Assembly: GCA_015055545.1 (NCBI GenBank)
Contig: SVHY01000012.1
Span: forward strand, 1 to 49,111
Origin: Clostridiales bacterium
GTDB taxonomy: Bacteria; Bacillota; Clostridia; Christensenellales; Borkfalkiaceae
Direction: 5' to 3'
Length of the DNA stretch: 49,111 nucleotides
Part shown: positions 1 through 49,111 of the stretch, piece by piece
Layout of the letters: each line of letters begins with the position of its first letter
Position numbering within the stretch: position 1 is the stretch's first letter
The notes under the pieces: model-generated
Seen by the model: only the letters and a program-made list of their open reading frames with translations
Told to the model about the DNA's origin: nothing
Database searches by the model: none
Position numbers and translations under genes: made by a program

Positions 1-836
1 AAACGTTAACGACCTGTGCTGATAATGATAACGACCACGCTTGTGACGTTTGTGGTGATAAATTAAGCGATTGCGCTGACAGCAATAACGACCACAATTG
101 CGATATTTGCGGTGAAACGTTAACGACCTGTGCAGACAGCAATAACGACCACGCTTGTGACGTATGTGGTGAAACGTTGACGACCTGCACGGACGAAGAC
201 AGCGACCACCTTTGCGACGTTTGCGGTGAAACGTTAAGCGACTGCGAAGACAACGATAACGACCACAGCTGCGATATTTGTGGCGTAGGCATATCCTCTT
301 GCGCAGACGAAGACGACGACCACAACTGCGACGTATGCGGTGAAACGTTAACGACCTGTGCAGACAACGATAACGACCACAACTGTGATATTTGTGGTGA
401 CAAGTTGAGCGACTGTGCAGATAATAACAACGACCATATGTGCGATACCTGTGGAACGACGTTGAGTGAATGCGCTGATAACAATAACGACCATAATTGT
501 GATATTTGTGGTGACAAGTTAAGCAATTGCGCAGACAGCAATAACGACCACAATTGCGATATTTGTGGTGATAAGTTAAGCAATTGCGCGGACGAAGACA
601 ACGACCATAACTGCGACATCTGCGGTGAAAAGGTAAGTGATTGCGCTGACAATAACAACGACCACGCTTGCGATGTATGCGGTGAAAAATTAAATGCTCC
701 TTCGACGGACGAAAAAACGGAGGAAACGGAGGATGCGGATGGCTGCAATGCGTCTATGGGCGGCGTTTCTGCGATAGTGTTGTTGGCTGTTGGCGGAGTG
801 ATTCTCGGCAAAAAAAGAAAGCAAAAAAGAAATTAA
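1..836 (+). CDS. Cysteine-rich repeat surface protein, C-terminal part (5' end outside window)
   Basis: The frame is open from base 3 to the stop at 834-836, so the gene begins upstream of the window; a TTG at 177 sits inside a repeat and is not a start. About 232 residues are twelve copies of a 19-residue unit of the form C-A-D-x-N-x-D-H-x-C-D-x-C-G followed by a short linker. The three cysteines plus the histidine and the Asp/Asn-rich DxDxDH stretch suggest bound metal (zinc or calcium), but this is inference. A Thr/Glu-rich spacer follows, then a hydrophobic helix (VSAIVLLAVGGVIL) and a basic KKRKQKR tail, so the protein is a C-terminally membrane-anchored exported protein. Similar DxDxDxxCDxCG repeats are common in Firmicutes surface proteins; function unknown. 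Confidence 0.85.
   Translation, partial: TLTTCADNDNDHACDVCGDKLSDCADSNNDHNCDICGETLTTCADSNNDHACDVCGETLTTCTDEDSDHLCDVCGETLSDCEDNDNDHSCDICGVGISSCADEDDDHNCDVCGETLTTCADNDNDHNCDICGDKLSDCADNNNDHMCDTCGTTLSECADNNNDHNCDICGDKLSNCADSNNDHNCDICGDKLSNCADEDNDHNCDICGEKVSDCADNNNDHACDVCGEKLNAPSTDEKTEETEDADGCNASMGGVSAIVLLAVGGVILGKKRKQKRN
15..698 (+). repeat. Twelve tandem 57-bp repeats inside the cysteine-rich protein gene
   Basis: Units begin with the first Cys codon at 15, 72, 129, 186, 243, 300, 357, 414, 471, 528, 585 and 642. Each encodes 19 residues with three fixed cysteines, one fixed histidine and a C-x8-C-x2-C-x6-C rhythm into the next unit. Units at 15-185 show near-duplicate stretches, which suggests recent slippage or unequal crossover; the array probably continues upstream of the window. 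Confidence 0.95.
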
Positions 837-876
837 ACGGACGAGGTTTAGAAGATAAATCGTTGAGGAAACACGC

Positions 877-912
877 AAAAAAGCGGCGTACCCATTAAGG
901 GTACGCCGCTTT
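877..912. terminator. Bidirectional intrinsic terminator between converging genes
   Basis: A perfect 14-bp stem (880-893 with 899-912) around the loop ATTAA, GC-rich in the core (GCGGCGTACCC), is flanked by A-runs on the left and ends in TTT on the right. It lies between the stop of the repeat protein on + and the stop of the protease on -, and can serve both. Confidence 0.9.
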
Positions 913-931
913 GACGTTTAATACAATGTGT

Positions 932-3553
932 TTATTCTTTATCGTCCGTAGGCGTTATGGGTGCATTCGTGTTCTTTTTGCGTTTTTTAATGAATAACAC
1001 AATTGTCAAAGAAGAACCGATTATCACTATCGCCGATAAGGGAATCACCGTTGCAAGGAAGGTGGAGGTGGCTATCACTTCCGTTTTAGGGGTTTTGGCA
1101 AATAATGCGGTGTACGAGGTCGTGCCCGAGACGGTTTCGACCATAGGCGACCAGCCTACAAATTCGTACGTGTATTGCGCGTCTTCCGTTTTGGTAGGGG
1201 TTACGTTTTCCCCGTCTTTTTCGTGATAATAAACGGGGCTTTCGCCGTAAAAATACGTTTCCTCATAAATGACGCTGCCGTCCCAATTTTTCCAAGTAAC
1301 GGTATAGCGACGGGTAGTTTTCAGCAGTTGAACCGTTTCATTGCAAGGCGCGTCTGCGTCTACCACGATGGCTTTTCTTGCCCATTGCCCGTGCACCGTC
1401 TCGAACCCGTCGGGGAGGGAGTAGGTATATGCGTCGTTATCCAAAGGCCGTTTGATAAAGAGATATACCGTCTGTCCGTTGTCGTATAAGCCGGAGAATT
1501 GGTCTCCGCTGATTGCGTTGCTATCCGTGGATAAATAATGGTCGAGTACGTTTTCGTCAACGCTGTATTCCACGGCGACCATTTCTTCCCAGCGCGCGGA
1601 TATGAAAAGGACGTTCGAATTGTTATAATAGTTTTTATAATGGGAAAGCGCGAATAACGTAGGGTTATCTCCCATATGATGAATATCTTCCCAGTTTACG
1701 TAATGTACGCCGTCGATTTCTTCTATTTTCTTGCCGTCTTCGCCGTCGTCTATATACCAACCCATAAAGGTGTATCCAGGACGCGTCGGCTCGAATAACG
1801 TCAATTTTGTCGTTTCTCCTGCAAGCTCTTTTTCGTAATTTTCGTTATGATTTACGCCGCCGTTCAAATCGTAATGCACGTTAACGGGTTGTAAAGAGGT
1901 ATCCTCGCAATAGATGAAATGGAAATTATACTTCAATTCGTACCCGTCGTTAGCGGTTATCGTATGCGTGACAACGCAACTTTTCCCGTCTGTGATTTGA
2001 TAGGAGAGCGTAGGGATAGACATGTCCTTTTCCGAATAAATCGATTGCTTGCGTTGGACGAATTCAAGCGAGCCACTCAATTGATTGGTATAGATTGCAT
2101 AATCTTTCTCGGCGTGGGAAGAGCTTAAAAATTCCAAATTATATCCCGTATTGAAGCCGAAATGATTATTTTCGTATTTGAATTCGATTTTTTCACCCAG
2201 CAATCCGTGCGTAACGAAAAAGTTGTTTAAGTAGGTGTCCGATTTTACGTTGTTGCCGTAGGTAATCACCACCTTGTATTGTCCGTAATCGGCGTATTTT
2301 TTGGAGATATAAAACCGATTTTCCACGCTGTTTATCCGTACGTCGAATTGGTTTGTGACGTTTACGTTGTCTAAATAGACGTCAATGCTTTGTATTTCCG
2401 CGCCTTCGGAAATGGAATAGGAATATTCTAAATCCACGTCGTCGTAGAAGATATTCAGTTGTTTCGTTTCGCCCTCTTCCGGAGTGAAATCTCCGTAATA
2501 TTTCCCAACGAGATTGGTGGGATAGGCGTAACCTTTTTCGATTTTGTCGTAAAAATATAAGCCCTGATTGGTGTTCGTTTCATACCTGTATCCACGCATA
2601 TCGTAGATATTGGTATCTTCGTAAAAGATAAAGGCAAGCCCTTCGTTGCTGTTGCTTTCGGTGTAGGAATTTAATACAATCCACGCTCCCTTATAAACGG
2701 TGGGAGTGTCTGTCCCGTCGGGTGTGATTTCTCTTTCGAAATTATCGTCCCAACCGATAACGGAAATGGCGTGGCTAGAGTTGGTGTTCTTTTGGTGGGG
2801 CGGTAAAGCGTAAATGCCGTTGCCGTTTTCTTCCAAAAAGCCCGTTCGAAACGAGAAACACATCGTGATACTGCCGTGTTCGTATATATGCCTTTTAATT
2901 TCGTCCACTTTCGACCTGCTGTAAGTGGTGGAGCTATCGCTAACCAAGCAGCTGGCCAAATCGTCGTTGGCGTATTGGTGATAAAAATCGTAATACTGCT
3001 GCGTGTTTTCATTGCTCATCACGTAGGTTTGCTCGTAAGGTAAATCACATTCCAACATTAGGCCAGAGCGTTGCATCGCTTGATATTGATAGGATAACGT
3101 TCCGCCACCGCCGATTTTGGAATAGAATCTGTTATTGACGAAACAATCTACGCCCGTCCACAACTCTGAAAAATCGTAATACTCGTTGGTGGCTTTCATA
3201 ATCGTCGTTGCCGCGGACATCGTTGCGGCAAAATCCCAACAATAGCCCTGCTTGTCTTGGTCTTGCGCGTAGAGTATGTATTCGTCGCGCATACAGTATT
3301 CTTCGGGCAAGTCGCTGGGGTTGAAACCGGGATAAATGGGGGTGATGGGCGGTCTGATGATAGGGAAGTCTATGAACTCTTCTTGCTCAGGCTCATCTTT
3401 AAGCAAGGGGGAATCGATATCGTCCTTGTCGTATTCCAAGAAAGGTCTGTTGATTTTTTCCAAAGCGGAAGGTTTCGCGTTGGCGCATAAAACGCCGCCG
3501 CAAAGTGCGGAGAGTGCGATAACCGTACAGGCTAAGATGGTTTTTGTTTTCAT
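932..3553 (-). CDS. Membrane-anchored C1A (papain-like) cysteine protease with InlB B-type repeats
   Basis: The start at 3553 is set by GGAGG eight bases upstream; the frame stays open further upstream but with no signal peptide. The 873-residue product has an N-terminal signal peptide (residues 1-25), then a papain-type catalytic domain: Cys105 in QGYCWDFAA, His261 in SSHAISVIGW and Asn295 in GAWIVLNSY fit the Cys-His-Asn triad. A middle beta-rich region is followed by an InlB B-repeat (Listeria-Bacteroides repeat) near residue 600, with the hallmark DLNGG and RPGYTFMGWY motifs, and by a second related repeat (WKNWDGS...YEFVGWSP). The C-terminus has a hydrophobic helix and an IKKRKKN stop-transfer tail. 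It is likely an extracellular protease tethered to the membrane. The family is known for surface proteases of gut Clostridia; the substrate is unknown. Confidence 0.88.
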   Translation of the reverse strand: MKTKTILACTVIALSALCGGVLCANAKPSALEKINRPFLEYDKDDIDSPLLKDEPEQEEFIDFPIIRPPITPIYPGFNPSDLPEEYCMRDEYILYAQDQDKQGYCWDFAATMSAATTIMKATNEYYDFSELWTGVDCFVNNRFYSKIGGGGTLSYQYQAMQRSGLMLECDLPYEQTYVMSNENTQQYYDFYHQYANDDLASCLVSDSSTTYSRSKVDEIKRHIYEHGSITMCFSFRTGFLEENGNGIYALPPHQKNTNSSHAISVIGWDDNFEREITPDGTDTPTVYKGAWIVLNSYTESNSNEGLAFIFYEDTNIYDMRGYRYETNTNQGLYFYDKIEKGYAYPTNLVGKYYGDFTPEEGETKQLNIFYDDVDLEYSYSISEGAEIQSIDVYLDNVNVTNQFDVRINSVENRFYISKKYADYGQYKVVITYGNNVKSDTYLNNFFVTHGLLGEKIEFKYENNHFGFNTGYNLEFLSSSHAEKDYAIYTNQLSGSLEFVQRKQSIYSEKDMSIPTLSYQITDGKSCVVTHTITANDGYELKYNFHFIYCEDTSLQPVNVHYDLNGGVNHNENYEKELAGETTKLTLFEPTRPGYTFMGWYIDDGEDGKKIEEIDGVHYVNWEDIHHMGDNPTLFALSHYKNYYNNSNVLFISARWEEMVAVEYSVDENVLDHYLSTDSNAISGDQFSGLYDNGQTVYLFIKRPLDNDAYTYSLPDGFETVHGQWARKAIVVDADAPCNETVQLLKTTRRYTVTWKNWDGSVIYEETYFYGESPVYYHEKDGENVTPTKTEDAQYTYEFVGWSPMVETVSGTTSYTALFAKTPKTEVIATSTFLATVIPLSAIVIIGSSLTIVLFIKKRKKNTNAPITPTDDKE

Positions 3554-3646
3554 ACGTTTCCTCCAAATCAATGGAATAGTGCAACGGGGCTGAGCGACGC
3601 GTGGATATTGGCAATAGCTACGTTTCCCTGCACATATATTTTTATC

Positions 3647-3675
3647 AGTATAACATATCTTTCCGTTTCTGTCAA
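3647..3675 (-). promoter_or_regulatory. Promoter of the C1A protease gene
   Basis: On the minus strand TTGACA (3670-3675) is followed after 17 bp by TATACT (3647-3652). Transcription would start near 3640, giving a leader of roughly 85 bases before the ATG at 3553. Confidence 0.7.
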
Positions 3676-3755
3676 TTTTCACTTCATATATTTGCGTGAA
3701 AAAATGTTCACGTTTTCTGTTTTTTTTGTTAAATGATAGAATTTAGTCAAGGCTA

Positions 3756-3784
3756 TTGACAAAGGACTTGTATTTTATTATAAT
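3756..3784 (+). promoter_or_regulatory. Consensus sigma-A promoter of the GDSL esterase gene
   Basis: TTGACA (3756-3761), a 17-bp spacer and TATAAT (3779-3784) give a perfect consensus. The start point would be near 3791, only about 22 bases before the ATG. A small inverted repeat CGTGAA-N6-TTCACG (3695-3712) lies between this and the divergent protease promoter and could be an operator. Confidence 0.85.
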
Positions 3785-3812
3785 AACGACAACGACGCAA
3801 AGGAGAAACGCA

Positions 3813-4859
3813 ATGAAAGACATTGGCGAAATTGATAAAAATTTTCAAGGGAAAACGGGGATAAACAAAGCGGACCTTTGCTTTTACGACGCGCGCACCC
3901 AGCCCTTTTCTCTGCACGGCGTATTTTATGAAGACGGAAAGTATAGAAGGATGCCGCAGGCTGTTGCGGGAAAGGTAAGCGAGTGGGTAAGCATACTGCA
4001 CGCGAATACGGCAGGAGGGAGATTGCGCTTTAAGACGAATTCGCCTTACGTTGCTATTCAAGCCAAAATGCCGACAATCTTCAAAATGCCGCACTTTACT
4101 CTTTGCGGTTCGGCGGGGTTCGATTTGTACGTAGGGAAACGGTATCACGGCTCGTTTTTACCGCCGTTTGATATCGTGGACGGCTATGAGGGGATTATCG
4201 AATTCGGGGAGAAAAAGTGGCGTGAAATCACCATCCATTTCCCTTTGTATAGCGACGTGAGCGAGCTGTATATCGGGCTTGCGGAAGACGCTGCTATCAA
4301 AGCGCCTACGCCGTATCAAGTGGAAAAACCCATCGTATTTTACGGCTCGTCCATTACGCAAGGCGGGTGTGCGTCGCGGCCTGGGAACACGTACGAGAGT
4401 ATGCTCTCGCGTATGCTTGACGCCGATTATATCAATCTTGGATTTTCGGGAAGCGCGCAGGCGGAACCGGCAATTTCAGAATATATTCAAACGCTGGATA
4501 CGTCCGTGTTTGTGTACGATTACGACCATAACGCGCCAACGGTAGAACATTTGTGCGCCACGCACGGGCGGATGTTTCAGGAATTCCGCAAGGCGCACCC
4601 CCATACGCCCGTAGTGATGGCGTCACGGCCAAAATATTATTTAGATGCGGAAGAAAAGGCGCGGTGGGAAATTATAAAGACCACCTATGAAAACGCGGTG
4701 GCGGCGGGGGATAAAAACGTGTATTTTATCGACGGAAAGGCGTTGATGAAAGGCGCGAAAAACGACGGCACGGTGGACGGCTGTCATCCTAACGATTTGG
4801 GCTTTTATTCGATGGCGAAAGCGTTTGAAAAAGTGCTGAAAAAGATAATATACAAATAA
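3813..4859 (+). CDS. Two-domain SGNH/GDSL hydrolase (GxDLY plus Lipase_GDSL_3 type)
   Basis: The start at 3813 has AAAGGAG at 3799-3805; an in-frame TTG further up overlaps the -35 box and is not used. The 348-residue protein has an N-terminal beta-sandwich domain with the signature GFDLY (residues 102-106) that names the GxDLY family, then an SGNH hydrolase domain from about residue 172. Block I reads YGSSITQGG with the nucleophile Ser180, and the C-terminal block reads DGCHPND with Asp322 and His325. Members of this two-domain family are thought to be carbohydrate esterases (deacetylases). No signal peptide is visible, so it is probably cytoplasmic. It stands alone behind its own strong promoter. 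Confidence 0.88.
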   Translation: MKDIGEIDKNFQGKTGINKADLCFYDARTQPFSLHGVFYEDGKYRRMPQAVAGKVSEWVSILHANTAGGRLRFKTNSPYVAIQAKMPTIFKMPHFTLCGSAGFDLYVGKRYHGSFLPPFDIVDGYEGIIEFGEKKWREITIHFPLYSDVSELYIGLAEDAAIKAPTPYQVEKPIVFYGSSITQGGCASRPGNTYESMLSRMLDADYINLGFSGSAQAEPAISEYIQTLDTSVFVYDYDHNAPTVEHLCATHGRMFQEFRKAHPHTPVVMASRPKYYLDAEEKARWEIIKTTYENAVAAGDKNVYFIDGKALMKGAKNDGTVDGCHPNDLGFYSMAKAFEKVLKKIIYK

Positions 4860-4867
4860 AAATCAAC

Positions 4868-4906
4868 ACACGCGTTTTGCTGATATTGTGGCAGAGCGCG
4901 TGTTTT
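4868..4906 (+). terminator. Probable terminator after the GDSL esterase gene
   Basis: ACACGCG (4868-4874) pairs with CGCGTGT (4897-4903), and inner bases CTG/CAG can extend the hairpin; TTTT follows. The loop is long for an intrinsic terminator, so the call is tentative. Confidence 0.5.
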
Positions 4907-4962
4907 GCGTGAAAAGGCAACGAAAAAATTTGTCGTTTATACAACTTTTTTGTGGAATAGTA

Positions 4963-4991
4963 TTGATTTTTTTGCGGTTTTATAGTATTAT
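4963..4991 (+). promoter_or_regulatory. Probable promoter of the acyltransferase gene
   Basis: TTGATT (4963-4968), a 17-bp spacer and TATTAT (4986-4991) lie about 33 bases before the ATG at 5025. Confidence 0.6.
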
Positions 4992-5024
4992 AAAAGAGTA
5001 CTTTTGCGCAATAGAGGGATTACG

Positions 5025-6134
5025 ATGAGAGAACGCGTAAAATGGATAGATACAGCGAAATTTTTAGGGATATTCGCCATTTTTCTGGGGCATTTTGGAG
5101 ATGCGGCAGGATTTGGGTATGCTTTCGTTTTCCGTTATCACGTTGCGTTTTTCTTTTTGCTTTCCGGCTGTATGAGCAATTACGATAAAGAGCCTTTTGG
5201 TAAATTTTTCGTGAAGAAATTAAAAAGCATTATGATACCGTTTTGGTTCTTTTGCTTTTTGGCTATCGTTGTGCAAGTATTGCAAAACAGCTTGGGTTTT
5301 GACAGCGTAAAAACATATACGTTGCTTGTTCTAAAGGGGGCAATTCGCAACACGTTTTTTGCGGGGGCTTTGTGGTTTTTAACGTGCCTGTTCGTAATGG
5401 AAATCGTTTTCAAACTTTTGAAGTTCTTGAAATTTAAGTGGATAATCTTAATTACATGTTTGGGGTTATACGTCATTGCGGAAAAGGTATTAGACCCACG
5501 TCCTATCGTGACGCCAAGTTGGCCGTATAACGTAGACAGCCTTTTGTATTATATCCCTTACTATGCGATAGGGTACGCCATGTATCCGCTTATCTTAAAA
5601 TTGTTTCAGCAGGATACCTTGTGGAAGAGAATTATCTTTTTCACGACGGGGGTGGCGTGTTTGACGTTTTCCGTATTGATATTCTTCAATCATTACGACG
5701 TTGCTTTGCATTGGAAACAAATCCCCGTGCTGAATATATTTGAATCGATGTTTAGGGCGCTTATTATTATTTGGGCAAACTTGGTTGTCGCAAAGGTAAT
5801 CGAGCGTGTAAAATTATTCAATCAAATCGGGCAAAACACGCTATATTTGTGTGGTAACGAATACGTTATGAAGACGTTGGTTGCGGTGCTGTTGAGTTTG
5901 GTTGGCTTAAAGCTGACGGTTGCAACGCCGCTGATTGCATACCTGTATACTTTCCTGTTATTGGTGCTTGGCGGCAAGGTGTTTGCGCCTGCGGAAAGGA
6001 AGGTTGTAAACGGCATAAATCAGTTGCTTACAAAAGAAAAATGGCAACCGTTATTCAAGAAAAAAACGGACGTATCTACCCAAGCGCCCGTTAAAGAAAA
6101 TGGAAATAACAGCGAACAGCTGGAAAATGAATAA
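5025..6134 (+). CDS. Acyltransferase family 3 integral membrane protein
   Basis: The start at 5025 follows an AGAGGGA ribosome site; the reading frame could extend to a TTG at 5004, but MRERVKWIDTAKFLGIFAI matches how this family begins. The 369-residue protein has the family's opening (WIDTAKFLGIFAIFLGHF), about ten hydrophobic segments and a short charged cytoplasmic C-terminus ending ENGNNSEQLENE. Acyltransferase-3 proteins move acetyl or other acyl groups onto cell-surface sugars (O-antigen, exopolysaccharide, peptidoglycan). The substrate here cannot be told. It lies 27 bases before the glutamine synthetase gene and may be co-transcribed with it, although the two have no evident functional link. 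Confidence 0.85.
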   Translation: MRERVKWIDTAKFLGIFAIFLGHFGDAAGFGYAFVFRYHVAFFFLLSGCMSNYDKEPFGKFFVKKLKSIMIPFWFFCFLAIVVQVLQNSLGFDSVKTYTLLVLKGAIRNTFFAGALWFLTCLFVMEIVFKLLKFLKFKWIILITCLGLYVIAEKVLDPRPIVTPSWPYNVDSLLYYIPYYAIGYAMYPLILKLFQQDTLWKRIIFFTTGVACLTFSVLIFFNHYDVALHWKQIPVLNIFESMFRALIIIWANLVVAKVIERVKLFNQIGQNTLYLCGNEYVMKTLVAVLLSLVGLKLTVATPLIAYLYTFLLLVLGGKVFAPAERKVVNGINQLLTKEKWQPLFKKKTDVSTQAPVKENGNNSEQLENE

Positions 6135-6161
6135 AATTTGATTAAAAGCAAGGAGAATCTT

Positions 6162-7583
6162 ATGAAAACGGTAAAAGACGTTTTGAAAATGATTGAAGAG
6201 AACGACATTAAAATGGTCGATTTCAAAATGGTGGATATCAACGGGCAATATCGTCACGTGACGATTCCTGCACAAAACTTTTCGGAAGATACGATGAAAA
6301 GCGGCATTGGTTTTGACGCGTCCAACTACGGTTACGCAGTGGTGGAAAAGAGCGATATGGTGTTTATTCCCGACCCGGATACGGCGCTTATCGACCCGTT
6401 CTGTTCTATCCCTACGCTTTCTATGACGGGGAACGCAATGATTATCGGTGCGGAAGAAAACCGTCCGTTGCCGCAATACCCCAGAAACGTAGTACGCGCG
6501 GCTGTGCAATCGATGAAAGATAGCGGCATCGCCGACGAAATGTTTATTTTGCCGGAATTCGAGTTCTATCTTTTCGATAAAGCAGGCTGGGAGGTTAGCG
6601 GCAAGGAAATCAGCGCGTTCGTGGACGCGAAACAATCGTACTGGAACAGCGCAAGCGAAGGGCTGGGCGTGGTCGTTCCCAAACAAAAAAATTATCATAT
6701 CGCAAAGCCGTTTGATATTTCGTACGAGTGCCGCAGCGAAATGTGTATGCATATGCAAAACGCGGGCGTAGAAATCAATTATCACCACCCCGAAGTGGCG
6801 GCAAGCGGTCAATTTGAAATCGAGCCGCAGCTTGGCGAAGTGGTGCATATGGCAGACGCCACGATGATGATTAAATATATTATCCACAACACCGCGCTCA
6901 AGTACGGCAAGACGGCAACCTTTATGCCCAAGCCCATTTACGGCGAAGCCGGTAGCGGTATGCACGTGCATATGCTCCTTATGAAAGACGGCAAGCCCGT
7001 ATTTTCGGACGATAACGGGTATGCCCGTTTAAGCGAAACTGCGCACTACTTTATGGGCGGTTTGTTGAAACATATCGCCTCTCTTTGCGCGATTACCAAC
7101 CCCAGCACCAACTCGTTTAAACGTCTTGTGCCCGGGTTTGAAGCGCCCGTTACGGTAGGGTACGCTACGTCTAACAGAAGTGCGGTTATCCGCATACCTG
7201 CCTATGCAAAATCGCCCAATAAACGCCGTTTCGAGCTTCGTAATCCCGACGCCACCTGCAACCCGTATTATTGCTATGCAGCAATCCTTATGGCAGGGCT
7301 TGACGGCGTGAAAAATAAAATCGACCCCCACGCCAACGGTTGGGGCCCGTACGACGTAAACCTGTATCATTTGCCCGAAGAAGAAAAGGCAAAATTGCAA
7401 GGTTTGCCCACGTCCTTGGACGAAGCGCTTAACGCGTTGGAAAAGGACCACGATTATTTGACGGCAGACGGCGTATTCCCCGAAGAACTTATCAAGAACT
7501 TTATCAAAACCAAGCGTGAAGAATGCAGACAAATGGCGGCAATTCCTCACCCCGTAGAATACGATAAGTATTTCAATCTTTAA
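6162..7583 (+). CDS. glnA: Glutamine synthetase, type I
   Basis: It makes glutamine from glutamate, ammonia and ATP in the cytoplasm. The start at 6162 has AAGGAG seven bases upstream. The 473-residue length fits a type I enzyme. Recognisable pieces are the N-terminal beta-grasp region, the active-site strand PEFEFYLF, GEAGSGMHVHM in the catalytic core, the NRSAVIRIP loop and RRFELRNPDATCNPY near the C-terminal third. A tyrosine occurs in NLYHLPEEE, the segment that holds the adenylylated Tyr in enterobacterial enzymes; whether it is modified here is unknown and no adenylyltransferase is in the window. A strong terminator follows directly. Confidence 0.93.
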   Translation: MKTVKDVLKMIEENDIKMVDFKMVDINGQYRHVTIPAQNFSEDTMKSGIGFDASNYGYAVVEKSDMVFIPDPDTALIDPFCSIPTLSMTGNAMIIGAEENRPLPQYPRNVVRAAVQSMKDSGIADEMFILPEFEFYLFDKAGWEVSGKEISAFVDAKQSYWNSASEGLGVVVPKQKNYHIAKPFDISYECRSEMCMHMQNAGVEINYHHPEVAASGQFEIEPQLGEVVHMADATMMIKYIIHNTALKYGKTATFMPKPIYGEAGSGMHVHMLLMKDGKPVFSDDNGYARLSETAHYFMGGLLKHIASLCAITNPSTNSFKRLVPGFEAPVTVGYATSNRSAVIRIPAYAKSPNKRRFELRNPDATCNPYYCYAAILMAGLDGVKNKIDPHANGWGPYDVNLYHLPEEEKAKLQGLPTSLDEALNALEKDHDYLTADGVFPEELIKNFIKTKREECRQMAAIPHPVEYDKYFNL

Positions 7584-7596
7584 TCAAAAGAAAACG

Positions 7597-7632
7597 AAAA
7601 CCGCGGAGCAAACGCTCCGCGGTTTTATTTTT
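7597..7632 (+). terminator. Intrinsic terminator after glnA
   Basis: A perfect 13-bp stem (AAAACCGCGGAGC at 7597-7609 with 7614-7626) closes a four-base loop and runs into GGTTTTATTTTT. Confidence 0.92.
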
Positions 7633-7639
7633 GCGTTAT

Positions 7640-7671
7640 TGTCATTGCGAGCCGTAAGGCGTGGCAATCTC
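7640..7671. repeat. REP-like short palindromic element
   Basis: TGTCATTGCGAGCC, the loop GTAA and GGCGTGGCAATCTC form a stem with a small internal mismatch. This TCATTGCGAG...GGCAATCT pattern is a dispersed intergenic palindrome known in many unrelated bacterial genomes. It sits between the glnA terminator and the end of the converging PHP gene. Only one copy is in the window, so dispersion in this genome is not shown. Confidence 0.5.
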
Positions 7672-7674
7672 GTT

Positions 7675-8424
7675 TTATCTTCTGCCTTCAAATACGAGGT
7701 GTATCCCCATATCTTGTATGCGTTTGCAGGTAGTTTTCACTCTGTCGGGTTTGTATTCCTTGACGATATGTCCGTCGAAGCCTACCGATAATTTTACGCC
7801 CGATTTTTTCACGATTTCTTGCTGTTCTTTATTCTTCAAAAATTCCGTGACGTAATCGTGTGTTTGATAGCCATGCAGGCTGTCCATATTCACGTTCATT
7901 TCCCAAAAGATACCGTATTGCGCCATTTTTCTAAAATAGCGATAAGGGTCTTCGCCAATCGATTTGATAAACGCAAACATATCCGTATGCGCTATCCCCG
8001 TAGGGCAACCCGCTTTGTCGGCAAAGGGGAAGATATCGCCTTTAAGGAAGGAATTTCTCGCGTCTAAATTTTCCACCAAGCAAAAATCGAAGAAGGAAAT
8101 ATCCGCTTTTTCGGGCAGGGCGTAACTATCGTTTGTGATAAGCGTACACACTTCAATGCCGCAAAGCAAACTGATTTTGTTGCGGTATATTTTTTTCAAC
8201 GCGTCCATGTGGTCGAAATAACGCACTAACGTCTTGCCGTAATCGGCGTTTCTATTCGCGCCTTTATCATAGCAGAAATCCGTTCTTGCGCAACCTACGC
8301 CATAGTTATGGTCGCATATCCCAAGTTGTTGCACGCCGCTATTGATTGCCGCTTCAATCACCTTTTCGGGTTTATCTTGGCTGCAAAACGAATAGTAGGT
8401 GTGCGCGTGTAAATCCTGTATCAT
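7675..8424 (-). CDS. PHP-domain phosphoesterase (histidinol-phosphatase-like)
   Basis: The 249-residue product starts at an ATG with AAGGAAA just upstream. It carries the PHP metal-binding pattern: His6 and His8 in DLHAHTYYS, CDHNYG about 30 residues on, a Glu in CGIEV, AHTD in the middle and the C-terminal GFDGH. PHP proteins bind two or three metals and hydrolyse phosphate esters; histidinol phosphate is the classic substrate, but no other his gene is near, so the substrate is open. It lies downstream of, and on the same strand as, the DeoR gene, with a 77-base gap that contains its own promoter-like sequence. Confidence 0.82.
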   Translation of the reverse strand: MIQDLHAHTYYSFCSQDKPEKVIEAAINSGVQQLGICDHNYGVGCARTDFCYDKGANRNADYGKTLVRYFDHMDALKKIYRNKISLLCGIEVCTLITNDSYALPEKADISFFDFCLVENLDARNSFLKGDIFPFADKAGCPTGIAHTDMFAFIKSIGEDPYRYFRKMAQYGIFWEMNVNMDSLHGYQTHDYVTEFLKNKEQQEIVKKSGVKLSVGFDGHIVKEYKPDRVKTTCKRIQDMGIHLVFEGRR

Positions 8425-8443
8425 TTCCTTTCTCCGTGCCTAT

Positions 8444-8472
8444 ATTATAGTACAACTGAAAAAATAAAGCAA
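8444..8472 (-). promoter_or_regulatory. Possible promoter of the PHP gene
   Basis: On the minus strand TTGCTT (8467-8472), 17 bp and TATAAT (8444-8449) lie just upstream of the ATG at 8424. The -35 box is only a partial match. A 7-bp hairpin TTCCGCA/TGCGGAA (8477-8498) precedes it, right after the DeoR stop, and may weakly end the DeoR transcript; it lacks a clean U-run. Confidence 0.5.
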
Positions 8473-8501
8473 GGGTTTCCGCAGATTTTTTTGCGGAATT
8501 T

Positions 8502-9239
8502 TTAATAGATAAATTTAATATCCCGTCCGTCCAGATTTTTCGGGGGTGCGCCGTCCGTTACGACAAAGTCGTACGATTCTAACGACGTCAACCGATACGC
8601 CCCGTGCGCGTCGAATTTCGTGCCGTCGATAAGCAGAATTCGTTTTAACGAGCGTTCAAACGCGGCACGCTTAATTTCCTTTTGGTCGAGAGAACGCTCG
8701 TACGCGTGCCCGTCGATAACCGCCGCGCACGAAGAAATCATTAAATCGAACTTGAAATCTTCCAACTGCCTTGCCGTCCAGCTGCCCGTTGCGGAAATGG
8801 TGTTGTATTGCACCATACCGCCCAGCATAACCAGCGTTACGTTCGGTTTTTTGGAAAGCTGAATTGCCGTTTGCAAGTTGTTCGTCACCACCGTTTTATG
8901 GCTGAAATCCATACGCTCGGCAAGCGCCAAAACGGTGGAAGAGCTGTCAATAAACACCGATTTGAAAGGGGGAATATGAGGCAACGCTTTCGTCGCCGCG
9001 CGCTCCTTTTCTTGCGCGTTTTTTTCCATACGGAAAAAGATAGAGATTTCTTCGCTGTTTTCAGGGAGCAGCGCGCCGCCGTGATTGCGTTCGACAAGCC
9101 CCATGCCGTTCATCTCCGATAAATCGCGTCGAATCGTCGCTTCGCTGACGTAAAACAGCTTTGCCAGCTCGTTTACGTTTGCCTTTTTTTGCTCTTTTAA
9201 GATGCGTAAAATTTCGTTTTGCCGTTCGTTTAATGCCAT
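8502..9239 (-). CDS. DeoR-family transcriptional repressor, probable regulator of the rhamnose/microcompartment operon
   Basis: The 245-residue protein has the DeoR-type N-terminal winged helix (LNERQNEILRILKEQ, then SEATIRRDLSEM as recognition helix, residues 1-57) and the C-terminal DeoRC sugar-phosphate sensor domain with conserved IDSSSTVLALAE and NNLQTA segments. Its start has GGAGTAGG upstream. It is divergent from rhaB, and the shared 231-bp region has two back-to-back promoters and two near-identical operator-like sites, one over its own promoter and one over the rha promoter. The simplest reading is an autoregulated repressor of the operon released by a rhamnose-derived phosphorylated intermediate; the effector is inference. 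Confidence 0.88.
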   Translation of the reverse strand: MALNERQNEILRILKEQKKANVNELAKLFYVSEATIRRDLSEMNGMGLVERNHGGALLPENSEEISIFFRMEKNAQEKERAATKALPHIPPFKSVFIDSSSTVLALAERMDFSHKTVVTNNLQTAIQLSKKPNVTLVMLGGMVQYNTISATGSWTARQLEDFKFDLMISSCAAVIDGHAYERSLDQKEIKRAAFERSLKRILLIDGTKFDAHGAYRLTSLESYDFVVTDGAPPKNLDGRDIKFIY

Positions 9240-9294
9240 AACCTACTCCTACGTCGTAAAAATCTGTTAAAAATGCGCGTTTTGTGCGCGTTTT

Positions 9295-9310
9295 TGTTCG
9301 TTTGTGTTCA
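9295..9310. promoter_or_regulatory. Operator-like site 1, at the DeoR gene promoter
   Basis: TGTTCGTTTGTGTTCA contains two TGTTC half-sites spaced 10 bp, one helical turn. It matches 14 of 16 bases of site 2 in opposite orientation. It covers the expected start point of the minus-strand DeoR promoter, which fits autorepression. Tandem half-sites of this sort are typical of DeoR-family operators. Confidence 0.7.
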
Positions 9311-9311
9311 T

Positions 9312-9340
9312 ATTGTATCATAAAAAATTTTTTTTGTCAA
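9312..9340 (-). promoter_or_regulatory. Promoter of the DeoR repressor gene
   Basis: On the minus strand TTGACA (9335-9340), 17 bp, TACAAT (9312-9317). Transcription would start at about 9305, inside operator-like site 1. Confidence 0.75.
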
Positions 9341-9355
9341 TCTTTCGCACATATA

Positions 9356-9384
9356 TAGACAAAAATAAAAAAGTGTGATATAAT
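9356..9384 (+). promoter_or_regulatory. Promoter of the rha/microcompartment operon
   Basis: TAGACA (9356-9361), 17 bp, TATAAT (9379-9384), with a start near 9391 and an 80-base leader to rhaB. Its -35 box is only 15 bp from that of the divergent DeoR promoter. No B12 riboswitch or other folded leader was seen, as expected for a B12-independent pathway. Confidence 0.8.
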
Positions 9385-9414
9385 ATATTGGAAATACGAA
9401 ATCGTGGCGGAAAA

Positions 9415-9430
9415 CGAACATAAACGAACA
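9415..9430. promoter_or_regulatory. Operator-like site 2, in the rha operon leader
   Basis: CGAACATAAACGAACA is the reverse complement of TGTTCGTTTATGTTCG and matches site 1 at 14 of 16 bases. It sits about 25-40 bases after the predicted start point, where bound repressor would block elongation. The centres of the two sites are 120 bp apart, which would allow a repression loop. Confidence 0.7.
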
Positions 9431-9470
9431 TAAAAAAACGTATCCGCAACGAAAAAGCAGAGAGGTTGGT

Positions 9471-10853
9471 ATGAAATATTATCTTGCTATCGATATCGGG
9501 GCGTCTTCGGGAAGACATATCGTTGCCTATTTGGAAAACGGCAAAATGGTCACCGAGGAGATATACCGTTTCCAAAACGGCCCCGTCAGCCAAATTGCCT
9601 ACGACGGAAAAGAACATCTCGTTTGGGAAGCGGAACGTTTGTATACGGAAATCCTGAACGGTTTAAAAAAGGCAGGGGAACTTGGCAAAGCGCCGTATGC
9701 AATCGGTATCGACACGTGGGGCGTTGATTACGCGCTTCTCGACGAAAACGATAAGGCAATCGGCGGCGTGTATTGTTATCGCGATTCGAGAACGGACGAA
9801 ACGATTGATAAAGTGCACGAAATTCTCCCGTTTGAAAAATTGTACGCAAAGACGGGTATTCAATTCTCGACGTTCAACAGTGTGTACCAATTCTATCACG
9901 ACAAAATGACGGGACGTATGGCGAACGCGAAATCGATGTTGATGCTTCCCGATTATTTCAACTTCCGTTTGACGGGCGTGAAAAAGCAAGAATACACCAA
10001 CGCCACGACGACGGGTATGGTGAACGCGATTACACACGAGTGGGATGAGGAGATTATTGAAAAGCTCGGTTACAATAAAGAAATCTTTGGGGAACTGACG
10101 CAACCGGGCAGCGTCGTAGGGGAACTCACCGACGAAGTTGCCTCGTTCGTAGGATACAAGGCGTTGGTGATGTTGCCTGCAACGCACGATACGGCAAGCG
10201 CGGTGTTGGCGGCTCCGCTTTCGGGACAAACCCCGTACATATCCAGCGGCACGTGGTCGCTGCTCGGGGTAGAACAAAACGCGGCGCATACGGACAAAGC
10301 GGCGATGGAAGTGGGCTATTCCAACGAGGGCAGCGTCAATAAGACGTTCCGTTTCCAAATCAACATTATGGGGCTTTGGATGATTCAGCAAGTCCGTCAC
10401 GAATTGGAAGATAAATACAGTTTTGCGCAACTTGCGCAAATGGCAAAGGAAAACCCCGTAGATATCGAAATCAACGTAAACGACCAAACGTTCTTTGCTC
10501 CTAAGAGTATGATAGGCGCAATCAACGAGGCGGCGGGAAGAGAGTTGTCCGTTGGCGAAATGGCGTACGTGATTTATAAGAACTTGGCAAGATGTTACGA
10601 TTCTTCGCTGAAAGCTTTGGAAGACGTTACGGGGGAAAAATACGACACGCTGAACATTATCGGCGGCGGCAGCCAAAACAAACTTTTGAACGCGCTCACG
10701 AAAGAGCATACGGGCAAGAAAGTTATCGCGGGGCCTGCGGAAGGTACGGCAATCGGTAACTTAATGATGCAAATGGTAGGTTTGGGCGACGTAGAAAACG
10801 TGGCGGCAGGCAGAGAAATTATTAAAAACTCGTTTGACATTTACGAAGTGTAA
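9471..10853 (+). CDS. rhaB: Rhamnulokinase
   Basis: It phosphorylates L-rhamnulose to L-rhamnulose-1-phosphate with ATP in the cytoplasm. The 460-residue FGGY-family kinase starts with DIGASSGRHIVAYL, the ATP/phosphate motif characteristic of rhamnulokinases, has GIDTWGVDYALLD, PATHDTASAVL, SSGTWSLLG and NIIGGGSQN in family order, and AGPAEGTAIGN near the end. The start has AGAGAGG seven bases upstream. It is the first gene of the operon and is followed after 45 bases by rhamnose isomerase. Fuculokinase is the near alternative, but the adjacent isomerase settles the sugar as rhamnose. Confidence 0.93.
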   Translation: MKYYLAIDIGASSGRHIVAYLENGKMVTEEIYRFQNGPVSQIAYDGKEHLVWEAERLYTEILNGLKKAGELGKAPYAIGIDTWGVDYALLDENDKAIGGVYCYRDSRTDETIDKVHEILPFEKLYAKTGIQFSTFNSVYQFYHDKMTGRMANAKSMLMLPDYFNFRLTGVKKQEYTNATTTGMVNAITHEWDEEIIEKLGYNKEIFGELTQPGSVVGELTDEVASFVGYKALVMLPATHDTASAVLAAPLSGQTPYISSGTWSLLGVEQNAAHTDKAAMEVGYSNEGSVNKTFRFQINIMGLWMIQQVRHELEDKYSFAQLAQMAKENPVDIEINVNDQTFFAPKSMIGAINEAAGRELSVGEMAYVIYKNLARCYDSSLKALEDVTGEKYDTLNIIGGGSQNKLLNALTKEHTGKKVIAGPAEGTAIGNLMMQMVGLGDVENVAAGREIIKNSFDIYEV

Positions 10854-10898
10854 TGTCGGCGGGCGTGGATAAGAAATTTATATTTTAAGGAGATACAT

Positions 10899-12143
10899 AT
10901 GTCCAGATACGAAGAAGCTAAAAAGATTTATGCACAATTTGGTATTGATACCGAAGCGGCGATGGAAAGACTTGCGAAATTGTCCGTTAGCGTACATTGC
11001 TGGCAAGGCGACGACGTAATCGGTTTCGACGGCAGCGATTCCCTTTCCGGCGGTATTCAAACGACGGGTAACTATCCCGGCAGAGCGAGAACGCCCGAAG
11101 AACTTTTTGCTGACCTTACGACGGCGTTTAAGTTAATGCCCGGTAAAAAGAGAGTGAACGTACACGCTTGCTACGCGCTCCTTGGCGAAGACAAAGGCAA
11201 GGTGGATAGAGACGCTTACGAATACAAGCATTTCGAACCTTGGGTAAAATGGGCAAAGGAAACGGGCTTGGAAGGCGTTGACTTTAACCCTACGTGGTTC
11301 TCGCATCCTATGATGAAAGACGGCTTATCCCTGTCTTCTCCCGATGAAAACGTAAGAAAGTTCTGGGTTAACCACGGTAAGGCTTGTATGAAGATTGCGG
11401 CACAAATCGGTAAAGCGATGGGCAGCCCCTGCTGCGTAAACCTTTGGGTTCCCGACGGCACGAAGGATATCCCTGCGGATAGACTTGGCCCTCGTCTTCG
11501 TTTGAAAAAATCGTTGGACGAAGTACTTGAAGGCTATGATAAAGAGTGGGTTATCCCCGCAGTAGAAAGCAAGGTGTTCGGTATCGGCGTAGAAAGCTAC
11601 ACGGTGGGCAGCAACGAATTCTATCAAAACTATGCGGCGACGCGCGGTATCTGCTGCTTGCTCGATACGGGACATTATCACCCTACGGAAGTGGTTTCCG
11701 ATAAAATCCCTTCGATGCTTGCCTTCTACGATAAAGTGCAGCTCCACGTTTCCCGTCCCGTTAGATGGGATAGCGACCACGTAATCGTAGTGGACGACGA
11801 ATTGAAAGAACTTTCGAAAGAAATTATCCGCAACGACGCGGACGATAAGGTTATTGTGGCGCTCGATTATTTCGACGCATCTATCAACCGTTTGTGCGCT
11901 TGGGTAACGGGTGTACGCTCGATGCAAAAAGCGCTCCTTTCCGCAATCTTACAACCGTATGCGGAAATGAAGAAATTGCAAGACGAAGGCAATTATACCA
12001 AAGTGTTCTATATGCACGAAAGAGTAAAATATCTTCCGTTCGTAGACGTTTGGAACGAATATCTCGCTCGCCAAGGCCTCAGCGAAGACTGGTGGGAAGA
12101 AGTGGAAAAATTCGAAAAAGAAGTAATTGCAAAGAGAGGTTAA
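10899..12143 (+). CDS. rhaA: L-rhamnose isomerase
   Basis: It interconverts L-rhamnose and L-rhamnulose, a metal-dependent TIM-barrel enzyme. The 414-residue product matches the family from the N-terminus (KLSVSVHCWQGDDVIGFD, SLSGGIQTTGNYPGRA) through GVDFNPTWFSHP, LLDTGHYHPTE and SRPVRWDSDHV; these last two hold metal ligands. An AAGGAG site lies seven bases before the ATG. Only three bases separate its stop from the GTG of the next gene. In this operon it supplies rhamnulose to RhaB. No rhamnose transporter or mutarotase gene is in the window. Confidence 0.95.
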   Translation: MSRYEEAKKIYAQFGIDTEAAMERLAKLSVSVHCWQGDDVIGFDGSDSLSGGIQTTGNYPGRARTPEELFADLTTAFKLMPGKKRVNVHACYALLGEDKGKVDRDAYEYKHFEPWVKWAKETGLEGVDFNPTWFSHPMMKDGLSLSSPDENVRKFWVNHGKACMKIAAQIGKAMGSPCCVNLWVPDGTKDIPADRLGPRLRLKKSLDEVLEGYDKEWVIPAVESKVFGIGVESYTVGSNEFYQNYAATRGICCLLDTGHYHPTEVVSDKIPSMLAFYDKVQLHVSRPVRWDSDHVIVVDDELKELSKEIIRNDADDKVIVALDYFDASINRLCAWVTGVRSMQKALLSAILQPYAEMKKLQDEGNYTKVFYMHERVKYLPFVDVWNEYLARQGLSEDWWEEVEKFEKEVIAKRG

Positions 12144-12146
12144 GAC

Positions 12147-13337
12147 GTGAAGATTTTGGTTGTAAACGCAGGTAGCTCTTCGCTCAAATACCAGTTGTTC
12201 GATATGGACACGAACACGGCGATTGCGAAAGGCAACTGCGAAAGAATCGGCATTGACGGCGTGGTAACGCATAAATGCCCCGGTAAAGAAGATTACAAAA
12301 CACAGGCGGATTTCCCCGACCATCGCGCCGCAATCGAGTGTGTGCTTGGGTTACTCACCGATAAAAAACTTGGCGTAATCGGCAGCGTAAAAGAAATTGC
12401 GGCGGTAGGGCACAGATTCGCGCACGGCGGTGAAAAACTCCGCGCGTCGGCGGTGCTTGGCGCAGACGAGATTGCGTATCTTGAAAGCATTGTAGAGCTC
12501 AACCCTTTGCACGGGCCTCCCGCAATCAGCGGTTTTAAGGCTTGTAAAGAAGTTATGCCCGACATCAAACACGTAGGTGTATTCGATACGTCGTATTATT
12601 CTAATATGGAAGAACACGCGTATATCTATCCTATCCCTTACGAATTGTATGAAGAGTACAAAATCCGTCGTTACGGTTTCCACGGCACGTCGCATAGATA
12701 CGTTGCGGCAAAAGCTGCGGAAATGTTAGGGAAAAAGGACGCGAAGATTATCACCTGTCACCTGGGCAACGGTTCGTCGATAACGGCGACGGTAAACGGA
12801 AAGGCGATTGATACGTCGATGGGCTTTACCCCCCAAGACGGCGTGCCTATGGGTACGCGTAGCGGCGCGCTTGACCCTACCGTGCCTATGTATATAATGA
12901 AGAAAAAAGGTTTGACGGCAGAACAGACGGAAAAACTTTTAAACAATCAATCGGGCTTGCTCGGCGTATCCGGTATATCCAGCGATTGCCGTGACGTAGC
13001 CGGCGCGGCAGCGGAAGGCAATGCGAGGGCGGCGCTTGCTTTGAAAATCTTGGCGCACAACATCAAGAAGATAATCGGCTCGTATATCGCGGAAATGAAC
13101 GGCGTAGACGCGGTGGTGTTTACGGCAGGTATCGGTGAAAACGATAGGGCGATGAGAGAACGCGTTTGCGAAGGACTGGATTGGCTTGGCATTGCGATTG
13201 ATAAAGAAATCAATAACACCTGCGATAGGGGCGTGGACGTAGACATCAGCGCGAAGGGCGCGAAGGTAAAGACGTTCGTTATCCCTACCAACGAAGAGTA
13301 TATGATTGCTCTCGACACACAAAACTTGACAAAATAA
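12147..13337 (+). CDS. ackA: Acetate kinase family protein, likely acting as propionate kinase
   Basis: It transfers phosphate between an acyl phosphate and ADP to make ATP. The 396-residue length and the motifs NAGSSSLKYQL, RRYGFHGTSHRYV, HLGNGSSIT and FTAGIGEND are those of acetate kinase. The gene begins with GTG behind AGAGAGG and is tightly packed after rhaA. In Pdu-type pathways a dedicated kinase (PduW) converts propionyl-phosphate to propionate, and acetate kinases accept propionyl-phosphate; in this operon that is the expected job, downstream of PduL. No encapsulation peptide is visible, so it should work in the cytoplasm, where ATP is needed. Confidence 0.9.
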   Translation: MKILVVNAGSSSLKYQLFDMDTNTAIAKGNCERIGIDGVVTHKCPGKEDYKTQADFPDHRAAIECVLGLLTDKKLGVIGSVKEIAAVGHRFAHGGEKLRASAVLGADEIAYLESIVELNPLHGPPAISGFKACKEVMPDIKHVGVFDTSYYSNMEEHAYIYPIPYELYEEYKIRRYGFHGTSHRYVAAKAAEMLGKKDAKIITCHLGNGSSITATVNGKAIDTSMGFTPQDGVPMGTRSGALDPTVPMYIMKKKGLTAEQTEKLLNNQSGLLGVSGISSDCRDVAGAAAEGNARAALALKILAHNIKKIIGSYIAEMNGVDAVVFTAGIGENDRAMRERVCEGLDWLGIAIDKEINNTCDRGVDVDISAKGAKVKTFVIPTNEEYMIALDTQNLTK

Positions 13338-13379
13338 AAATAAAAAATAAAAAAATATATATAGAAAAGGAGAACTAAT

Positions 13380-14129
13380 ATGAAATCCCCATTCGAGATT
13401 AAGAAGGAAATTTGCGAAGTTGGGCTTAAGCTCTGGCAAAAAGGTTTCGTTGCTGCAAACGACGGTAATATCTCCGTAAAAATTAGCGACAACGAATTCT
13501 ACTGCACCCCTACGGGTGTATCGAAAGCGTCCTTGACGCCTGATATGATTATCAAAGTGGACAAAGACGGCAAGAAATTGGAAGGTAAACTTAACCCTTC
13601 GTCCGAAATCAAGATGCATATGAGAGTGTATCGCGAACGTCCTGACGTTACGGCAGTTGTGCACGCACACCCTCCCGTTGCTACGGCGTTCACCGTTGCG
13701 GATATCGACCTTGACCAATACGTACTTCCCGAAGCAGTATTGACGATTGGCGCTGTACCTACCTGCGATTACGGTACGCCTTCCACGATGGAAATTCCCG
13801 ATTCGCTTGACCCGTATCTTCAAAACCACGACGCGTTCTTGCTTCGTAACCACGGCGCTTTGACGGTTGGTTGCAACCTTACGAAAGCTTTCTTCGTAAT
13901 GGAAGAAGTTGAATTCAACGCCGTTATCTGCAAGCACGCTATGGACCTTGGCGCAGTACACGAAATTTCTTGCGACCAACTCAAAAAGCTTATGGATTTG
14001 AGAAAGAAGATGAACTTGCCCGGACGTCACCCCGGTATCGAATGTGAAGAAGAATCTTGCGGCTGCGGCGCGAACGCAGAACTCGTAGAAGCAATCACGA
14101 AGAAAGTACTTGCAGCGCTCGGCAAATAA
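13380..14129 (+). CDS. Microcompartment class II aldolase (rhamnulose/fuculose-1-phosphate aldolase)
   Basis: It cleaves L-rhamnulose-1-phosphate (or L-fuculose-1-phosphate) to DHAP and L-lactaldehyde. The 249-residue zinc enzyme belongs to the FucA/AraD class II aldolase family: GNIS at 29-32, the catalytic Glu76 in SSEIKMH, His95 and His97 in VHAHPP and His158 in RNHGAL. Its sequence is FucA-like rather than like enterobacterial RhaD, but the context with rhaB and rhaA points to rhamnulose-1-phosphate. After the catalytic domain a cysteine-rich linker (ESCGCG) leads to an amphipathic helix (AELVEAITKKVLAALGK) with the look of a C-terminal encapsulation peptide, so the cleavage probably happens inside the shell. 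AAAGGAG precedes the ATG. Confidence 0.88.
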   Translation: MKSPFEIKKEICEVGLKLWQKGFVAANDGNISVKISDNEFYCTPTGVSKASLTPDMIIKVDKDGKKLEGKLNPSSEIKMHMRVYRERPDVTAVVHAHPPVATAFTVADIDLDQYVLPEAVLTIGAVPTCDYGTPSTMEIPDSLDPYLQNHDAFLLRNHGALTVGCNLTKAFFVMEEVEFNAVICKHAMDLGAVHEISCDQLKKLMDLRKKMNLPGRHPGIECEEESCGCGANAELVEAITKKVLAALGK

Positions 14130-14130
14130 G

Positions 14131-14180
14131 AAAGTGATATTTTGACTTTGTCAAATTTCACTTTTACGCACGGCGTAAAA
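14131..14180 (+). other. Two consecutive hairpins between aldolase and aldehyde dehydrogenase genes
   Basis: AAAGTGA (14131-14137) pairs with TCACTTT (14158-14164), extended inside by further paired bases down to GAC/GTC around a TTT loop. Directly after, TTTTACGC (14162-14169) pairs with GCGTAAAA (14173-14180) over a 3-base loop. The two structures share bases 14162-14164 and so may be alternatives. No long U-run follows, so mRNA processing or stability control is likelier than termination. Confidence 0.55.
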
Positions 14181-14213
14181 ACTTCACTCAATAGACGTAA
14201 AGGAGAAAAAGCT

Positions 14214-15671
14214 ATGGCAATCAATTGGACGGAAGCCCAAATCGAGCAGGTAATTGCGCAAGTGATTAACAATCTCGGCGGCGCGGCTTCCACCGTAAGA
14301 AACGATTGGGATTCGACGCAATATAACGGTCGTAAACTTATCGGTATTTACGCGGACATGAACGACGCTATCGACGCGGCGACGGCTGGCTATAAAGCTA
14401 TCCGCGCGATGTCGTTGGAAGAAAGAGAAAAGGTTATCGCGAAAGTCCGTGAATTGTGCCGTAAGGAAGCGCCGATTATGGCAAAGCTTGGCGTAGCGGA
14501 AACGAAGATGGGACGCGTAGAACATAAAACCGCGAAACATATCCTCGTTGCCGATAAAACGCCCGGTACGGCTGATATCGTTGCGCAAGTAAAAACGGGT
14601 GACTACGGTTTGACGCTCACGGAAATGGCGCCTTTTGGCGTAGTGGGCAGCATCACCCCCAGTACCAATCCTTCGGAAACGGTTATTTGTAACAGTATTG
14701 GTATGATTGCGGCAGGGAACGGCGTGGTATTCAACCCGCACCCCAACGCAATTGCAACGTCCAACTACGCGGTAGATTTAATCAACCGCGCCAGCGCGGC
14801 GGCGGGCGGCCCTAACGTCCTCGTTGCGTCGGTGGTAAAACCCACGTTGGACACGGCTCAAATTATGTACAAGCACCCCAATATCCGCTTGCTCGTATGT
14901 ACGGGCGGCCCCGGGGTTGTAAGAAGCGTGCTTTCCAGCGGTAAGAAGGCAATCGGCGCGGGCGCGGGTAACCCTCCCGTAATCGTAGACGATACGGCTG
15001 ATATCCGCAAAGCAGCAAAAGATATTATCGACGGTTGTACGTTTGACAACAACTTGCCTTGTATCGCGGAAAAAGAAGTGTTTGCGTTTAAGAACATTGC
15101 AGACCAACTCATTTCCGAAATGCAAAATAACGGCGCGTATATGATTACGCCCGAACAAGCTGGCAAACTTGCAAATATCGTACTCGTAGATAGCAAAAAT
15201 CCCAAGACGGGGATTGTGAAAAAGACTGTCAGCCGCGATTGCGTAGGACGTGACGCAGCGGTATTGCTTGAAAAAATCGGCGTAAAAGTAGGCGGTGATA
15301 TCCGTTGTATCATCTGCGAAACGGGCTTTGACCATCCTTTCGTACAACACGAATTGATGATGCCTATTTTGCCTATCGTACGCGTAAACGATATCGACCA
15401 AGCAATCGATTTGGCAGTAAAAGCGGAACACGGTAATAGACATACGGCGCATATGCACTCGAAGAATATCGACCATTTGACGAGATTTGCGCGTGCGGTA
15501 GAAACGACGATTTTCGTCAAGAACGCACCCTCGTATGCAGGTATTGGTTTTGGCGGCGAAGGTCATACGACGTTCACCATCGCAGGGCCTACGGGCGAAG
15601 GCTTAACCAGCGCGCGTAGCTTTACGAGATTCCGCCGTTGCGTACTTAGCGAAAGTTTCCGCATTATTTAA
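14214..15671 (+). CDS. pduP: CoA-acylating propionaldehyde dehydrogenase with N-terminal encapsulation peptide
   Basis: It oxidises propionaldehyde with NAD+ and CoA to propionyl-CoA inside the microcompartment. The start at 14214 is set by AAAGGAG; the frame extends 24 codons upstream through the hairpin region without a ribosome site. The 485-residue protein has the PduP/EutE-type aldehyde dehydrogenase fold: FGVVGSITPSTNP, LVCTGGPG and GAGAGNPPVIVD, with the catalytic Cys283 in FDNNLPCIAEKE. The first 22 residues (TEAQIEQVIAQVINNLGG) form an amphipathic helix typical of PduP targeting peptides, followed by a short linker. Neighbours on both sides carry similar tags. Confidence 0.92.
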   Translation: MAINWTEAQIEQVIAQVINNLGGAASTVRNDWDSTQYNGRKLIGIYADMNDAIDAATAGYKAIRAMSLEEREKVIAKVRELCRKEAPIMAKLGVAETKMGRVEHKTAKHILVADKTPGTADIVAQVKTGDYGLTLTEMAPFGVVGSITPSTNPSETVICNSIGMIAAGNGVVFNPHPNAIATSNYAVDLINRASAAAGGPNVLVASVVKPTLDTAQIMYKHPNIRLLVCTGGPGVVRSVLSSGKKAIGAGAGNPPVIVDDTADIRKAAKDIIDGCTFDNNLPCIAEKEVFAFKNIADQLISEMQNNGAYMITPEQAGKLANIVLVDSKNPKTGIVKKTVSRDCVGRDAAVLLEKIGVKVGGDIRCIICETGFDHPFVQHELMMPILPIVRVNDIDQAIDLAVKAEHGNRHTAHMHSKNIDHLTRFARAVETTIFVKNAPSYAGIGFGGEGHTTFTIAGPTGEGLTSARSFTRFRRCVLSESFRII

Positions 15672-15693
15672 TAAGGAAAAAGGAGAGAAAATT

Positions 15694-16902
15694 ATGGATA
15701 TTACATCTTCTCAAGTAGAGAGTATCGTTCGTAAAATCCTTGGCGAAATGGGCGGCGCAAAGTCCTCTTGTGGCGGTGCGGCTGGTAAAATCCCCAAGAC
15801 GGCGAAGGTAGCGATGCTCACGGCGCAAAAGAAAATCGAAGTAAAAGAATTCGCTATTCCTGCGTTGACGGACGACGACATCCTTGTAAAGGTAGAAGGT
15901 TGCGGCGTTTGCGGCACGGACGTACACGAATGGAAAGCTGACCCGTTCGGGATTATTCCCGTAACGCTCGGCCACGAAGGTACGGGTGAAATCGTTTACC
16001 TCGGTAAAAACATTAAAGCGGATACGTCGGGCAAGCCTATTAAAGTGGGCGATAAACTCGTAACCAGCGTTATCAGCTGTGGCGAGTGTCACGTTTGCCG
16101 CAATCATCCTGCAAACACCAACCTTTGCGATAAGCAAGGCGTGTTCGGGTTGATTCCCCACAGCAATGCAAACCCGTTCACGGGTTGGTTCGCAGAATAT
16201 TTGCTGATTCGCGGTAAAGGTTCTACGTACTTCGTTGTAAACGACTTGAACTTGAAGGAAAGAATGATTCTCGAACTCGCTTGCGTATGCGTACACGCAT
16301 TGAAGAGAGCGCAAACGACGGGGCTTATCAATTTCAATTCGAAAGTGCTTATCCAAGGTCTTGGTCCCGTAGGTTTGGTTATGATTAGCGTGCTTCGCGC
16401 TGCTGGTATCAACCACATCATCGCCATCGACGGCACGCCGATGCGTTTGGAAATGGCTAAAAAGCTCGGTGCGAAGACAATTGTCAATTTCCGTGAAATG
16501 ACGACGTTGGAAGAAAGAGTGAAATACGTCAAGAGCGTAGCTAACGGCGTTGGCGCAGACTTTGCGTTCCAATGCACGGGCGCACCTGCGGCGGCGAAAG
16601 ATATTTTCGAATATATTCGTCGTGGCGGCGGTCTTTGCGAAATGGGCTTCTTCGTAAACAACGGCGAATATAACGTAAATCCCCACTTTGCTATGTGTAA
16701 TAAAGAAATCAACCTCGTTGGTTCTTGGGATTACAGCGCGGACGATTATCCTACGACGATGGCGTTCCTTCGTCAAGCAAGAGAAATGAAGATTCCCGTA
16801 TGCGATTTGATTACGCACGAATATCCTCTTGACCAACTCAACGAAGCGATGGAAACGAACGTAGCGCAAAAGGGCATCAAAATTTGTTACGTTGCGAAAT
16901 AA
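15694..16902 (+). CDS. Zinc-dependent medium-chain alcohol dehydrogenase with N-terminal encapsulation peptide
   Basis: It is predicted to interconvert an aldehyde and alcohol with NAD(H) inside the shell: lactaldehyde to 1,2-propanediol, propionaldehyde to propanol, or both. The 402-residue MDR-family protein has GCGVCGTDVHEW and GHEGTGEIV (catalytic zinc region), four structural-zinc cysteines in CGECHVCRNHPANTNLC and the Rossmann motif GLGPVGLV. Residues 1-21 (SSQVESIVRKILGEMGG) are an amphipathic helix, followed by a Gly/Ala/Cys linker, that looks like an encapsulation peptide. The usual Pdu enzyme (PduQ) is an unrelated iron-type dehydrogenase, so this is an alternative solution to NADH recycling. 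A GGAG site overlaps the region just upstream. Confidence 0.88.
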   Translation: MDITSSQVESIVRKILGEMGGAKSSCGGAAGKIPKTAKVAMLTAQKKIEVKEFAIPALTDDDILVKVEGCGVCGTDVHEWKADPFGIIPVTLGHEGTGEIVYLGKNIKADTSGKPIKVGDKLVTSVISCGECHVCRNHPANTNLCDKQGVFGLIPHSNANPFTGWFAEYLLIRGKGSTYFVVNDLNLKERMILELACVCVHALKRAQTTGLINFNSKVLIQGLGPVGLVMISVLRAAGINHIIAIDGTPMRLEMAKKLGAKTIVNFREMTTLEERVKYVKSVANGVGADFAFQCTGAPAAAKDIFEYIRRGGGLCEMGFFVNNGEYNVNPHFAMCNKEINLVGSWDYSADDYPTTMAFLRQAREMKIPVCDLITHEYPLDQLNEAMETNVAQKGIKICYVAK

Positions 16903-16921
16903 TCGAAGGAGATAAAAGCAC

Positions 16922-17239
16922 ATGGCACTTGGTATGATAGAAGTGTTCGGCTTCGCTACCGCTATCGTAGTTGCCGATAAAATGGCGAAAGCTGCCGACG
17001 TAGAAGTGGTGGCAATCGATAAGAACAAACCTGCGGCGGGGGATTCCGCGCGCGTGCCTTTGGTTATGGCAATCAAAGTAGAAGGCAGCGCGGCGGCGGT
17101 AGAAGCGTCCGTACAAGCAGGGAAGGAAGAAGCCGAAAAACGTGGCTTGTATATTACGCATAAAGTAATTGCAAGACAAAGTGAAGATATCGAGTGGTTT
17201 GCTCGTTTGAGCGCACTTGGTAAAGATAAATTAAGATAA
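16922..17239 (+). CDS. BMC-H shell protein 1 (extended form)
   Basis: A single BMC domain, 105 residues, that would form hexameric shell tiles. It opens GMIEVFGFATAIVVADKMAKAADVEV, the standard first helix-strand unit, and carries HKVIARQSEDIEW at the end. It is 15 residues longer than the next three shell proteins and has a distinctive pore-side loop (DKNKPAAGDSARVPL), so it may make a hexamer with a different pore. GAAGGAG lies 10 bases before the ATG. First of four tandem BMC-H genes. Confidence 0.9.
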   Translation: MALGMIEVFGFATAIVVADKMAKAADVEVVAIDKNKPAAGDSARVPLVMAIKVEGSAAAVEASVQAGKEEAEKRGLYITHKVIARQSEDIEWFARLSALGKDKLR

Positions 17240-17280
17240 AATAAAAAAAATAAAAATAAAATTCAAGGAGAATTACAAAA

Positions 17281-17556
17281 ATGATGGAAGCATTAGGCAT
17301 GGTTGAAACGAGAGGTTTGGTAGCAGCGATTGAAGCAGCGGATGCAATGGTAAAGGCAGCAAACGTTGTACTTATCGGCAGCGAAAAAATCGGCAGCGGT
17401 TTGGTAAGCGTTATGGTTCGCGGTGACGTTGGCGCAGTTAAGGCAGCGGTAGAAGCTGGCAGCGCAGCAGCTACGGCTCTTGGCGAAGTTATCGCTACGC
17501 ACGTAATCCCCAGACCTCACGCAGACGTTGAAAAACTTCTTCCCGCTATCAAATAA
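17281..17556 (+). CDS. BMC-H shell protein 2, major type (identical protein to the copy at 17947)
   Basis: A canonical 90/91-residue PduA/PduJ-like hexameric shell protein with [19 protein letters not shown], the pore motif region [12 protein letters not shown] and a C-terminal [14 protein letters not shown]. The ATG at 17281 is followed directly by a second ATG at 17284, which is the start that matches the paralogue; AAGGAG at 17265-17270 could serve either. From 17284 on the protein is identical to that of 17947-18219 at all 90 residues, while the DNA differs at 20 positions, all synonymous. Confidence 0.95.
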
Positions 17557-17606
17557 TTCGAAGAAAAAAGTTTTTCAATTATTCGTAAATTAAGGAGAAG
17601 GTTTTT

Positions 17607-17879
17607 ATGAAAGCAATAGCGTTACTCGAAGTGCAAGCAATGGTGGCGGCAATCACCGGGCTTGACGCGATGGTAAAGGCGGCGGACGTAAAGCTTATTC
17701 ACGTAGAAAAGCGTCTTGGCGGCAGATTGGTAACGGTCGTCGTTGAAGGCGAGGTATCGGCTTGCCAGGCGGCGCTTCAAGCAGGCGCAGCCGCGGCGGC
17801 AGAGGTAGGCAACGTAAAAGTGTGTGAAGTGATTGCACGTCCGCACCCCGACGTTATGCGTTTCTTAACGACGGGTTAA
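17607..17879 (+). CDS. BMC-H shell protein 3 (divergent paralogue)
   Basis: A 90-residue single-BMC-domain protein ([19 protein letters not shown] at the start, [17 protein letters not shown] at the end) that would form hexamers. It differs from its two flanking twins in the pore loop, reading [13 protein letters not shown] where they have [12 protein letters not shown], so an arginine-bearing pore with different selectivity is likely. AAGGAG lies nine bases before the ATG. It separates the two identical BMC-H genes. Confidence 0.93.
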
Positions 17880-17946
17880 AACAAAATTAAAACTGCAAAG
17901 TTTTAAAATAAAAATAAAAAACAAAAATCTTAGGAGGATTTTAAAA

Positions 17947-18219
17947 ATGGAAGCATTAGGTATGGTTGAAACGAGAGGTCTCGTAGCAGCAATCGAAGCG
18001 GCAGATGCTATGGTAAAGGCGGCTAACGTCGTACTTATCGGTAGCGAAAAAATCGGTAGCGGTTTGGTAAGCGTTATGGTTCGTGGCGACGTTGGCGCAG
18101 TTAAGGCAGCTGTAGAAGCTGGCAGCGCAGCGGCTACGGCACTTGGCGAAGTTATCGCTACGCACGTAATCCCCAGACCGCACGCAGACGTTGAAAAACT
18201 TCTTCCCGCTATTAAATAA
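17947..18219 (+). CDS. BMC-H shell protein 4 (identical protein to the copy at 17281)
   Basis: A 90-residue canonical hexameric shell protein, same amino-acid sequence as residues 2-91 of the product of 17281-17556. The start has a full AGGAGG nine bases upstream, a stronger ribosome site than its twin's. A short hairpin AAAACT-GCAA-AGTTTT (17889-17904) lies in the 67-base AT-rich gap before it. It is the last gene before the internal terminator at 18241, so it and the other shell genes can be made in excess over the rest of the operon. Confidence 0.95.
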
Positions 18220-18240
18220 GCAATTATTTAGCAACGGTTT

Positions 18241-18284
18241 CCGCAGTATCCGCGCAATCAGGCGCGGATGCTGTGGGGGTTTTT
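18241..18284 (+). terminator. Internal intrinsic terminator after the shell gene block
   Basis: A 15-bp stem (18241-18255 with 18262-18276, two G-U pairs) closes a six-base loop and is followed by GGGTTTTT. It lies 22 bases after the fourth BMC-H stop and before pduL, in mid-operon, so it probably acts as a partial terminator setting a lower level for downstream genes. Confidence 0.85.
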
Positions 18285-18327
18285 CAATCGCATAAATGCG
18301 GCAAAAAAAGCGTAAAACGGCTTAAAG

Positions 18328-18453
18328 TAGGGGTATTTTACGCAAAAATAGGGGCAATTTGCCCTAAAATAGGGGTATTTTACGCAAAAATAGGGGCAAT
18401 TTGCCCTAAAATAGGGGTATTCTACCCAAAAATACGGGTATTTCGCCCAAAAT
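18328..18453. repeat. Six tandem 21-bp palindromic repeats
   Basis: Units begin at 18328, 18349, 18370, 18391, 18412 and 18433. Units 1 and 3 are identical, units 2 and 4 are identical, and 5 and 6 are diverged relatives. Each unit holds a short dyad: GGGCAATTTGCCC is a perfect 13-bp palindrome in units 2 and 4, GGGTATTCTACCC is perfect in unit 5, and the others are imperfect. The 21-bp period equals two helical turns. The array fills the gap between the internal terminator and pduL. Confidence 0.95.
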
Positions 18454-18490
18454 CGAGAAAAGAAAAACAACGAATAACGGAAGGTTTGTT

Positions 18491-19156
18491 ATGGAAATTT
18501 CAAGTGCAAAAATTGCAGAAATGGTTAAAAAAGTGCTCGCGGATATGAACGGCGATACGGTTGGCCAAAGCGTAGGCGCGGCAAACGAAGTGCCTATCGG
18601 CGTATCGAATAGACATATTCATTTAAACAAAGCGGATTTAGAAACGCTTTTTGGCGCAGGATACGAACTCACGCCGATGAAAGATTTGTCGCAACCGGGA
18701 CAATACGCTTGCAAAGAAACGTTGACGCTTATCGGGCCTGCGATGCGTCCTATTGAAGGCGTGCGCGTGTTAGGGCCGCTTCGTAAAAATTCGCAAGTGG
18801 AAATTTCTATGACCGATTCTTACGTGTTAAAGGTAAAACCGCCCGTAAGAGAATCGGGCAATATCGTCGGTTCGGCAGGCGTAACGATTATCGGGCCGAA
18901 AGGGGTAGTACAATTAAAAGAAGGTTGTATTATTGCCAATAGACATATCCATATGTCGCCCAGCGACGGGGAAAAGTTCAACGTGAAAGACGGCGAAACG
19001 GTGACGGTGGACGTAGAAGGCAAACGCCGTACGAGATGGTACGACGTGCAGGTACGCGTGCATCCCGATTTCCGTTTGGAAATGCACGTAGATACGGATG
19101 ACGCCAACGCCGCAGGGATTGGCAACGGCTTTAAAGTAAAGGTCGTTAAGGAGTAA
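18491..19156 (+). CDS. pduL: Phosphate propanoyltransferase PduL with N-terminal encapsulation peptide
   Basis: It converts propionyl-CoA and phosphate to propionyl-phosphate and free CoA, recycling CoA within the shell. The 221-residue protein has the two PduL repeats with their zinc-ligand histidines: VPIGVSNRHIHLNKADL near residue 35 and ANRHIHMSPSD near residue 155. Residues 1-20 (SSAKIAEMVKKVLADMNG) form an amphipathic helix like the targeting tags of the aldehyde and alcohol dehydrogenases. The ATG has GGAAGG upstream, just after the 21-bp repeat array. Four bases separate its stop from the BMC-P gene. Confidence 0.95.
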   Translation: MEISSAKIAEMVKKVLADMNGDTVGQSVGAANEVPIGVSNRHIHLNKADLETLFGAGYELTPMKDLSQPGQYACKETLTLIGPAMRPIEGVRVLGPLRKNSQVEISMTDSYVLKVKPPVRESGNIVGSAGVTIIGPKGVVQLKEGCIIANRHIHMSPSDGEKFNVKDGETVTVDVEGKRRTRWYDVQVRVHPDFRLEMHVDTDDANAAGIGNGFKVKVVKE

Positions 19157-19160
19157 TAAA

Positions 19161-19409
19161 GTGTTAAAAGGAATCATTAGAGGAAACGTAGTTTCCACAA
19201 GAAAACAAGAATCGCTCGTCGGCTCGAAATTTATGGAAGTAGAAGTCATTGAAAACAACGCGTTGACGGGGAAATTTCTTATTGCGGTAGATAGCGTCGG
19301 CGCAGGTATCGGTGAAACGGTACTCGTTACGACGGGTAGTTCGGCAAGACTTGCGTTACATAATACAAACGCGCCTTGCGATGCGGTAATCGTCGGTATT
19401 GTCGATTAG
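19161..19409 (+). CDS. eutN: BMC-P (EutN/CcmL-type) pentameric vertex protein
   Basis: An 82-residue protein of the EutN/CcmL family, which forms the pentamers that cap the corners of the shell. It starts with GTG and matches from KGIIRGNVVSTRKQESLVGSK through FLIAVDSVGAGIGETVLVTTGSSAR to CDAVIVGIVD. AAGGAG at 19148-19153 serves it. It is the only pentamer gene in the operon. The 138 bases after it up to the next gene hold a GC-rich CGCGCG-containing hairpin (19507-19529) but no clear terminator. Confidence 0.95.
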   Translation: MLKGIIRGNVVSTRKQESLVGSKFMEVEVIENNALTGKFLIAVDSVGAGIGETVLVTTGSSARLALHNTNAPCDAVIVGIVD

Positions 19410-19547
19410 TGGTAAACAGCCGCAGCCGAATTTTTCTATCTTTCCATATCGTTTAACCGCGATGTTGGCGCAGGCAGAAAAAAATAAAAAAGCAATGAGA
19501 TACGTACGCGCGGAGGACTTACGCGCGCGGTTATAATAGGCTGAATT

Positions 19548-20870
19548 ATGGATTTGAAAACAATTATGAAAGAAGCAGGTATCGTCGGCGCAGGTGGCGC
19601 AGGCTTTCCCTCGTATGCAAAACTTGCAGACGGGGCGGATACGCTTGTCATCAACGGCGCGGAATGCGAACCGTTGCTGTATACCGACTACGTGCTTTTA
19701 CATAAAGAACTGCCAATGGTTTTGGCAGGTATACAATCGGTGCTGGAATACGCGAAAATTCCACGCGCCTTACTTTGCGTGAAAGAACACACCGCAAAAC
19801 GTTTGCACCTTGTAGACGGCACTCGTTTGGCGGATAAAATCACGTTAAAAACGTTGCCCGACGTATATCCTATGGGCGACGAAATCGCAATGATTTATCA
19901 AGCCACGGGCAGGGTGGTAAAAGCCGGGAATTTGCCTATTACGGCAGGCGTTATCGTATACAACGTAGAAACGATGTACAACGTGGCAAGGGCGGTGAAA
20001 TATAACGAACCGCTTACGGAAAAATGGTTGACGATAGCAGGGGATATTCCCGAAGCCATCGTTGTCAAAGTGCCCGTTGGTACGCCCGTATGGGAATTAT
20101 TTGAAAAGAATCATATCGTAGTTTCCGATAATTACACGGTGCTTGACGGCGGTCCGTCGATGGGGAAAGTGATTGACGTGGAAACGGCGGTGGTTACCAA
20201 GACGACGAAAGGGCTGTTGGTATTGCCGAACACTTGCGAGGCAGTTGCTTCCAAATTCGTCAACGGCGCGTTGTCGATTGCGCGTGCGGAAACGGCGTGT
20301 TGCCAATGTACCCGTTGTACGGATATGTGCCCTAGGCATTTGCTTGGGTATCCTATCGAGCCGCATAAAATGGTACGTACGGCGAAAGGCGCGGCGACGA
20401 TTTTGCCGCAAATGGTGCTTTCCGCATCCCTTTGTTGCGGTTGCGGCGTGTGTGAATCGCTTGCGTGCTGTCAGGGTATTTCCCCGAAGGCGGTAATTAA
20501 CGAATATAAGGCGTTGCTTGCGAAAAATAAGCTCCGTTACGTGGCAAAGGAAGAGAGCGTGGTTGCCCCTGAAAGAGAGTATCGTATGGTGCCTTCTCAG
20601 CGTTGGGAACACATCCTTGGTATTGCCAAATTTGACAAACTTGCCAAATACGTAGGCGAGCAAAAGGATTTCAAACGCGCGGAAATATACCTTCGTCAAC
20701 ACATCGGCGCGCCCAGCGTAGCGATTGTAAAAGAAGGGGACGTAGTACAAAAAGGCGATAAAATTGCCGAGAGCGCGGACGGGCTTTCCCTGCCGCAATA
20801 TGCTTCCGTATCAGGCAGAGTGATGATGGTGGAAGGTGTAAAAATAATTATTGAAAAGGATAGCGAATAA
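19548..20870 (+). CDS. pduS: PduS/RnfC-like flavo-iron-sulfur protein
   Basis: A 440-residue RnfC-related protein: an N-terminal Gly-rich nucleotide/flavin motif (GIVGAGGAGFPSYAKL), an SLBB-like domain around 160-200, then two ferredoxin-type cluster motifs, C251-x2-C254-x2-C257-x3-C261 and C296-x2-C299-x2-C302-x4-C307, and a C-terminal barrel-sandwich part. In B12-dependent Pdu systems PduS reduces cobalamin; this pathway has no B12 step, so here it more likely passes electrons between NADH in the lumen and the outside, through the iron-sulfur shell protein encoded next. The ribosome site is weak (TAGG eight bases upstream); a GGAGG at 19512 lies too far up and within a possible hairpin. Confidence 0.85.
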   Translation: MDLKTIMKEAGIVGAGGAGFPSYAKLADGADTLVINGAECEPLLYTDYVLLHKELPMVLAGIQSVLEYAKIPRALLCVKEHTAKRLHLVDGTRLADKITLKTLPDVYPMGDEIAMIYQATGRVVKAGNLPITAGVIVYNVETMYNVARAVKYNEPLTEKWLTIAGDIPEAIVVKVPVGTPVWELFEKNHIVVSDNYTVLDGGPSMGKVIDVETAVVTKTTKGLLVLPNTCEAVASKFVNGALSIARAETACCQCTRCTDMCPRHLLGYPIEPHKMVRTAKGAATILPQMVLSASLCCGCGVCESLACCQGISPKAVINEYKALLAKNKLRYVAKEESVVAPEREYRMVPSQRWEHILGIAKFDKLAKYVGEQKDFKRAEIYLRQHIGAPSVAIVKEGDVVQKGDKIAESADGLSLPQYASVSGRVMMVEGVKIIIEKDSE

Positions 20871-21415
20871 TGTTTAAGTCGATTGGTGTAATAGAACTCA
20901 AAAGCGTACCCAAGGGTGTAGAAGCAACGGACGCCGCGTTAAAGAGCGCAGGCGTAGAAATGGTTGCCGCGCATCCTGCTTGTCCCGGGAAATACGAAAT
21001 TATTTTAACCGGCTCGATTTCCAACGTTACGGCGTCGGTAGACCACGTCGTTGAGAAATTCGGCAGTTACGTAATTGATTCGTCTATAATGGGCAGAATC
21101 GACGAACAGGTAATTACGGCGTTGTTTGGCACGCAACAAGGCGTAAAGAAAGGCTCGCTTGGGCTTATCGAAACGTTTTCCGCGGCGACGACCATTAAAG
21201 CGGCGGATATCGCGGTGAAGACGGCGCGCGTAGATATTTACGATTTGCGCGTATCGCGCGGTATGGGCGGCAAAGGCGTCGTACTGTTAACCGGTGAAGT
21301 TGGGGACGTTACGGCGGCGGTAGAGGCAGGCTCTTCCTACGCAAAACAATCGGGGCAACTTTCTTCCAACGCAGTAATCGCAGCGCCCCACGAAGAACTT
21401 TGGAATCAATTATAA
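20870..21415 (+). CDS. pduT: PduT-like tandem-domain (BMC-T) shell protein
   Basis: A 181-residue protein with two BMC domains in tandem (GVIELKSVPKGVEATDAAL, then GLIETFSAATTIKAADIAV), forming pseudohexameric trimers. Cys38 in HPACPG falls at the position where PduT proteins hold a [4Fe-4S] cluster in the central pore, so an electron-conducting pore is likely. Its ATG overlaps the TAA of the PduS-like gene by one base, which suggests translational coupling and physical pairing of the two products. Confidence 0.92.
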   Translation: MFKSIGVIELKSVPKGVEATDAALKSAGVEMVAAHPACPGKYEIILTGSISNVTASVDHVVEKFGSYVIDSSIMGRIDEQVITALFGTQQGVKKGSLGLIETFSAATTIKAADIAVKTARVDIYDLRVSRGMGGKGVVLLTGEVGDVTAAVEAGSSYAKQSGQLSSNAVIAAPHEELWNQL

Positions 21416-21477
21416 TCAACTCTATTGAGCAAACGGCTGTGCTGGCATAGCCTTTCAGTAAATAAGGTGGAAATCAT

Positions 21478-24009
21478 ATGGAAAACATTAAATTCGTAAT
21501 AGAAAAGAGCGCGAGAATTGACAAGCTTGTCGATGCGTTGTATGCGAAAATGCCGGAGATTGAATCGGCGCGTGGCATACTCGTTACCGAAAGCTATAAG
21601 CAGACGGAAGCTTTGCCGATTATCCGTCGTCGCAGCGCGGCTTTCAAACATATTTTGGAGAATTTGCCTATCGTTATTCGTGACAACGAACTGATTGTAG
21701 GCGCGCCTACGGTTGCGCCCCGCGGTTGTCAAGTTTTCCCCGAATACTCTTACGAGTGGTTAGAGGCGGAATTCGACACGGTAGCAACCCGTGCTGCCGA
21801 CCCGTTTTATATCAGCGAAAAGACGAAGGAAGATTTGCGTAAAGCGTATCCCTATTGGAAAGGCAAAACGTGCAGCGATTTAGCAAAAGCGAATATGGCG
21901 CCCGAGGCGTATGAAGCGTTTACCGTGCACGGTATTTTCACGCCCGGTAACTATTTCTATAACGGCATCGGACACGTAAACGTGCAATACGATAAAGTGT
22001 TGAAAAAAGGGTATCGCGGCATTATGGCGGAAGCGCAAGCGGCGCTGGATAAATTGGACGTATCCGACGGCGACTTTGTGCCCAGAAGCAATTTCCTTTA
22101 TGCGGTAATCGAAAGTTGCGAGGCGGTTATCCACTACGCAAGAAGATACGCGGCGCTCGCTCGCGATATGGCGAAAAAGGAAAAGGACGCTACGCGTAAA
22201 GCGGAACTTGAAAAGATTTCCGCAAACTGCGCGAGAGTGCCCGAATTCCCTGCCACCTCCTTCCACGAAGCTTGCCAATCCTTCTGGTTCGTGCAAATGC
22301 TTTTGCAAGTGGAATCGAGCGGTCACTCCATTTCCCCCGGTAGATTCGACCAATATATGTATCCCTATTACAAGAAAGATATCGACGAGGGCAAACTGAC
22401 GAAAGAGCAAGCCCAAGAACTTATCGATTGTATCTGGGTTAAACTTAACGATATTAACAAAGTCCGTGACGCGGTATCTGCGGACGGATTTGCAGGCTAC
22501 GGTATGTTCCAAAACCTTATCGTAGGCGGCCAAGATATTCACGGTTTAGACGCCACCAACGATTTGTCGTATATGTGTTTGGAGGCGGCTATGCACGTAC
22601 CTTTGCCCCAGCCTTCTATCTCTATCCGCGTATGGAACGGCTCGCCCGAATCGTTGCTGGTAAAGGCGGCGGCGTTGACAAGACTGGGCACGGGCTTGCC
22701 TGCGTATTATAACGACGAAGTGATGATTCCTTCCATTATGGCAAGGGGGCTTTCGTTGGAAGACGCGAGAGATTATTGTATCATCGGTTGCGTAGAACCG
22801 CAAAAGGGCGGTAAGACGGACGGTTGGCACGACGCGGCGTTCTTTAATATGTGCCGTCCTATGGAACTCGTTTTCTCCAACGGTATGGATAAAGGCGTAA
22901 AAATCGGGCCTGATACGGGCGACGTTGCGGAAATGAAGACGTTTGAAGAAGTGTATAACGCCTACAAAACGCAACAGAGTTATTTCATCAAACTGCTCGT
23001 AAACGCAAACAACGCCATTGACGCGGCGCACGCGACGCGTTGTCCGCTTCCCTTCCAATCCTGTATGGTAGACGATTGTATCGCACGCGGTAAATCGTTG
23101 CAAGAGGGTGGCGCTATCTATAATTTCACGGGCCCGCAAGGCTTTGGTATTGCCAACAATACGGACGGCTTGCTTGCCATTAAACAGCTTGTATTTGAAG
23201 AAAAGAAAGTGACGATGGCGGAACTGCGTGAGGCGATGAACGCAAACTTTGGTTACGGGTTTACGGGCGCAGCGGCGGAACGCATTACCAACGACATCGT
23301 GCAACAGCTGGCAAATAGCGGCATTGAAGTCACGGAAAGCGTTATCCGTACGGTGTACGAAGAAGTTACGACGGGGAACGCCATTGACCCTGAAAAGAAA
23401 GCGCGTTATCGCGAAATCAAACGTTTGATAGACGAAACGTGCCCTAAATACGGCAACGATATTTTCGAGGCGGATATGTTTGCGCGCGACGTTGCCAATA
23501 CGTACACGAAAGAAGTAGAAAAATATAAAAACTACCGTGGCGGTATTTTCCAAGCGGGATTGTATCCCGTTTCGGCAAACGTACCCCTTGGCGGACAAAC
23601 GGGCGCAACGCCCGATGGCAGACTCGCCTTTACGCCCATTGCCGACGGTATCGGCCCTGCGTCGGGTAGAGATGTGAAAGGCCCTACGGCGACGGCAAAC
23701 TCGGTGGCAAAACTGGAACAAGGCGTTGCAAGTAACGGTACGCTTTTGAACCAAAAATTCCATCCTTCCGCGCTTGCAGGCATGTCGGGCTTGACGAAAT
23801 TCGTTGCGCTGATTCGCTCGTATTTCGACCAAAAGGGTATGCATATGCAGTTCAACGTCGTCACGCGTGAAACGCTGTTGGATGCGCAAAAGAACCCCGA
23901 GAAATATAAGACGCTCGTCGTGCGCGTGGCTGGGTATAGCGCGCTGTTCACGACGCTCTCCCGTTCGTTGCAAGACGATATTATCAATAGAACCGAACAA
24001 GGTTTCTAA
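21478..24009 (+). CDS. B12-independent 1,2-propanediol dehydratase (glycyl radical enzyme)
   Basis: It dehydrates 1,2-propanediol to propionaldehyde by glycyl/thiyl radical chemistry inside the microcompartment. The 843-residue length is normal for the family. The active-site loop reads IIGCVEPQ with the thiyl Cys438 and catalytic Glu440, the pattern of diol/glycerol dehydratases. Near the C-terminus RVAGYSALFTTLS holds the glycyl radical residue, Gly819. No extra targeting helix is obvious at either end. Close alternatives are glycerol dehydratase and choline lyase; the aldolase, rhamnose genes and PduP/PduL neighbours favour propanediol. AAGGTGG precedes the ATG, and its activase follows 54 bases downstream. 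Confidence 0.93.
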   Translation: MENIKFVIEKSARIDKLVDALYAKMPEIESARGILVTESYKQTEALPIIRRRSAAFKHILENLPIVIRDNELIVGAPTVAPRGCQVFPEYSYEWLEAEFDTVATRAADPFYISEKTKEDLRKAYPYWKGKTCSDLAKANMAPEAYEAFTVHGIFTPGNYFYNGIGHVNVQYDKVLKKGYRGIMAEAQAALDKLDVSDGDFVPRSNFLYAVIESCEAVIHYARRYAALARDMAKKEKDATRKAELEKISANCARVPEFPATSFHEACQSFWFVQMLLQVESSGHSISPGRFDQYMYPYYKKDIDEGKLTKEQAQELIDCIWVKLNDINKVRDAVSADGFAGYGMFQNLIVGGQDIHGLDATNDLSYMCLEAAMHVPLPQPSISIRVWNGSPESLLVKAAALTRLGTGLPAYYNDEVMIPSIMARGLSLEDARDYCIIGCVEPQKGGKTDGWHDAAFFNMCRPMELVFSNGMDKGVKIGPDTGDVAEMKTFEEVYNAYKTQQSYFIKLLVNANNAIDAAHATRCPLPFQSCMVDDCIARGKSLQEGGAIYNFTGPQGFGIANNTDGLLAIKQLVFEEKKVTMAELREAMNANFGYGFTGAAAERITNDIVQQLANSGIEVTESVIRTVYEEVTTGNAIDPEKKARYREIKRLIDETCPKYGNDIFEADMFARDVANTYTKEVEKYKNYRGGIFQAGLYPVSANVPLGGQTGATPDGRLAFTPIADGIGPASGRDVKGPTATANSVAKLEQGVASNGTLLNQKFHPSALAGMSGLTKFVALIRSYFDQKGMHMQFNVVTRETLLDAQKNPEKYKTLVVRVAGYSALFTTLSRSLQDDIINRTEQGF

Positions 24010-24063
24010 AACGCTTAGACGAGGGATTATCGTAGGCAAAAACGAATAGAAAGGACATCACAT

Positions 24064-24852
24064 ATGAGCATTTACGACACCAAAGGAAGAATATTCAATA
24101 TTCAGCGGTTCTCCATCCACGACGGACGGGGAATCCGCACTATCGTATTCTTCAAAGGCTGTTTTATGCGTTGTGCGTGGTGTTGCAATCCCGAATCGCA
24201 GGAATATAAAATTCAAACGATGATGGAAAACGGCAAGGAAAAAATCGTTGGCAAAGACGTCACGGTAGGGGAGATAATGCCCGAAATCCTTGCAGATATC
24301 CAATATTACCGCAGAAGTGGCGGCGGCGTAACGCTCTCAGGCGGCGAAATTCTCGCTCAGCCGGAATTTGCGCGCGATTTACTCCGCGCGTGCAAACAAA
24401 ACGGTTTGCATACCGCCGTGGAATCGACGGGCAATGCAGAATTTGAAACGATACAAGCCATTTTGCCCTATCTCGATTTGTATTTGATGGACATCAAGCA
24501 TATGGATACGGCAAAGCATAGAGAGTATACGCGGGCTGGGAACGAACTGATTTTAGAGAACGCTAAAAAGATAGCGCAAAGCGGTGAGGTGGAATTGATT
24601 ATCCGCACCCCCGTCGTGCCGACGTTCAACGATACGGCGGAAGAAATCCGCGCGATTGCGAAATTTGCCGCGACGCTCCCTGGGGTAAAAGAACATCACT
24701 TGTTGCCCTATCATAGATTGGGACAAGATAAATACGCGGGGTTGGATAGAAATTATTCGCTGAAAGAAATCGAGCCGCCCAGCAAAGAAAAGATGGAATA
24801 CCTCTTATCGGTGGCGGAAGAAAGCGGTTTGCATTGCCAAATCGGCGGCTGA
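24064..24852 (+). CDS. Glycyl-radical enzyme activase (radical SAM)
   Basis: It uses S-adenosylmethionine and a [4Fe-4S] cluster to place the radical on the glycine of the dehydratase. The 262-residue protein has the radical SAM motif C33-x3-C37-x2-C40 in GCFMRCAWCCNPE, the GGE motif in LSGGEILAQPEF and DIKHMD further on. The two-cluster ferredoxin insert that follows the SAM motif in many glycyl-radical activases (glycerol dehydratase, CutD and HpdA types) is missing, so it resembles the short PflA form. AAAGGA lies upstream of the ATG. Confidence 0.92.
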   Translation: MSIYDTKGRIFNIQRFSIHDGRGIRTIVFFKGCFMRCAWCCNPESQEYKIQTMMENGKEKIVGKDVTVGEIMPEILADIQYYRRSGGGVTLSGGEILAQPEFARDLLRACKQNGLHTAVESTGNAEFETIQAILPYLDLYLMDIKHMDTAKHREYTRAGNELILENAKKIAQSGEVELIIRTPVVPTFNDTAEEIRAIAKFAATLPGVKEHHLLPYHRLGQDKYAGLDRNYSLKEIEPPSKEKMEYLLSVAEESGLHCQIGG

Positions 24853-24853
24853 A

Positions 24854-24921
24854 CGACGTATATACGTCGCAATACGACGTCGTGCTTGCGCTTTGGCTTG
24901 GTCGTGTACGCATTTGTACAC
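24854..24921. repeat. Block of short palindromes between activase and PduU-like genes
   Basis: Within 68 bases are the perfect palindrome CGACGTATATACGTCG (24854-24869), the perfect palindrome ACGACGTCGT (24874-24883) and GTGTAC-N6-GTACAC (24904-24921). A fourth dyad, GCGGAA/TTCCGC after an A-run (24960-24972), lies just before the ribosome site of the next gene and would read as a terminator on the minus strand. The density and the non-operon-like composition suggest an inserted dispersed intergenic repeat, but only one copy is in view. Confidence 0.55.
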
Positions 24922-24984
24922 TCTCGTCGCCAAATGCTCGCACCAACTCAATAAAAAAGCGGAATTTTCCGCAGGAGAAATAGT

Positions 24985-25344
24985 ATGGAACTCAAAGACA
25001 AAATGACAATTATTCAGGAATTCGTTCCTGGTAAACAAATCACCCTTTGTCACATCATTGCCAACCCCGGGGAAACGTTGTACACGAAACTCGGGTTAGA
25101 CCCCCAAACCGATTACACGAAAAGCGCCATTGGCGTTTTAACGGTTATCCCTTACGAAAGCGCGGTTATCGCGGCAGATATAGCGATGAAGGCTTCGGGC
25201 GCGGAAATCGGGTTCGTGGATAGATTTACGGGTACGCTTATCATCACGGGTACGGTTTCGTCCGTAGAGGCGGCTTTCGTGGCGATAAGAGAATATTGCA
25301 TCAACAAGCTCGGGTACGCTTGTTGCGAATTGACGAAGACCTAA
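24985..25344 (+). CDS. pduU: PduU/EutS-like circularly permuted BMC-H shell protein
   Basis: A 119-residue shell protein. The N-terminal part (IIQEFVPGKQITLCHIIANP) is the extension that forms the small beta-barrel plug over the hexamer pore in PduU and EutS, and the BMC fold follows in permuted order (AIGVLTVIPYESAVIAADIAMKA, then GTLIITGTVSSVEAAF). The ATG has CAGGAGA seven bases upstream. It is followed after five bases by the PduV/EutP-like GTPase, the usual partner: PduV is reported to bind PduU. Confidence 0.9.
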   Translation: MELKDKMTIIQEFVPGKQITLCHIIANPGETLYTKLGLDPQTDYTKSAIGVLTVIPYESAVIAADIAMKASGAEIGFVDRFTGTLIITGTVSSVEAAFVAIREYCINKLGYACCELTKT

Positions 25345-25349
25345 TACCA

Positions 25350-25865
25350 ATGCGAAAACTGATGTTGTTCGGTAGGGTGGGCGCAGGCAAAACGACGCTT
25401 ACGCAGGCTTTACGCGGAGAAGAAATTAAATATTTTAAGACGCAGTACGTCAACTATCTCGATACGGTTATCGACACGCCCGGGGAATACACGGAACGCC
25501 GTGAAACCAGCGGCGCGCTCGCGTTATACGCGTACGAGGCGGACGTGGTGGGGCTGGTGCTTTCTGCAAACGAACCCTATTCGATATTCGCCCCCTGTCT
25601 TACCAGTATGGTTAACCGTGAAGCAATCGGCATTATTACGGGTATAGATAAGCCTGACGCCAATGTTGAACGCGTAGAAAGATGGTTGCGGCTTGCAGGC
25701 TGTAAAAAGATATTCCCCGTCAGTTCGTACACGGGTGAGGGGATAAAGGAACTCGCGGATTTTTTGAACGACGAATCGGGCGTTAAACGCAAAAAAACGG
25801 TAGAAAGACCGAATTATTCGCTGAAAAAAGAGGATAATCAAGATTTACCTACTTGGTTGTTATAA
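25350..25865 (+). CDS. pduV: PduV/EutP-like small GTPase
   Basis: A 171-residue P-loop protein: GRVGAGKTTLTQ at residues 8-19 is Walker A, DTPGEY the switch/Walker B equivalent, and GIDKPDA replaces the usual NKxD guanine motif. The chosen ATG at 25350 lies five bases after the PduU-like stop; longer starts would overlap that gene. There is no strong ribosome site, which points to coupling to the upstream gene. PduV and EutP proteins occur in many microcompartment operons, and PduV has been linked to compartment movement or association with filaments. The acidic/basic C-terminal tail (KRKKTVERPNYSLKKED) is extra. Confidence 0.87.
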   Translation: MRKLMLFGRVGAGKTTLTQALRGEEIKYFKTQYVNYLDTVIDTPGEYTERRETSGALALYAYEADVVGLVLSANEPYSIFAPCLTSMVNREAIGIITGIDKPDANVERVERWLRLAGCKKIFPVSSYTGEGIKELADFLNDESGVKRKKTVERPNYSLKKEDNQDLPTWLL

Positions 25866-25883
25866 AAACAAAGGATAAGATAT

Positions 25884-26675
25884 ATGAGCAAAACGAAAGT
25901 AATTGCATTTGCAAATAATAAAGGCGGCAGCGGCAAGACGACGACGTGTTCCAACGTTGGTTGCGCGATGGCAATGGAAGGGAAGAAAGTGTTGATGATT
26001 GACGGCGATATGCAGCTCAATCTCACCATTTCCTATTTCGACGAAGAACAAGCGCTTGATTTTGCGCAAAACGGCAAAAATATCCACACCGCAATCAAGG
26101 AAGAAAAGGATTTAGAGGCGTTTATCGTCAATACCGGTATCGACGGTTTAGATTTAATTCCTTCTTCGTCGCTGATGAGTGGTATCGAATTCGATTTATT
26201 TGCAAAATGGCAAAGAGAATTCGTTTTGAGAAAATGCTTGGAAAGAGTGAAGGCGAAGGGGTATTACGATTATATCCTTATCGATTCGCCCCCCACGCTT
26301 GGCGGCTGGGTAATGAACGTGATGTGCGCGTCCGATTACGTGGTTATTCCCGTAGAAGCAAGCCCTTGGGGCTTGTTCGGGCTTGCGAATATGTTCGAGT
26401 TTTGCAATCAAGCCAAGAATATAGCGCCTAGATTGGAAATTCTCGGTATTGCCATCACGAAAGCGGACGAACGCAAAAAATATTTCAAACAAACGATGGA
26501 TATTCTCAAAGAAACGGACGGGGCGAGATTGTTTGAAAACTATATCCGCGTAGATAGCGCGGTAGAGTGGGCGCAAGATAACAGCAAACCCGTAGTAGCG
26601 TATAAAAAGACGAGCCGTAGCGCCGTTGAATATATCAATTTAACAAAGGAGATTATGGAGTATGCCAATCGGTAA
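25884..26675 (+). CDS. ParA/MinD-family ATPase, candidate microcompartment-positioning factor
   Basis: A 263-residue P-loop ATPase of the ParA/Soj type. The deviant Walker A reads KGGSGKTTT with the signature Lys13 and Lys18 (Ser in place of the usual Val), Walker A' reads IDGDMQLNLT, and Walker B is LIDSPPTLG with Asp134. The C-terminal region (RVDSAVEWAQDNSKPVVAYKKTSRSAVEYINL) aligns with the ParA region that binds nucleoid DNA. No parS-like site or classic ParB gene is nearby. It is the penultimate gene of the operon, 18 bases after PduV, and overlaps the next gene by 14 bases. The carboxysome protein McdA is a ParA that spreads microcompartments along the nucleoid; a similar role here is inference from context. 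Confidence 0.9.
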   Translation: MSKTKVIAFANNKGGSGKTTTCSNVGCAMAMEGKKVLMIDGDMQLNLTISYFDEEQALDFAQNGKNIHTAIKEEKDLEAFIVNTGIDGLDLIPSSSLMSGIEFDLFAKWQREFVLRKCLERVKAKGYYDYILIDSPPTLGGWVMNVMCASDYVVIPVEASPWGLFGLANMFEFCNQAKNIAPRLEILGIAITKADERKKYFKQTMDILKETDGARLFENYIRVDSAVEWAQDNSKPVVAYKKTSRSAVEYINLTKEIMEYANR

Positions 26676-26958
26676 AAATGCAATTAAAAGAGTGGAAAAT
26701 AACGGGTATTCGAACGTGAAAACGAGCGCGCCCGATATGGAGAACAGCAACGTGATAGCAAACCTCGACCCCCAAGTTATGGAAAAAATGGTAGCGCCCG
26801 TTGAACAGGCAACGGAAGCGGCTGTTGAAGTGAAAACGGCAGCGAAAAAGCCTGCGGCAAAGAAGACGCCCGCTAAAAAACCTGCCTGCAAGAAAGCGAC
26901 GAAAAACGCTTTTGATAGGGTAAGCCTTGGCGAGAATATGCCCTACTATTTGTTATAA
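26662..26958 (+). CDS. Small Lys/Ala-rich protein, putative partner of the ParA ATPase
   Basis: A 98-residue protein with no recognised family. It begins 14 bases before the ParA stop, behind AAAGGAG, so the two are translationally coupled. The N-terminus (IGKNAIKRVENNGYSNVKT) is basic, like the short N-terminal segments by which ParB-type partners stimulate ParA ATPases. The middle (residues 35-58) is acidic and Val/Ala-rich, residues 61-81 are a histone-H1-like Lys/Ala/Pro tract (AAKKPAAKKTPAKKPACKK), and the end is RVSLGENMPYYLL. Most of it is probably disordered. Position, size and charge resemble McdB-like adaptors in role, not in sequence. It is the last gene before the operon terminator. 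Confidence 0.75.
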   Translation: MPIGKNAIKRVENNGYSNVKTSAPDMENSNVIANLDPQVMEKMVAPVEQATEAAVEVKTAAKKPAAKKTPAKKPACKKATKNAFDRVSLGENMPYYLL

Positions 26959-26975
26959 CGAAAGAAAGAAAATGC

Positions 26976-27012
26976 ACTCCCCCAAACGGATACGCCGTTT
27001 GGGGGAGTTTTT
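26976..27012 (+). terminator. Operon terminator
   Basis: A perfect 14-bp stem (ACTCCCCCAAACGG at 26976-26989 with 26995-27008), a 5-base loop and a T-run end the 17.5-kb rha/microcompartment operon. Confidence 0.93.
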
Positions 27013-27145
27013 CCGTTGTGGTGGGAAATATCGTAAAAAGAACGTGCGAAAAAAAAAGAAGCTACGCTATCGCTTTCTCGTTTTATCATTGTAAGATTTT
27101 TCTAAAAGGAATTTAAGGTTTGTACGCATATGCGAGAGAAAATAG

Positions 27146-27173
27146 TTGACAACGTCGGGGGAATTATTATAAA
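27146..27173 (+). promoter_or_regulatory. Promoter of the subtilisin-like giant protein gene
   Basis: TTGACA (27146-27151), a 16-bp spacer and TATAAA (27168-27173). Two further TATAAT hexamers (27184-27189 and 27194-27199) follow without good -35 boxes. The 340-base gap 26959-27298 holds the previous terminator, an A-rich stretch, this promoter and the hairpin below; no gene is seen in it. Confidence 0.7.
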
Positions 27174-27200
27174 ATAATAATGATATAATGCGTTATAATG

Positions 27201-27229
27201 CTCTTATTGTCGCCACAAGCCAATAAGAG
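27201..27229 (+). other. Hairpin in the leader of the subtilisin-like protein gene
   Basis: CTCTTATTG (27201-27209) pairs perfectly with CAATAAGAG (27221-27229) around an 11-base loop. It lies about 20 bases into the predicted transcript and 70 bases before the ATG. There is no U-run, so an RNA-stability or protein-binding element fits better than a terminator. Confidence 0.5.
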
Positions 27230-27298
27230 AGAAGGAATATTACGTTTTTATAAGGTTACGAAGGATAGAAAAGACCCATTTTGCGGTCGGGAGGCTAT

Positions 27299-30200
27299 AT
27301 GAAGAAAAAAACCAAACGGATACTTTGCGGATTGCTCTCGTTAGGGCTTGCGTCAACGCTCGTTGTAGAACAAACGCTTCGGTTAAGCGCGTCTAGTGGA
27401 ATAGACGAAACGCCTACGACGGCGTCTGCCGTTACGTTTAAAGACGTGACGGGCACGATGGACACGTCTGCGCTCCGTGAAAGTCAGTTAAACGAATCCG
27501 TGTTGAAAAATACGGATACGACGCCTACGTATGAAACGCGTACGGTAATGGTTACCCTTTCGGGGGACAGCCTTGCGGAAGGCTCGTCCACGTCCGTAAA
27601 CGCCTATTTGAACACGTTTACGGGGCAAAACCACCTTTCCCAAATCCGTAAGGAGCAAAACGCTTTCCTTCGCGCGTTAAAAAGCGAGGGGATTTCTTAT
27701 ACGGAAGAAGATAGATACGAAACGGTGCTCAACGCCGTGGCGATTGAGGTAAACACGAAATACGTTTCCCAAATCAAACGTATGTCGGGCGTAGAATCGG
27801 TGGTTATTACCACTTCGTATGCAGAACCGAAAACGATTACGAGCAAGGCAAATCAAGAAGTATTTAACGCCACCAGCGTGTATAAGACGGGTATTTACGA
27901 ATCGAACGACTTTACGGACGTAAACGGTTCGGAAAACGATTACGGCGAAGGTACGGTTATCGCTATCCTTGATACGGGGTTAGACTATACGCACGAGGCG
28001 TTCCAAAGACAGCCTGAAAATCCCGCTTGGTCTAACGAAGACGTCAGCGAAAAACTCAACGCGTTAAATTTGCGCGCGGAAAGCCGTTCTAACGGGTTAG
28101 AAACGAAAGACGTTTACGTCAGCAGCAAAGTGCCTTTCGCATACGACTACGCGGACGACGACGCTGACGTATATCCCTCCTATTCCAATCACGGTACGCA
28201 CGTTGCAGGTATTATCGGCGGTTATAACGAAAACGGCTATACCGATAAGGACGGAAACGAGATAACCGACCAAGAATTTAGGGGCGTTGTTCCCGATTCG
28301 CAGTTGGTTATTTGTAAAGTGTTCACGGACGACTTGGAAGACCCCGAACTGGGCGGCGCGCAGGCAGAAGACATCATCGCGGCGCTGGAAGATTGCGTAA
28401 TGCTTGACGTTGACGTCATCAATATGTCGCTTGGTACGTCTTGCGGATTCTCGACGACGAACGACGGCGACGACGAAGGGGAAATGCTCAACGCCGTGTA
28501 CGAAGCGATTGCTAAAGAGGGCATCAGCCTCGTTTGCGCGGCAAGTAACGATTACAGCGCCGGTTACGGTGGTGTATTCGGTACAAACTTGAAACAAAAC
28601 CCCGATTCCAGTACGGTAGGTTCGCCTTCTACGTTTGCTTCGGCGTTGTCCGTTGCAAGTATTAGCGGTCAAGAATCCCCGTATATGATAGGTTTGGATA
28701 AAAACGGCGGTGAGGGGAATTATATTTTCTTCGAAGAATCCCGCGACGAAAATAGCAATCCTTTCGATTTTGTCAATCAAATGCTTGGCGAAGGCAAGGA
28801 CGAGCCGATTACGGCAGAATACGTCGTTATCCCCGGCACGGGCGCGATGGGGCATTATTCGAAAGCTATCACGGACGAATTTAAGGCGAATAGAGCAGAG
28901 GGAATATTGTCGATTGCGCTGGTAAAACGTGGCGATTCCACCTTCCAAGAAAAAGTGCAGCTTGCCAAACGTATGGGCGCGGACGCGATTATCGTGTATA
29001 ACAACGTTGCCGGCCTTATTCGTATGAACCTTGGCGAAATTGAAGAGGATATGCGTATTCCTGCCGTATCTATCGATATGGACGCTGGTAACGCGCTTAT
29101 CGATGCGTTGCGGGACGAAAAAGGGAATTTGCCTTCGCTTGCCGTCGGTAAAATTAAGATTTGCAGAGATACTTCCGCAGGCCCGTTTATGAGTGAATTC
29201 TCCTCTTGGGGGCCCACGCACGATTTGAAATTAAAACCGGAAATCACGGCGCACGGTGGGGAAATCACGTCTACCGTACCCGGCGGTTACGGCGAACAAA
29301 GCGGTACGAGTATGGCTTCGCCGAATATGGCAGGCGTTATGTCGATTATCCGCAACTACATAGAGAACACTGCGACGACGCGCGCGCTTATAACGGAAGA
29401 GGGCGTTGTGAATAACGCGCTTGTCAACCGCCTTGCCAATCAGTTGATTATGAGTACGGCAACGATGGTGCGCGACCAAGCGGGCAGACCGTATTCTCCC
29501 CGTAAGCAAGGCGCAGGGTTAGGAAGTCTTGATAAAGTTATCAACCAAACGTCGGCGTATCTTTGGGTGAACGACGCAGACAGCGATTATCGTCCCAAAT
29601 TAGAGATTGGCGACGACCCTCAAAAATCTGGGATTATCGAAAAAGATAGGCTCACGTTTAAAATAACCAACTTTGGCGCAAGCGCGTTGGGCTTCACCAC
29701 CAACCACCTTCTTTTCACGGAAACGGTGGCGGCGGATAAACTTGCGATTGCAGAACAAGCGCATATGCTTGACGATATGGCTGCGAAATGGTACGTCAAC
29801 GGGGATTTGATAAGCGACGGTGACGCGATTACCGTAGAAGCAGGACAAACGGCAACGATAAGCGTAGAATTGGAACTTTCCGCAGACGAACTTGCTTATT
29901 TAGGCACGGACAACTTCCCCAACGGTATGTATTTGGAAGGTTTCTTGCAGTTGAAATCGACGACGCAAGGCCAATGCGATTTAAGTATTCCTTTCCTTGG
30001 ATTCCACGGCGATTGGGAAAGCGCGACGATGCTCGATTATACGGCGTACGACGTGGCGAAAGACGAGGCGGACCCTAGTTTGGAAGATTCGGAAAAGAAA
30101 CAAGCCAGCGTATGGGCAACGCAACCGTACTCTATCTACTATAACGAGAAATATATTTTGCCTATGGGTAGTTACGTATACCTTGTAGACGAACACAACG

Positions 30201-33200
30201 ACGACCCCGTTTATACGGATGAAAAGTTTAACGCGATTTCCCGTTATAATACGTATTACGGCGACGATAACGCCAAGAACTATCTCACCACGACGGGTAT
30301 CAAGGCGGTGTACGCAGGGCTTTTGCGTAACGCGCGTTTGGTAACCTATTCGCTTACCAACGTAGAAACGGGCGAAGCGGTATTCGTGGATAAAGAAATC
30401 AACCGCGTAGGCAAAGCGTACGCTGGCGGCGGACAAGCCGTTCCCGGCAACGTTGAAGTGGAATTATACCCTGAAGAATACGGCTTGCTTGCGAACGGGC
30501 AATACCGTATGGATTTCACGTTCTATATGAACGACCCCGATAAATACGACGTATTTGCCACGGTAGGCACGTCCGTATATCCCGAAGGCGTCAACCCGAA
30601 CAATATGAAGGAAGAATATTCCTTTACGTTCACCGTCGATTACGATGCGCCCGTTTTGGAAGACGCGCGTATCCGTTATAAGACGATAAAGGATAGTAAC
30701 GGCAAAGAAAAACAAAGTATTTATCTCGATTTGGACGTGTACGACAATCACTACGCGCAAGCGGTGATGCTTTGCTATCCCAAGACGAATTCCGAAGGGG
30801 AGCTTGTTTTACAGCTCGCTACCGATTACGCAACGCCTGTGAGAAGCAAAACGAAGAACGGCACGACGACGGTATCGATTGAAATTACGGATATTTACGA
30901 ACAGTACGGCAATCAGTTGTACGTACAAATTGACGATTACGCGGTAAACAGCTGTTTGTATCAGCTTGATTTAGATGCAATGCACGCGGGACAATTGCCG
31001 GAAACGGACGGCTTTGCCTTGGCAGACGGCGAGAAGAATTTAACGTTAGATATTTACGAAGCGCATAAAGTATCGCTCGTTTACGAAGGAACGGCAGACG
31101 TATCCAATTTCTCTTGGACGACGGATTCGCCTTCCGTGGCGCAGGTAAAGGATGGCGAAATCGTAGGGCTTTCCGCAGGTACGGCGACGATTTCCGTCAG
31201 CAACCGTAAGGGCGGCGTAGAAAAGATAAACGTCACCGTTACGAATACGGTAAAATCGATTCCCGAACCCAGTATTTCCTTTGGCGTAATTAAGACGGCA
31301 GGGGAAGCGCTTTCCAAAGCGGAGGGTATGGTAGAAGTCAACGCAGGACAAACGATGGAACTGCAACTTTTAACCGACCCTTGGTATCATCCTATGACGG
31401 GGCTTACCGTACAATGGAAGAGCCACGACGAAAACGTAGCAACCGTAGACGATAAAGGCAACGTTACGACGTTGAAGAAGGGTATCGTTGCTATCGAGGC
31501 GAAATTGTATAGAGGCAATATCCCTACGATGAATATCGCCACGGTGACGCTGGACGTCGTGGACGAATTTGACGTAAGCAATTATATTCTTTACGATTAT
31601 AACGGCGTAGGTTACAGCACGGATAAAGACGACGGCGTGTTGTGGATACCTACCGATATGAATATTATGTATATCGGTGAAGACGCCTTTAAGGATAACG
31701 ACAACGTAAAAGCGGTGGTTATCCCTGCCTCCGTCGTACAAATTCAGGAAGGCGCGTTTGAAAACTGTTCCGCACTCGAAGCGGTGTATTTCGTTTCCAC
31801 CAAACATCGTGAAACGGTGGAAGGCGGCGTGAAGAAGATAGACCAAACGATTGACTGGGCAGATTGTTCGCTGATACACGCAGGCGCGTTTAAGAACTGT
31901 AAAAACTTAAAGACGATTGATTTAACGAACGCTAAGACGATTACCGTCGCGCAAGATTGCTTCTTAGATTGCATTTCGTTGCAAAAGATAGAGAAGATGA
32001 ACAATATCGGCACGATGTATCATAGGGCGTTTAAGGGCTGCGAATCGCTGACGGAAATCGACCTTACGGGTACGTTCGTAATGGGCGATAACGTATTTGA
32101 AGGTTGTACGGGCATCGACAGCATACAAACGGGTAGATTTACCGTTATCGGCAAAGAAGCCTTTAAAAATTGTACGGGCTTGCGTGACAAACTCGTATTG
32201 CAAACGCCCAATATCGGCGAAGGCGCGTTCAGCGGTTGCGAATATCTTTCGGGGATAGAATTCCGTTCGCCTGTCGGCGTTACGTTAGAATTTGATATCG
32301 GCGAAAGAGCGTTTGAAAATTGCGGCAAGAAATCGAGATACGGTTTCACCGTGGATTTTGGCGGAGAGATTATCCGTACGATTGGCAAAAACGCGTTTGC
32401 CGGATGCGGTATTGAACAAATCAATATTGACGATACGTTTGATTACGACGCGCTCCGTTTGGGCGGTATGTCTTTTGAAGACATCACGGTTTCCCTTGCG
32501 GCAGGTTACGACGGCGCGAAATACGCAATGGAAGACGGCGCGATTTATACGCAGGATAAGAGCAAACTGTTGCTTGTCAATACGTCGCTCACGGGTGCTT
32601 TCCAAATTCCTGCCAGCGTAACGGAAATTGGCTCGTATGCTTTTGCAAACAGCAATCTTACCACGATAACGTTTGAAAATCCTGCCAATATAACGAAACT
32701 TGGGGAAGGCGCGTTCTACGGCGCTAAGATTAAAAATATCGATTTGTCGGGCGTAGCGGTGGCGGAAATCCCTGCATATGCGTTCTATGAAACGTACGTT
32801 TCTTCCATCACGTTAAATGCGGCGACGAAATCGGTGGGCGATTACGCCTTTGCGTATTCGGCAATCCACTCGGGCGACTTTACAGCAGTGGAAACGCTGG
32901 GGAATTACGTATTTACCAATTGTAATGCGTTGCAAAAATTGACGACGGCGCAAGAGACGGACGCGTTGGCACTTGGCACGTCGCTTACGACGTTTGGTGA
33001 CGGCGTCTTTGCGTATTGCACGGCGTTGCAAAGCGCAGAATTACCGTCCTTGACGAAGATGGGCGCGTACACGTTTATCGGCGCGTCAAGACTTACCACG
33101 GCAACCTTTGCCGACGGCGCTACTGCGACGGGCGAGTATACGTTTGCAAACTCCGGCATTAAGTCGTTCGTGTTTACGGACGGTCAAACGGGCGTTGGCG

Positions 33201-35119
33201 AGGGTATGTTCTACAATTGTAGAGAATTGACGGAAGTTACGCTGCCTGCGTTCGTAGGGAAAACGGTTACAGTCAACGGCGAGGATACCGTTGTATATAA
33301 TACGGTTGGCGCGCACGCGTTTAACGGCTGTGTTAGACTGAACCGCGCGACGAACTTAGATAAAGTTGCATATTTCGGCAATCAAGCCTTCTATAATACG
33401 TCGCTTACTACGCTTCCTCTCGTGAACGCGAAAGAAATCGGCGTGGGCGCGTTTGCAGACGAAAACGGAGAGGCGAAATATACGTCGCTTATAATGCCCG
33501 TTGTAGAAAAAATCGGTGCATACGCCTTCCTCAACGGTGGCGAAACGACGGTGGAACTCCCTGCAAGCGTGGAAGAAATCGGTTTTGGAGCGTTTGCTTC
33601 GTCCAAGAATTTAATTGGCTTTACCGTGGCTGACGGCAACGAGAAGTTTGTGGTAATGGACGCAGACGAAGAAGGGTACGGCGTGTTGTACCGCTATATT
33701 GACAAAGCGGCGAAAACGTACGAAATCGTATGCTATCCTGCTGCCCGTCAACAAGAGGCGGTAAACGAAGAAAAGACGTATAAAGTAGTGGACGGTACGT
33801 TGTACGTGCAATCGTCGGCGTTCTTGGATTTGAACGAGGGCGCGTTGGACGGTATCGTATTGCCGCATAGCTTAAACGTTATCGGCGACGAAGCGTTTTT
33901 CAACAGCGGAATTAAAAAATACACGTTCGAAAGCGTGCAAGCGCCTATCTTGGAAACGAGCTATCGCGACGAAGTTGCAGGCTGGGTGGAATCGATTGCC
34001 GACGAACAAGCCGCGTCCTATTATAAAGGATATTATTATACGAACTTCGAAACGTATTTCTATAATTTCACCGAGTTCAAAGGGGAAACGAGCGAACTGG
34101 AAATGTACTACCCCGTAAACGGAGTTGGTTACGATAACTACGTATACGGCAAATATTTCGGGGTAAGAAAGCAAACTGCCATTGTTATGACGGACGAAAC
34201 GCGTGCGTTTATGGATACGCTCAACGGGTTGCCTATGGAAGACATCCTTGCGATGGCGACGTGGGATAAAACGGACGAAGTGAAGAAAGCGGAAGCAGTT
34301 GCTTACGGTGAAGTGATTTCCCAATTGCGCGCTTCGTACGATTTGTTGTGTAAAGACGAGGGGCAAGCACCTTTCGTTCAAGAAAAAACGGCGGCGCTTT
34401 TGGCGGCGGAAACGGCAATTCGTCAAGCGAAAGTCAACTTTGGCTTGGGCGAAGAAATCACCAGCGTAAGACAGGACAGAACGTCGTTTAAAACGAAGTA
34501 CGTCGTTGGTGAAAAATTCGATATTACGGGTATGAAAGTTACCTTGTTGCCCTCGGGAAGAGTGGTGGATACTCAATATCTTACCTTGGTGAGCGATTAT
34601 AACCGCAATTTGACGATTGAAGACGACCACGTAAGGGTTCTTTACGACGACGGCGTTAGCAGTATCGAATTTAGGGTGGCGATTACCGTCACCGCGGCAA
34701 ACGCACCCGACGAAACTCCCGATACGCCCGACGTACCCGATGCGCCCGACGCGCCTGACGCGCCTTCCCCCGAAAAGGAGAACGCGCCTTGGTGGCTGTG
34801 GGTAGTAATCGGTGGCGGCGTGGCTCTGCTTGCTGGGGCGGCGGTGTTGACCGTCTTGCTTTTGAAAAAGAAAGGCAAAAAAGCGTTGAAAGAAACGACG
34901 GAAGAAACCGTTGCCGAAAACGCGGAAACGGAAGAAAGCGTTGTAGAAAACGCGGAAACGGAAGAAGCCGTTGTAGAAAACGCGAAAACGGAAGAAACCG
35001 TTGCTGAAAACGCGGAAACGGAAGAAACCGTTGCTGAAAACGCGAAAACGGAAGAAACCGTTGCTGAAAGCGCGGAAACGGAAGAAGCCGTTGTAGAAAA
35101 CGCGAAAACGGAAGAATAA
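27299..35119 (+). CDS. Giant membrane-anchored subtilisin-like (S8) protease with PA, Ig-like and BspA-type LRR domains
   Basis: The start at 27299 has GGGAGG just upstream. The product is 2606 residues. Order: signal peptide (1-33), I9-type propeptide (about 80-175), S8 catalytic domain with Asp225 (AILDTGLDY), His298 (NHGTHVAG) and Ser671 (SGTSMASPNMAG), interrupted by a PA domain (about 505-615); Fn3-like beta domains as in C5a-peptidase relatives; Big_2-like Ig domains (VSNRKGGVEKINVTV and VDDKGNVTTLKKG); then about 800 residues of LRR_5/BspA-like repeats (AFKNCKNLKTIDL, AFKGCESLTEIDL and similar); a Big_3-like domain; a Pro/Asp/Ala linker; a membrane helix (WLWVVIGGGVALLAGAAVLTVLLL) and a cytoplasmic repeat tail. 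It is likely a cell-surface protease with a binding stalk for host or dietary proteins; substrate unknown. Confidence 0.93.
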   Translation: MKKKTKRILCGLLSLGLASTLVVEQTLRLSASSGIDETPTTASAVTFKDVTGTMDTSALRESQLNESVLKNTDTTPTYETRTVMVTLSGDSLAEGSSTSVNAYLNTFTGQNHLSQIRKEQNAFLRALKSEGISYTEEDRYETVLNAVAIEVNTKYVSQIKRMSGVESVVITTSYAEPKTITSKANQEVFNATSVYKTGIYESNDFTDVNGSENDYGEGTVIAILDTGLDYTHEAFQRQPENPAWSNEDVSEKLNALNLRAESRSNGLETKDVYVSSKVPFAYDYADDDADVYPSYSNHGTHVAGIIGGYNENGYTDKDGNEITDQEFRGVVPDSQLVICKVFTDDLEDPELGGAQAEDIIAALEDCVMLDVDVINMSLGTSCGFSTTNDGDDEGEMLNAVYEAIAKEGISLVCAASNDYSAGYGGVFGTNLKQNPDSSTVGSPSTFASALSVASISGQESPYMIGLDKNGGEGNYIFFEESRDENSNPFDFVNQMLGEGKDEPITAEYVVIPGTGAMGHYSKAITDEFKANRAEGILSIALVKRGDSTFQEKVQLAKRMGADAIIVYNNVAGLIRMNLGEIEEDMRIPAVSIDMDAGNALIDALRDEKGNLPSLAVGKIKICRDTSAGPFMSEFSSWGPTHDLKLKPEITAHGGEITSTVPGGYGEQSGTSMASPNMAGVMSIIRNYIENTATTRALITEEGVVNNALVNRLANQLIMSTATMVRDQAGRPYSPRKQGAGLGSLDKVINQTSAYLWVNDADSDYRPKLEIGDDPQKSGIIEKDRLTFKITNFGASALGFTTNHLLFTETVAADKLAIAEQAHMLDDMAAKWYVNGDLISDGDAITVEAGQTATISVELELSADELAYLGTDNFPNGMYLEGFLQLKSTTQGQCDLSIPFLGFHGDWESATMLDYTAYDVAKDEADPSLEDSEKKQASVWATQPYSIYYNEKYILPMGSYVYLVDEHNDDPVYTDEKFNAISRYNTYYGDDNAKNYLTTTGIKAVYAGLLRNARLVTYSLTNVETGEAVFVDKEINRVGKAYAGGGQAVPGNVEVELYPEEYGLLANGQYRMDFTFYMNDPDKYDVFATVGTSVYPEGVNPNNMKEEYSFTFTVDYDAPVLEDARIRYKTIKDSNGKEKQSIYLDLDVYDNHYAQAVMLCYPKTNSEGELVLQLATDYATPVRSKTKNGTTTVSIEITDIYEQYGNQLYVQIDDYAVNSCLYQLDLDAMHAGQLPETDGFALADGEKNLTLDIYEAHKVSLVYEGTADVSNFSWTTDSPSVAQVKDGEIVGLSAGTATISVSNRKGGVEKINVTVTNTVKSIPEPSISFGVIKTAGEALSKAEGMVEVNAGQTMELQLLTDPWYHPMTGLTVQWKSHDENVATVDDKGNVTTLKKGIVAIEAKLYRGNIPTMNIATVTLDVVDEFDVSNYILYDYNGVGYSTDKDDGVLWIPTDMNIMYIGEDAFKDNDNVKAVVIPASVVQIQEGAFENCSALEAVYFVSTKHRETVEGGVKKIDQTIDWADCSLIHAGAFKNCKNLKTIDLTNAKTITVAQDCFLDCISLQKIEKMNNIGTMYHRAFKGCESLTEIDLTGTFVMGDNVFEGCTGIDSIQTGRFTVIGKEAFKNCTGLRDKLVLQTPNIGEGAFSGCEYLSGIEFRSPVGVTLEFDIGERAFENCGKKSRYGFTVDFGGEIIRTIGKNAFAGCGIEQINIDDTFDYDALRLGGMSFEDITVSLAAGYDGAKYAMEDGAIYTQDKSKLLLVNTSLTGAFQIPASVTEIGSYAFANSNLTTITFENPANITKLGEGAFYGAKIKNIDLSGVAVAEIPAYAFYETYVSSITLNAATKSVGDYAFAYSAIHSGDFTAVETLGNYVFTNCNALQKLTTAQETDALALGTSLTTFGDGVFAYCTALQSAELPSLTKMGAYTFIGASRLTTATFADGATATGEYTFANSGIKSFVFTDGQTGVGEGMFYNCRELTEVTLPAFVGKTVTVNGEDTVVYNTVGAHAFNGCVRLNRATNLDKVAYFGNQAFYNTSLTTLPLVNAKEIGVGAFADENGEAKYTSLIMPVVEKIGAYAFLNGGETTVELPASVEEIGFGAFASSKNLIGFTVADGNEKFVVMDADEEGYGVLYRYIDKAAKTYEIVCYPAARQQEAVNEEKTYKVVDGTLYVQSSAFLDLNEGALDGIVLPHSLNVIGDEAFFNSGIKKYTFESVQAPILETSYRDEVAGWVESIADEQAASYYKGYYYTNFETYFYNFTEFKGETSELEMYYPVNGVGYDNYVYGKYFGVRKQTAIVMTDETRAFMDTLNGLPMEDILAMATWDKTDEVKKAEAVAYGEVISQLRASYDLLCKDEGQAPFVQEKTAALLAAETAIRQAKVNFGLGEEITSVRQDRTSFKTKYVVGEKFDITGMKVTLLPSGRVVDTQYLTLVSDYNRNLTIEDDHVRVLYDDGVSSIEFRVAITVTAANAPDETPDTPDVPDAPDAPDAPSPEKENAPWWLWVVIGGGVALLAGAAVLTVLLLKKKGKKALKETTEETVAENAETEESVVENAETEEAVVENAKTEETVAENAETEETVAENAKTEETVAESAETEEAVVENAKTEE
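34901..35110 (+). repeat. Seven tandem 30-bp repeats coding the acidic cytoplasmic tail
   Basis: Units of ten residues (E-E-T-V-A-E-N-A-E-T and variants with S/A-V-V) start at 34901 and repeat every 30 bases up to 35110, after which only two codons and the stop follow. They lie on the cytoplasmic side of the membrane helix. The near-identity of units suggests copy-number variation between strains. Confidence 0.93.
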
Positions 35120-35130
35120 GAAAAAGATAA

Positions 35131-35157
35131 AAAGACGACGGCAACGTCGTCTTTTTT
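35131..35157 (+). terminator. Intrinsic terminator after the subtilisin-like gene
   Basis: AAAGACGACG (35131-35140), loop GCAA, CGTCGTCTTT (35145-35154), then TTT. Confidence 0.92.
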
Positions 35158-35215
35158 ATCGTGTTTTTTCCCTAAAAAAATCCCCGCGAAAAAACAAATA
35201 GGTAAAATAAATCAC

Positions 35216-35244
35216 TTGACTTGCTGAAAAAAGAGGAGTATAAT
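35216..35244 (+). promoter_or_regulatory. Promoter of the large cysteine-rich lipoprotein gene
   Basis: TTGACT (35216-35221), a 17-bp spacer and TATAAT (35239-35244), with a start near 35251, at the edge of the palindrome that follows. Confidence 0.8.
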
Positions 35245-35250
35245 GAATAT

Positions 35251-35269
35251 AATGTTATTACATAACATT
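35251..35269. promoter_or_regulatory. Perfect palindrome at the transcription start, probable operator
   Basis: AATGTTATTACATAACATT has 8-base arms around TAC with no mismatch. It begins where transcription from the adjacent promoter should start, so a dimeric repressor bound here would block it. The cognate regulator is not identifiable; none is encoded next to it. Confidence 0.6.
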
Positions 35270-35304
35270 GTTGGGAAAATAATTATTTAATGGAGGGTTT
35301 CTCA

Positions 35305-38300
35305 ATGAAAGAAAAATTGAGAAGGACATTGGCGCTCTTGTGCGGTAGCATTATGCTGGGCTCAGGGGTAGTAGGTCTTGCGGCGTGCGATGGCTGTGGC
35401 GACGACAACGGTGACAACGGCGGCAATAATCCCTGTTCACACCAATGGGACGACGGAGTTGAATCGGTAGCGGCAACGTGTTCTAACGACGGTAAAATGT
35501 TGTACACGTGTAAGCTTTGCGATGCAACGAAGACGGAAACGATTGCCGGCGGACACATTTACGAAGAAGCAACGATTGTTGCTACTTGTCTTCGCGACGG
35601 TTCGACGACGTACACTTGTTCGCGTTGTAACGACACGTACAGAAACATCACGTCCCGTGCCACCGGTCACAATACGGTTGGCGCCGTTTGGACGGAAACG
35701 GAAGAACAGGTGGAAGGTTGCACATACAATCACGTAGAAACGACCACGTGTAAAACTTGTAGTGCGGAAGTCGAACACAAAGAAGCGTATGAAAACCATA
35801 CGTGGTCGGTTGCGATTACGACGGTAGCTACTTGTACGACGCCCGGTGAAAAGACGTACAGCTGTTCCGGTTGTGACGCGGAAACCACGGCGGAATACAC
35901 GGACGCTAACGCGCACAAATGGGTAGAAAGCGCTACGCAATCTGCAACGGAAAACGTAATCACGTACGTTTGCGATAACGAAGGTTGCGGAAGCACGAAG
36001 ACGGTATTCTCCGCGAAAGAAGAAGTGGCGGCTACCGTACCTGCGGCGGCTTTACAAGAAGCTGGAGAAGTAGAGTTGAAAAACGCAGCGATTAAGTTGG
36101 ACGACAGCGTATTAAACCAACTTGGCGGCGAAGACGTTTCCATTTCCGTTGATACGGTGGACGTATCTTCCGTACAACTCAGCCCCGAAGACGCTGAAAA
36201 AATTGGCAACGCGCCCATTTTCAATTTCGAAATGTCCAAGGGTAGCAACGCGGTAAGCAATTTCGACGGCAAATTGACGATTACCGTGCCTTATACGTTG
36301 ACGGATGGGGAAGACCCTGACAACATCGCTATTTGGTACATAGACGATAACGGCACGACGCAAACGATTGCGGCTACGTATTCGTATAATGAAGTAGAAG
36401 AGCAAGGTTACGCTACGTTCGAAACGAACCACTTCTCTTATTACACGGTTGTACGTATGACGCCTGCAGAACGCTGCGGTTTCTACGGCCACGAAAATGA
36501 AACGAGGGTTGTGCCTGCTTCCTGTAATCAAGAAGGTTACACCGTAACGGAATGTAAGAGATGCCACAAGATTACCCGTGACAACTTCACGCAACCTTTG
36601 ACGCATAACTACGTTGGCGCAAAAGTAGAAGCTACTTGCTCGGCGAAAGGTTATACGACGTATACTTGTGAAAACTGTGGGGATAAATACCTTAGCGATT
36701 ACGTAAATCAATTGGCGCATACGTTTGTAGAAACGACGAAAGAGCCTACGTGTACGTCGAAGGGGTATACCTCGCACGTATGTAGCGTATGTCAATATTC
36801 TTACACGGATAAAGAAACGGATATGACGGCGCATACCTATAAAGACGGCGCTTGTAGCGTTTGCGGTAGAAAAGACCCTAACGAAACGGGTAATTTCTAT
36901 TTCAACCTTGTAGAAAGCGTCTTGACGGCGAATACCTATTACGTAGAAATGGAAGACATTTCCGTGGAATCGCATATGGGTACGGACGTTATGATTGAAA
37001 AAATCGACGTTGCGAAGGTGGTTGTAGGCGTAGACGAAAACGGGCTTGTCGGCAAAGGTCAAACGGTTGTTACGATGACGGAATCGTATAACGGTATCGA
37101 TTACACGACGACGCAAGACGGCATTATCGTATTGCGCGACGGTATGATTTATATCTACACGACGGCAACGGAAGAAAACGACGGCGAGAAAGAATCCTAC
37201 AAGTTGGTTAACTGGGTAGACCAAAGCGAAATTTTCGGCGGCGAAATTCCCACGGACGTTCCTATGAATTCGTGGGTAGGCTTGTTGGAAGCGAATATGG
37301 AAAACTTCACTTCGTTGATTACGGGTATCCAAAATCAAGCAAACAGCCCGTTGAATAACGTAATCAAGAACGTCGTAGAATATTTCTTCGCAAAAGAAAG
37401 CACCACGGACGGCTACGTATTCACGTTGGATAAATCGCGCGCAAGCGCAATCTATACGACGTTGACGTCGACGAAGATGGCAAATGTCTTTGATTCTATG
37501 TTCGGCGAAGGCGCGTTTGACGCAACGGTGGCATATTTGAAAGAGATGTTGAATATGACTGCAACCGAATTGGAAGCAGACGTTGTTACCGAACTTGCTC
37601 GTTGGGGCATCAACAAAGATACGTTGTACGCCATTATCGAAAACGTTATCAACGCGATGCAACCTGCTCCCGAAGGAGCTCCTGCACAAAAAATAACCGT
37701 TGCAGATATGCTTGAAGGCTACTTTGGCGAAAGCAAATTGTACGAAATCATCAACCAATATGCGGGCATGGAAATGGCTTTGACGGATTACACCGCGATG
37801 ATTGACCAGTACGCTGGTATGGTAAAGCAAAGCACCGCGCTTGAATTTATTGCTCCGTTCATTGCGGACATGGGCGATATTGAAATTACGGACGAAATGG
37901 TGGATTCTATCGGCGAAATGATAGAAGACTACGTTGACAAATTGGAAAATTCCTACGTGAAGTTCACGACGGATAAAGCTGGTTGGTTGATGTCGGTGGA
38001 GATTAGCATTGACGAATTCTTGGTAGAAATGGGCGAAAACAACAACGTATTCGTTGACGGCGATATCTCCTACGTTATCAACGGCAACTTTGCGGATAGT
38101 TTCGATTTCGTAGTCAATGAAATCAATAAAATACAAGGCATTACGGAAATGGAAGGCGCGAAAGACGCTGGAGATATGATACTCTTCACTCTGGGCGACG
38201 ATACGTACGCTTGGGTGAAAGAAGATGCTTCTTTCGTAAGTGAATGGGCGCCTCCTACGATGTTTGAAGAAGACAGCGTGGAAGTGGTAGAAGAAAACGT

Positions 38301-40152
38301 TACCTATGAAGGTCAGCTTTGTGACAAGATTCAAGTATACGTCGTTGCGCTTTACAAAATGGATAAAGACGTGATGGCGTCTGCAAAAGAAGATTGCTAC
38401 GGCTGGTGGGCAATGAACCATTGTGATTTCCGTGCGGATTGGATTACGCCTGTATACGTTTGGAAGAATACGTCCGGCGATATCGTTGGGATGGAAGTGA
38501 TTGCACCCTCGACGGACAACGGCGGCAACAACGGTAACAGCGGCAACAACGGTGGCAGCGGCGACTACGGTGGCAGCGACTACGGTGGCAGCGGTATCAT
38601 AGACGGTGGTTCGTCCGACAAACTTCCCACGAAGGCATACATTGATTCTTATCGTTTCTCTTTCAGCACGAACCTTTATTACAACCCCGACACGGGCGCG
38701 TACGACACGAACACGCATCACAACTACGTTTTGGTTGAAACGATTGAAGAAAACGGCTGTGAAAAAGGCAAACACATTTTCGAATGCTCCGTTTGCGGCA
38801 ACAGCGTAACGGAAACGTTCGGCGAAGGTCACGTACGCGTATACGAAGCGAAGTTGAAAGCAGGTGCAACCAGCTGTGAAGACGGCGCAATCGTGACGAC
38901 GAAATGTACGAAATGTAACGAAGTGCTTGGCACGCGTGAAATTTCTTGGCATAACACGTACGAAAAGAAAGTTCTCGTAGGGCACAGCGACGAATGCGGC
39001 GATATCTATTACGTATATTACGAATGCGCTTGCGGTGAGGAAAATTACAACAGACACGTTGTTAGTGATTGCCCGTTCGACCACGTTTGGGATGACAGTG
39101 ATTATAATACGTACGTCTATAGATGTCCGGTTGAAGGTTGCGGCTATACGTATACGCGTAACGAAAAAGGCGAATATAGAAGAGAAAACGGCGTTTGTTA
39201 TTACTTTGATATAGAAACGTATCGTTTCGGCGTAAAGGCGGATGGCTCTTACGATAAGGAATACGTATATACGGATAAATGGCAAAGCCACAACGAAAAG
39301 TTTGAGTATAATACGGACAAAGACGGATATTATATTGAGAAACGTACGTGCCAAATGTGCGGTTTAGTAACGTCGCACACCAAGAGTAAAAGCGACGAGT
39401 TCGGCAGAGAGATTTATTACGAAAACCTGTTGACCGGTTATAAATACGTACGCGTATACGACGCAAATTGTAACTATACGGAAACGACGACGTATGAAGA
39501 TGGTAGCACGGACGTGAGCTATGGCACGAACCATTATTGGAGATGGGATTATATTGATAAGAGCTGCACGCAATATTATCAATACGGACAATATTGTTAC
39601 ATTTGCGGTGAAACGGAAGACCTTAGCTGGCACAGCCCCGAACACGGCGATTGGTGTAACGGCTATTATCAAGGCCACGAATATTATTGGAACGGCGAAA
39701 CGTACGTTTGCTACGATTGCGACACGGAAAACAAACTTGGCGCAGACGGCTTGATTGCTTTGGAAGACCGTTACGACGGCACGACGATTAAGGTTGGCTA
39801 TTACAACTATCGCGATGTGAATATGGACGAGGTAGAAATCGAGGTAATACTCAACTTTGACGAAGAAGGGGATGGGTATAAATTGAACGACGAAGTGTTC
39901 ACGAATACCGACACCACTCCCGACGACGGCTACGATATCGACAATAATTATCAAACGTATGATAAAGAATCTGGTATCATTACCATTGATATGACTATGT
40001 TATATAATTCGATTGATAATTATAACGCATTGTTCGAACAAGTTGAAACGGTATCCGTAGTATTCTGGGTATTGCAAGAAAGCGTAACGGGAGGCGAACC
40101 TACTTACCTTGCGCACGCAATCACCTTCGAGATGGCGGAGCTTGGCTGGTAA
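35305..40152 (+). CDS. Very large lipoprotein with repeated CxxC (zinc-ribbon-like) modules
   Basis: The start at 35305 has TGGAGGG upstream; the 1615-residue product opens with a lipoprotein signal (GVVGLAAC, lipid on Cys28) followed by a Gly/Asn/Asp linker. The N-terminal 200 residues repeat a module of the form H-x-W/Y...ATC...G...YTC-x2-C. After a beta domain (about 250-370) come three more such modules (about 390-540), a mostly helical central part (about 545-1060), a Gly/Asn/Ser-rich linker, and a third, Tyr-rich block of CxxC modules (about 1110-1490). The modules resemble zinc-ribbon-like repeats widespread in exported proteins of gut Clostridia. No enzyme motif or sortase signal was seen. 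Function unknown; attachment to the membrane surface is predicted. Confidence 0.85.
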   Translation: MKEKLRRTLALLCGSIMLGSGVVGLAACDGCGDDNGDNGGNNPCSHQWDDGVESVAATCSNDGKMLYTCKLCDATKTETIAGGHIYEEATIVATCLRDGSTTYTCSRCNDTYRNITSRATGHNTVGAVWTETEEQVEGCTYNHVETTTCKTCSAEVEHKEAYENHTWSVAITTVATCTTPGEKTYSCSGCDAETTAEYTDANAHKWVESATQSATENVITYVCDNEGCGSTKTVFSAKEEVAATVPAAALQEAGEVELKNAAIKLDDSVLNQLGGEDVSISVDTVDVSSVQLSPEDAEKIGNAPIFNFEMSKGSNAVSNFDGKLTITVPYTLTDGEDPDNIAIWYIDDNGTTQTIAATYSYNEVEEQGYATFETNHFSYYTVVRMTPAERCGFYGHENETRVVPASCNQEGYTVTECKRCHKITRDNFTQPLTHNYVGAKVEATCSAKGYTTYTCENCGDKYLSDYVNQLAHTFVETTKEPTCTSKGYTSHVCSVCQYSYTDKETDMTAHTYKDGACSVCGRKDPNETGNFYFNLVESVLTANTYYVEMEDISVESHMGTDVMIEKIDVAKVVVGVDENGLVGKGQTVVTMTESYNGIDYTTTQDGIIVLRDGMIYIYTTATEENDGEKESYKLVNWVDQSEIFGGEIPTDVPMNSWVGLLEANMENFTSLITGIQNQANSPLNNVIKNVVEYFFAKESTTDGYVFTLDKSRASAIYTTLTSTKMANVFDSMFGEGAFDATVAYLKEMLNMTATELEADVVTELARWGINKDTLYAIIENVINAMQPAPEGAPAQKITVADMLEGYFGESKLYEIINQYAGMEMALTDYTAMIDQYAGMVKQSTALEFIAPFIADMGDIEITDEMVDSIGEMIEDYVDKLENSYVKFTTDKAGWLMSVEISIDEFLVEMGENNNVFVDGDISYVINGNFADSFDFVVNEINKIQGITEMEGAKDAGDMILFTLGDDTYAWVKEDASFVSEWAPPTMFEEDSVEVVEENVTYEGQLCDKIQVYVVALYKMDKDVMASAKEDCYGWWAMNHCDFRADWITPVYVWKNTSGDIVGMEVIAPSTDNGGNNGNSGNNGGSGDYGGSDYGGSGIIDGGSSDKLPTKAYIDSYRFSFSTNLYYNPDTGAYDTNTHHNYVLVETIEENGCEKGKHIFECSVCGNSVTETFGEGHVRVYEAKLKAGATSCEDGAIVTTKCTKCNEVLGTREISWHNTYEKKVLVGHSDECGDIYYVYYECACGEENYNRHVVSDCPFDHVWDDSDYNTYVYRCPVEGCGYTYTRNEKGEYRRENGVCYYFDIETYRFGVKADGSYDKEYVYTDKWQSHNEKFEYNTDKDGYYIEKRTCQMCGLVTSHTKSKSDEFGREIYYENLLTGYKYVRVYDANCNYTETTTYEDGSTDVSYGTNHYWRWDYIDKSCTQYYQYGQYCYICGETEDLSWHSPEHGDWCNGYYQGHEYYWNGETYVCYDCDTENKLGADGLIALEDRYDGTTIKVGYYNYRDVNMDEVEIEVILNFDEEGDGYKLNDEVFTNTDTTPDDGYDIDNNYQTYDKESGIITIDMTMLYNSIDNYNALFEQVETVSVVFWVLQESVTGGEPTYLAHAITFEMAELGW

Positions 40153-40171
40153 GCCGTTAAAACAAACGAAA

Positions 40172-40207
40172 ACCCTGAAAGGCAAATTGCCTTTCAGGGT
40201 ATTTTTT
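40172..40207 (+). terminator. Intrinsic terminator after the cysteine-rich lipoprotein gene
   Basis: ACCCTGAAAGGCAA (40172-40185) pairs with TTGCCTTTCAGGGT (40187-40200) and is followed by ATTTTTTT. Confidence 0.92.
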
Positions 40208-40287
40208 TGCGGCAAAGCAGAAGGCGTTTTTTGGGCGATAATTCGCCTATTTCTATTCGTCTTGGTTGGTTATTCAAAGAAAGATAA

Positions 40288-40358
40288 AACGCCCCAAAAA
40301 AGGGCGTTAAAAGGCGTTTAATAAACAACCGTCCCAAGCGATTAAGCTTGGGACGGTT
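40288..40358 (-). terminator. Hairpins in the convergent gap, probable terminator of the minus-strand lipoprotein gene
   Basis: AACCGTCCCAAGC (40327-40339) pairs with 40346-40358 over a 6-base loop; a second dyad AACGCCC/GGGCGTT (40288-40308) follows on the minus strand. The T-run is poor on the minus side and strong on the plus side (GGTTTTTTT after 40360), so the larger hairpin may stop transcripts from both directions. Confidence 0.65.
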
Positions 40359-40378
40359 ATGGTTTTTTTACGATTTTT

Positions 40379-43300
40379 TTACTGTTCTACAAACGAGATG
40401 GTGACGTTGGTGCTATCGTTGTAATCGAGCGTCGCCGTATAGATGATTGCCTTGCCGTCCACCGTTTCTTTTACGGTGAGCGTCGCCGTGTTATCGTTGT
40501 TGAAAGATACGATATCGTAGGTAAGCGTTCTCGTTGCTGCTCCGTCCTTGGTTGCCGTCAGCACGCCCCAAACGTCGTCGTTGAGGTTGCCGCCGTCAAA
40601 GGTGTAGGTATAGCCGTTTTCGTCTTTTGCCGACATCTTATACAACGCGTCTACTTCTGCGCGAATATACGCTTTGTCGCCAAGCACAAACGCGCCTTCC
40701 GTCGTCACGGACGTGGGGGTGAGTTTGTAATACAACGTTTTGCCGTTATAGGAAGTTTGCGACCAGAGCATTACCGATTCTACGTTGCCGTTTTTATCCG
40801 TATAAATACGGTACAGATAGGGTGTGGCGTAGCCTTTATAGGAAAGCGTTGCCGTGCCGTTGCTGTAAGAACTTTGTACGCCGTCAAAGGAGATAGTGAA
40901 ATCGGGGTTGCCGTTTTGCGTCCACGTGCCTTGCATTGCGTCCACGTGCGAACAAAGGATATAGTCGCCGTAAACGAGGCTGGTATATTCGGACAGAGCG
41001 AAGCTGTCAAATTCTTGCGTAGCGTTATCATACAAAACGTACAGGTAGTAAGTGATAGGCATATAGTCTACTTCGCAGTAGAAGGAATAGTAATCGGTGT
41101 CAAGTTTTTCGATTTTTACGGGATAATCACGGAAGGTAGCGTGGATATAGCCGTCCAAATCGGTTGCGCCGATGACAAAGGCTTCGTTATGGAATTCTCC
41201 ACTCATTGCCCAGTTGCCCATAAATTCGTTGCGGATATACGTCGTGTAATTTACGCCGTTCAGCGTGATGTCGTAGCAAGCTTTGCTTTCGTTAAGGACG
41301 ATTGTGCCTACTTGTACGTTGCCATTATAAATAGCGAACTGTTCGCCGTCAGCTTTATAAACGTAATCGGTAGGGGTATCGCCCGCAAGCGTAACCGTCA
41401 TTTTGCCGCCAATCAGCAATTTTCCTTTGCCGTCGAATTGGAAAGAGGAAACGCGATGGTTTTCGTCTACGGAAACGAAATCGATATCCGCAAGCTCGTC
41501 TTTCCGTTTCAACGTAGTATCCACGTTGATTTTAATTTCGCTGTTGTCGTCGTCGTAAACGATTTCGTAACGGACGCCTTGATAATCGAAGTAGCCGTTT
41601 AATCCGCCGTTTTCAAGTAGATAGGTGGTTTTTTCGCCGCCGATAATCACCGTGCCTACCCAATCGCCGTTTCTATCGTAGTTACCCGTTCCGTCAAAAT
41701 AAATATCGTCAAACGCCGTTTCGTCGCTAATCCAAACGCTGTCAAAACCGTTGACAAGTTGTAACGGGTAGGTGAGATAGCCGCCTTCCATAGAGGTGGG
41801 GTCGAACAACGTGGCTTGTAAGCTGTTCGTAAATACGTCGTGAGTGAAATACCCAAAGAGAGTGTCTTGGTAATACAAGCAAAGGTATGCGGCAGGGGAA
41901 AGCGTTTCACTGACTTTGTACGTCAAATCGTACGTTACGTTGAGGTTGGTAAAGTTCACCGTGGCGTTGCCTATGCCGTTTTTGTTGATGCCAAATAATT
42001 GCATTTCCACGCCGTAGCCTTTCCATTTGCCGACGTAGCCGTTGGCGGAGGAATACGTTTCCACTTTGCCGTTTGCGTAGGTTACCTGTAAGAAACCGTC
42101 GCCGGCAAACGTAACCGTTGCGTATTCTTCGCCCAACCCGTTTTTAAGGAGGAAGGTCGTTCCGTCCGTCGTTTCGTACGTGCCGGAAAGGAGTTGGGTT
42201 TGCTTGGAAGAAGTGCTGCCGTTGCTATTGCGCGTATATACGTTGTAATACGCCTCCCAGCGGTCAATTCCGTCAAAAGTAAATTCCTTGTTGGTAAACG
42301 CGGATTTTTGCCAAGTGCCTTTCAACGCGTCGTACGTTTTCAAATCGTTGACGTCAATAGTAGCCGTGCCGTTAATGGTAACTACGCCGTTTGCATAGGT
42401 GTAGGTCATATTTCTTCCGTTCTTCGTGCCCGTTCCGTCGGGGAGGAAGACGTATTCGTTAAACGATACGCCGTCGTCGGTATAACGCGCGCCGACGTGC
42501 GTGAATTGCGTGGGCGCATAGGCAAGAAGGGGTTTTTCCGCCGTGAAATACGTGCCGTCAAACAACTGCAATCCGTTTTCCGTTTTCACCGCTTTGAAAT
42601 AGTACGTGTCGTAGCGGTACATATCGAAAATCGCGTCTTGGTTCACCGTTTGCTCAGTATCAATTTTCCCCGTGAAATATCTGGCAAGGCGCGCGCCTTC
42701 GATAATCAACGTATCGCCGTCGTATTGATAATTCGCTTCCGTAGAGGTTACGCCGTCTGCGCAAGCCACCGTGCCGTCTGCGCGTACGTCGATAATCAAC
42801 GGGGATTGAGAGTCTTTCACCGCCAAGCTGTACGTCCCGACGATATCGGCAGGGGAGGTGAACCCCATATATAACACCGATTCGCGCGTGGAGATATAGG
42901 AATAAGGAACGGGCTGCGTGCACTCTTTATCGAAATAGTAGCCAAACGAGAGGGATTTATTGTCTGCCGTTAAGTACAAATCCAAGAACCCGTCCACGAA
43001 GGCGTTGGCAATCGGCGCGTACGTATCCGCGTAGGAGTATTCTGTATTGTTTTTGCCTTGTACCGTCACCTCATTGCCTTGCTTATCGACGAATTGTACA
43101 ACCGTTTTAATCGTTACGCTTTCGTCGCTCGCCTCGTAATTGATTACGGGATAATCGGTGTCTGAAAGTACCCAGTTATACGTTTGCCAACCCATGCCTT
43201 GTAAGGTGGTGGACATCGTGGATTTATCGATTTCGCCCAAGCAATCGCGGATGACGTATTTGCGAGAGGCAACGGAAATTTTTCCGTCTTCGTCACCACC

Positions 43301-44704
43301 GCCGATGGCGTGGTGGGTTTTTTGCGCGCTTTCGCCGTCTACGGCTTTTGCGGTAATCGTGCCTACTGCGAAGCAATCGTTCACAACGGTATCGTTTTCA
43401 GCAAAGCCTGCAATACCGCCTGCGTATGCGATACAATGTTCTGGCAAATACCCGTCCGTGTTTGCCGTCAATTTTACGTCAGCCGTAACGTTGCCCGAAG
43501 AATAACAGGTGGCGATAGAGGAATATTGCCCAAGGCCGCCTGCAATACCGCCCGTGCGGATAGCGCCGTTGACGTTGCCCGTAGAATAGGAGTTATGGAT
43601 AAACGACGGGGAAACGAAGGAGTTCGTGTATAAATACCCCACAATGCCGCCTGCGTACAGCGTTGTACCGCTGACGACGTTTACGTCTACGTCCACGGTT
43701 GCATACGCGGTTTCTGCGGTGTAATATTGTTGGTATTCCGCCACGTACATACTTTGTTGTACGCCGATTAAGCCACCCGTAAATGAAAATTCCGTAGGGT
43801 CGGCGGAGAGATTTATCGTTCCGTTCGTTGCGTCGCAAAGATACAATCTCGTGCCCAGGCCATACCCAATCAAACCGCCGCAATAGATGTTGCGGTTAAA
43901 TTTCGCCAATTTTGCGGTGGAGGCGTTGATTTCGAAATTGTCAATGCAGACGCCGTAGAACAAACCGCTGCTCGTCACCGACATATCCACTTGCACACAA
44001 CCGAACAACCCGACGTAATTTTTATCGGTGGCGTTGATTTTGAAATTGGAAATCGTATATCTTTCCATTTCTCCCGTTTCAGGGTTAGTGAGACAGGTAA
44101 AACAGCCCGAGAAGGGATTTTCAGCCGTGCCGATAACGCCAATTTCTTCGCCTTTACAATCTATATCGTTGGCAAGGACGTAATACGCTCTTGCATAGTT
44201 GCCTTTGCCAGCGTTCACTTGTTCGGCGATATGTATAAGGTCGATAGGGCGAGATACGACGTACGCATCGTCAAACGCGCCCGTGCCAGCCATATTCGAT
44301 TGTTCTTTATAAATGCCTTCAATAGAAACGTTCGTGTCGTCGTCTATCGGCAATGCGTATTGTCCGTTGGAATCGGCGGCAAGCGCAACGCCGTTCGCTT
44401 TCACCAGCGGCGTACCCGTGTAAAACGCGCCCAAATCAATGGAGAACGTGAACACCGAATTTTTTTCGGCAGTCGCTTCCCAACAATTTTTCGTTTCGTT
44501 AAAGGTAACGCCGTCGCCGACGACAGTATATCCTTCGCCCGAGGTTAAGCTCACCACGCACGTTTCCGCAGGGGCGGGGGCGTTGTTTTCGCCGTTGTTG
44601 CCGCTGCCGTTGTTGCCCGTGTCGTCGTTGTCTTTGCAGCCGACGGCGGCAACGCTAAACGCTGCGCAAAGGGATAATAAGAAGGCAATAGTGATTTTTT
44701 TCAT
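40379..44704 (-). CDS. Large lipoprotein with GLUG-like repeats and beta-rich repeat modules
   Basis: The start at 44704 has GGAG seven bases upstream; an open extension of 28 codons lacks a signal sequence. The 1441-residue product has a lipoprotein signal (SVAAVGC, Cys23) and a Gly/Asn linker. Residues of about 130-480 contain GLUG-type repeats (YVGLFG, GGLIGYG, AGGIVGYLYTNS, TGGIAGGLGQYS, AGGIAGFAEND), as seen in adhesins and IgA-protease-like surface proteins. The remaining 900 residues are a series of lipocalin- or META-like beta modules with recurring phrases such as GTYSL, GKWKGYG, GTWTQNG and LIIEG. No catalytic motif was seen. It faces the CxxC lipoprotein tail to tail and may be an adhesin; function unknown. 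Confidence 0.82.
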   Translation of the reverse strand: MKKITIAFLLSLCAAFSVAAVGCKDNDDTGNNGSGNNGENNAPAPAETCVVSLTSGEGYTVVGDGVTFNETKNCWEATAEKNSVFTFSIDLGAFYTGTPLVKANGVALAADSNGQYALPIDDDTNVSIEGIYKEQSNMAGTGAFDDAYVVSRPIDLIHIAEQVNAGKGNYARAYYVLANDIDCKGEEIGVIGTAENPFSGCFTCLTNPETGEMERYTISNFKINATDKNYVGLFGCVQVDMSVTSSGLFYGVCIDNFEINASTAKLAKFNRNIYCGGLIGYGLGTRLYLCDATNGTINLSADPTEFSFTGGLIGVQQSMYVAEYQQYYTAETAYATVDVDVNVVSGTTLYAGGIVGYLYTNSFVSPSFIHNSYSTGNVNGAIRTGGIAGGLGQYSSIATCYSSGNVTADVKLTANTDGYLPEHCIAYAGGIAGFAENDTVVNDCFAVGTITAKAVDGESAQKTHHAIGGGDEDGKISVASRKYVIRDCLGEIDKSTMSTTLQGMGWQTYNWVLSDTDYPVINYEASDESVTIKTVVQFVDKQGNEVTVQGKNNTEYSYADTYAPIANAFVDGFLDLYLTADNKSLSFGYYFDKECTQPVPYSYISTRESVLYMGFTSPADIVGTYSLAVKDSQSPLIIDVRADGTVACADGVTSTEANYQYDGDTLIIEGARLARYFTGKIDTEQTVNQDAIFDMYRYDTYYFKAVKTENGLQLFDGTYFTAEKPLLAYAPTQFTHVGARYTDDGVSFNEYVFLPDGTGTKNGRNMTYTYANGVVTINGTATIDVNDLKTYDALKGTWQKSAFTNKEFTFDGIDRWEAYYNVYTRNSNGSTSSKQTQLLSGTYETTDGTTFLLKNGLGEEYATVTFAGDGFLQVTYANGKVETYSSANGYVGKWKGYGVEMQLFGINKNGIGNATVNFTNLNVTYDLTYKVSETLSPAAYLCLYYQDTLFGYFTHDVFTNSLQATLFDPTSMEGGYLTYPLQLVNGFDSVWISDETAFDDIYFDGTGNYDRNGDWVGTVIIGGEKTTYLLENGGLNGYFDYQGVRYEIVYDDDNSEIKINVDTTLKRKDELADIDFVSVDENHRVSSFQFDGKGKLLIGGKMTVTLAGDTPTDYVYKADGEQFAIYNGNVQVGTIVLNESKACYDITLNGVNYTTYIRNEFMGNWAMSGEFHNEAFVIGATDLDGYIHATFRDYPVKIEKLDTDYYSFYCEVDYMPITYYLYVLYDNATQEFDSFALSEYTSLVYGDYILCSHVDAMQGTWTQNGNPDFTISFDGVQSSYSNGTATLSYKGYATPYLYRIYTDKNGNVESVMLWSQTSYNGKTLYYKLTPTSVTTEGAFVLGDKAYIRAEVDALYKMSAKDENGYTYTFDGGNLNDDVWGVLTATKDGAATRTLTYDIVSFNNDNTATLTVKETVDGKAIIYTATLDYNDSTNVTISFVEQ

Positions 44705-44804
44705 AATTACTCCGATGTGTATTTTATAAACTTCGTATTCGTTTGGAGGCTTGTTCGTTCGCGCAAGGCAAAACGCGCAATCTCCCATTTAACAGCATAG
44801 TTAC

Positions 44805-44833
44805 ATTATACTATATATAGAGGAAAAAAACAA
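44805..44833 (-). promoter_or_regulatory. Probable promoter of the GLUG-repeat lipoprotein gene
   Basis: On the minus strand TTGTTT (44828-44833), 17 bp, TATAAT (44805-44810), giving a leader of about 95 bases. Confidence 0.6.
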
Positions 44834-44905
44834 GAATTTTTTTGTAATTTTCTCCGTTTTTATAATATTTTACGGAGGAAAGCGGCGCGCGCTTTTAGGA
44901 AATAC

Positions 44906-44934
44906 TTGACATAAAAGAAAAGATAGTATATAAT
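44906..44934 (+). promoter_or_regulatory. Consensus promoter of the membrane redox operon
   Basis: TTGACA (44906-44911), a 17-bp spacer and TATAAT (44929-44934), a perfect match, with a start about 40 bases before the ATG at 44981. Confidence 0.88.
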
Positions 44935-44980
44935 GTCATTATATACTGCGGAAAATTTGCAGTAGAGATGGAAGGCTTTT

Positions 44981-45799
44981 ATGACGGAGAAAACGAAAAA
45001 CAATATAAAAAAGTGGCTCGCCTTATTTATAACCGTTTGGACGGTGGTGGTAGGCGTAGCGTTTATCGTGCAAGTATGGCGCATTTACGCGCACGGCGAC
45101 AACGCGTTCACGACGGAGCGTATTGCCTCGCATTTCCGTCAAATTGCCGTGCCCGTATATATTTGGTTGGCGGCGGTAATCGTTGGCGGCGCGTTTTTCT
45201 GTATATATCCCGCGCCCACGGCAAAGGTAACGCCGTATGTAGAGATGAAATGCACACTTGCGCGTTTAAGCAAGCGTTTACCCGTTTCGACGGATGAGAT
45301 GAAGAAATATCAAAAGCAGCGTTTCGTGGCGTGTATTGCCTGCGTAGTAGCGGTTGTTGCTTGCGTGGCGGTTTCGCTCGTGTATATGTTGGCGGACGTA
45401 AAATTATCGGCGATGGGCGGCTTTTTGGCAGAACATAAAGAGGCGGAACGGATTCTTCGCGCGCTCGTTTGGTTCGTTGCCGCGCTCGTGCTGGCGGTAG
45501 GCACGGCGTATTTTGTAGACCACTCGTATAAAAAAGAAATTGCAATAGCGAAAGCGGAACTGGCTGAAAATGCGAAAAAGGGTATCAAAGCGCAAGCAAG
45601 CGCGGAAAAGACCACGCTGAAAAGTATCTTCGCAAAGAAATTCGCGTTCGTGCATAATAAGTGGTTCGTGCTTGGCGTGCGAGTGGCGATTGCCGTCACG
45701 TCGGTTGTGTTCATCATTACGGGTATTTTTAACGGCGGCATGAAGGCGGTGCTTTATAAGGCAATCACCATTTGTTCACAATGTATCGGTATAGGTTAA
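44981..45799 (+). CDS. Membrane protein ending in a CD1871A-type CxxC domain
   Basis: The 272-residue protein has about five membrane helices (roughly 11-31, 56-77, 115-137, 158-178 and 229-250). Its last 30 residues (NGGMKAVLYKAITICSQCIGIG) match the ending of the CD1871A family of small CxxC membrane proteins, which normally are only about 40-50 residues long and end ICLECIGIG. Here that domain is carried at the end of a longer multi-helix protein; CSQC is at 265-268. GGAAGG precedes the ATG. It is followed by an iron-sulfur membrane protein and a TlpA-like thioredoxin, the usual company of CD1871A, so a role in electron or disulfide transfer across the membrane is inferred. Confidence 0.78.
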   Translation: MTEKTKNNIKKWLALFITVWTVVVGVAFIVQVWRIYAHGDNAFTTERIASHFRQIAVPVYIWLAAVIVGGAFFCIYPAPTAKVTPYVEMKCTLARLSKRLPVSTDEMKKYQKQRFVACIACVVAVVACVAVSLVYMLADVKLSAMGGFLAEHKEAERILRALVWFVAALVLAVGTAYFVDHSYKKEIAIAKAELAENAKKGIKAQASAEKTTLKSIFAKKFAFVHNKWFVLGVRVAIAVTSVVFIITGIFNGGMKAVLYKAITICSQCIGIG

Positions 45800-45809
45800 G
45801 GGGTGCGCG

Positions 45810-46829
45810 ATGAAGAATTTTTTTGTCAAGATGAAAAATTGGATAGTCAATCACCTGCCCACGAAACGCAGAATCGTGCAGCTGTATTCCGCATTGTTAC
45901 ATAACGCGTACGTAAAAGGTTTTATTACGGGCAAGATGTATCTTGGCGGCACGAAGAATTTATGTGTGCCTGGTTTGAATTGTTATTCCTGCCCAGGCGC
46001 AATCGGTTCGTGTCCGCTCGGTTCGTTGCAAAACGCGATGATAAGTTCGGGAACGAGAACGCCCACGTATGTGCTGGGTATTATCGGGCTGCTTGCGTTG
46101 ATGTTGGGTAGGACGATTTGCGGTTGGCTTTGCCCCGTGGGGTTGGCGCAGGATTTGCTTTATAAAATCAAAACCCCGAAAATTAGAAAGAGTAAAGTGA
46201 CGCGCGCGCTGTCCTATTTGAAATATTTTATTTTGGTAACACTTGTCGTTATCGTACCGCTCGTCTTTCTCGTGCCGGGATTTTGCGAATATATTTGTCC
46301 CGCAGGTACGATGGCAGGGATTTTGTCTTTCCCGAATAATTCGGGATGGCTTTCCGCGTTAGGGCCGTTCTTTACGTGGAAATTTACGTTGCTAATTCTC
46401 ATAGTAGTGATGAGTATTTTCTGTTATCGTACGTTTTGTCGTTTCCTGTGTCCGCTTGGCGCGCTGTACGGGTTCTTTAACAAAGTGGCGCTTCTCGGGG
46501 TGAAACTGGATAAAACCAAGTGCACCGATTGTGGGCTTTGTCAAGGTGTTTGTCCGATGGACATTAAGAAAGTGGGCGATCACGAGTGTATTCAATGCGG
46601 CAAGTGCATTTCCGTATGCCCTGCAAAGGCGATTACGTGGAAGGGTGCGAAACTGTTTATAAAGCATAACGAAACGGAAACGTCTGCGCCGTTGGAAAGC
46701 GTAAATCTTCTTGGTATGGTGAAACCCAAAGTAGAACCGATGCAAGAAACGAACGCGCAGGATGTCATAGAAACAACTAGAACCATTGAAAATACGTCGT
46801 CGGAGGTGCAAACCGATGAAGAAGTTTAA
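45810..46829 (+). CDS. NapH/CcoG-like polyferredoxin membrane protein
   Basis: A 339-residue integral membrane protein with cysteine motifs in membrane loops (CYSCPGAIGSCPLG, CGWLCPVG, CEYICPAG, CRFLCPLG) and two cytoplasmic-type [4Fe-4S] ferredoxin motifs, C238-x2-C241-x2-C244-x3-C248 and C260-x2-C263-x2-C266-x3-C270. This arrangement is that of the NapH/YccM family, which relays electrons to or from the membrane. The C-terminal tail of about 55 residues is acidic and unstructured and its gene end overlaps the next gene by 14 bases. The predicted partner is the TlpA-like protein, with this protein supplying electrons to extracytoplasmic thiols. Confidence 0.88.
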   Translation: MKNFFVKMKNWIVNHLPTKRRIVQLYSALLHNAYVKGFITGKMYLGGTKNLCVPGLNCYSCPGAIGSCPLGSLQNAMISSGTRTPTYVLGIIGLLALMLGRTICGWLCPVGLAQDLLYKIKTPKIRKSKVTRALSYLKYFILVTLVVIVPLVFLVPGFCEYICPAGTMAGILSFPNNSGWLSALGPFFTWKFTLLILIVVMSIFCYRTFCRFLCPLGALYGFFNKVALLGVKLDKTKCTDCGLCQGVCPMDIKKVGDHECIQCGKCISVCPAKAITWKGAKLFIKHNETETSAPLESVNLLGMVKPKVEPMQETNAQDVIETTRTIENTSSEVQTDEEV

Positions 46830-47442
46830 GATGTGGAACTGGTGGAAAATAGGCGCGTGTACGTTGGCAGGCGGCGTATTGATAGGTGCGGTGTCTTATT
46901 ATAATTTCGTGTATAAAGCAGAGGCGGCGCAGGTTGGCGATTTATGTCCCGACTTTACGCTGGATTATATCTTCGGCGGCGAAGACGGGAAAATGGTTAT
47001 CGACGAGGAACAAACCTTTTGGATGGACCAGCAACGCGGGAAAGTAGTCGTGCTGAATTTCTGGGCAACGTATTGCGAACCGTGTATTAAGGAAATTCCA
47101 CATTTTAACGAGTTGCAGAAAGAATACGGCGAAGACGGATTGGAAGTGGTATTGTTAGAGGGCGACGTATCGACGTCGGCGCAAAGCGTACTGGATAGCT
47201 TTGTAAACTTAAACGACGATAGCGAATATGCGAAGAAATATCGTCCGTATTACGAACAATGGCCCACGTACGATTGTACGTTTGGGAAATATACGGATAG
47301 TAATAATATCGGTCAAAAATTTGATATCATATTGAACTTCCCCGTGACGGTTGTTGTGGATAGGAACGGCATCATCCAATATATGGAGGCGGCTTCGCTT
47401 ACGTACGAGGAACTGGAAGATATCGTCTTGCCGTTGTTGTAA
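46816..47442 (+). CDS. Membrane-anchored TlpA-like thiol-disulfide oxidoreductase
   Basis: The start at 46816 is fixed by CGGAGG nine bases upstream, inside the end of the previous gene. The 208-residue product has an N-terminal membrane anchor (residues 12-32) and a thioredoxin-fold domain outside the membrane with the redox motif C87-E-P-C90 in NFWATYCEPCIKE. FPVTVVVDRNGI holds the cis-proline region. The family reduces or isomerises disulfides in exported proteins or serves cytochrome c maturation; no cytochrome genes are present, so service to the many cysteine-rich exported proteins encoded nearby is a plausible inference. Last gene of the operon; a terminator follows. Confidence 0.9.
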   Translation: MKKFKMWNWWKIGACTLAGGVLIGAVSYYNFVYKAEAAQVGDLCPDFTLDYIFGGEDGKMVIDEEQTFWMDQQRGKVVVLNFWATYCEPCIKEIPHFNELQKEYGEDGLEVVLLEGDVSTSAQSVLDSFVNLNDDSEYAKKYRPYYEQWPTYDCTFGKYTDSNNIGQKFDIILNFPVTVVVDRNGIIQYMEAASLTYEELEDIVLPLL

Positions 47443-47460
47443 GAAAGCAAATAAAATGAA

Positions 47461-47490
47461 AAACAAGCCTTTTTACAAGGCTTGTTTTTT
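47461..47490 (+). terminator. Intrinsic terminator of the membrane redox operon
   Basis: AAACAAGCCTT (47461-47471), loop TTTAC, AAGGCTTGTTT (47477-47487), then TTT. Confidence 0.92.
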
Positions 47491-47554
47491 GATGGAAAAC
47501 CGTGCTTTTGCATCGTGCATAAACAAAGCGAGGAAATTCAAAGATATACAAAAA

Positions 47555-47586
47555 CCGAGGCGGAAATATCCGCCTCGGCATTTTTT
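47555..47586. terminator. Bidirectional terminator, mainly for the minus-strand repeat protein
   Basis: CCGAGGCGGA (47555-47564), loop AATA, TCCGCCTCGG (47569-47578), flanked by AAAA on the left and TTTTTT on the right, so it can act on both strands. Confidence 0.9.
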
Positions 47587-47624
47587 GTATTTTTATTCTT
47601 CGCGAAATAATTTCGTGAGAATTT

Positions 47625-49111
47625 TTATGCGTTCGCCGCGAATACGAATACAGGGGAAACAGCCGTTTCATCAGCAGCTGCTCCAACTTCGATAACGTAC
47701 GTCGTACCAACAACTACTTCATACGTCGTGCCTTCAACGGGCGATACAGGGCTACCGTTTTCAGGGTAGAACGCTTTCACTGCGCCCGTACCGTTAACGG
47801 TAAGCGTACCGCTTTGCGTAGCCGTATAGGAGAAGTACGCGTTGAGCGTAGCACCAGACATAGGGTTGGTAGGAAGTTCAACTTCGCTGAAAACTTCGCC
47901 TTCGGGTTCAACGACGAAAGGAGCGCCAAAGCTACCATCTTCCGTAGGTTCTTCAACGGGAGCTTCCGTGGAGAAGGAGAATACGGGAGAGATAGGGCTA
48001 GCTTCCATATCTTGTTGACCGATTTCAATCGTGTAGGTCGTACCAACGACAACTTCATACGTCAAACCGTCTTCGGTAACAGGATCAACGAAACCACCGT
48101 CGGAATAGAAACCGTTGATGCTGTTTACGTTAGAGATAGAAACGTAACCGCTTTGCGTAGCCGTATAGGAGAAGTACGCATTAGCCGTCATGCCCGTCAT
48201 AGGGTTGGTGGGAAGAACAACGTCGGAGAAAACTTCGCCTTCGGGTTCAACAACGAAAGGAGCGCCGTAGCTGCCGTCTTCCGTAGGTTCTTCTTCAGCC
48301 AATTCCGTGGAGAAGGAGAATACGGGAGAGATAGGGCTACCTGCCATGTCTTGCGCGCCGATTTCAATCGTATAGGTCGTGCCAACAACAACTTCATACG
48401 TCAAACCGTCTTCGGTAACGGGATCAACGAAACCACCGTCGGAATAGAAACCGTTGATGCTGTTTACGTTAGAGATAGAAACGTAACCGCTTTGCGTAGC
48501 CGTATAGGAGAAGTACGCGTTAGCCGTCATACCCGTCATAGGGTTGGTGGGAAGAACAACGTCGGAGAACACTTCGCCTTCGGGTTCAACGACGAAAGGA
48601 GCGCCGTAGCTACCGTCTTCCGTGGGTTCTACTTCAGCCAATTCCGTGGAGAAGGAGAATACAGGAGAGATAGGGCTAGCTTCCATATCTTGTTGACCAA
48701 TTTCAATCGTGTAGGTCGTACCAACGACAACTTCATACGTCAAACCGTCTTCGGTAACGGGATCAACGAAACCACCGTCGGAATAGAAACCGTTGATGCT
48801 GTTAACGTTGGAGATAGAAACGTAACCGCTTTGCGTAGCCGTGTAGGTGAAGTATGCGTTGGTAGCCGCGCCCGTCATAGGATGGGTGGGAAGAACAACG
48901 TCGGTGAACACTTCGCCAGCGGGATCAACGTCGAAGGGAGCGCCAAAGCTACCATCTTCCGTGGGCTCTTCAACGGGAGCTTCCGTAGAGAAGGAGAATA
49001 CGGGAGAGATAGGGCTAGCTTCCATATCTTGTTGACCGATTTCAATCGTGTAGGTCGTACCAACGACAACTTCATACGTCAAACCGTCTTCGGTAACAGG
49101 ATCAACGAAAC
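47625..49111 (-). CDS. Surface repeat protein with PPC-like 113-residue modules, C-terminal part (5' end outside window)
   Basis: The frame is open to the window edge; the in-frame TTG at 49082 lies inside a repeat and is not a start. At least 495 residues remain, made of tandem 113-residue modules. Each has AYFSYTATQSG-Y-VSISNVNS, then DGLTYEVVVGTTYTIEIG and SPISPVFSFSTE, joined by acidic linkers (EEPTEDGS-GAPF). The pattern of aromatic beta strands resembles bacterial pre-peptidase C-terminal (PPC) domains, which aid secretion or bind partners; this is a loose match. The last module is diverged (TLTVNGTGAVKAFYPENG) and the protein ends VFVFAANA without membrane helix or sortase signal, so any anchor must lie upstream. 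Probably an adhesin or secretion-associated stalk. Confidence 0.8.
   Translation of the reverse strand, partial: FVDPVTEDGLTYEVVVGTTYTIEIGQQDMEASPISPVFSFSTEAPVEEPTEDGSFGAPFDVDPAGEVFTDVVLPTHPMTGAATNAYFTYTATQSGYVSISNVNSINGFYSDGGFVDPVTEDGLTYEVVVGTTYTIEIGQQDMEASPISPVFSFSTELAEVEPTEDGSYGAPFVVEPEGEVFSDVVLPTNPMTGMTANAYFSYTATQSGYVSISNVNSINGFYSDGGFVDPVTEDGLTYEVVVGTTYTIEIGAQDMAGSPISPVFSFSTELAEEEPTEDGSYGAPFVVEPEGEVFSDVVLPTNPMTGMTANAYFSYTATQSGYVSISNVNSINGFYSDGGFVDPVTEDGLTYEVVVGTTYTIEIGQQDMEASPISPVFSFSTEAPVEEPTEDGSFGAPFVVEPEGEVFSEVELPTNPMSGATLNAYFSYTATQSGTLTVNGTGAVKAFYPENGSPVSPVEGTTYEVVVGTTYVIEVGAAADETAVSPVFVFAANA
47628..49111 (-). repeat. Tandem 339-bp repeats coding the 113-residue modules
   Basis: The same landmark (CCGTRGGYTC on the plus strand) recurs at 47942, 48281, 48620 and 48959, exactly 339 bases apart. 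Three full units between those points are near-identical at DNA level; the unit next to the stop is diverged and the fifth is cut by the window end. Confidence 0.95.

Follow-up and report, generated by a model that had tools for sequence, protein, structure and literature searches.

The class II aldolase of a GRM5-type locus bears a C-terminal tail resembling an encapsulation peptide

Introduction

How can an aldolase microcompartment whose shell is thought to retain lactaldehyde and propionaldehyde still admit a C6 sugar phosphate and release dihydroxyacetone phosphate (DHAP)? The locus described here, which lies in a stretch of 49,111 nucleotides (the window), raises this question, as a class II aldolase gene is found in it together with genes for shell proteins and cargo enzymes. 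A sequence-only reading of this DNA had proposed that the aldolase ends in a helix of the encapsulation type and cleaves its sugar phosphate inside the shell. Such a tail would indicate which step must be inside, and a BMC-H protein with an arginine in its loop narrows the question of the pore to a single residue.

In our main reading, to which we assign a probability of roughly 0.87, the aldolase is a GRM5 cargo enzyme that cleaves rhamnulose-1-phosphate. This compound would be supplied by RhaA and RhaB, whose genes head the operon; the catalytic domain would split it into DHAP and lactaldehyde, and a loose linker with a terminal helix would dock the enzyme to the helices of other cargo enzymes, to the shell's inner face, or to both. 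For the aldolase, computation shows the fold, the catalytic residues, the terminal helix, the similarity of this helix to those of other cargo and its co-occurrence with shell genes.

Gene content of the locus

By its genes the locus is classed as a GRM5-type (fucose/rhamnose) glycyl-radical microcompartment locus (Table 1). A glycyl radical 1,2-propanediol dehydratase with an internal insertion of about 60 residues, as is characteristic of GRM5, is present by sequence, its activity being a prediction. The enzyme matches 5i2a, the diol dehydratase of R. inulinivorans, with 1201.7 bits in a single uninterrupted alignment, residues 8-842, which takes in the region of the insertion; with 30 of the 36 other listed PDB sequences the best alignment stops at 591-594. 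GRM5 is also characterized by an activating enzyme that lacks the ferredoxin insertion; that of the locus has 262 residues and, at the level of Pfam domains, matches to Radical_SAM and Fer4_12 only. Moreover, the locus contains the combination of a pfam00596 aldolase with a pfam00107/08240 alcohol dehydrogenase, which is given as a mark of GRM5 in the accessible part of PMC6325248. PduS and PduT, which also belong to GRM5, are recognized by their domains and the CPGKY motif, while their scores stay below the NCBIfam cut-offs (eut_PduT 109 of 250 bits, rnfC 211.5 of 245.95 bits).

Table 1. Positions of the features in the window.
Feature	Coordinates	Strand	Remarks
DeoR-family regulator	8502..9239	-	
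Rhamnulokinase RhaB	9471..10853	+	best model TIGR02627, 477.6 bits, below cut-off 527.95
L-rhamnose isomerase RhaA	10899..12143	+	
Acetate/propionate kinase	12147..13337	+	
Class II aldolase ORF	13380-14129	+	ATG start, 249 residues, stop; boundaries exact
Class II aldolase domain, FucA-like	13380..14033	+	residues 1-218; E76/H95/H97/H158
Aldolase linker	14034..14069	+	GIECEEESCGCG, three Cys, residues 219-230 (12 residues)
Aldolase C-terminal encapsulation-type helix	14070..14126	+	ANAELVEAITKKVLAALGK, residues 231-249 (19 residues)
N-terminal EP-like helix of aldehyde dehydrogenase	14214..14282	+	likely start 14214, within ORF 14142-15671
N-terminal EP-like helix of zinc alcohol dehydrogenase	15694..15756	+	gene 15694-16902, candidate lactaldehyde reductase
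BMC-H 1	16922..17239	+	long loop in pore region
BMC-H 2	17281..17556	+	PduA-like loop KIGSG
BMC-H 3	17607..17879	+	loop EKRLGGRL at 17706-17729, Arg40 codon 17724-17726
BMC-H 4	17947..18219	+	protein equals BMC-H 2 except for one first Met
N-terminal EP-like helix of PduL phosphotransacylase	18491..18556	+	gene 18491-19156
BMC-P vertex protein (EutN/CcmL)	19161..19409	+	
PduS-like (RnfC-like) protein	19548..20870	+	Complex1_51K/RnfC_N
PduT-like BMC-T	20870..21415	+	double BMC protein, CPGKY motif
Glycyl radical enzyme	21478..24009	+	like R. inulinivorans diol dehydratase
Activating enzyme of glycyl radical enzyme	24064..24852	+	
BMC-H 5	24985..25344	+	EutS/PduU type

As far as the available text of the sources goes, the GRM5 loci of C. 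phytofermentans (about Cphy_1174-1183) and Roseburia inulinivorans have in common with the window the 5i2a-type glycyl radical enzyme, its activase and the class II aldolase, as well as zinc alcohol dehydrogenase, aldehyde dehydrogenase, PduL, PduS, PduT, BMC-H proteins and a DeoR regulator. The window differs from them in that rhaB, rhaA and an acetate kinase gene are joined to the locus and in that its genome contains a separate RhaD operon. PduV and ParA-like genes follow at the 3' end of the locus, behind the EutS/PduU-type BMC-H; according to the part of PMC3557285 that was available, PduV is also found in R. inulinivorans but not in C. phytofermentans.

In C. phytofermentans polyhedral bodies are induced by fucose or rhamnose (PMC6325248, accessible text), and in published models of GRM5 the fuculose/rhamnulose-phosphate aldolase is placed inside the shell or has its gene in the BMC locus (PMC6325248, review by Ferlez et al.; PMC3557285, Petit et al.; both in part). 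Since encapsulation of the GRM5 aldolase is already in print, the core of the finding is known in kind; what had been observed in the window holds, and the interpretation put on it is partly supported and mostly published in kind already. The available part of the BMC catalogue PMC8217296 states a C-terminal encapsulation peptide (EP) for the pfam00596 aldolase of ACI loci and lists the same kind of aldolase for PVM and GRM5; a sentence stating such an EP for GRM5 itself was not found in the accessible portions of PMC8217296, PMC6325248 and PMC3557285. ACI and PVM loci thus share the aldolase with the window, but no glycyl radical enzyme is mentioned for them in these portions, and PVM is described as aerobic.

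The aldolase and its C-terminal tail

The aldolase matches Pfam Aldolase_II with 163 bits. Glu76, His95, His97 and His158, taken earlier for the FucA catalytic residues, lie at these very positions, pair with the E, H, H and H of E. coli FucA in the alignment to 1dzw and are invariant across an alignment of 63 aldolase sequences. An AlphaFold2 model with a mean pLDDT of 93 has the FucA fold, and its top Foldseek matches are FucA, YgbL and an aldolase of B. thuringiensis (E about 1e-18, TM 0.89-0.91 by target length), with Z values of 26-28 over about 205 residues in VIA-align. The enzyme scores below the NCBIfam cut-offs for L-fuculose-1-phosphate aldolase (TIGR01086 97.6 of 400.25 bits, NF005302 107.3 of 264 bits) and likewise for RhaD (NF002963, 56.7 of 170 bits). 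It is therefore a class II aldolase with FucA fold outside the TIGR01086 and NF005302 equivalogs, and as both the FucA and the RhaD cut-offs are missed, no family assignment tells which substrate it uses. The L-fuculose-1-phosphate aldolase of E. coli (1fua) has the same fold and catalytic residues, but is about 29% identical and, with 215 residues, lacks a C-terminal extension.

Beyond the catalytic domain the protein does continue, as had been claimed, with a Cys-containing linker and a helix (residues 219-249). AlphaFold2 places the helix at residues 232-247 (block means of pLDDT 80 and 92) and models the preceding linker block less confidently (61). The tail has in this model the build of an EP, a terminal helix of some 15-20 residues behind a flexible linker. 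By its hydrophobic moment alone, the measure taken of the amphipathicity expected of an EP, the helix is not set apart (0.29, p = 0.20 against shuffles), and p falls below 0.05 in 38 of 95 aldolase tails across the family. When the window was compared with L073-L087 (16 sequences in all), pN/pS came to 0.11 for the domain, 0.49 for the linker and 0.34 for the helix, and gaps fill 0.1%, 14.8% and 0% of the alignment cells, respectively. The helix is under stronger constraint than the linker and under weaker constraint than the domain.

Likeness to the helices of other cargo enzymes

Does the tail resemble the helices of the other cargo enzymes? A position profile was built from 33 dereplicated orthologue tails, leaving out the window and L060, and scanned over the 39,317 19-mers of the ORFs of the window only. 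The aldolase tail itself ranks first (45.7). PduL (15.3) and the alcohol dehydrogenase (7.8) come second and third with their N-termini, the glycyl radical enzyme fourth and fifth with two internal segments (4.9 and 3.7), and the aldehyde dehydrogenase sixth, again with its N-terminus (3.2). The maxima of 20 shuffles range from 1.9 to 14.0, so that the PduL score alone exceeds all of them and the two dehydrogenases fall within the range. That all three cargo N-termini stand among the first six is in our judgement probably not chance, the shuffles serving as a control for the scores. The supposed likeness of the aldolase helix to other cargo helices is in keeping with this result.

The tail most likely packs the enzyme into the organelle, as judged from its looks and its evolution, both those of an EP. 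It is possible, if the less favoured view, that it acts mainly as a cargo-to-cargo coalescence helix, which would build up the enzyme core by bundling with the EPs on PduL and on the two dehydrogenases, and that the shell is recruited by other cargo. The resemblance in sequence would be expected from such bundling, and EPs are able to assemble into trimeric bundles and into condensates (PMC12339742, accessible part); on the other hand, the groove where shell tiles adjoin has also been given as a site of EPs (PMC11157265, accessible part). The two roles are not mutually exclusive, and the present data do not separate them. Docking to cargo helices and/or to the shell, as the main reading has it, would accommodate both.

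Distribution of the tail

The occurrence of the tail was compared in 110 aldolases among the matches listed, namely that of the window, 29 from its order and 80 from named loci; from the 121 stretches at hand L042, which encodes RhaD and gave no match, the truncated L043 and the nine rows L044-L052 with less than 150 bits were left out. With 25 residues as the minimum for a tail, and shell genes counted when they lay within the fetched stretch, which often ended with the contig, 76 of these aldolases have tail and shell gene, 19 a tail only, none a shell gene only and 15 neither. Because some of the genomes may belong to the same species, the set was dereplicated at 85%, leaving 59 aldolases that divide in the same order into 34, 12, 0 and 13. 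L060, in which the reading frame is broken close to the end, counts among the 76 but does not enter the tail profile, the Cys count or the tree. A tail not conserved in orthologues of other loci had been named beforehand as what would speak against the encapsulation idea; among the matches listed the tail is found in 76 of 76 shell-linked aldolases, the window included.

For the 19 tailed aldolases without a shell gene in their stretch, a PF00936 search finds BMC genes elsewhere in the genome in 16 cases and none in the other three genomes, which are G031 (a single contig, 99% complete), G111 and G226. Conversely, 14 of the 15 tail-less aldolases are in genomes without a PF00936 match, a result that is weaker for several incomplete genomes; the exception, G022, has BMC genes, and reading beyond the stop of its aldolase in three frames found no tail-like sequence. 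Hence, apart from G031, G111, G226 and G022, the tail is present on BMC cargo and absent from homologues outside BMCs, as is typical of an EP. The tailed aldolase of the single-contig genome G031 (L072), in which no PF00936 match was found, possibly carries a relict EP. Tailed aldolases only weakly like that of the window (31-76 bits) also occur in four shell loci (L186, L187, L188 and L190) in whose stretches no glycyl radical enzyme was detected.

An unrooted tree of 59 aldolase domains (43 with tail and BMC, 12 with neither, 3 with tail only and 1 with BMC only) requires the tail label to change six times. Of five independent pairs taken from branches with good support, 3.7 go the same way, 0 the opposite way and 1.3 are undecided (median p 0.125), and the association of tail and BMC is therefore not significant by this test. 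Close tail-less relatives are found in genomes without a BMC match, L106 (71% identical), which adjoins an FGGY kinase gene, and L100 and L102 (73%), the latter adjoining an acetate kinase gene. These aldolases would have left the shell and lost the tail, a direction of change that the unrooted tree does not prove. Tail-less relatives in shell-less genomes could serve as natural controls for the function of the tail.

Substrate and a second rhamnose route

Which sugar phosphate would the aldolase cleave? With rhaB and rhaA at the head of the operon and no fucose isomerase domain (PF02952) found in the genome, which is 83% complete, rhamnose is the likely substrate, and rhamnulose-1-phosphate, proposed earlier, fits as the compound to be cleaved. 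A second rhamnose operon on another contig of the same genome (C10; L042:9514-14013, G000) contains DeoR, rhaB, rhaA and rhaD genes and parallels the head of the window operon. Its RhaD has 269 residues and no tail and scores 354.2 bits with NF002963 (cut-off 170). Since this tail-less enzyme comes with its own rhaB and rhaA, cleavage in the lumen need not be the sole route. Among 23 genomes searched for RhaD, nearly all with a related aldolase locus, full matches were found in the same genome and in G203 (83% identical) and a partial one (35%) in G207; with a full RhaD in just two of them, RhaD is not part of the standard system.

These observations bear on an alternative that we consider unlikely, namely that cytosolic RhaD is the main route for rhamnulose-1-phosphate, with the shell aldolase acting on a different sugar phosphate such as fuculose- or 5-deoxyribulose-1-phosphate. 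The second operon and the missed equivalog cut-offs would agree with such a division of labour, as would the top Foldseek match, the B. thuringiensis aldolase 6btd, linked by its title to the disposal of radical by-products; but the genes at the head of the window operon, the missing PF02952 and the rarity of RhaD argue against it. Cleavage of rhamnulose-1-phosphate by the aldolase of the window remains our preferred reading, and the organism may cleave this compound both in the cytosol and, as we infer, in the shell.

Cysteines of the linker

Cysteine makes up 168 of 1479 linker residues (11.4%) in 46 dereplicated tailed aldolases as compared with 222 of 10,947 domain residues (2.0%), and only three of the 46 linkers are without Cys. 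Such an enrichment is not shared by cargo linkers in general, as those of the other cargo enzymes contain 3.7% (alcohol dehydrogenase, 35 of 35 rows), 0.4% (aldehyde dehydrogenase, 37 of 37) and 2.9% (PduL, 19 of 24, the five rows without a recognizable helix being left out). The linker that had been called Cys-rich thus deserves the name in the window (three Cys in 12 residues) and in the wider family, but not in the 16 near orthologues, which have 0-2 Cys each and in four cases none. A conserved metal site in the linker was on these counts rejected for the clade of the window. The Cys richness of the aldolase linker is real and recurrent but does not mark a conserved site in this clade. In the AlphaFold2 model of L098 the linker, which has six Cys, is unfolded (block mean pLDDT 37), and this does not exclude a bound metal.

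That the linker rather than the helix is the functional part, binding metal or Fe-S in connection with the redox proteins PduS and PduT or with metal loading of the aldolase, is very improbable. The excess of Cys over the domains and the other cargo linkers would suggest it; against it stand the paucity of Cys in the near orthologues, the constraint on the linker, which is weaker than on domain or helix, its gaps, and the lack of a predicted fold in L098.

BMC-H proteins and a candidate pore

If the aldolase works in the lumen, through which shell protein would its substrate and product pass? Four types of BMC-H had been counted before, but two of the four clustered proteins are identical and a fifth, of the EutS/PduU type, is encoded at 24985. 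The genes of BMC-H 2, with its one extra first Met, and BMC-H 4 differ by 20 silent substitutions in 273 nucleotides. Among 63 loci that have at least two such genes, 11, with the window among them, contain an identical BMC-H pair when the first 85 residues are compared.

In BMC-H 3 the loop arginine aligns with the glycine directly behind the loop serine of PduA, a serine that we take to line the pore. Defined as [LIVM]G[SG]R with an aliphatic residue or Cys in the next position, the arginine loop is found, in loci with a tailed aldolase including the window, in 65 of 66 proteins of the BMC-H 3 class (L078 has Met), in 0 of 141 of the PduA-like BMC-H 2 class and in 0 of 71 of the BMC-H 1 class. 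Forty further stretches with a BMC-H 3-class protein were not an unbiased sample, as they were picked by likeness to BMC-H 3 (the first 24 for close, most others for weaker likeness). Of these, 22 have a tailed aldolase, 19 of them with the LGGR loop (not L205, L219 and L223); four have the loop and no aldolase, each ending at a contig end 0.9-5.1 kb upstream of BMC-H 3; and 14 have neither tailed aldolase nor LGGR loop, L225 among them having LGGK.

The sequence-only reading had guessed that BMC-H 1 or 3 lets the phosphates pass, and for BMC-H 3 the loop arginine lends circumstantial support. The proposal that BMC-H 3 is a dedicated sugar phosphate pore, in which LGGR would put six arginines at the pore of the hexamer and let rhamnulose-1-phosphate in and DHAP out, is offered tentatively. 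A basic pore next to an enzyme in need of sugar phosphate traffic may be a sensible proposal, and if it were true, BMC-H 3 would make luminal cleavage possible. Like this passage, the substrate of the aldolase, its location in the lumen and its binding to the shell are what we infer from the sequences. No paper on an arginine pore loop in GRM5 BMC-H proteins, or on Cys-rich linkers of BMC aldolases, was found in titles and the beginnings of abstracts, which is weak evidence as subscription papers were mostly missing.

Apart from these genes, two repeats are found in the window. Between BMC-H 4 and pduL (18323-18453) lies a tandem array with a 42-bp unit made of two alternating 21-bp halves, and at the start of the window (1-836) 57/114-bp tandem repeats code for a Cys-containing repeat protein.

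Follow-up and report, generated by a model that had tools for sequence, protein, structure and literature searches.

An array of six contiguous 21-bp palindromic units occupies positions 18328-18453 of the window (the whole 49,111-nucleotide stretch of DNA that was analyzed), inside a glycyl-radical BMC operon of the rhamnose/fucose type from an uncultured gut Clostridium. The array follows a conserved intrinsic terminator, occurs at this one locus of its own genome, is conserved in close relatives, and carries A/T tracts phased with the DNA helix. Given that conservation, it probably serves in control and is unlikely to be junk. We favor, tentatively and with somewhat less than even confidence, the explanation that it is a locus-specific cis element acting at the DNA level, curved and probably protein-bound, which would tune the passage of RNA polymerase into the pduL half of the operon.

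Organization of the shell-to-pduL spacer

The host assembly is 1.95 Mb in size and 83% complete, and a PduL search of genome contigs identifies its nearest named relatives as metagenome assemblies of uncultured Clostridia, many from the hindgut of ruminants or deer. The operon begins with genes for a carbohydrate kinase, RhaA, acetate kinase, class II aldolase, aldehyde dehydrogenase, and alcohol dehydrogenase, and a gene for a DeoR-family regulator is divergently oriented at its start. Four BMC-domain genes lie at 16922-18219, followed by the spacer and then by pduL (18491-19156, plus strand), the first gene 3' of the array, which is assigned by profile as a phosphate propanoyltransferase (PF06130) and has its ribosome-binding site, GGAAGG, at 18479-18484 of the plus-strand sequence. 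Downstream of pduL are genes for EutN/CcmL, an RnfC/PduS-like protein, a PduT-like shell protein, the glycyl radical dehydratase, and an activase. The 271 bp that separate the last BMC-H gene from pduL form the longest and most structured spacer in this run of genes.

Several other repeats are found in the window. Operator-like repeats flank the operon promoter at 9280-9434, where a promoter-like TAGACA-N17-TATAAT stands between TTTTTGTTCGTTTGTGTTCAT upstream and AAACGAACATAAACGAACAT (9413-9432) downstream; these repeats adjoin the divergent DeoR-family regulator gene (8502-9239, minus strand). The palindrome AAAAAGCGGAATTTTCCGCA (24954-24973) resembles the array units in form and lies directly 5' of the start of a BMC-domain gene (24985). 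Tandem repeats are also present in large ORF sequence, with 7.3 copies of a 30-bp unit at 34898-35116, near the end of a 2612-aa ORF, and 3.8 copies of a 339-bp unit at the end of the window (47808-49111). A second strong site of the array type is not found within the window.

The first-pass annotation had placed an internal terminator ahead of the array, and this element proves to be real and strongly conserved. It spans 18241-18285 on the plus strand and consists of a 15-bp stem (CCGCAGTATCCGCGC/GCGCGGATGCTGTGG) followed by TTTTTC, with a predicted folding energy of -31.3 kcal/mol. In 32 relatives, the same spot holds a hairpin whose T-rich tail is usually GTTTTTCAA. In 26 sequences, pairing holds for 99% of cells and both partners have changed in 10 of 12 pairs, a score that none of the shuffles attains. 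The element thus combines the GC-rich stem, U-run, and compensatory changes of an intrinsic terminator. A different conserved palindrome, TTGTGTACGCGCGCGTACGCGCCTTTATGC, lies between the terminator and pduL once per genome in eight genomes of the genus (L061, L060, L064, L055, and others), and the copy in L057 carries a complementary outer stem, TCAAGC..GCTTGA.

The array itself was described from the outset as six units of 21 bp, and the unit starts (18328, 18349, 18370, 18391, 18412, and 18433) follow one another without gaps to position 18453. Tandem Repeats Finder (TRF) reports 18323-18453 with a period of 42 bp (3.1 copies, score 206) and a period of 21 bp (6.1 copies, score 153). All units are given on the plus strand. 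Unit 1 (18328-18348) is of type A, TAGGGGTATTTTACGCAAAAA, and unit 2 (18349-18369) is of type B, TAGGGGCAATTTGCCCTAAAA. Units 3 (18370-18390) and 4 (18391-18411) repeat units 1 and 2, respectively, letter for letter. Unit 5 (18412-18432) is of type C, TAGGGGTATTCTACCCAAAAA, and has orthologs in L041 and L042; unit 6 (18433-18453), of type D, TACGGGTATTTCGCCCAAAAT, is the most diverged. The proposed GGG-N7-CCC-like dyads are exact in units 2, 4, 5, and 6 and read GGG-N7-CGC in units 1 and 3. Because the 21-bp units are in register, the dyads do lie on one face of the helix. The unit pattern matches the window seven times, against 0.18 matches expected from shuffles, and the dyad symmetry exceeds what tandem repetition alone produces, being reached by only 9 of 5000 column-permuted arrays. 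Repeated dyads, helical register, and conservation of individual letters are the marks of a multi-site operator, and the array has all three.

The most pronounced physical feature of the array, absent from the first-pass annotation, is its phased A-tracts with the curvature that they predict. The tracts extend over linker and array (18294-18459, a feature of the duplex rather than of one strand) at a mean spacing of ~10.4 bp, and their centers run from 18295, in the linker ahead of the first unit, to 18459, giving A/T tracts near 10.5 bp over several helical turns, as in curved DNA. AAA/TTT periodicity reaches 18.9 at 10.4 bp and is at most 13.9 elsewhere in the window. In a single wedge model with Bolshoy parameters, the array ranks first in curvature among the 126-mers of 284 kb (the window plus 235 kb sampled from the 1.95-Mb genome), with a predicted contour to end-to-end ratio of 3.5-3.9 (3.86 in this ranking) compared with 2.07 for the next best segment; the controls give 2.0 for a phased A-tract and 1.04 for mixed sequence. 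This predicted curvature is reached by 0 of 500 dinucleotide shuffles and 0 of 1000 column-permuted tandem arrays. The phasing is partly geometric, since a tandem palindrome of period 21 sets its loop and linker centers 10.5 bp apart. Among relatives, the spacers that bear units (L041, L042, L043, and L068) are predicted to be curved at p<=0.01, and a universally curved spacer is not found: 11 of 30 spacers reach p<0.05, counted over related species that are not independent. Within the 284 kb from the genome of the window, the segment predicted to be second most curved is L202:14395-14520, which has A/T tracts between GGG/CCC motifs (GGGCATTTTTT..GTGCCCATTTTTT..ATGGGGAATTTTTGGGG).

Distribution, history, and constraint

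The array would have been a generic dispersed element had the same repeats turned up at many unrelated intergenic sites, the outcome that the first-pass annotation named as decisive against its reading. This is not what is observed. The array is present once in its own genome, and the arrays of relatives lie only upstream of pduL; hence it is not dispersed. Among 57 genomes of the genus, two GGGN7CCC units at 21-bp spacing exceed the control (the reversed pattern) only upstream of pduL, in G000, G047 (L042), and G064 (L041). Searches of the genus with a single unit, allowing up to three mismatches, remain at control level except for one perfect copy (0 mismatches) in G065, which lies just upstream of pduL (L068; PduL ~78% identical) and nowhere else in that genome. 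With up to two mismatches, 396 genomes of the order return only the array itself and two scattered chance hits, and the exact two-unit pattern has no match in viral or species-genome collections. A dispersed intergenic repeat of the REP or MITE kind is rejected, given the single locus in the genome and the control-level counts elsewhere in genus and order.

In the closest relatives by PduL, L041 (96%) and L042 (95%), a diverged palindrome comes after units A-B-C. The window reads A-B-A-B-C-D, and a 42-bp A-B duplication therefore occurred in the window lineage, where it is known from one assembly. The alternation of two unit types seen earlier thus stands as an observation; it reflects this recent duplication rather than a designed pattern. 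About two diverged units are present in L043 (PduL 91%) and single diverged palindromes in L049 and L044; most other relatives have none. L068 is far off in the pduL tree, yet its exact unit sits at a similar distance from the pduL start.

The A-B-C units are identical to those of L042 at 59 of 63 positions, compared with 47 of 80 four-fold sites in pduL (p=9e-7); the corresponding values for L041 are 55 of 62 and 58 of 81 (p=0.01). Orthologous units are therefore 87-94% conserved, versus about 52-72% at four-fold sites. Conservation is lower beside the units, at 24-26 of 40 positions in the linker and 26-31 of 43 in the leader. Because the units exceed both the four-fold sites of pduL and the neighboring spacer, selection on the array, as opposed to pure neutrality, appears likely from these comparisons, in which three species contribute a multi-unit array of clearly alike units.

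Proposed action and alternative explanations

The 21-bp units would set AT-rich tracts on one face of the helix every half unit (10.5 bp), and so produce a strong curve. The GGG/CCC dyads would all face one way, directly behind the conserved terminator and just before pduL. Such an array would probably offer a docking site to a DNA-binding protein, architectural or sequence-specific, or else act through curvature itself. In either case, it may alter how RNA polymerase leaves the shell genes and enters the half of the operon that holds pduL, EutN, PduS, PduT, and the dehydratase, or how it re-initiates there. Against this explanation stands the lack of any candidate binding protein and of a recognizable promoter in or after the array. 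Nor is the element a general requirement for pduL expression, since many relatives have short spacers with neither array nor curvature.

Whether the array acts as DNA or as RNA is best judged against the terminator. It is possible, if doubtful, that unit hairpins (GGG..CCC, with longer B-B stems, GCGUAAAA/UUUUACGC) form in the pduL leader of read-through or processed transcripts and shield the downstream mRNA at its 5' end or influence translation. The RNA fold of the array beats 200 of 200 shuffles (z -4.2), and that of the whole spacer gives z -8.5. The sole varying inner pair follows a path that RNA tolerates (UA-UG-CG), and G-U mismatches are commoner than A-C. Furthermore, GCGTAAAA (18310-18317, plus strand) is complementary to TTTTACGC, which makes up the 3' half of both unit 1 and unit 3, and the two pair in a predicted fold; this possible RNA stem, kept in L042 and partly in L041, would account for the unusual CGC in unit A. 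A short hairpin followed by an A-run precedes pduL in several relatives, although its occurrence is occasional (8 of 34 at p<0.05) and the idea of a universal element of this kind in the genus is abandoned. Set against these points, covariation in the array is no better than in shuffles (99 of 500 reach its score), 12% of cells are unpaired, and palindromes, any of which would outfold its shuffles, fold on both strands. Neither the window nor any of ten related loci matches an Rfam covariance model. The letters of the loop and the A-tract linker are about as conserved as those of the stem, and this conservation of the array letter for letter favors a DNA or protein-binding function over a purely RNA one. 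A terminator kept by pairing and an array kept by letter provide a simple means of separating RNA-level from DNA-level elements in uncultured genomes.

It is unlikely, in our estimation, that a short palindrome simply multiplied in tandem by neutral or nearly neutral change within a tolerant spacer, its AT-rich loop and linker giving rise to the curvature incidentally through the 21-bp period. This explanation accommodates the restriction of the A-B duplication to the window lineage, the absence of the array from most relatives, and the highly variable length and content of the spacer. It does not account for units conserved above their surroundings, for the exact unit kept at the same place in the distant L068, or for phased tracts that reach beyond the repeats. 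A role for the array as the UP or bent-DNA activating element of an internal promoter, at which transcription of pduL and the dehydratase half would start anew, seems improbable. A terminator ahead of the array does imply a need for read-through or re-initiation, and the next most curved sites in the window (9204 and 44788) adjoin divergent gene starts. However, the plus strand has no sigma-70-like match of at least 9/12 at 18286-18490, inspection by eye finds just a -10-like TAAAAT lacking a -35, and no promoter is recognizable in or after the array. Finally, 21 bp equal seven codons, and an open plus-strand frame (18273-18548) would translate the array as (KIGVFYAKIGAICP)n. Its GTG start falls in the terminator stem region, it overlaps pduL out of frame and lacks a ribosome site, and the L068 unit meets a stop shortly after. 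We reject a coding repeat on account of the missing ribosome site and the overlap with pduL, and a repetitive peptide is accordingly very hard to credit.

BMC operons presumably require shell protein in excess of enzyme. One speculative possibility, to which we give little weight, is that the boundary is an undescribed control point internal to BMC operons, at which a conserved attenuator and, in this lineage, a strongly curved, protein-bound tandem array would set the level of enzyme-half transcription and, with it, the ratio of shell to enzyme, with a three-arm RNA switch in this place in sister genera. The stop signal and the lineage-specific curved array are a testable candidate for setting that ratio at the level of RNA polymerase.

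Comparison with known systems

No description of such an array, or of an internal terminator at the shell-to-pduL spot, was found in the literature searched. The Clostridium phytofermentans fucose/rhamnose glycyl-radical BMC operon represents the same pathway type and has many homologous genes, including PduP, PduL, PduS, PduT, the B12-independent dehydratase, and shell proteins (PMC3557285). A text search of that article turns up neither an array nor an internal terminator, and most intergenic probes are there described as expressed like the neighboring genes.

More distant Clostridia (L147, L149, L140, L164, and others among L137-L176) have a BMC-H-pduL spacer with three arms, CAGTATCCAAAGGGC, GCCCTTTGGGTACTGCAAAAGNGCTTAA, and TTGAGCTTTTTTGCAGTAC. 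Arm 2 can pair with either arm 1 or arm 3, and the two helices are mutually exclusive. In 16 sequences, the 2:3 helix covaries strongly, both partners having changed in 12 of its 19 pairs; covariation is weaker in the 1:2 helix, which is 91% paired. The element has no Rfam match and looks like a mutually exclusive attenuator/antiterminator switch. Its presence in sister genera supports the shell-to-pduL boundary as a regulated point.

EutV/ANTAR-controlled terminators of eut microcompartment loci share the use of intergenic intrinsic terminators as control points (PMC3369931). The ANTAR dual hairpin has hexanucleotide loops (A1, G4) and lies before and overlapping the terminator (PMC3369931), whereas here the array is 3' of the terminator and no dual-hairpin motif is seen. 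The ~21 nt that separate the shell stop codon from the terminator stem likewise show no dual hairpin on inspection. An ANTAR antitermination element is rejected on this layout. A search for the ANTAR domain (PF03861) gives no match in the 83% complete genome, and its controls also go unmatched.

The pil1 pilus operon of Streptococcus gallolyticus likewise combines tandem repeats and a stem-loop terminator in one control point (PMC3894217). Its attenuation depends on frame-changing GCAGA repeats in a translated leader before the terminator (PMC3894217); the repeats described here keep frame at 21 bp, lie 3' of the terminator, and give no indication of being translated. A further parallel is the intrinsically curved intergenic DNA, with phased A-tracts, that Bolshoy and co-workers are cited for at prokaryotic promoters and terminators in PMC4060949. 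Such DNA shares with the array its A/T tracts at the helical period, its intergenic position, and its place beside a terminator. The array differs in being composed of tandem palindromic units within an operon, conserved letter for letter, with GC dyads set between the tracts.
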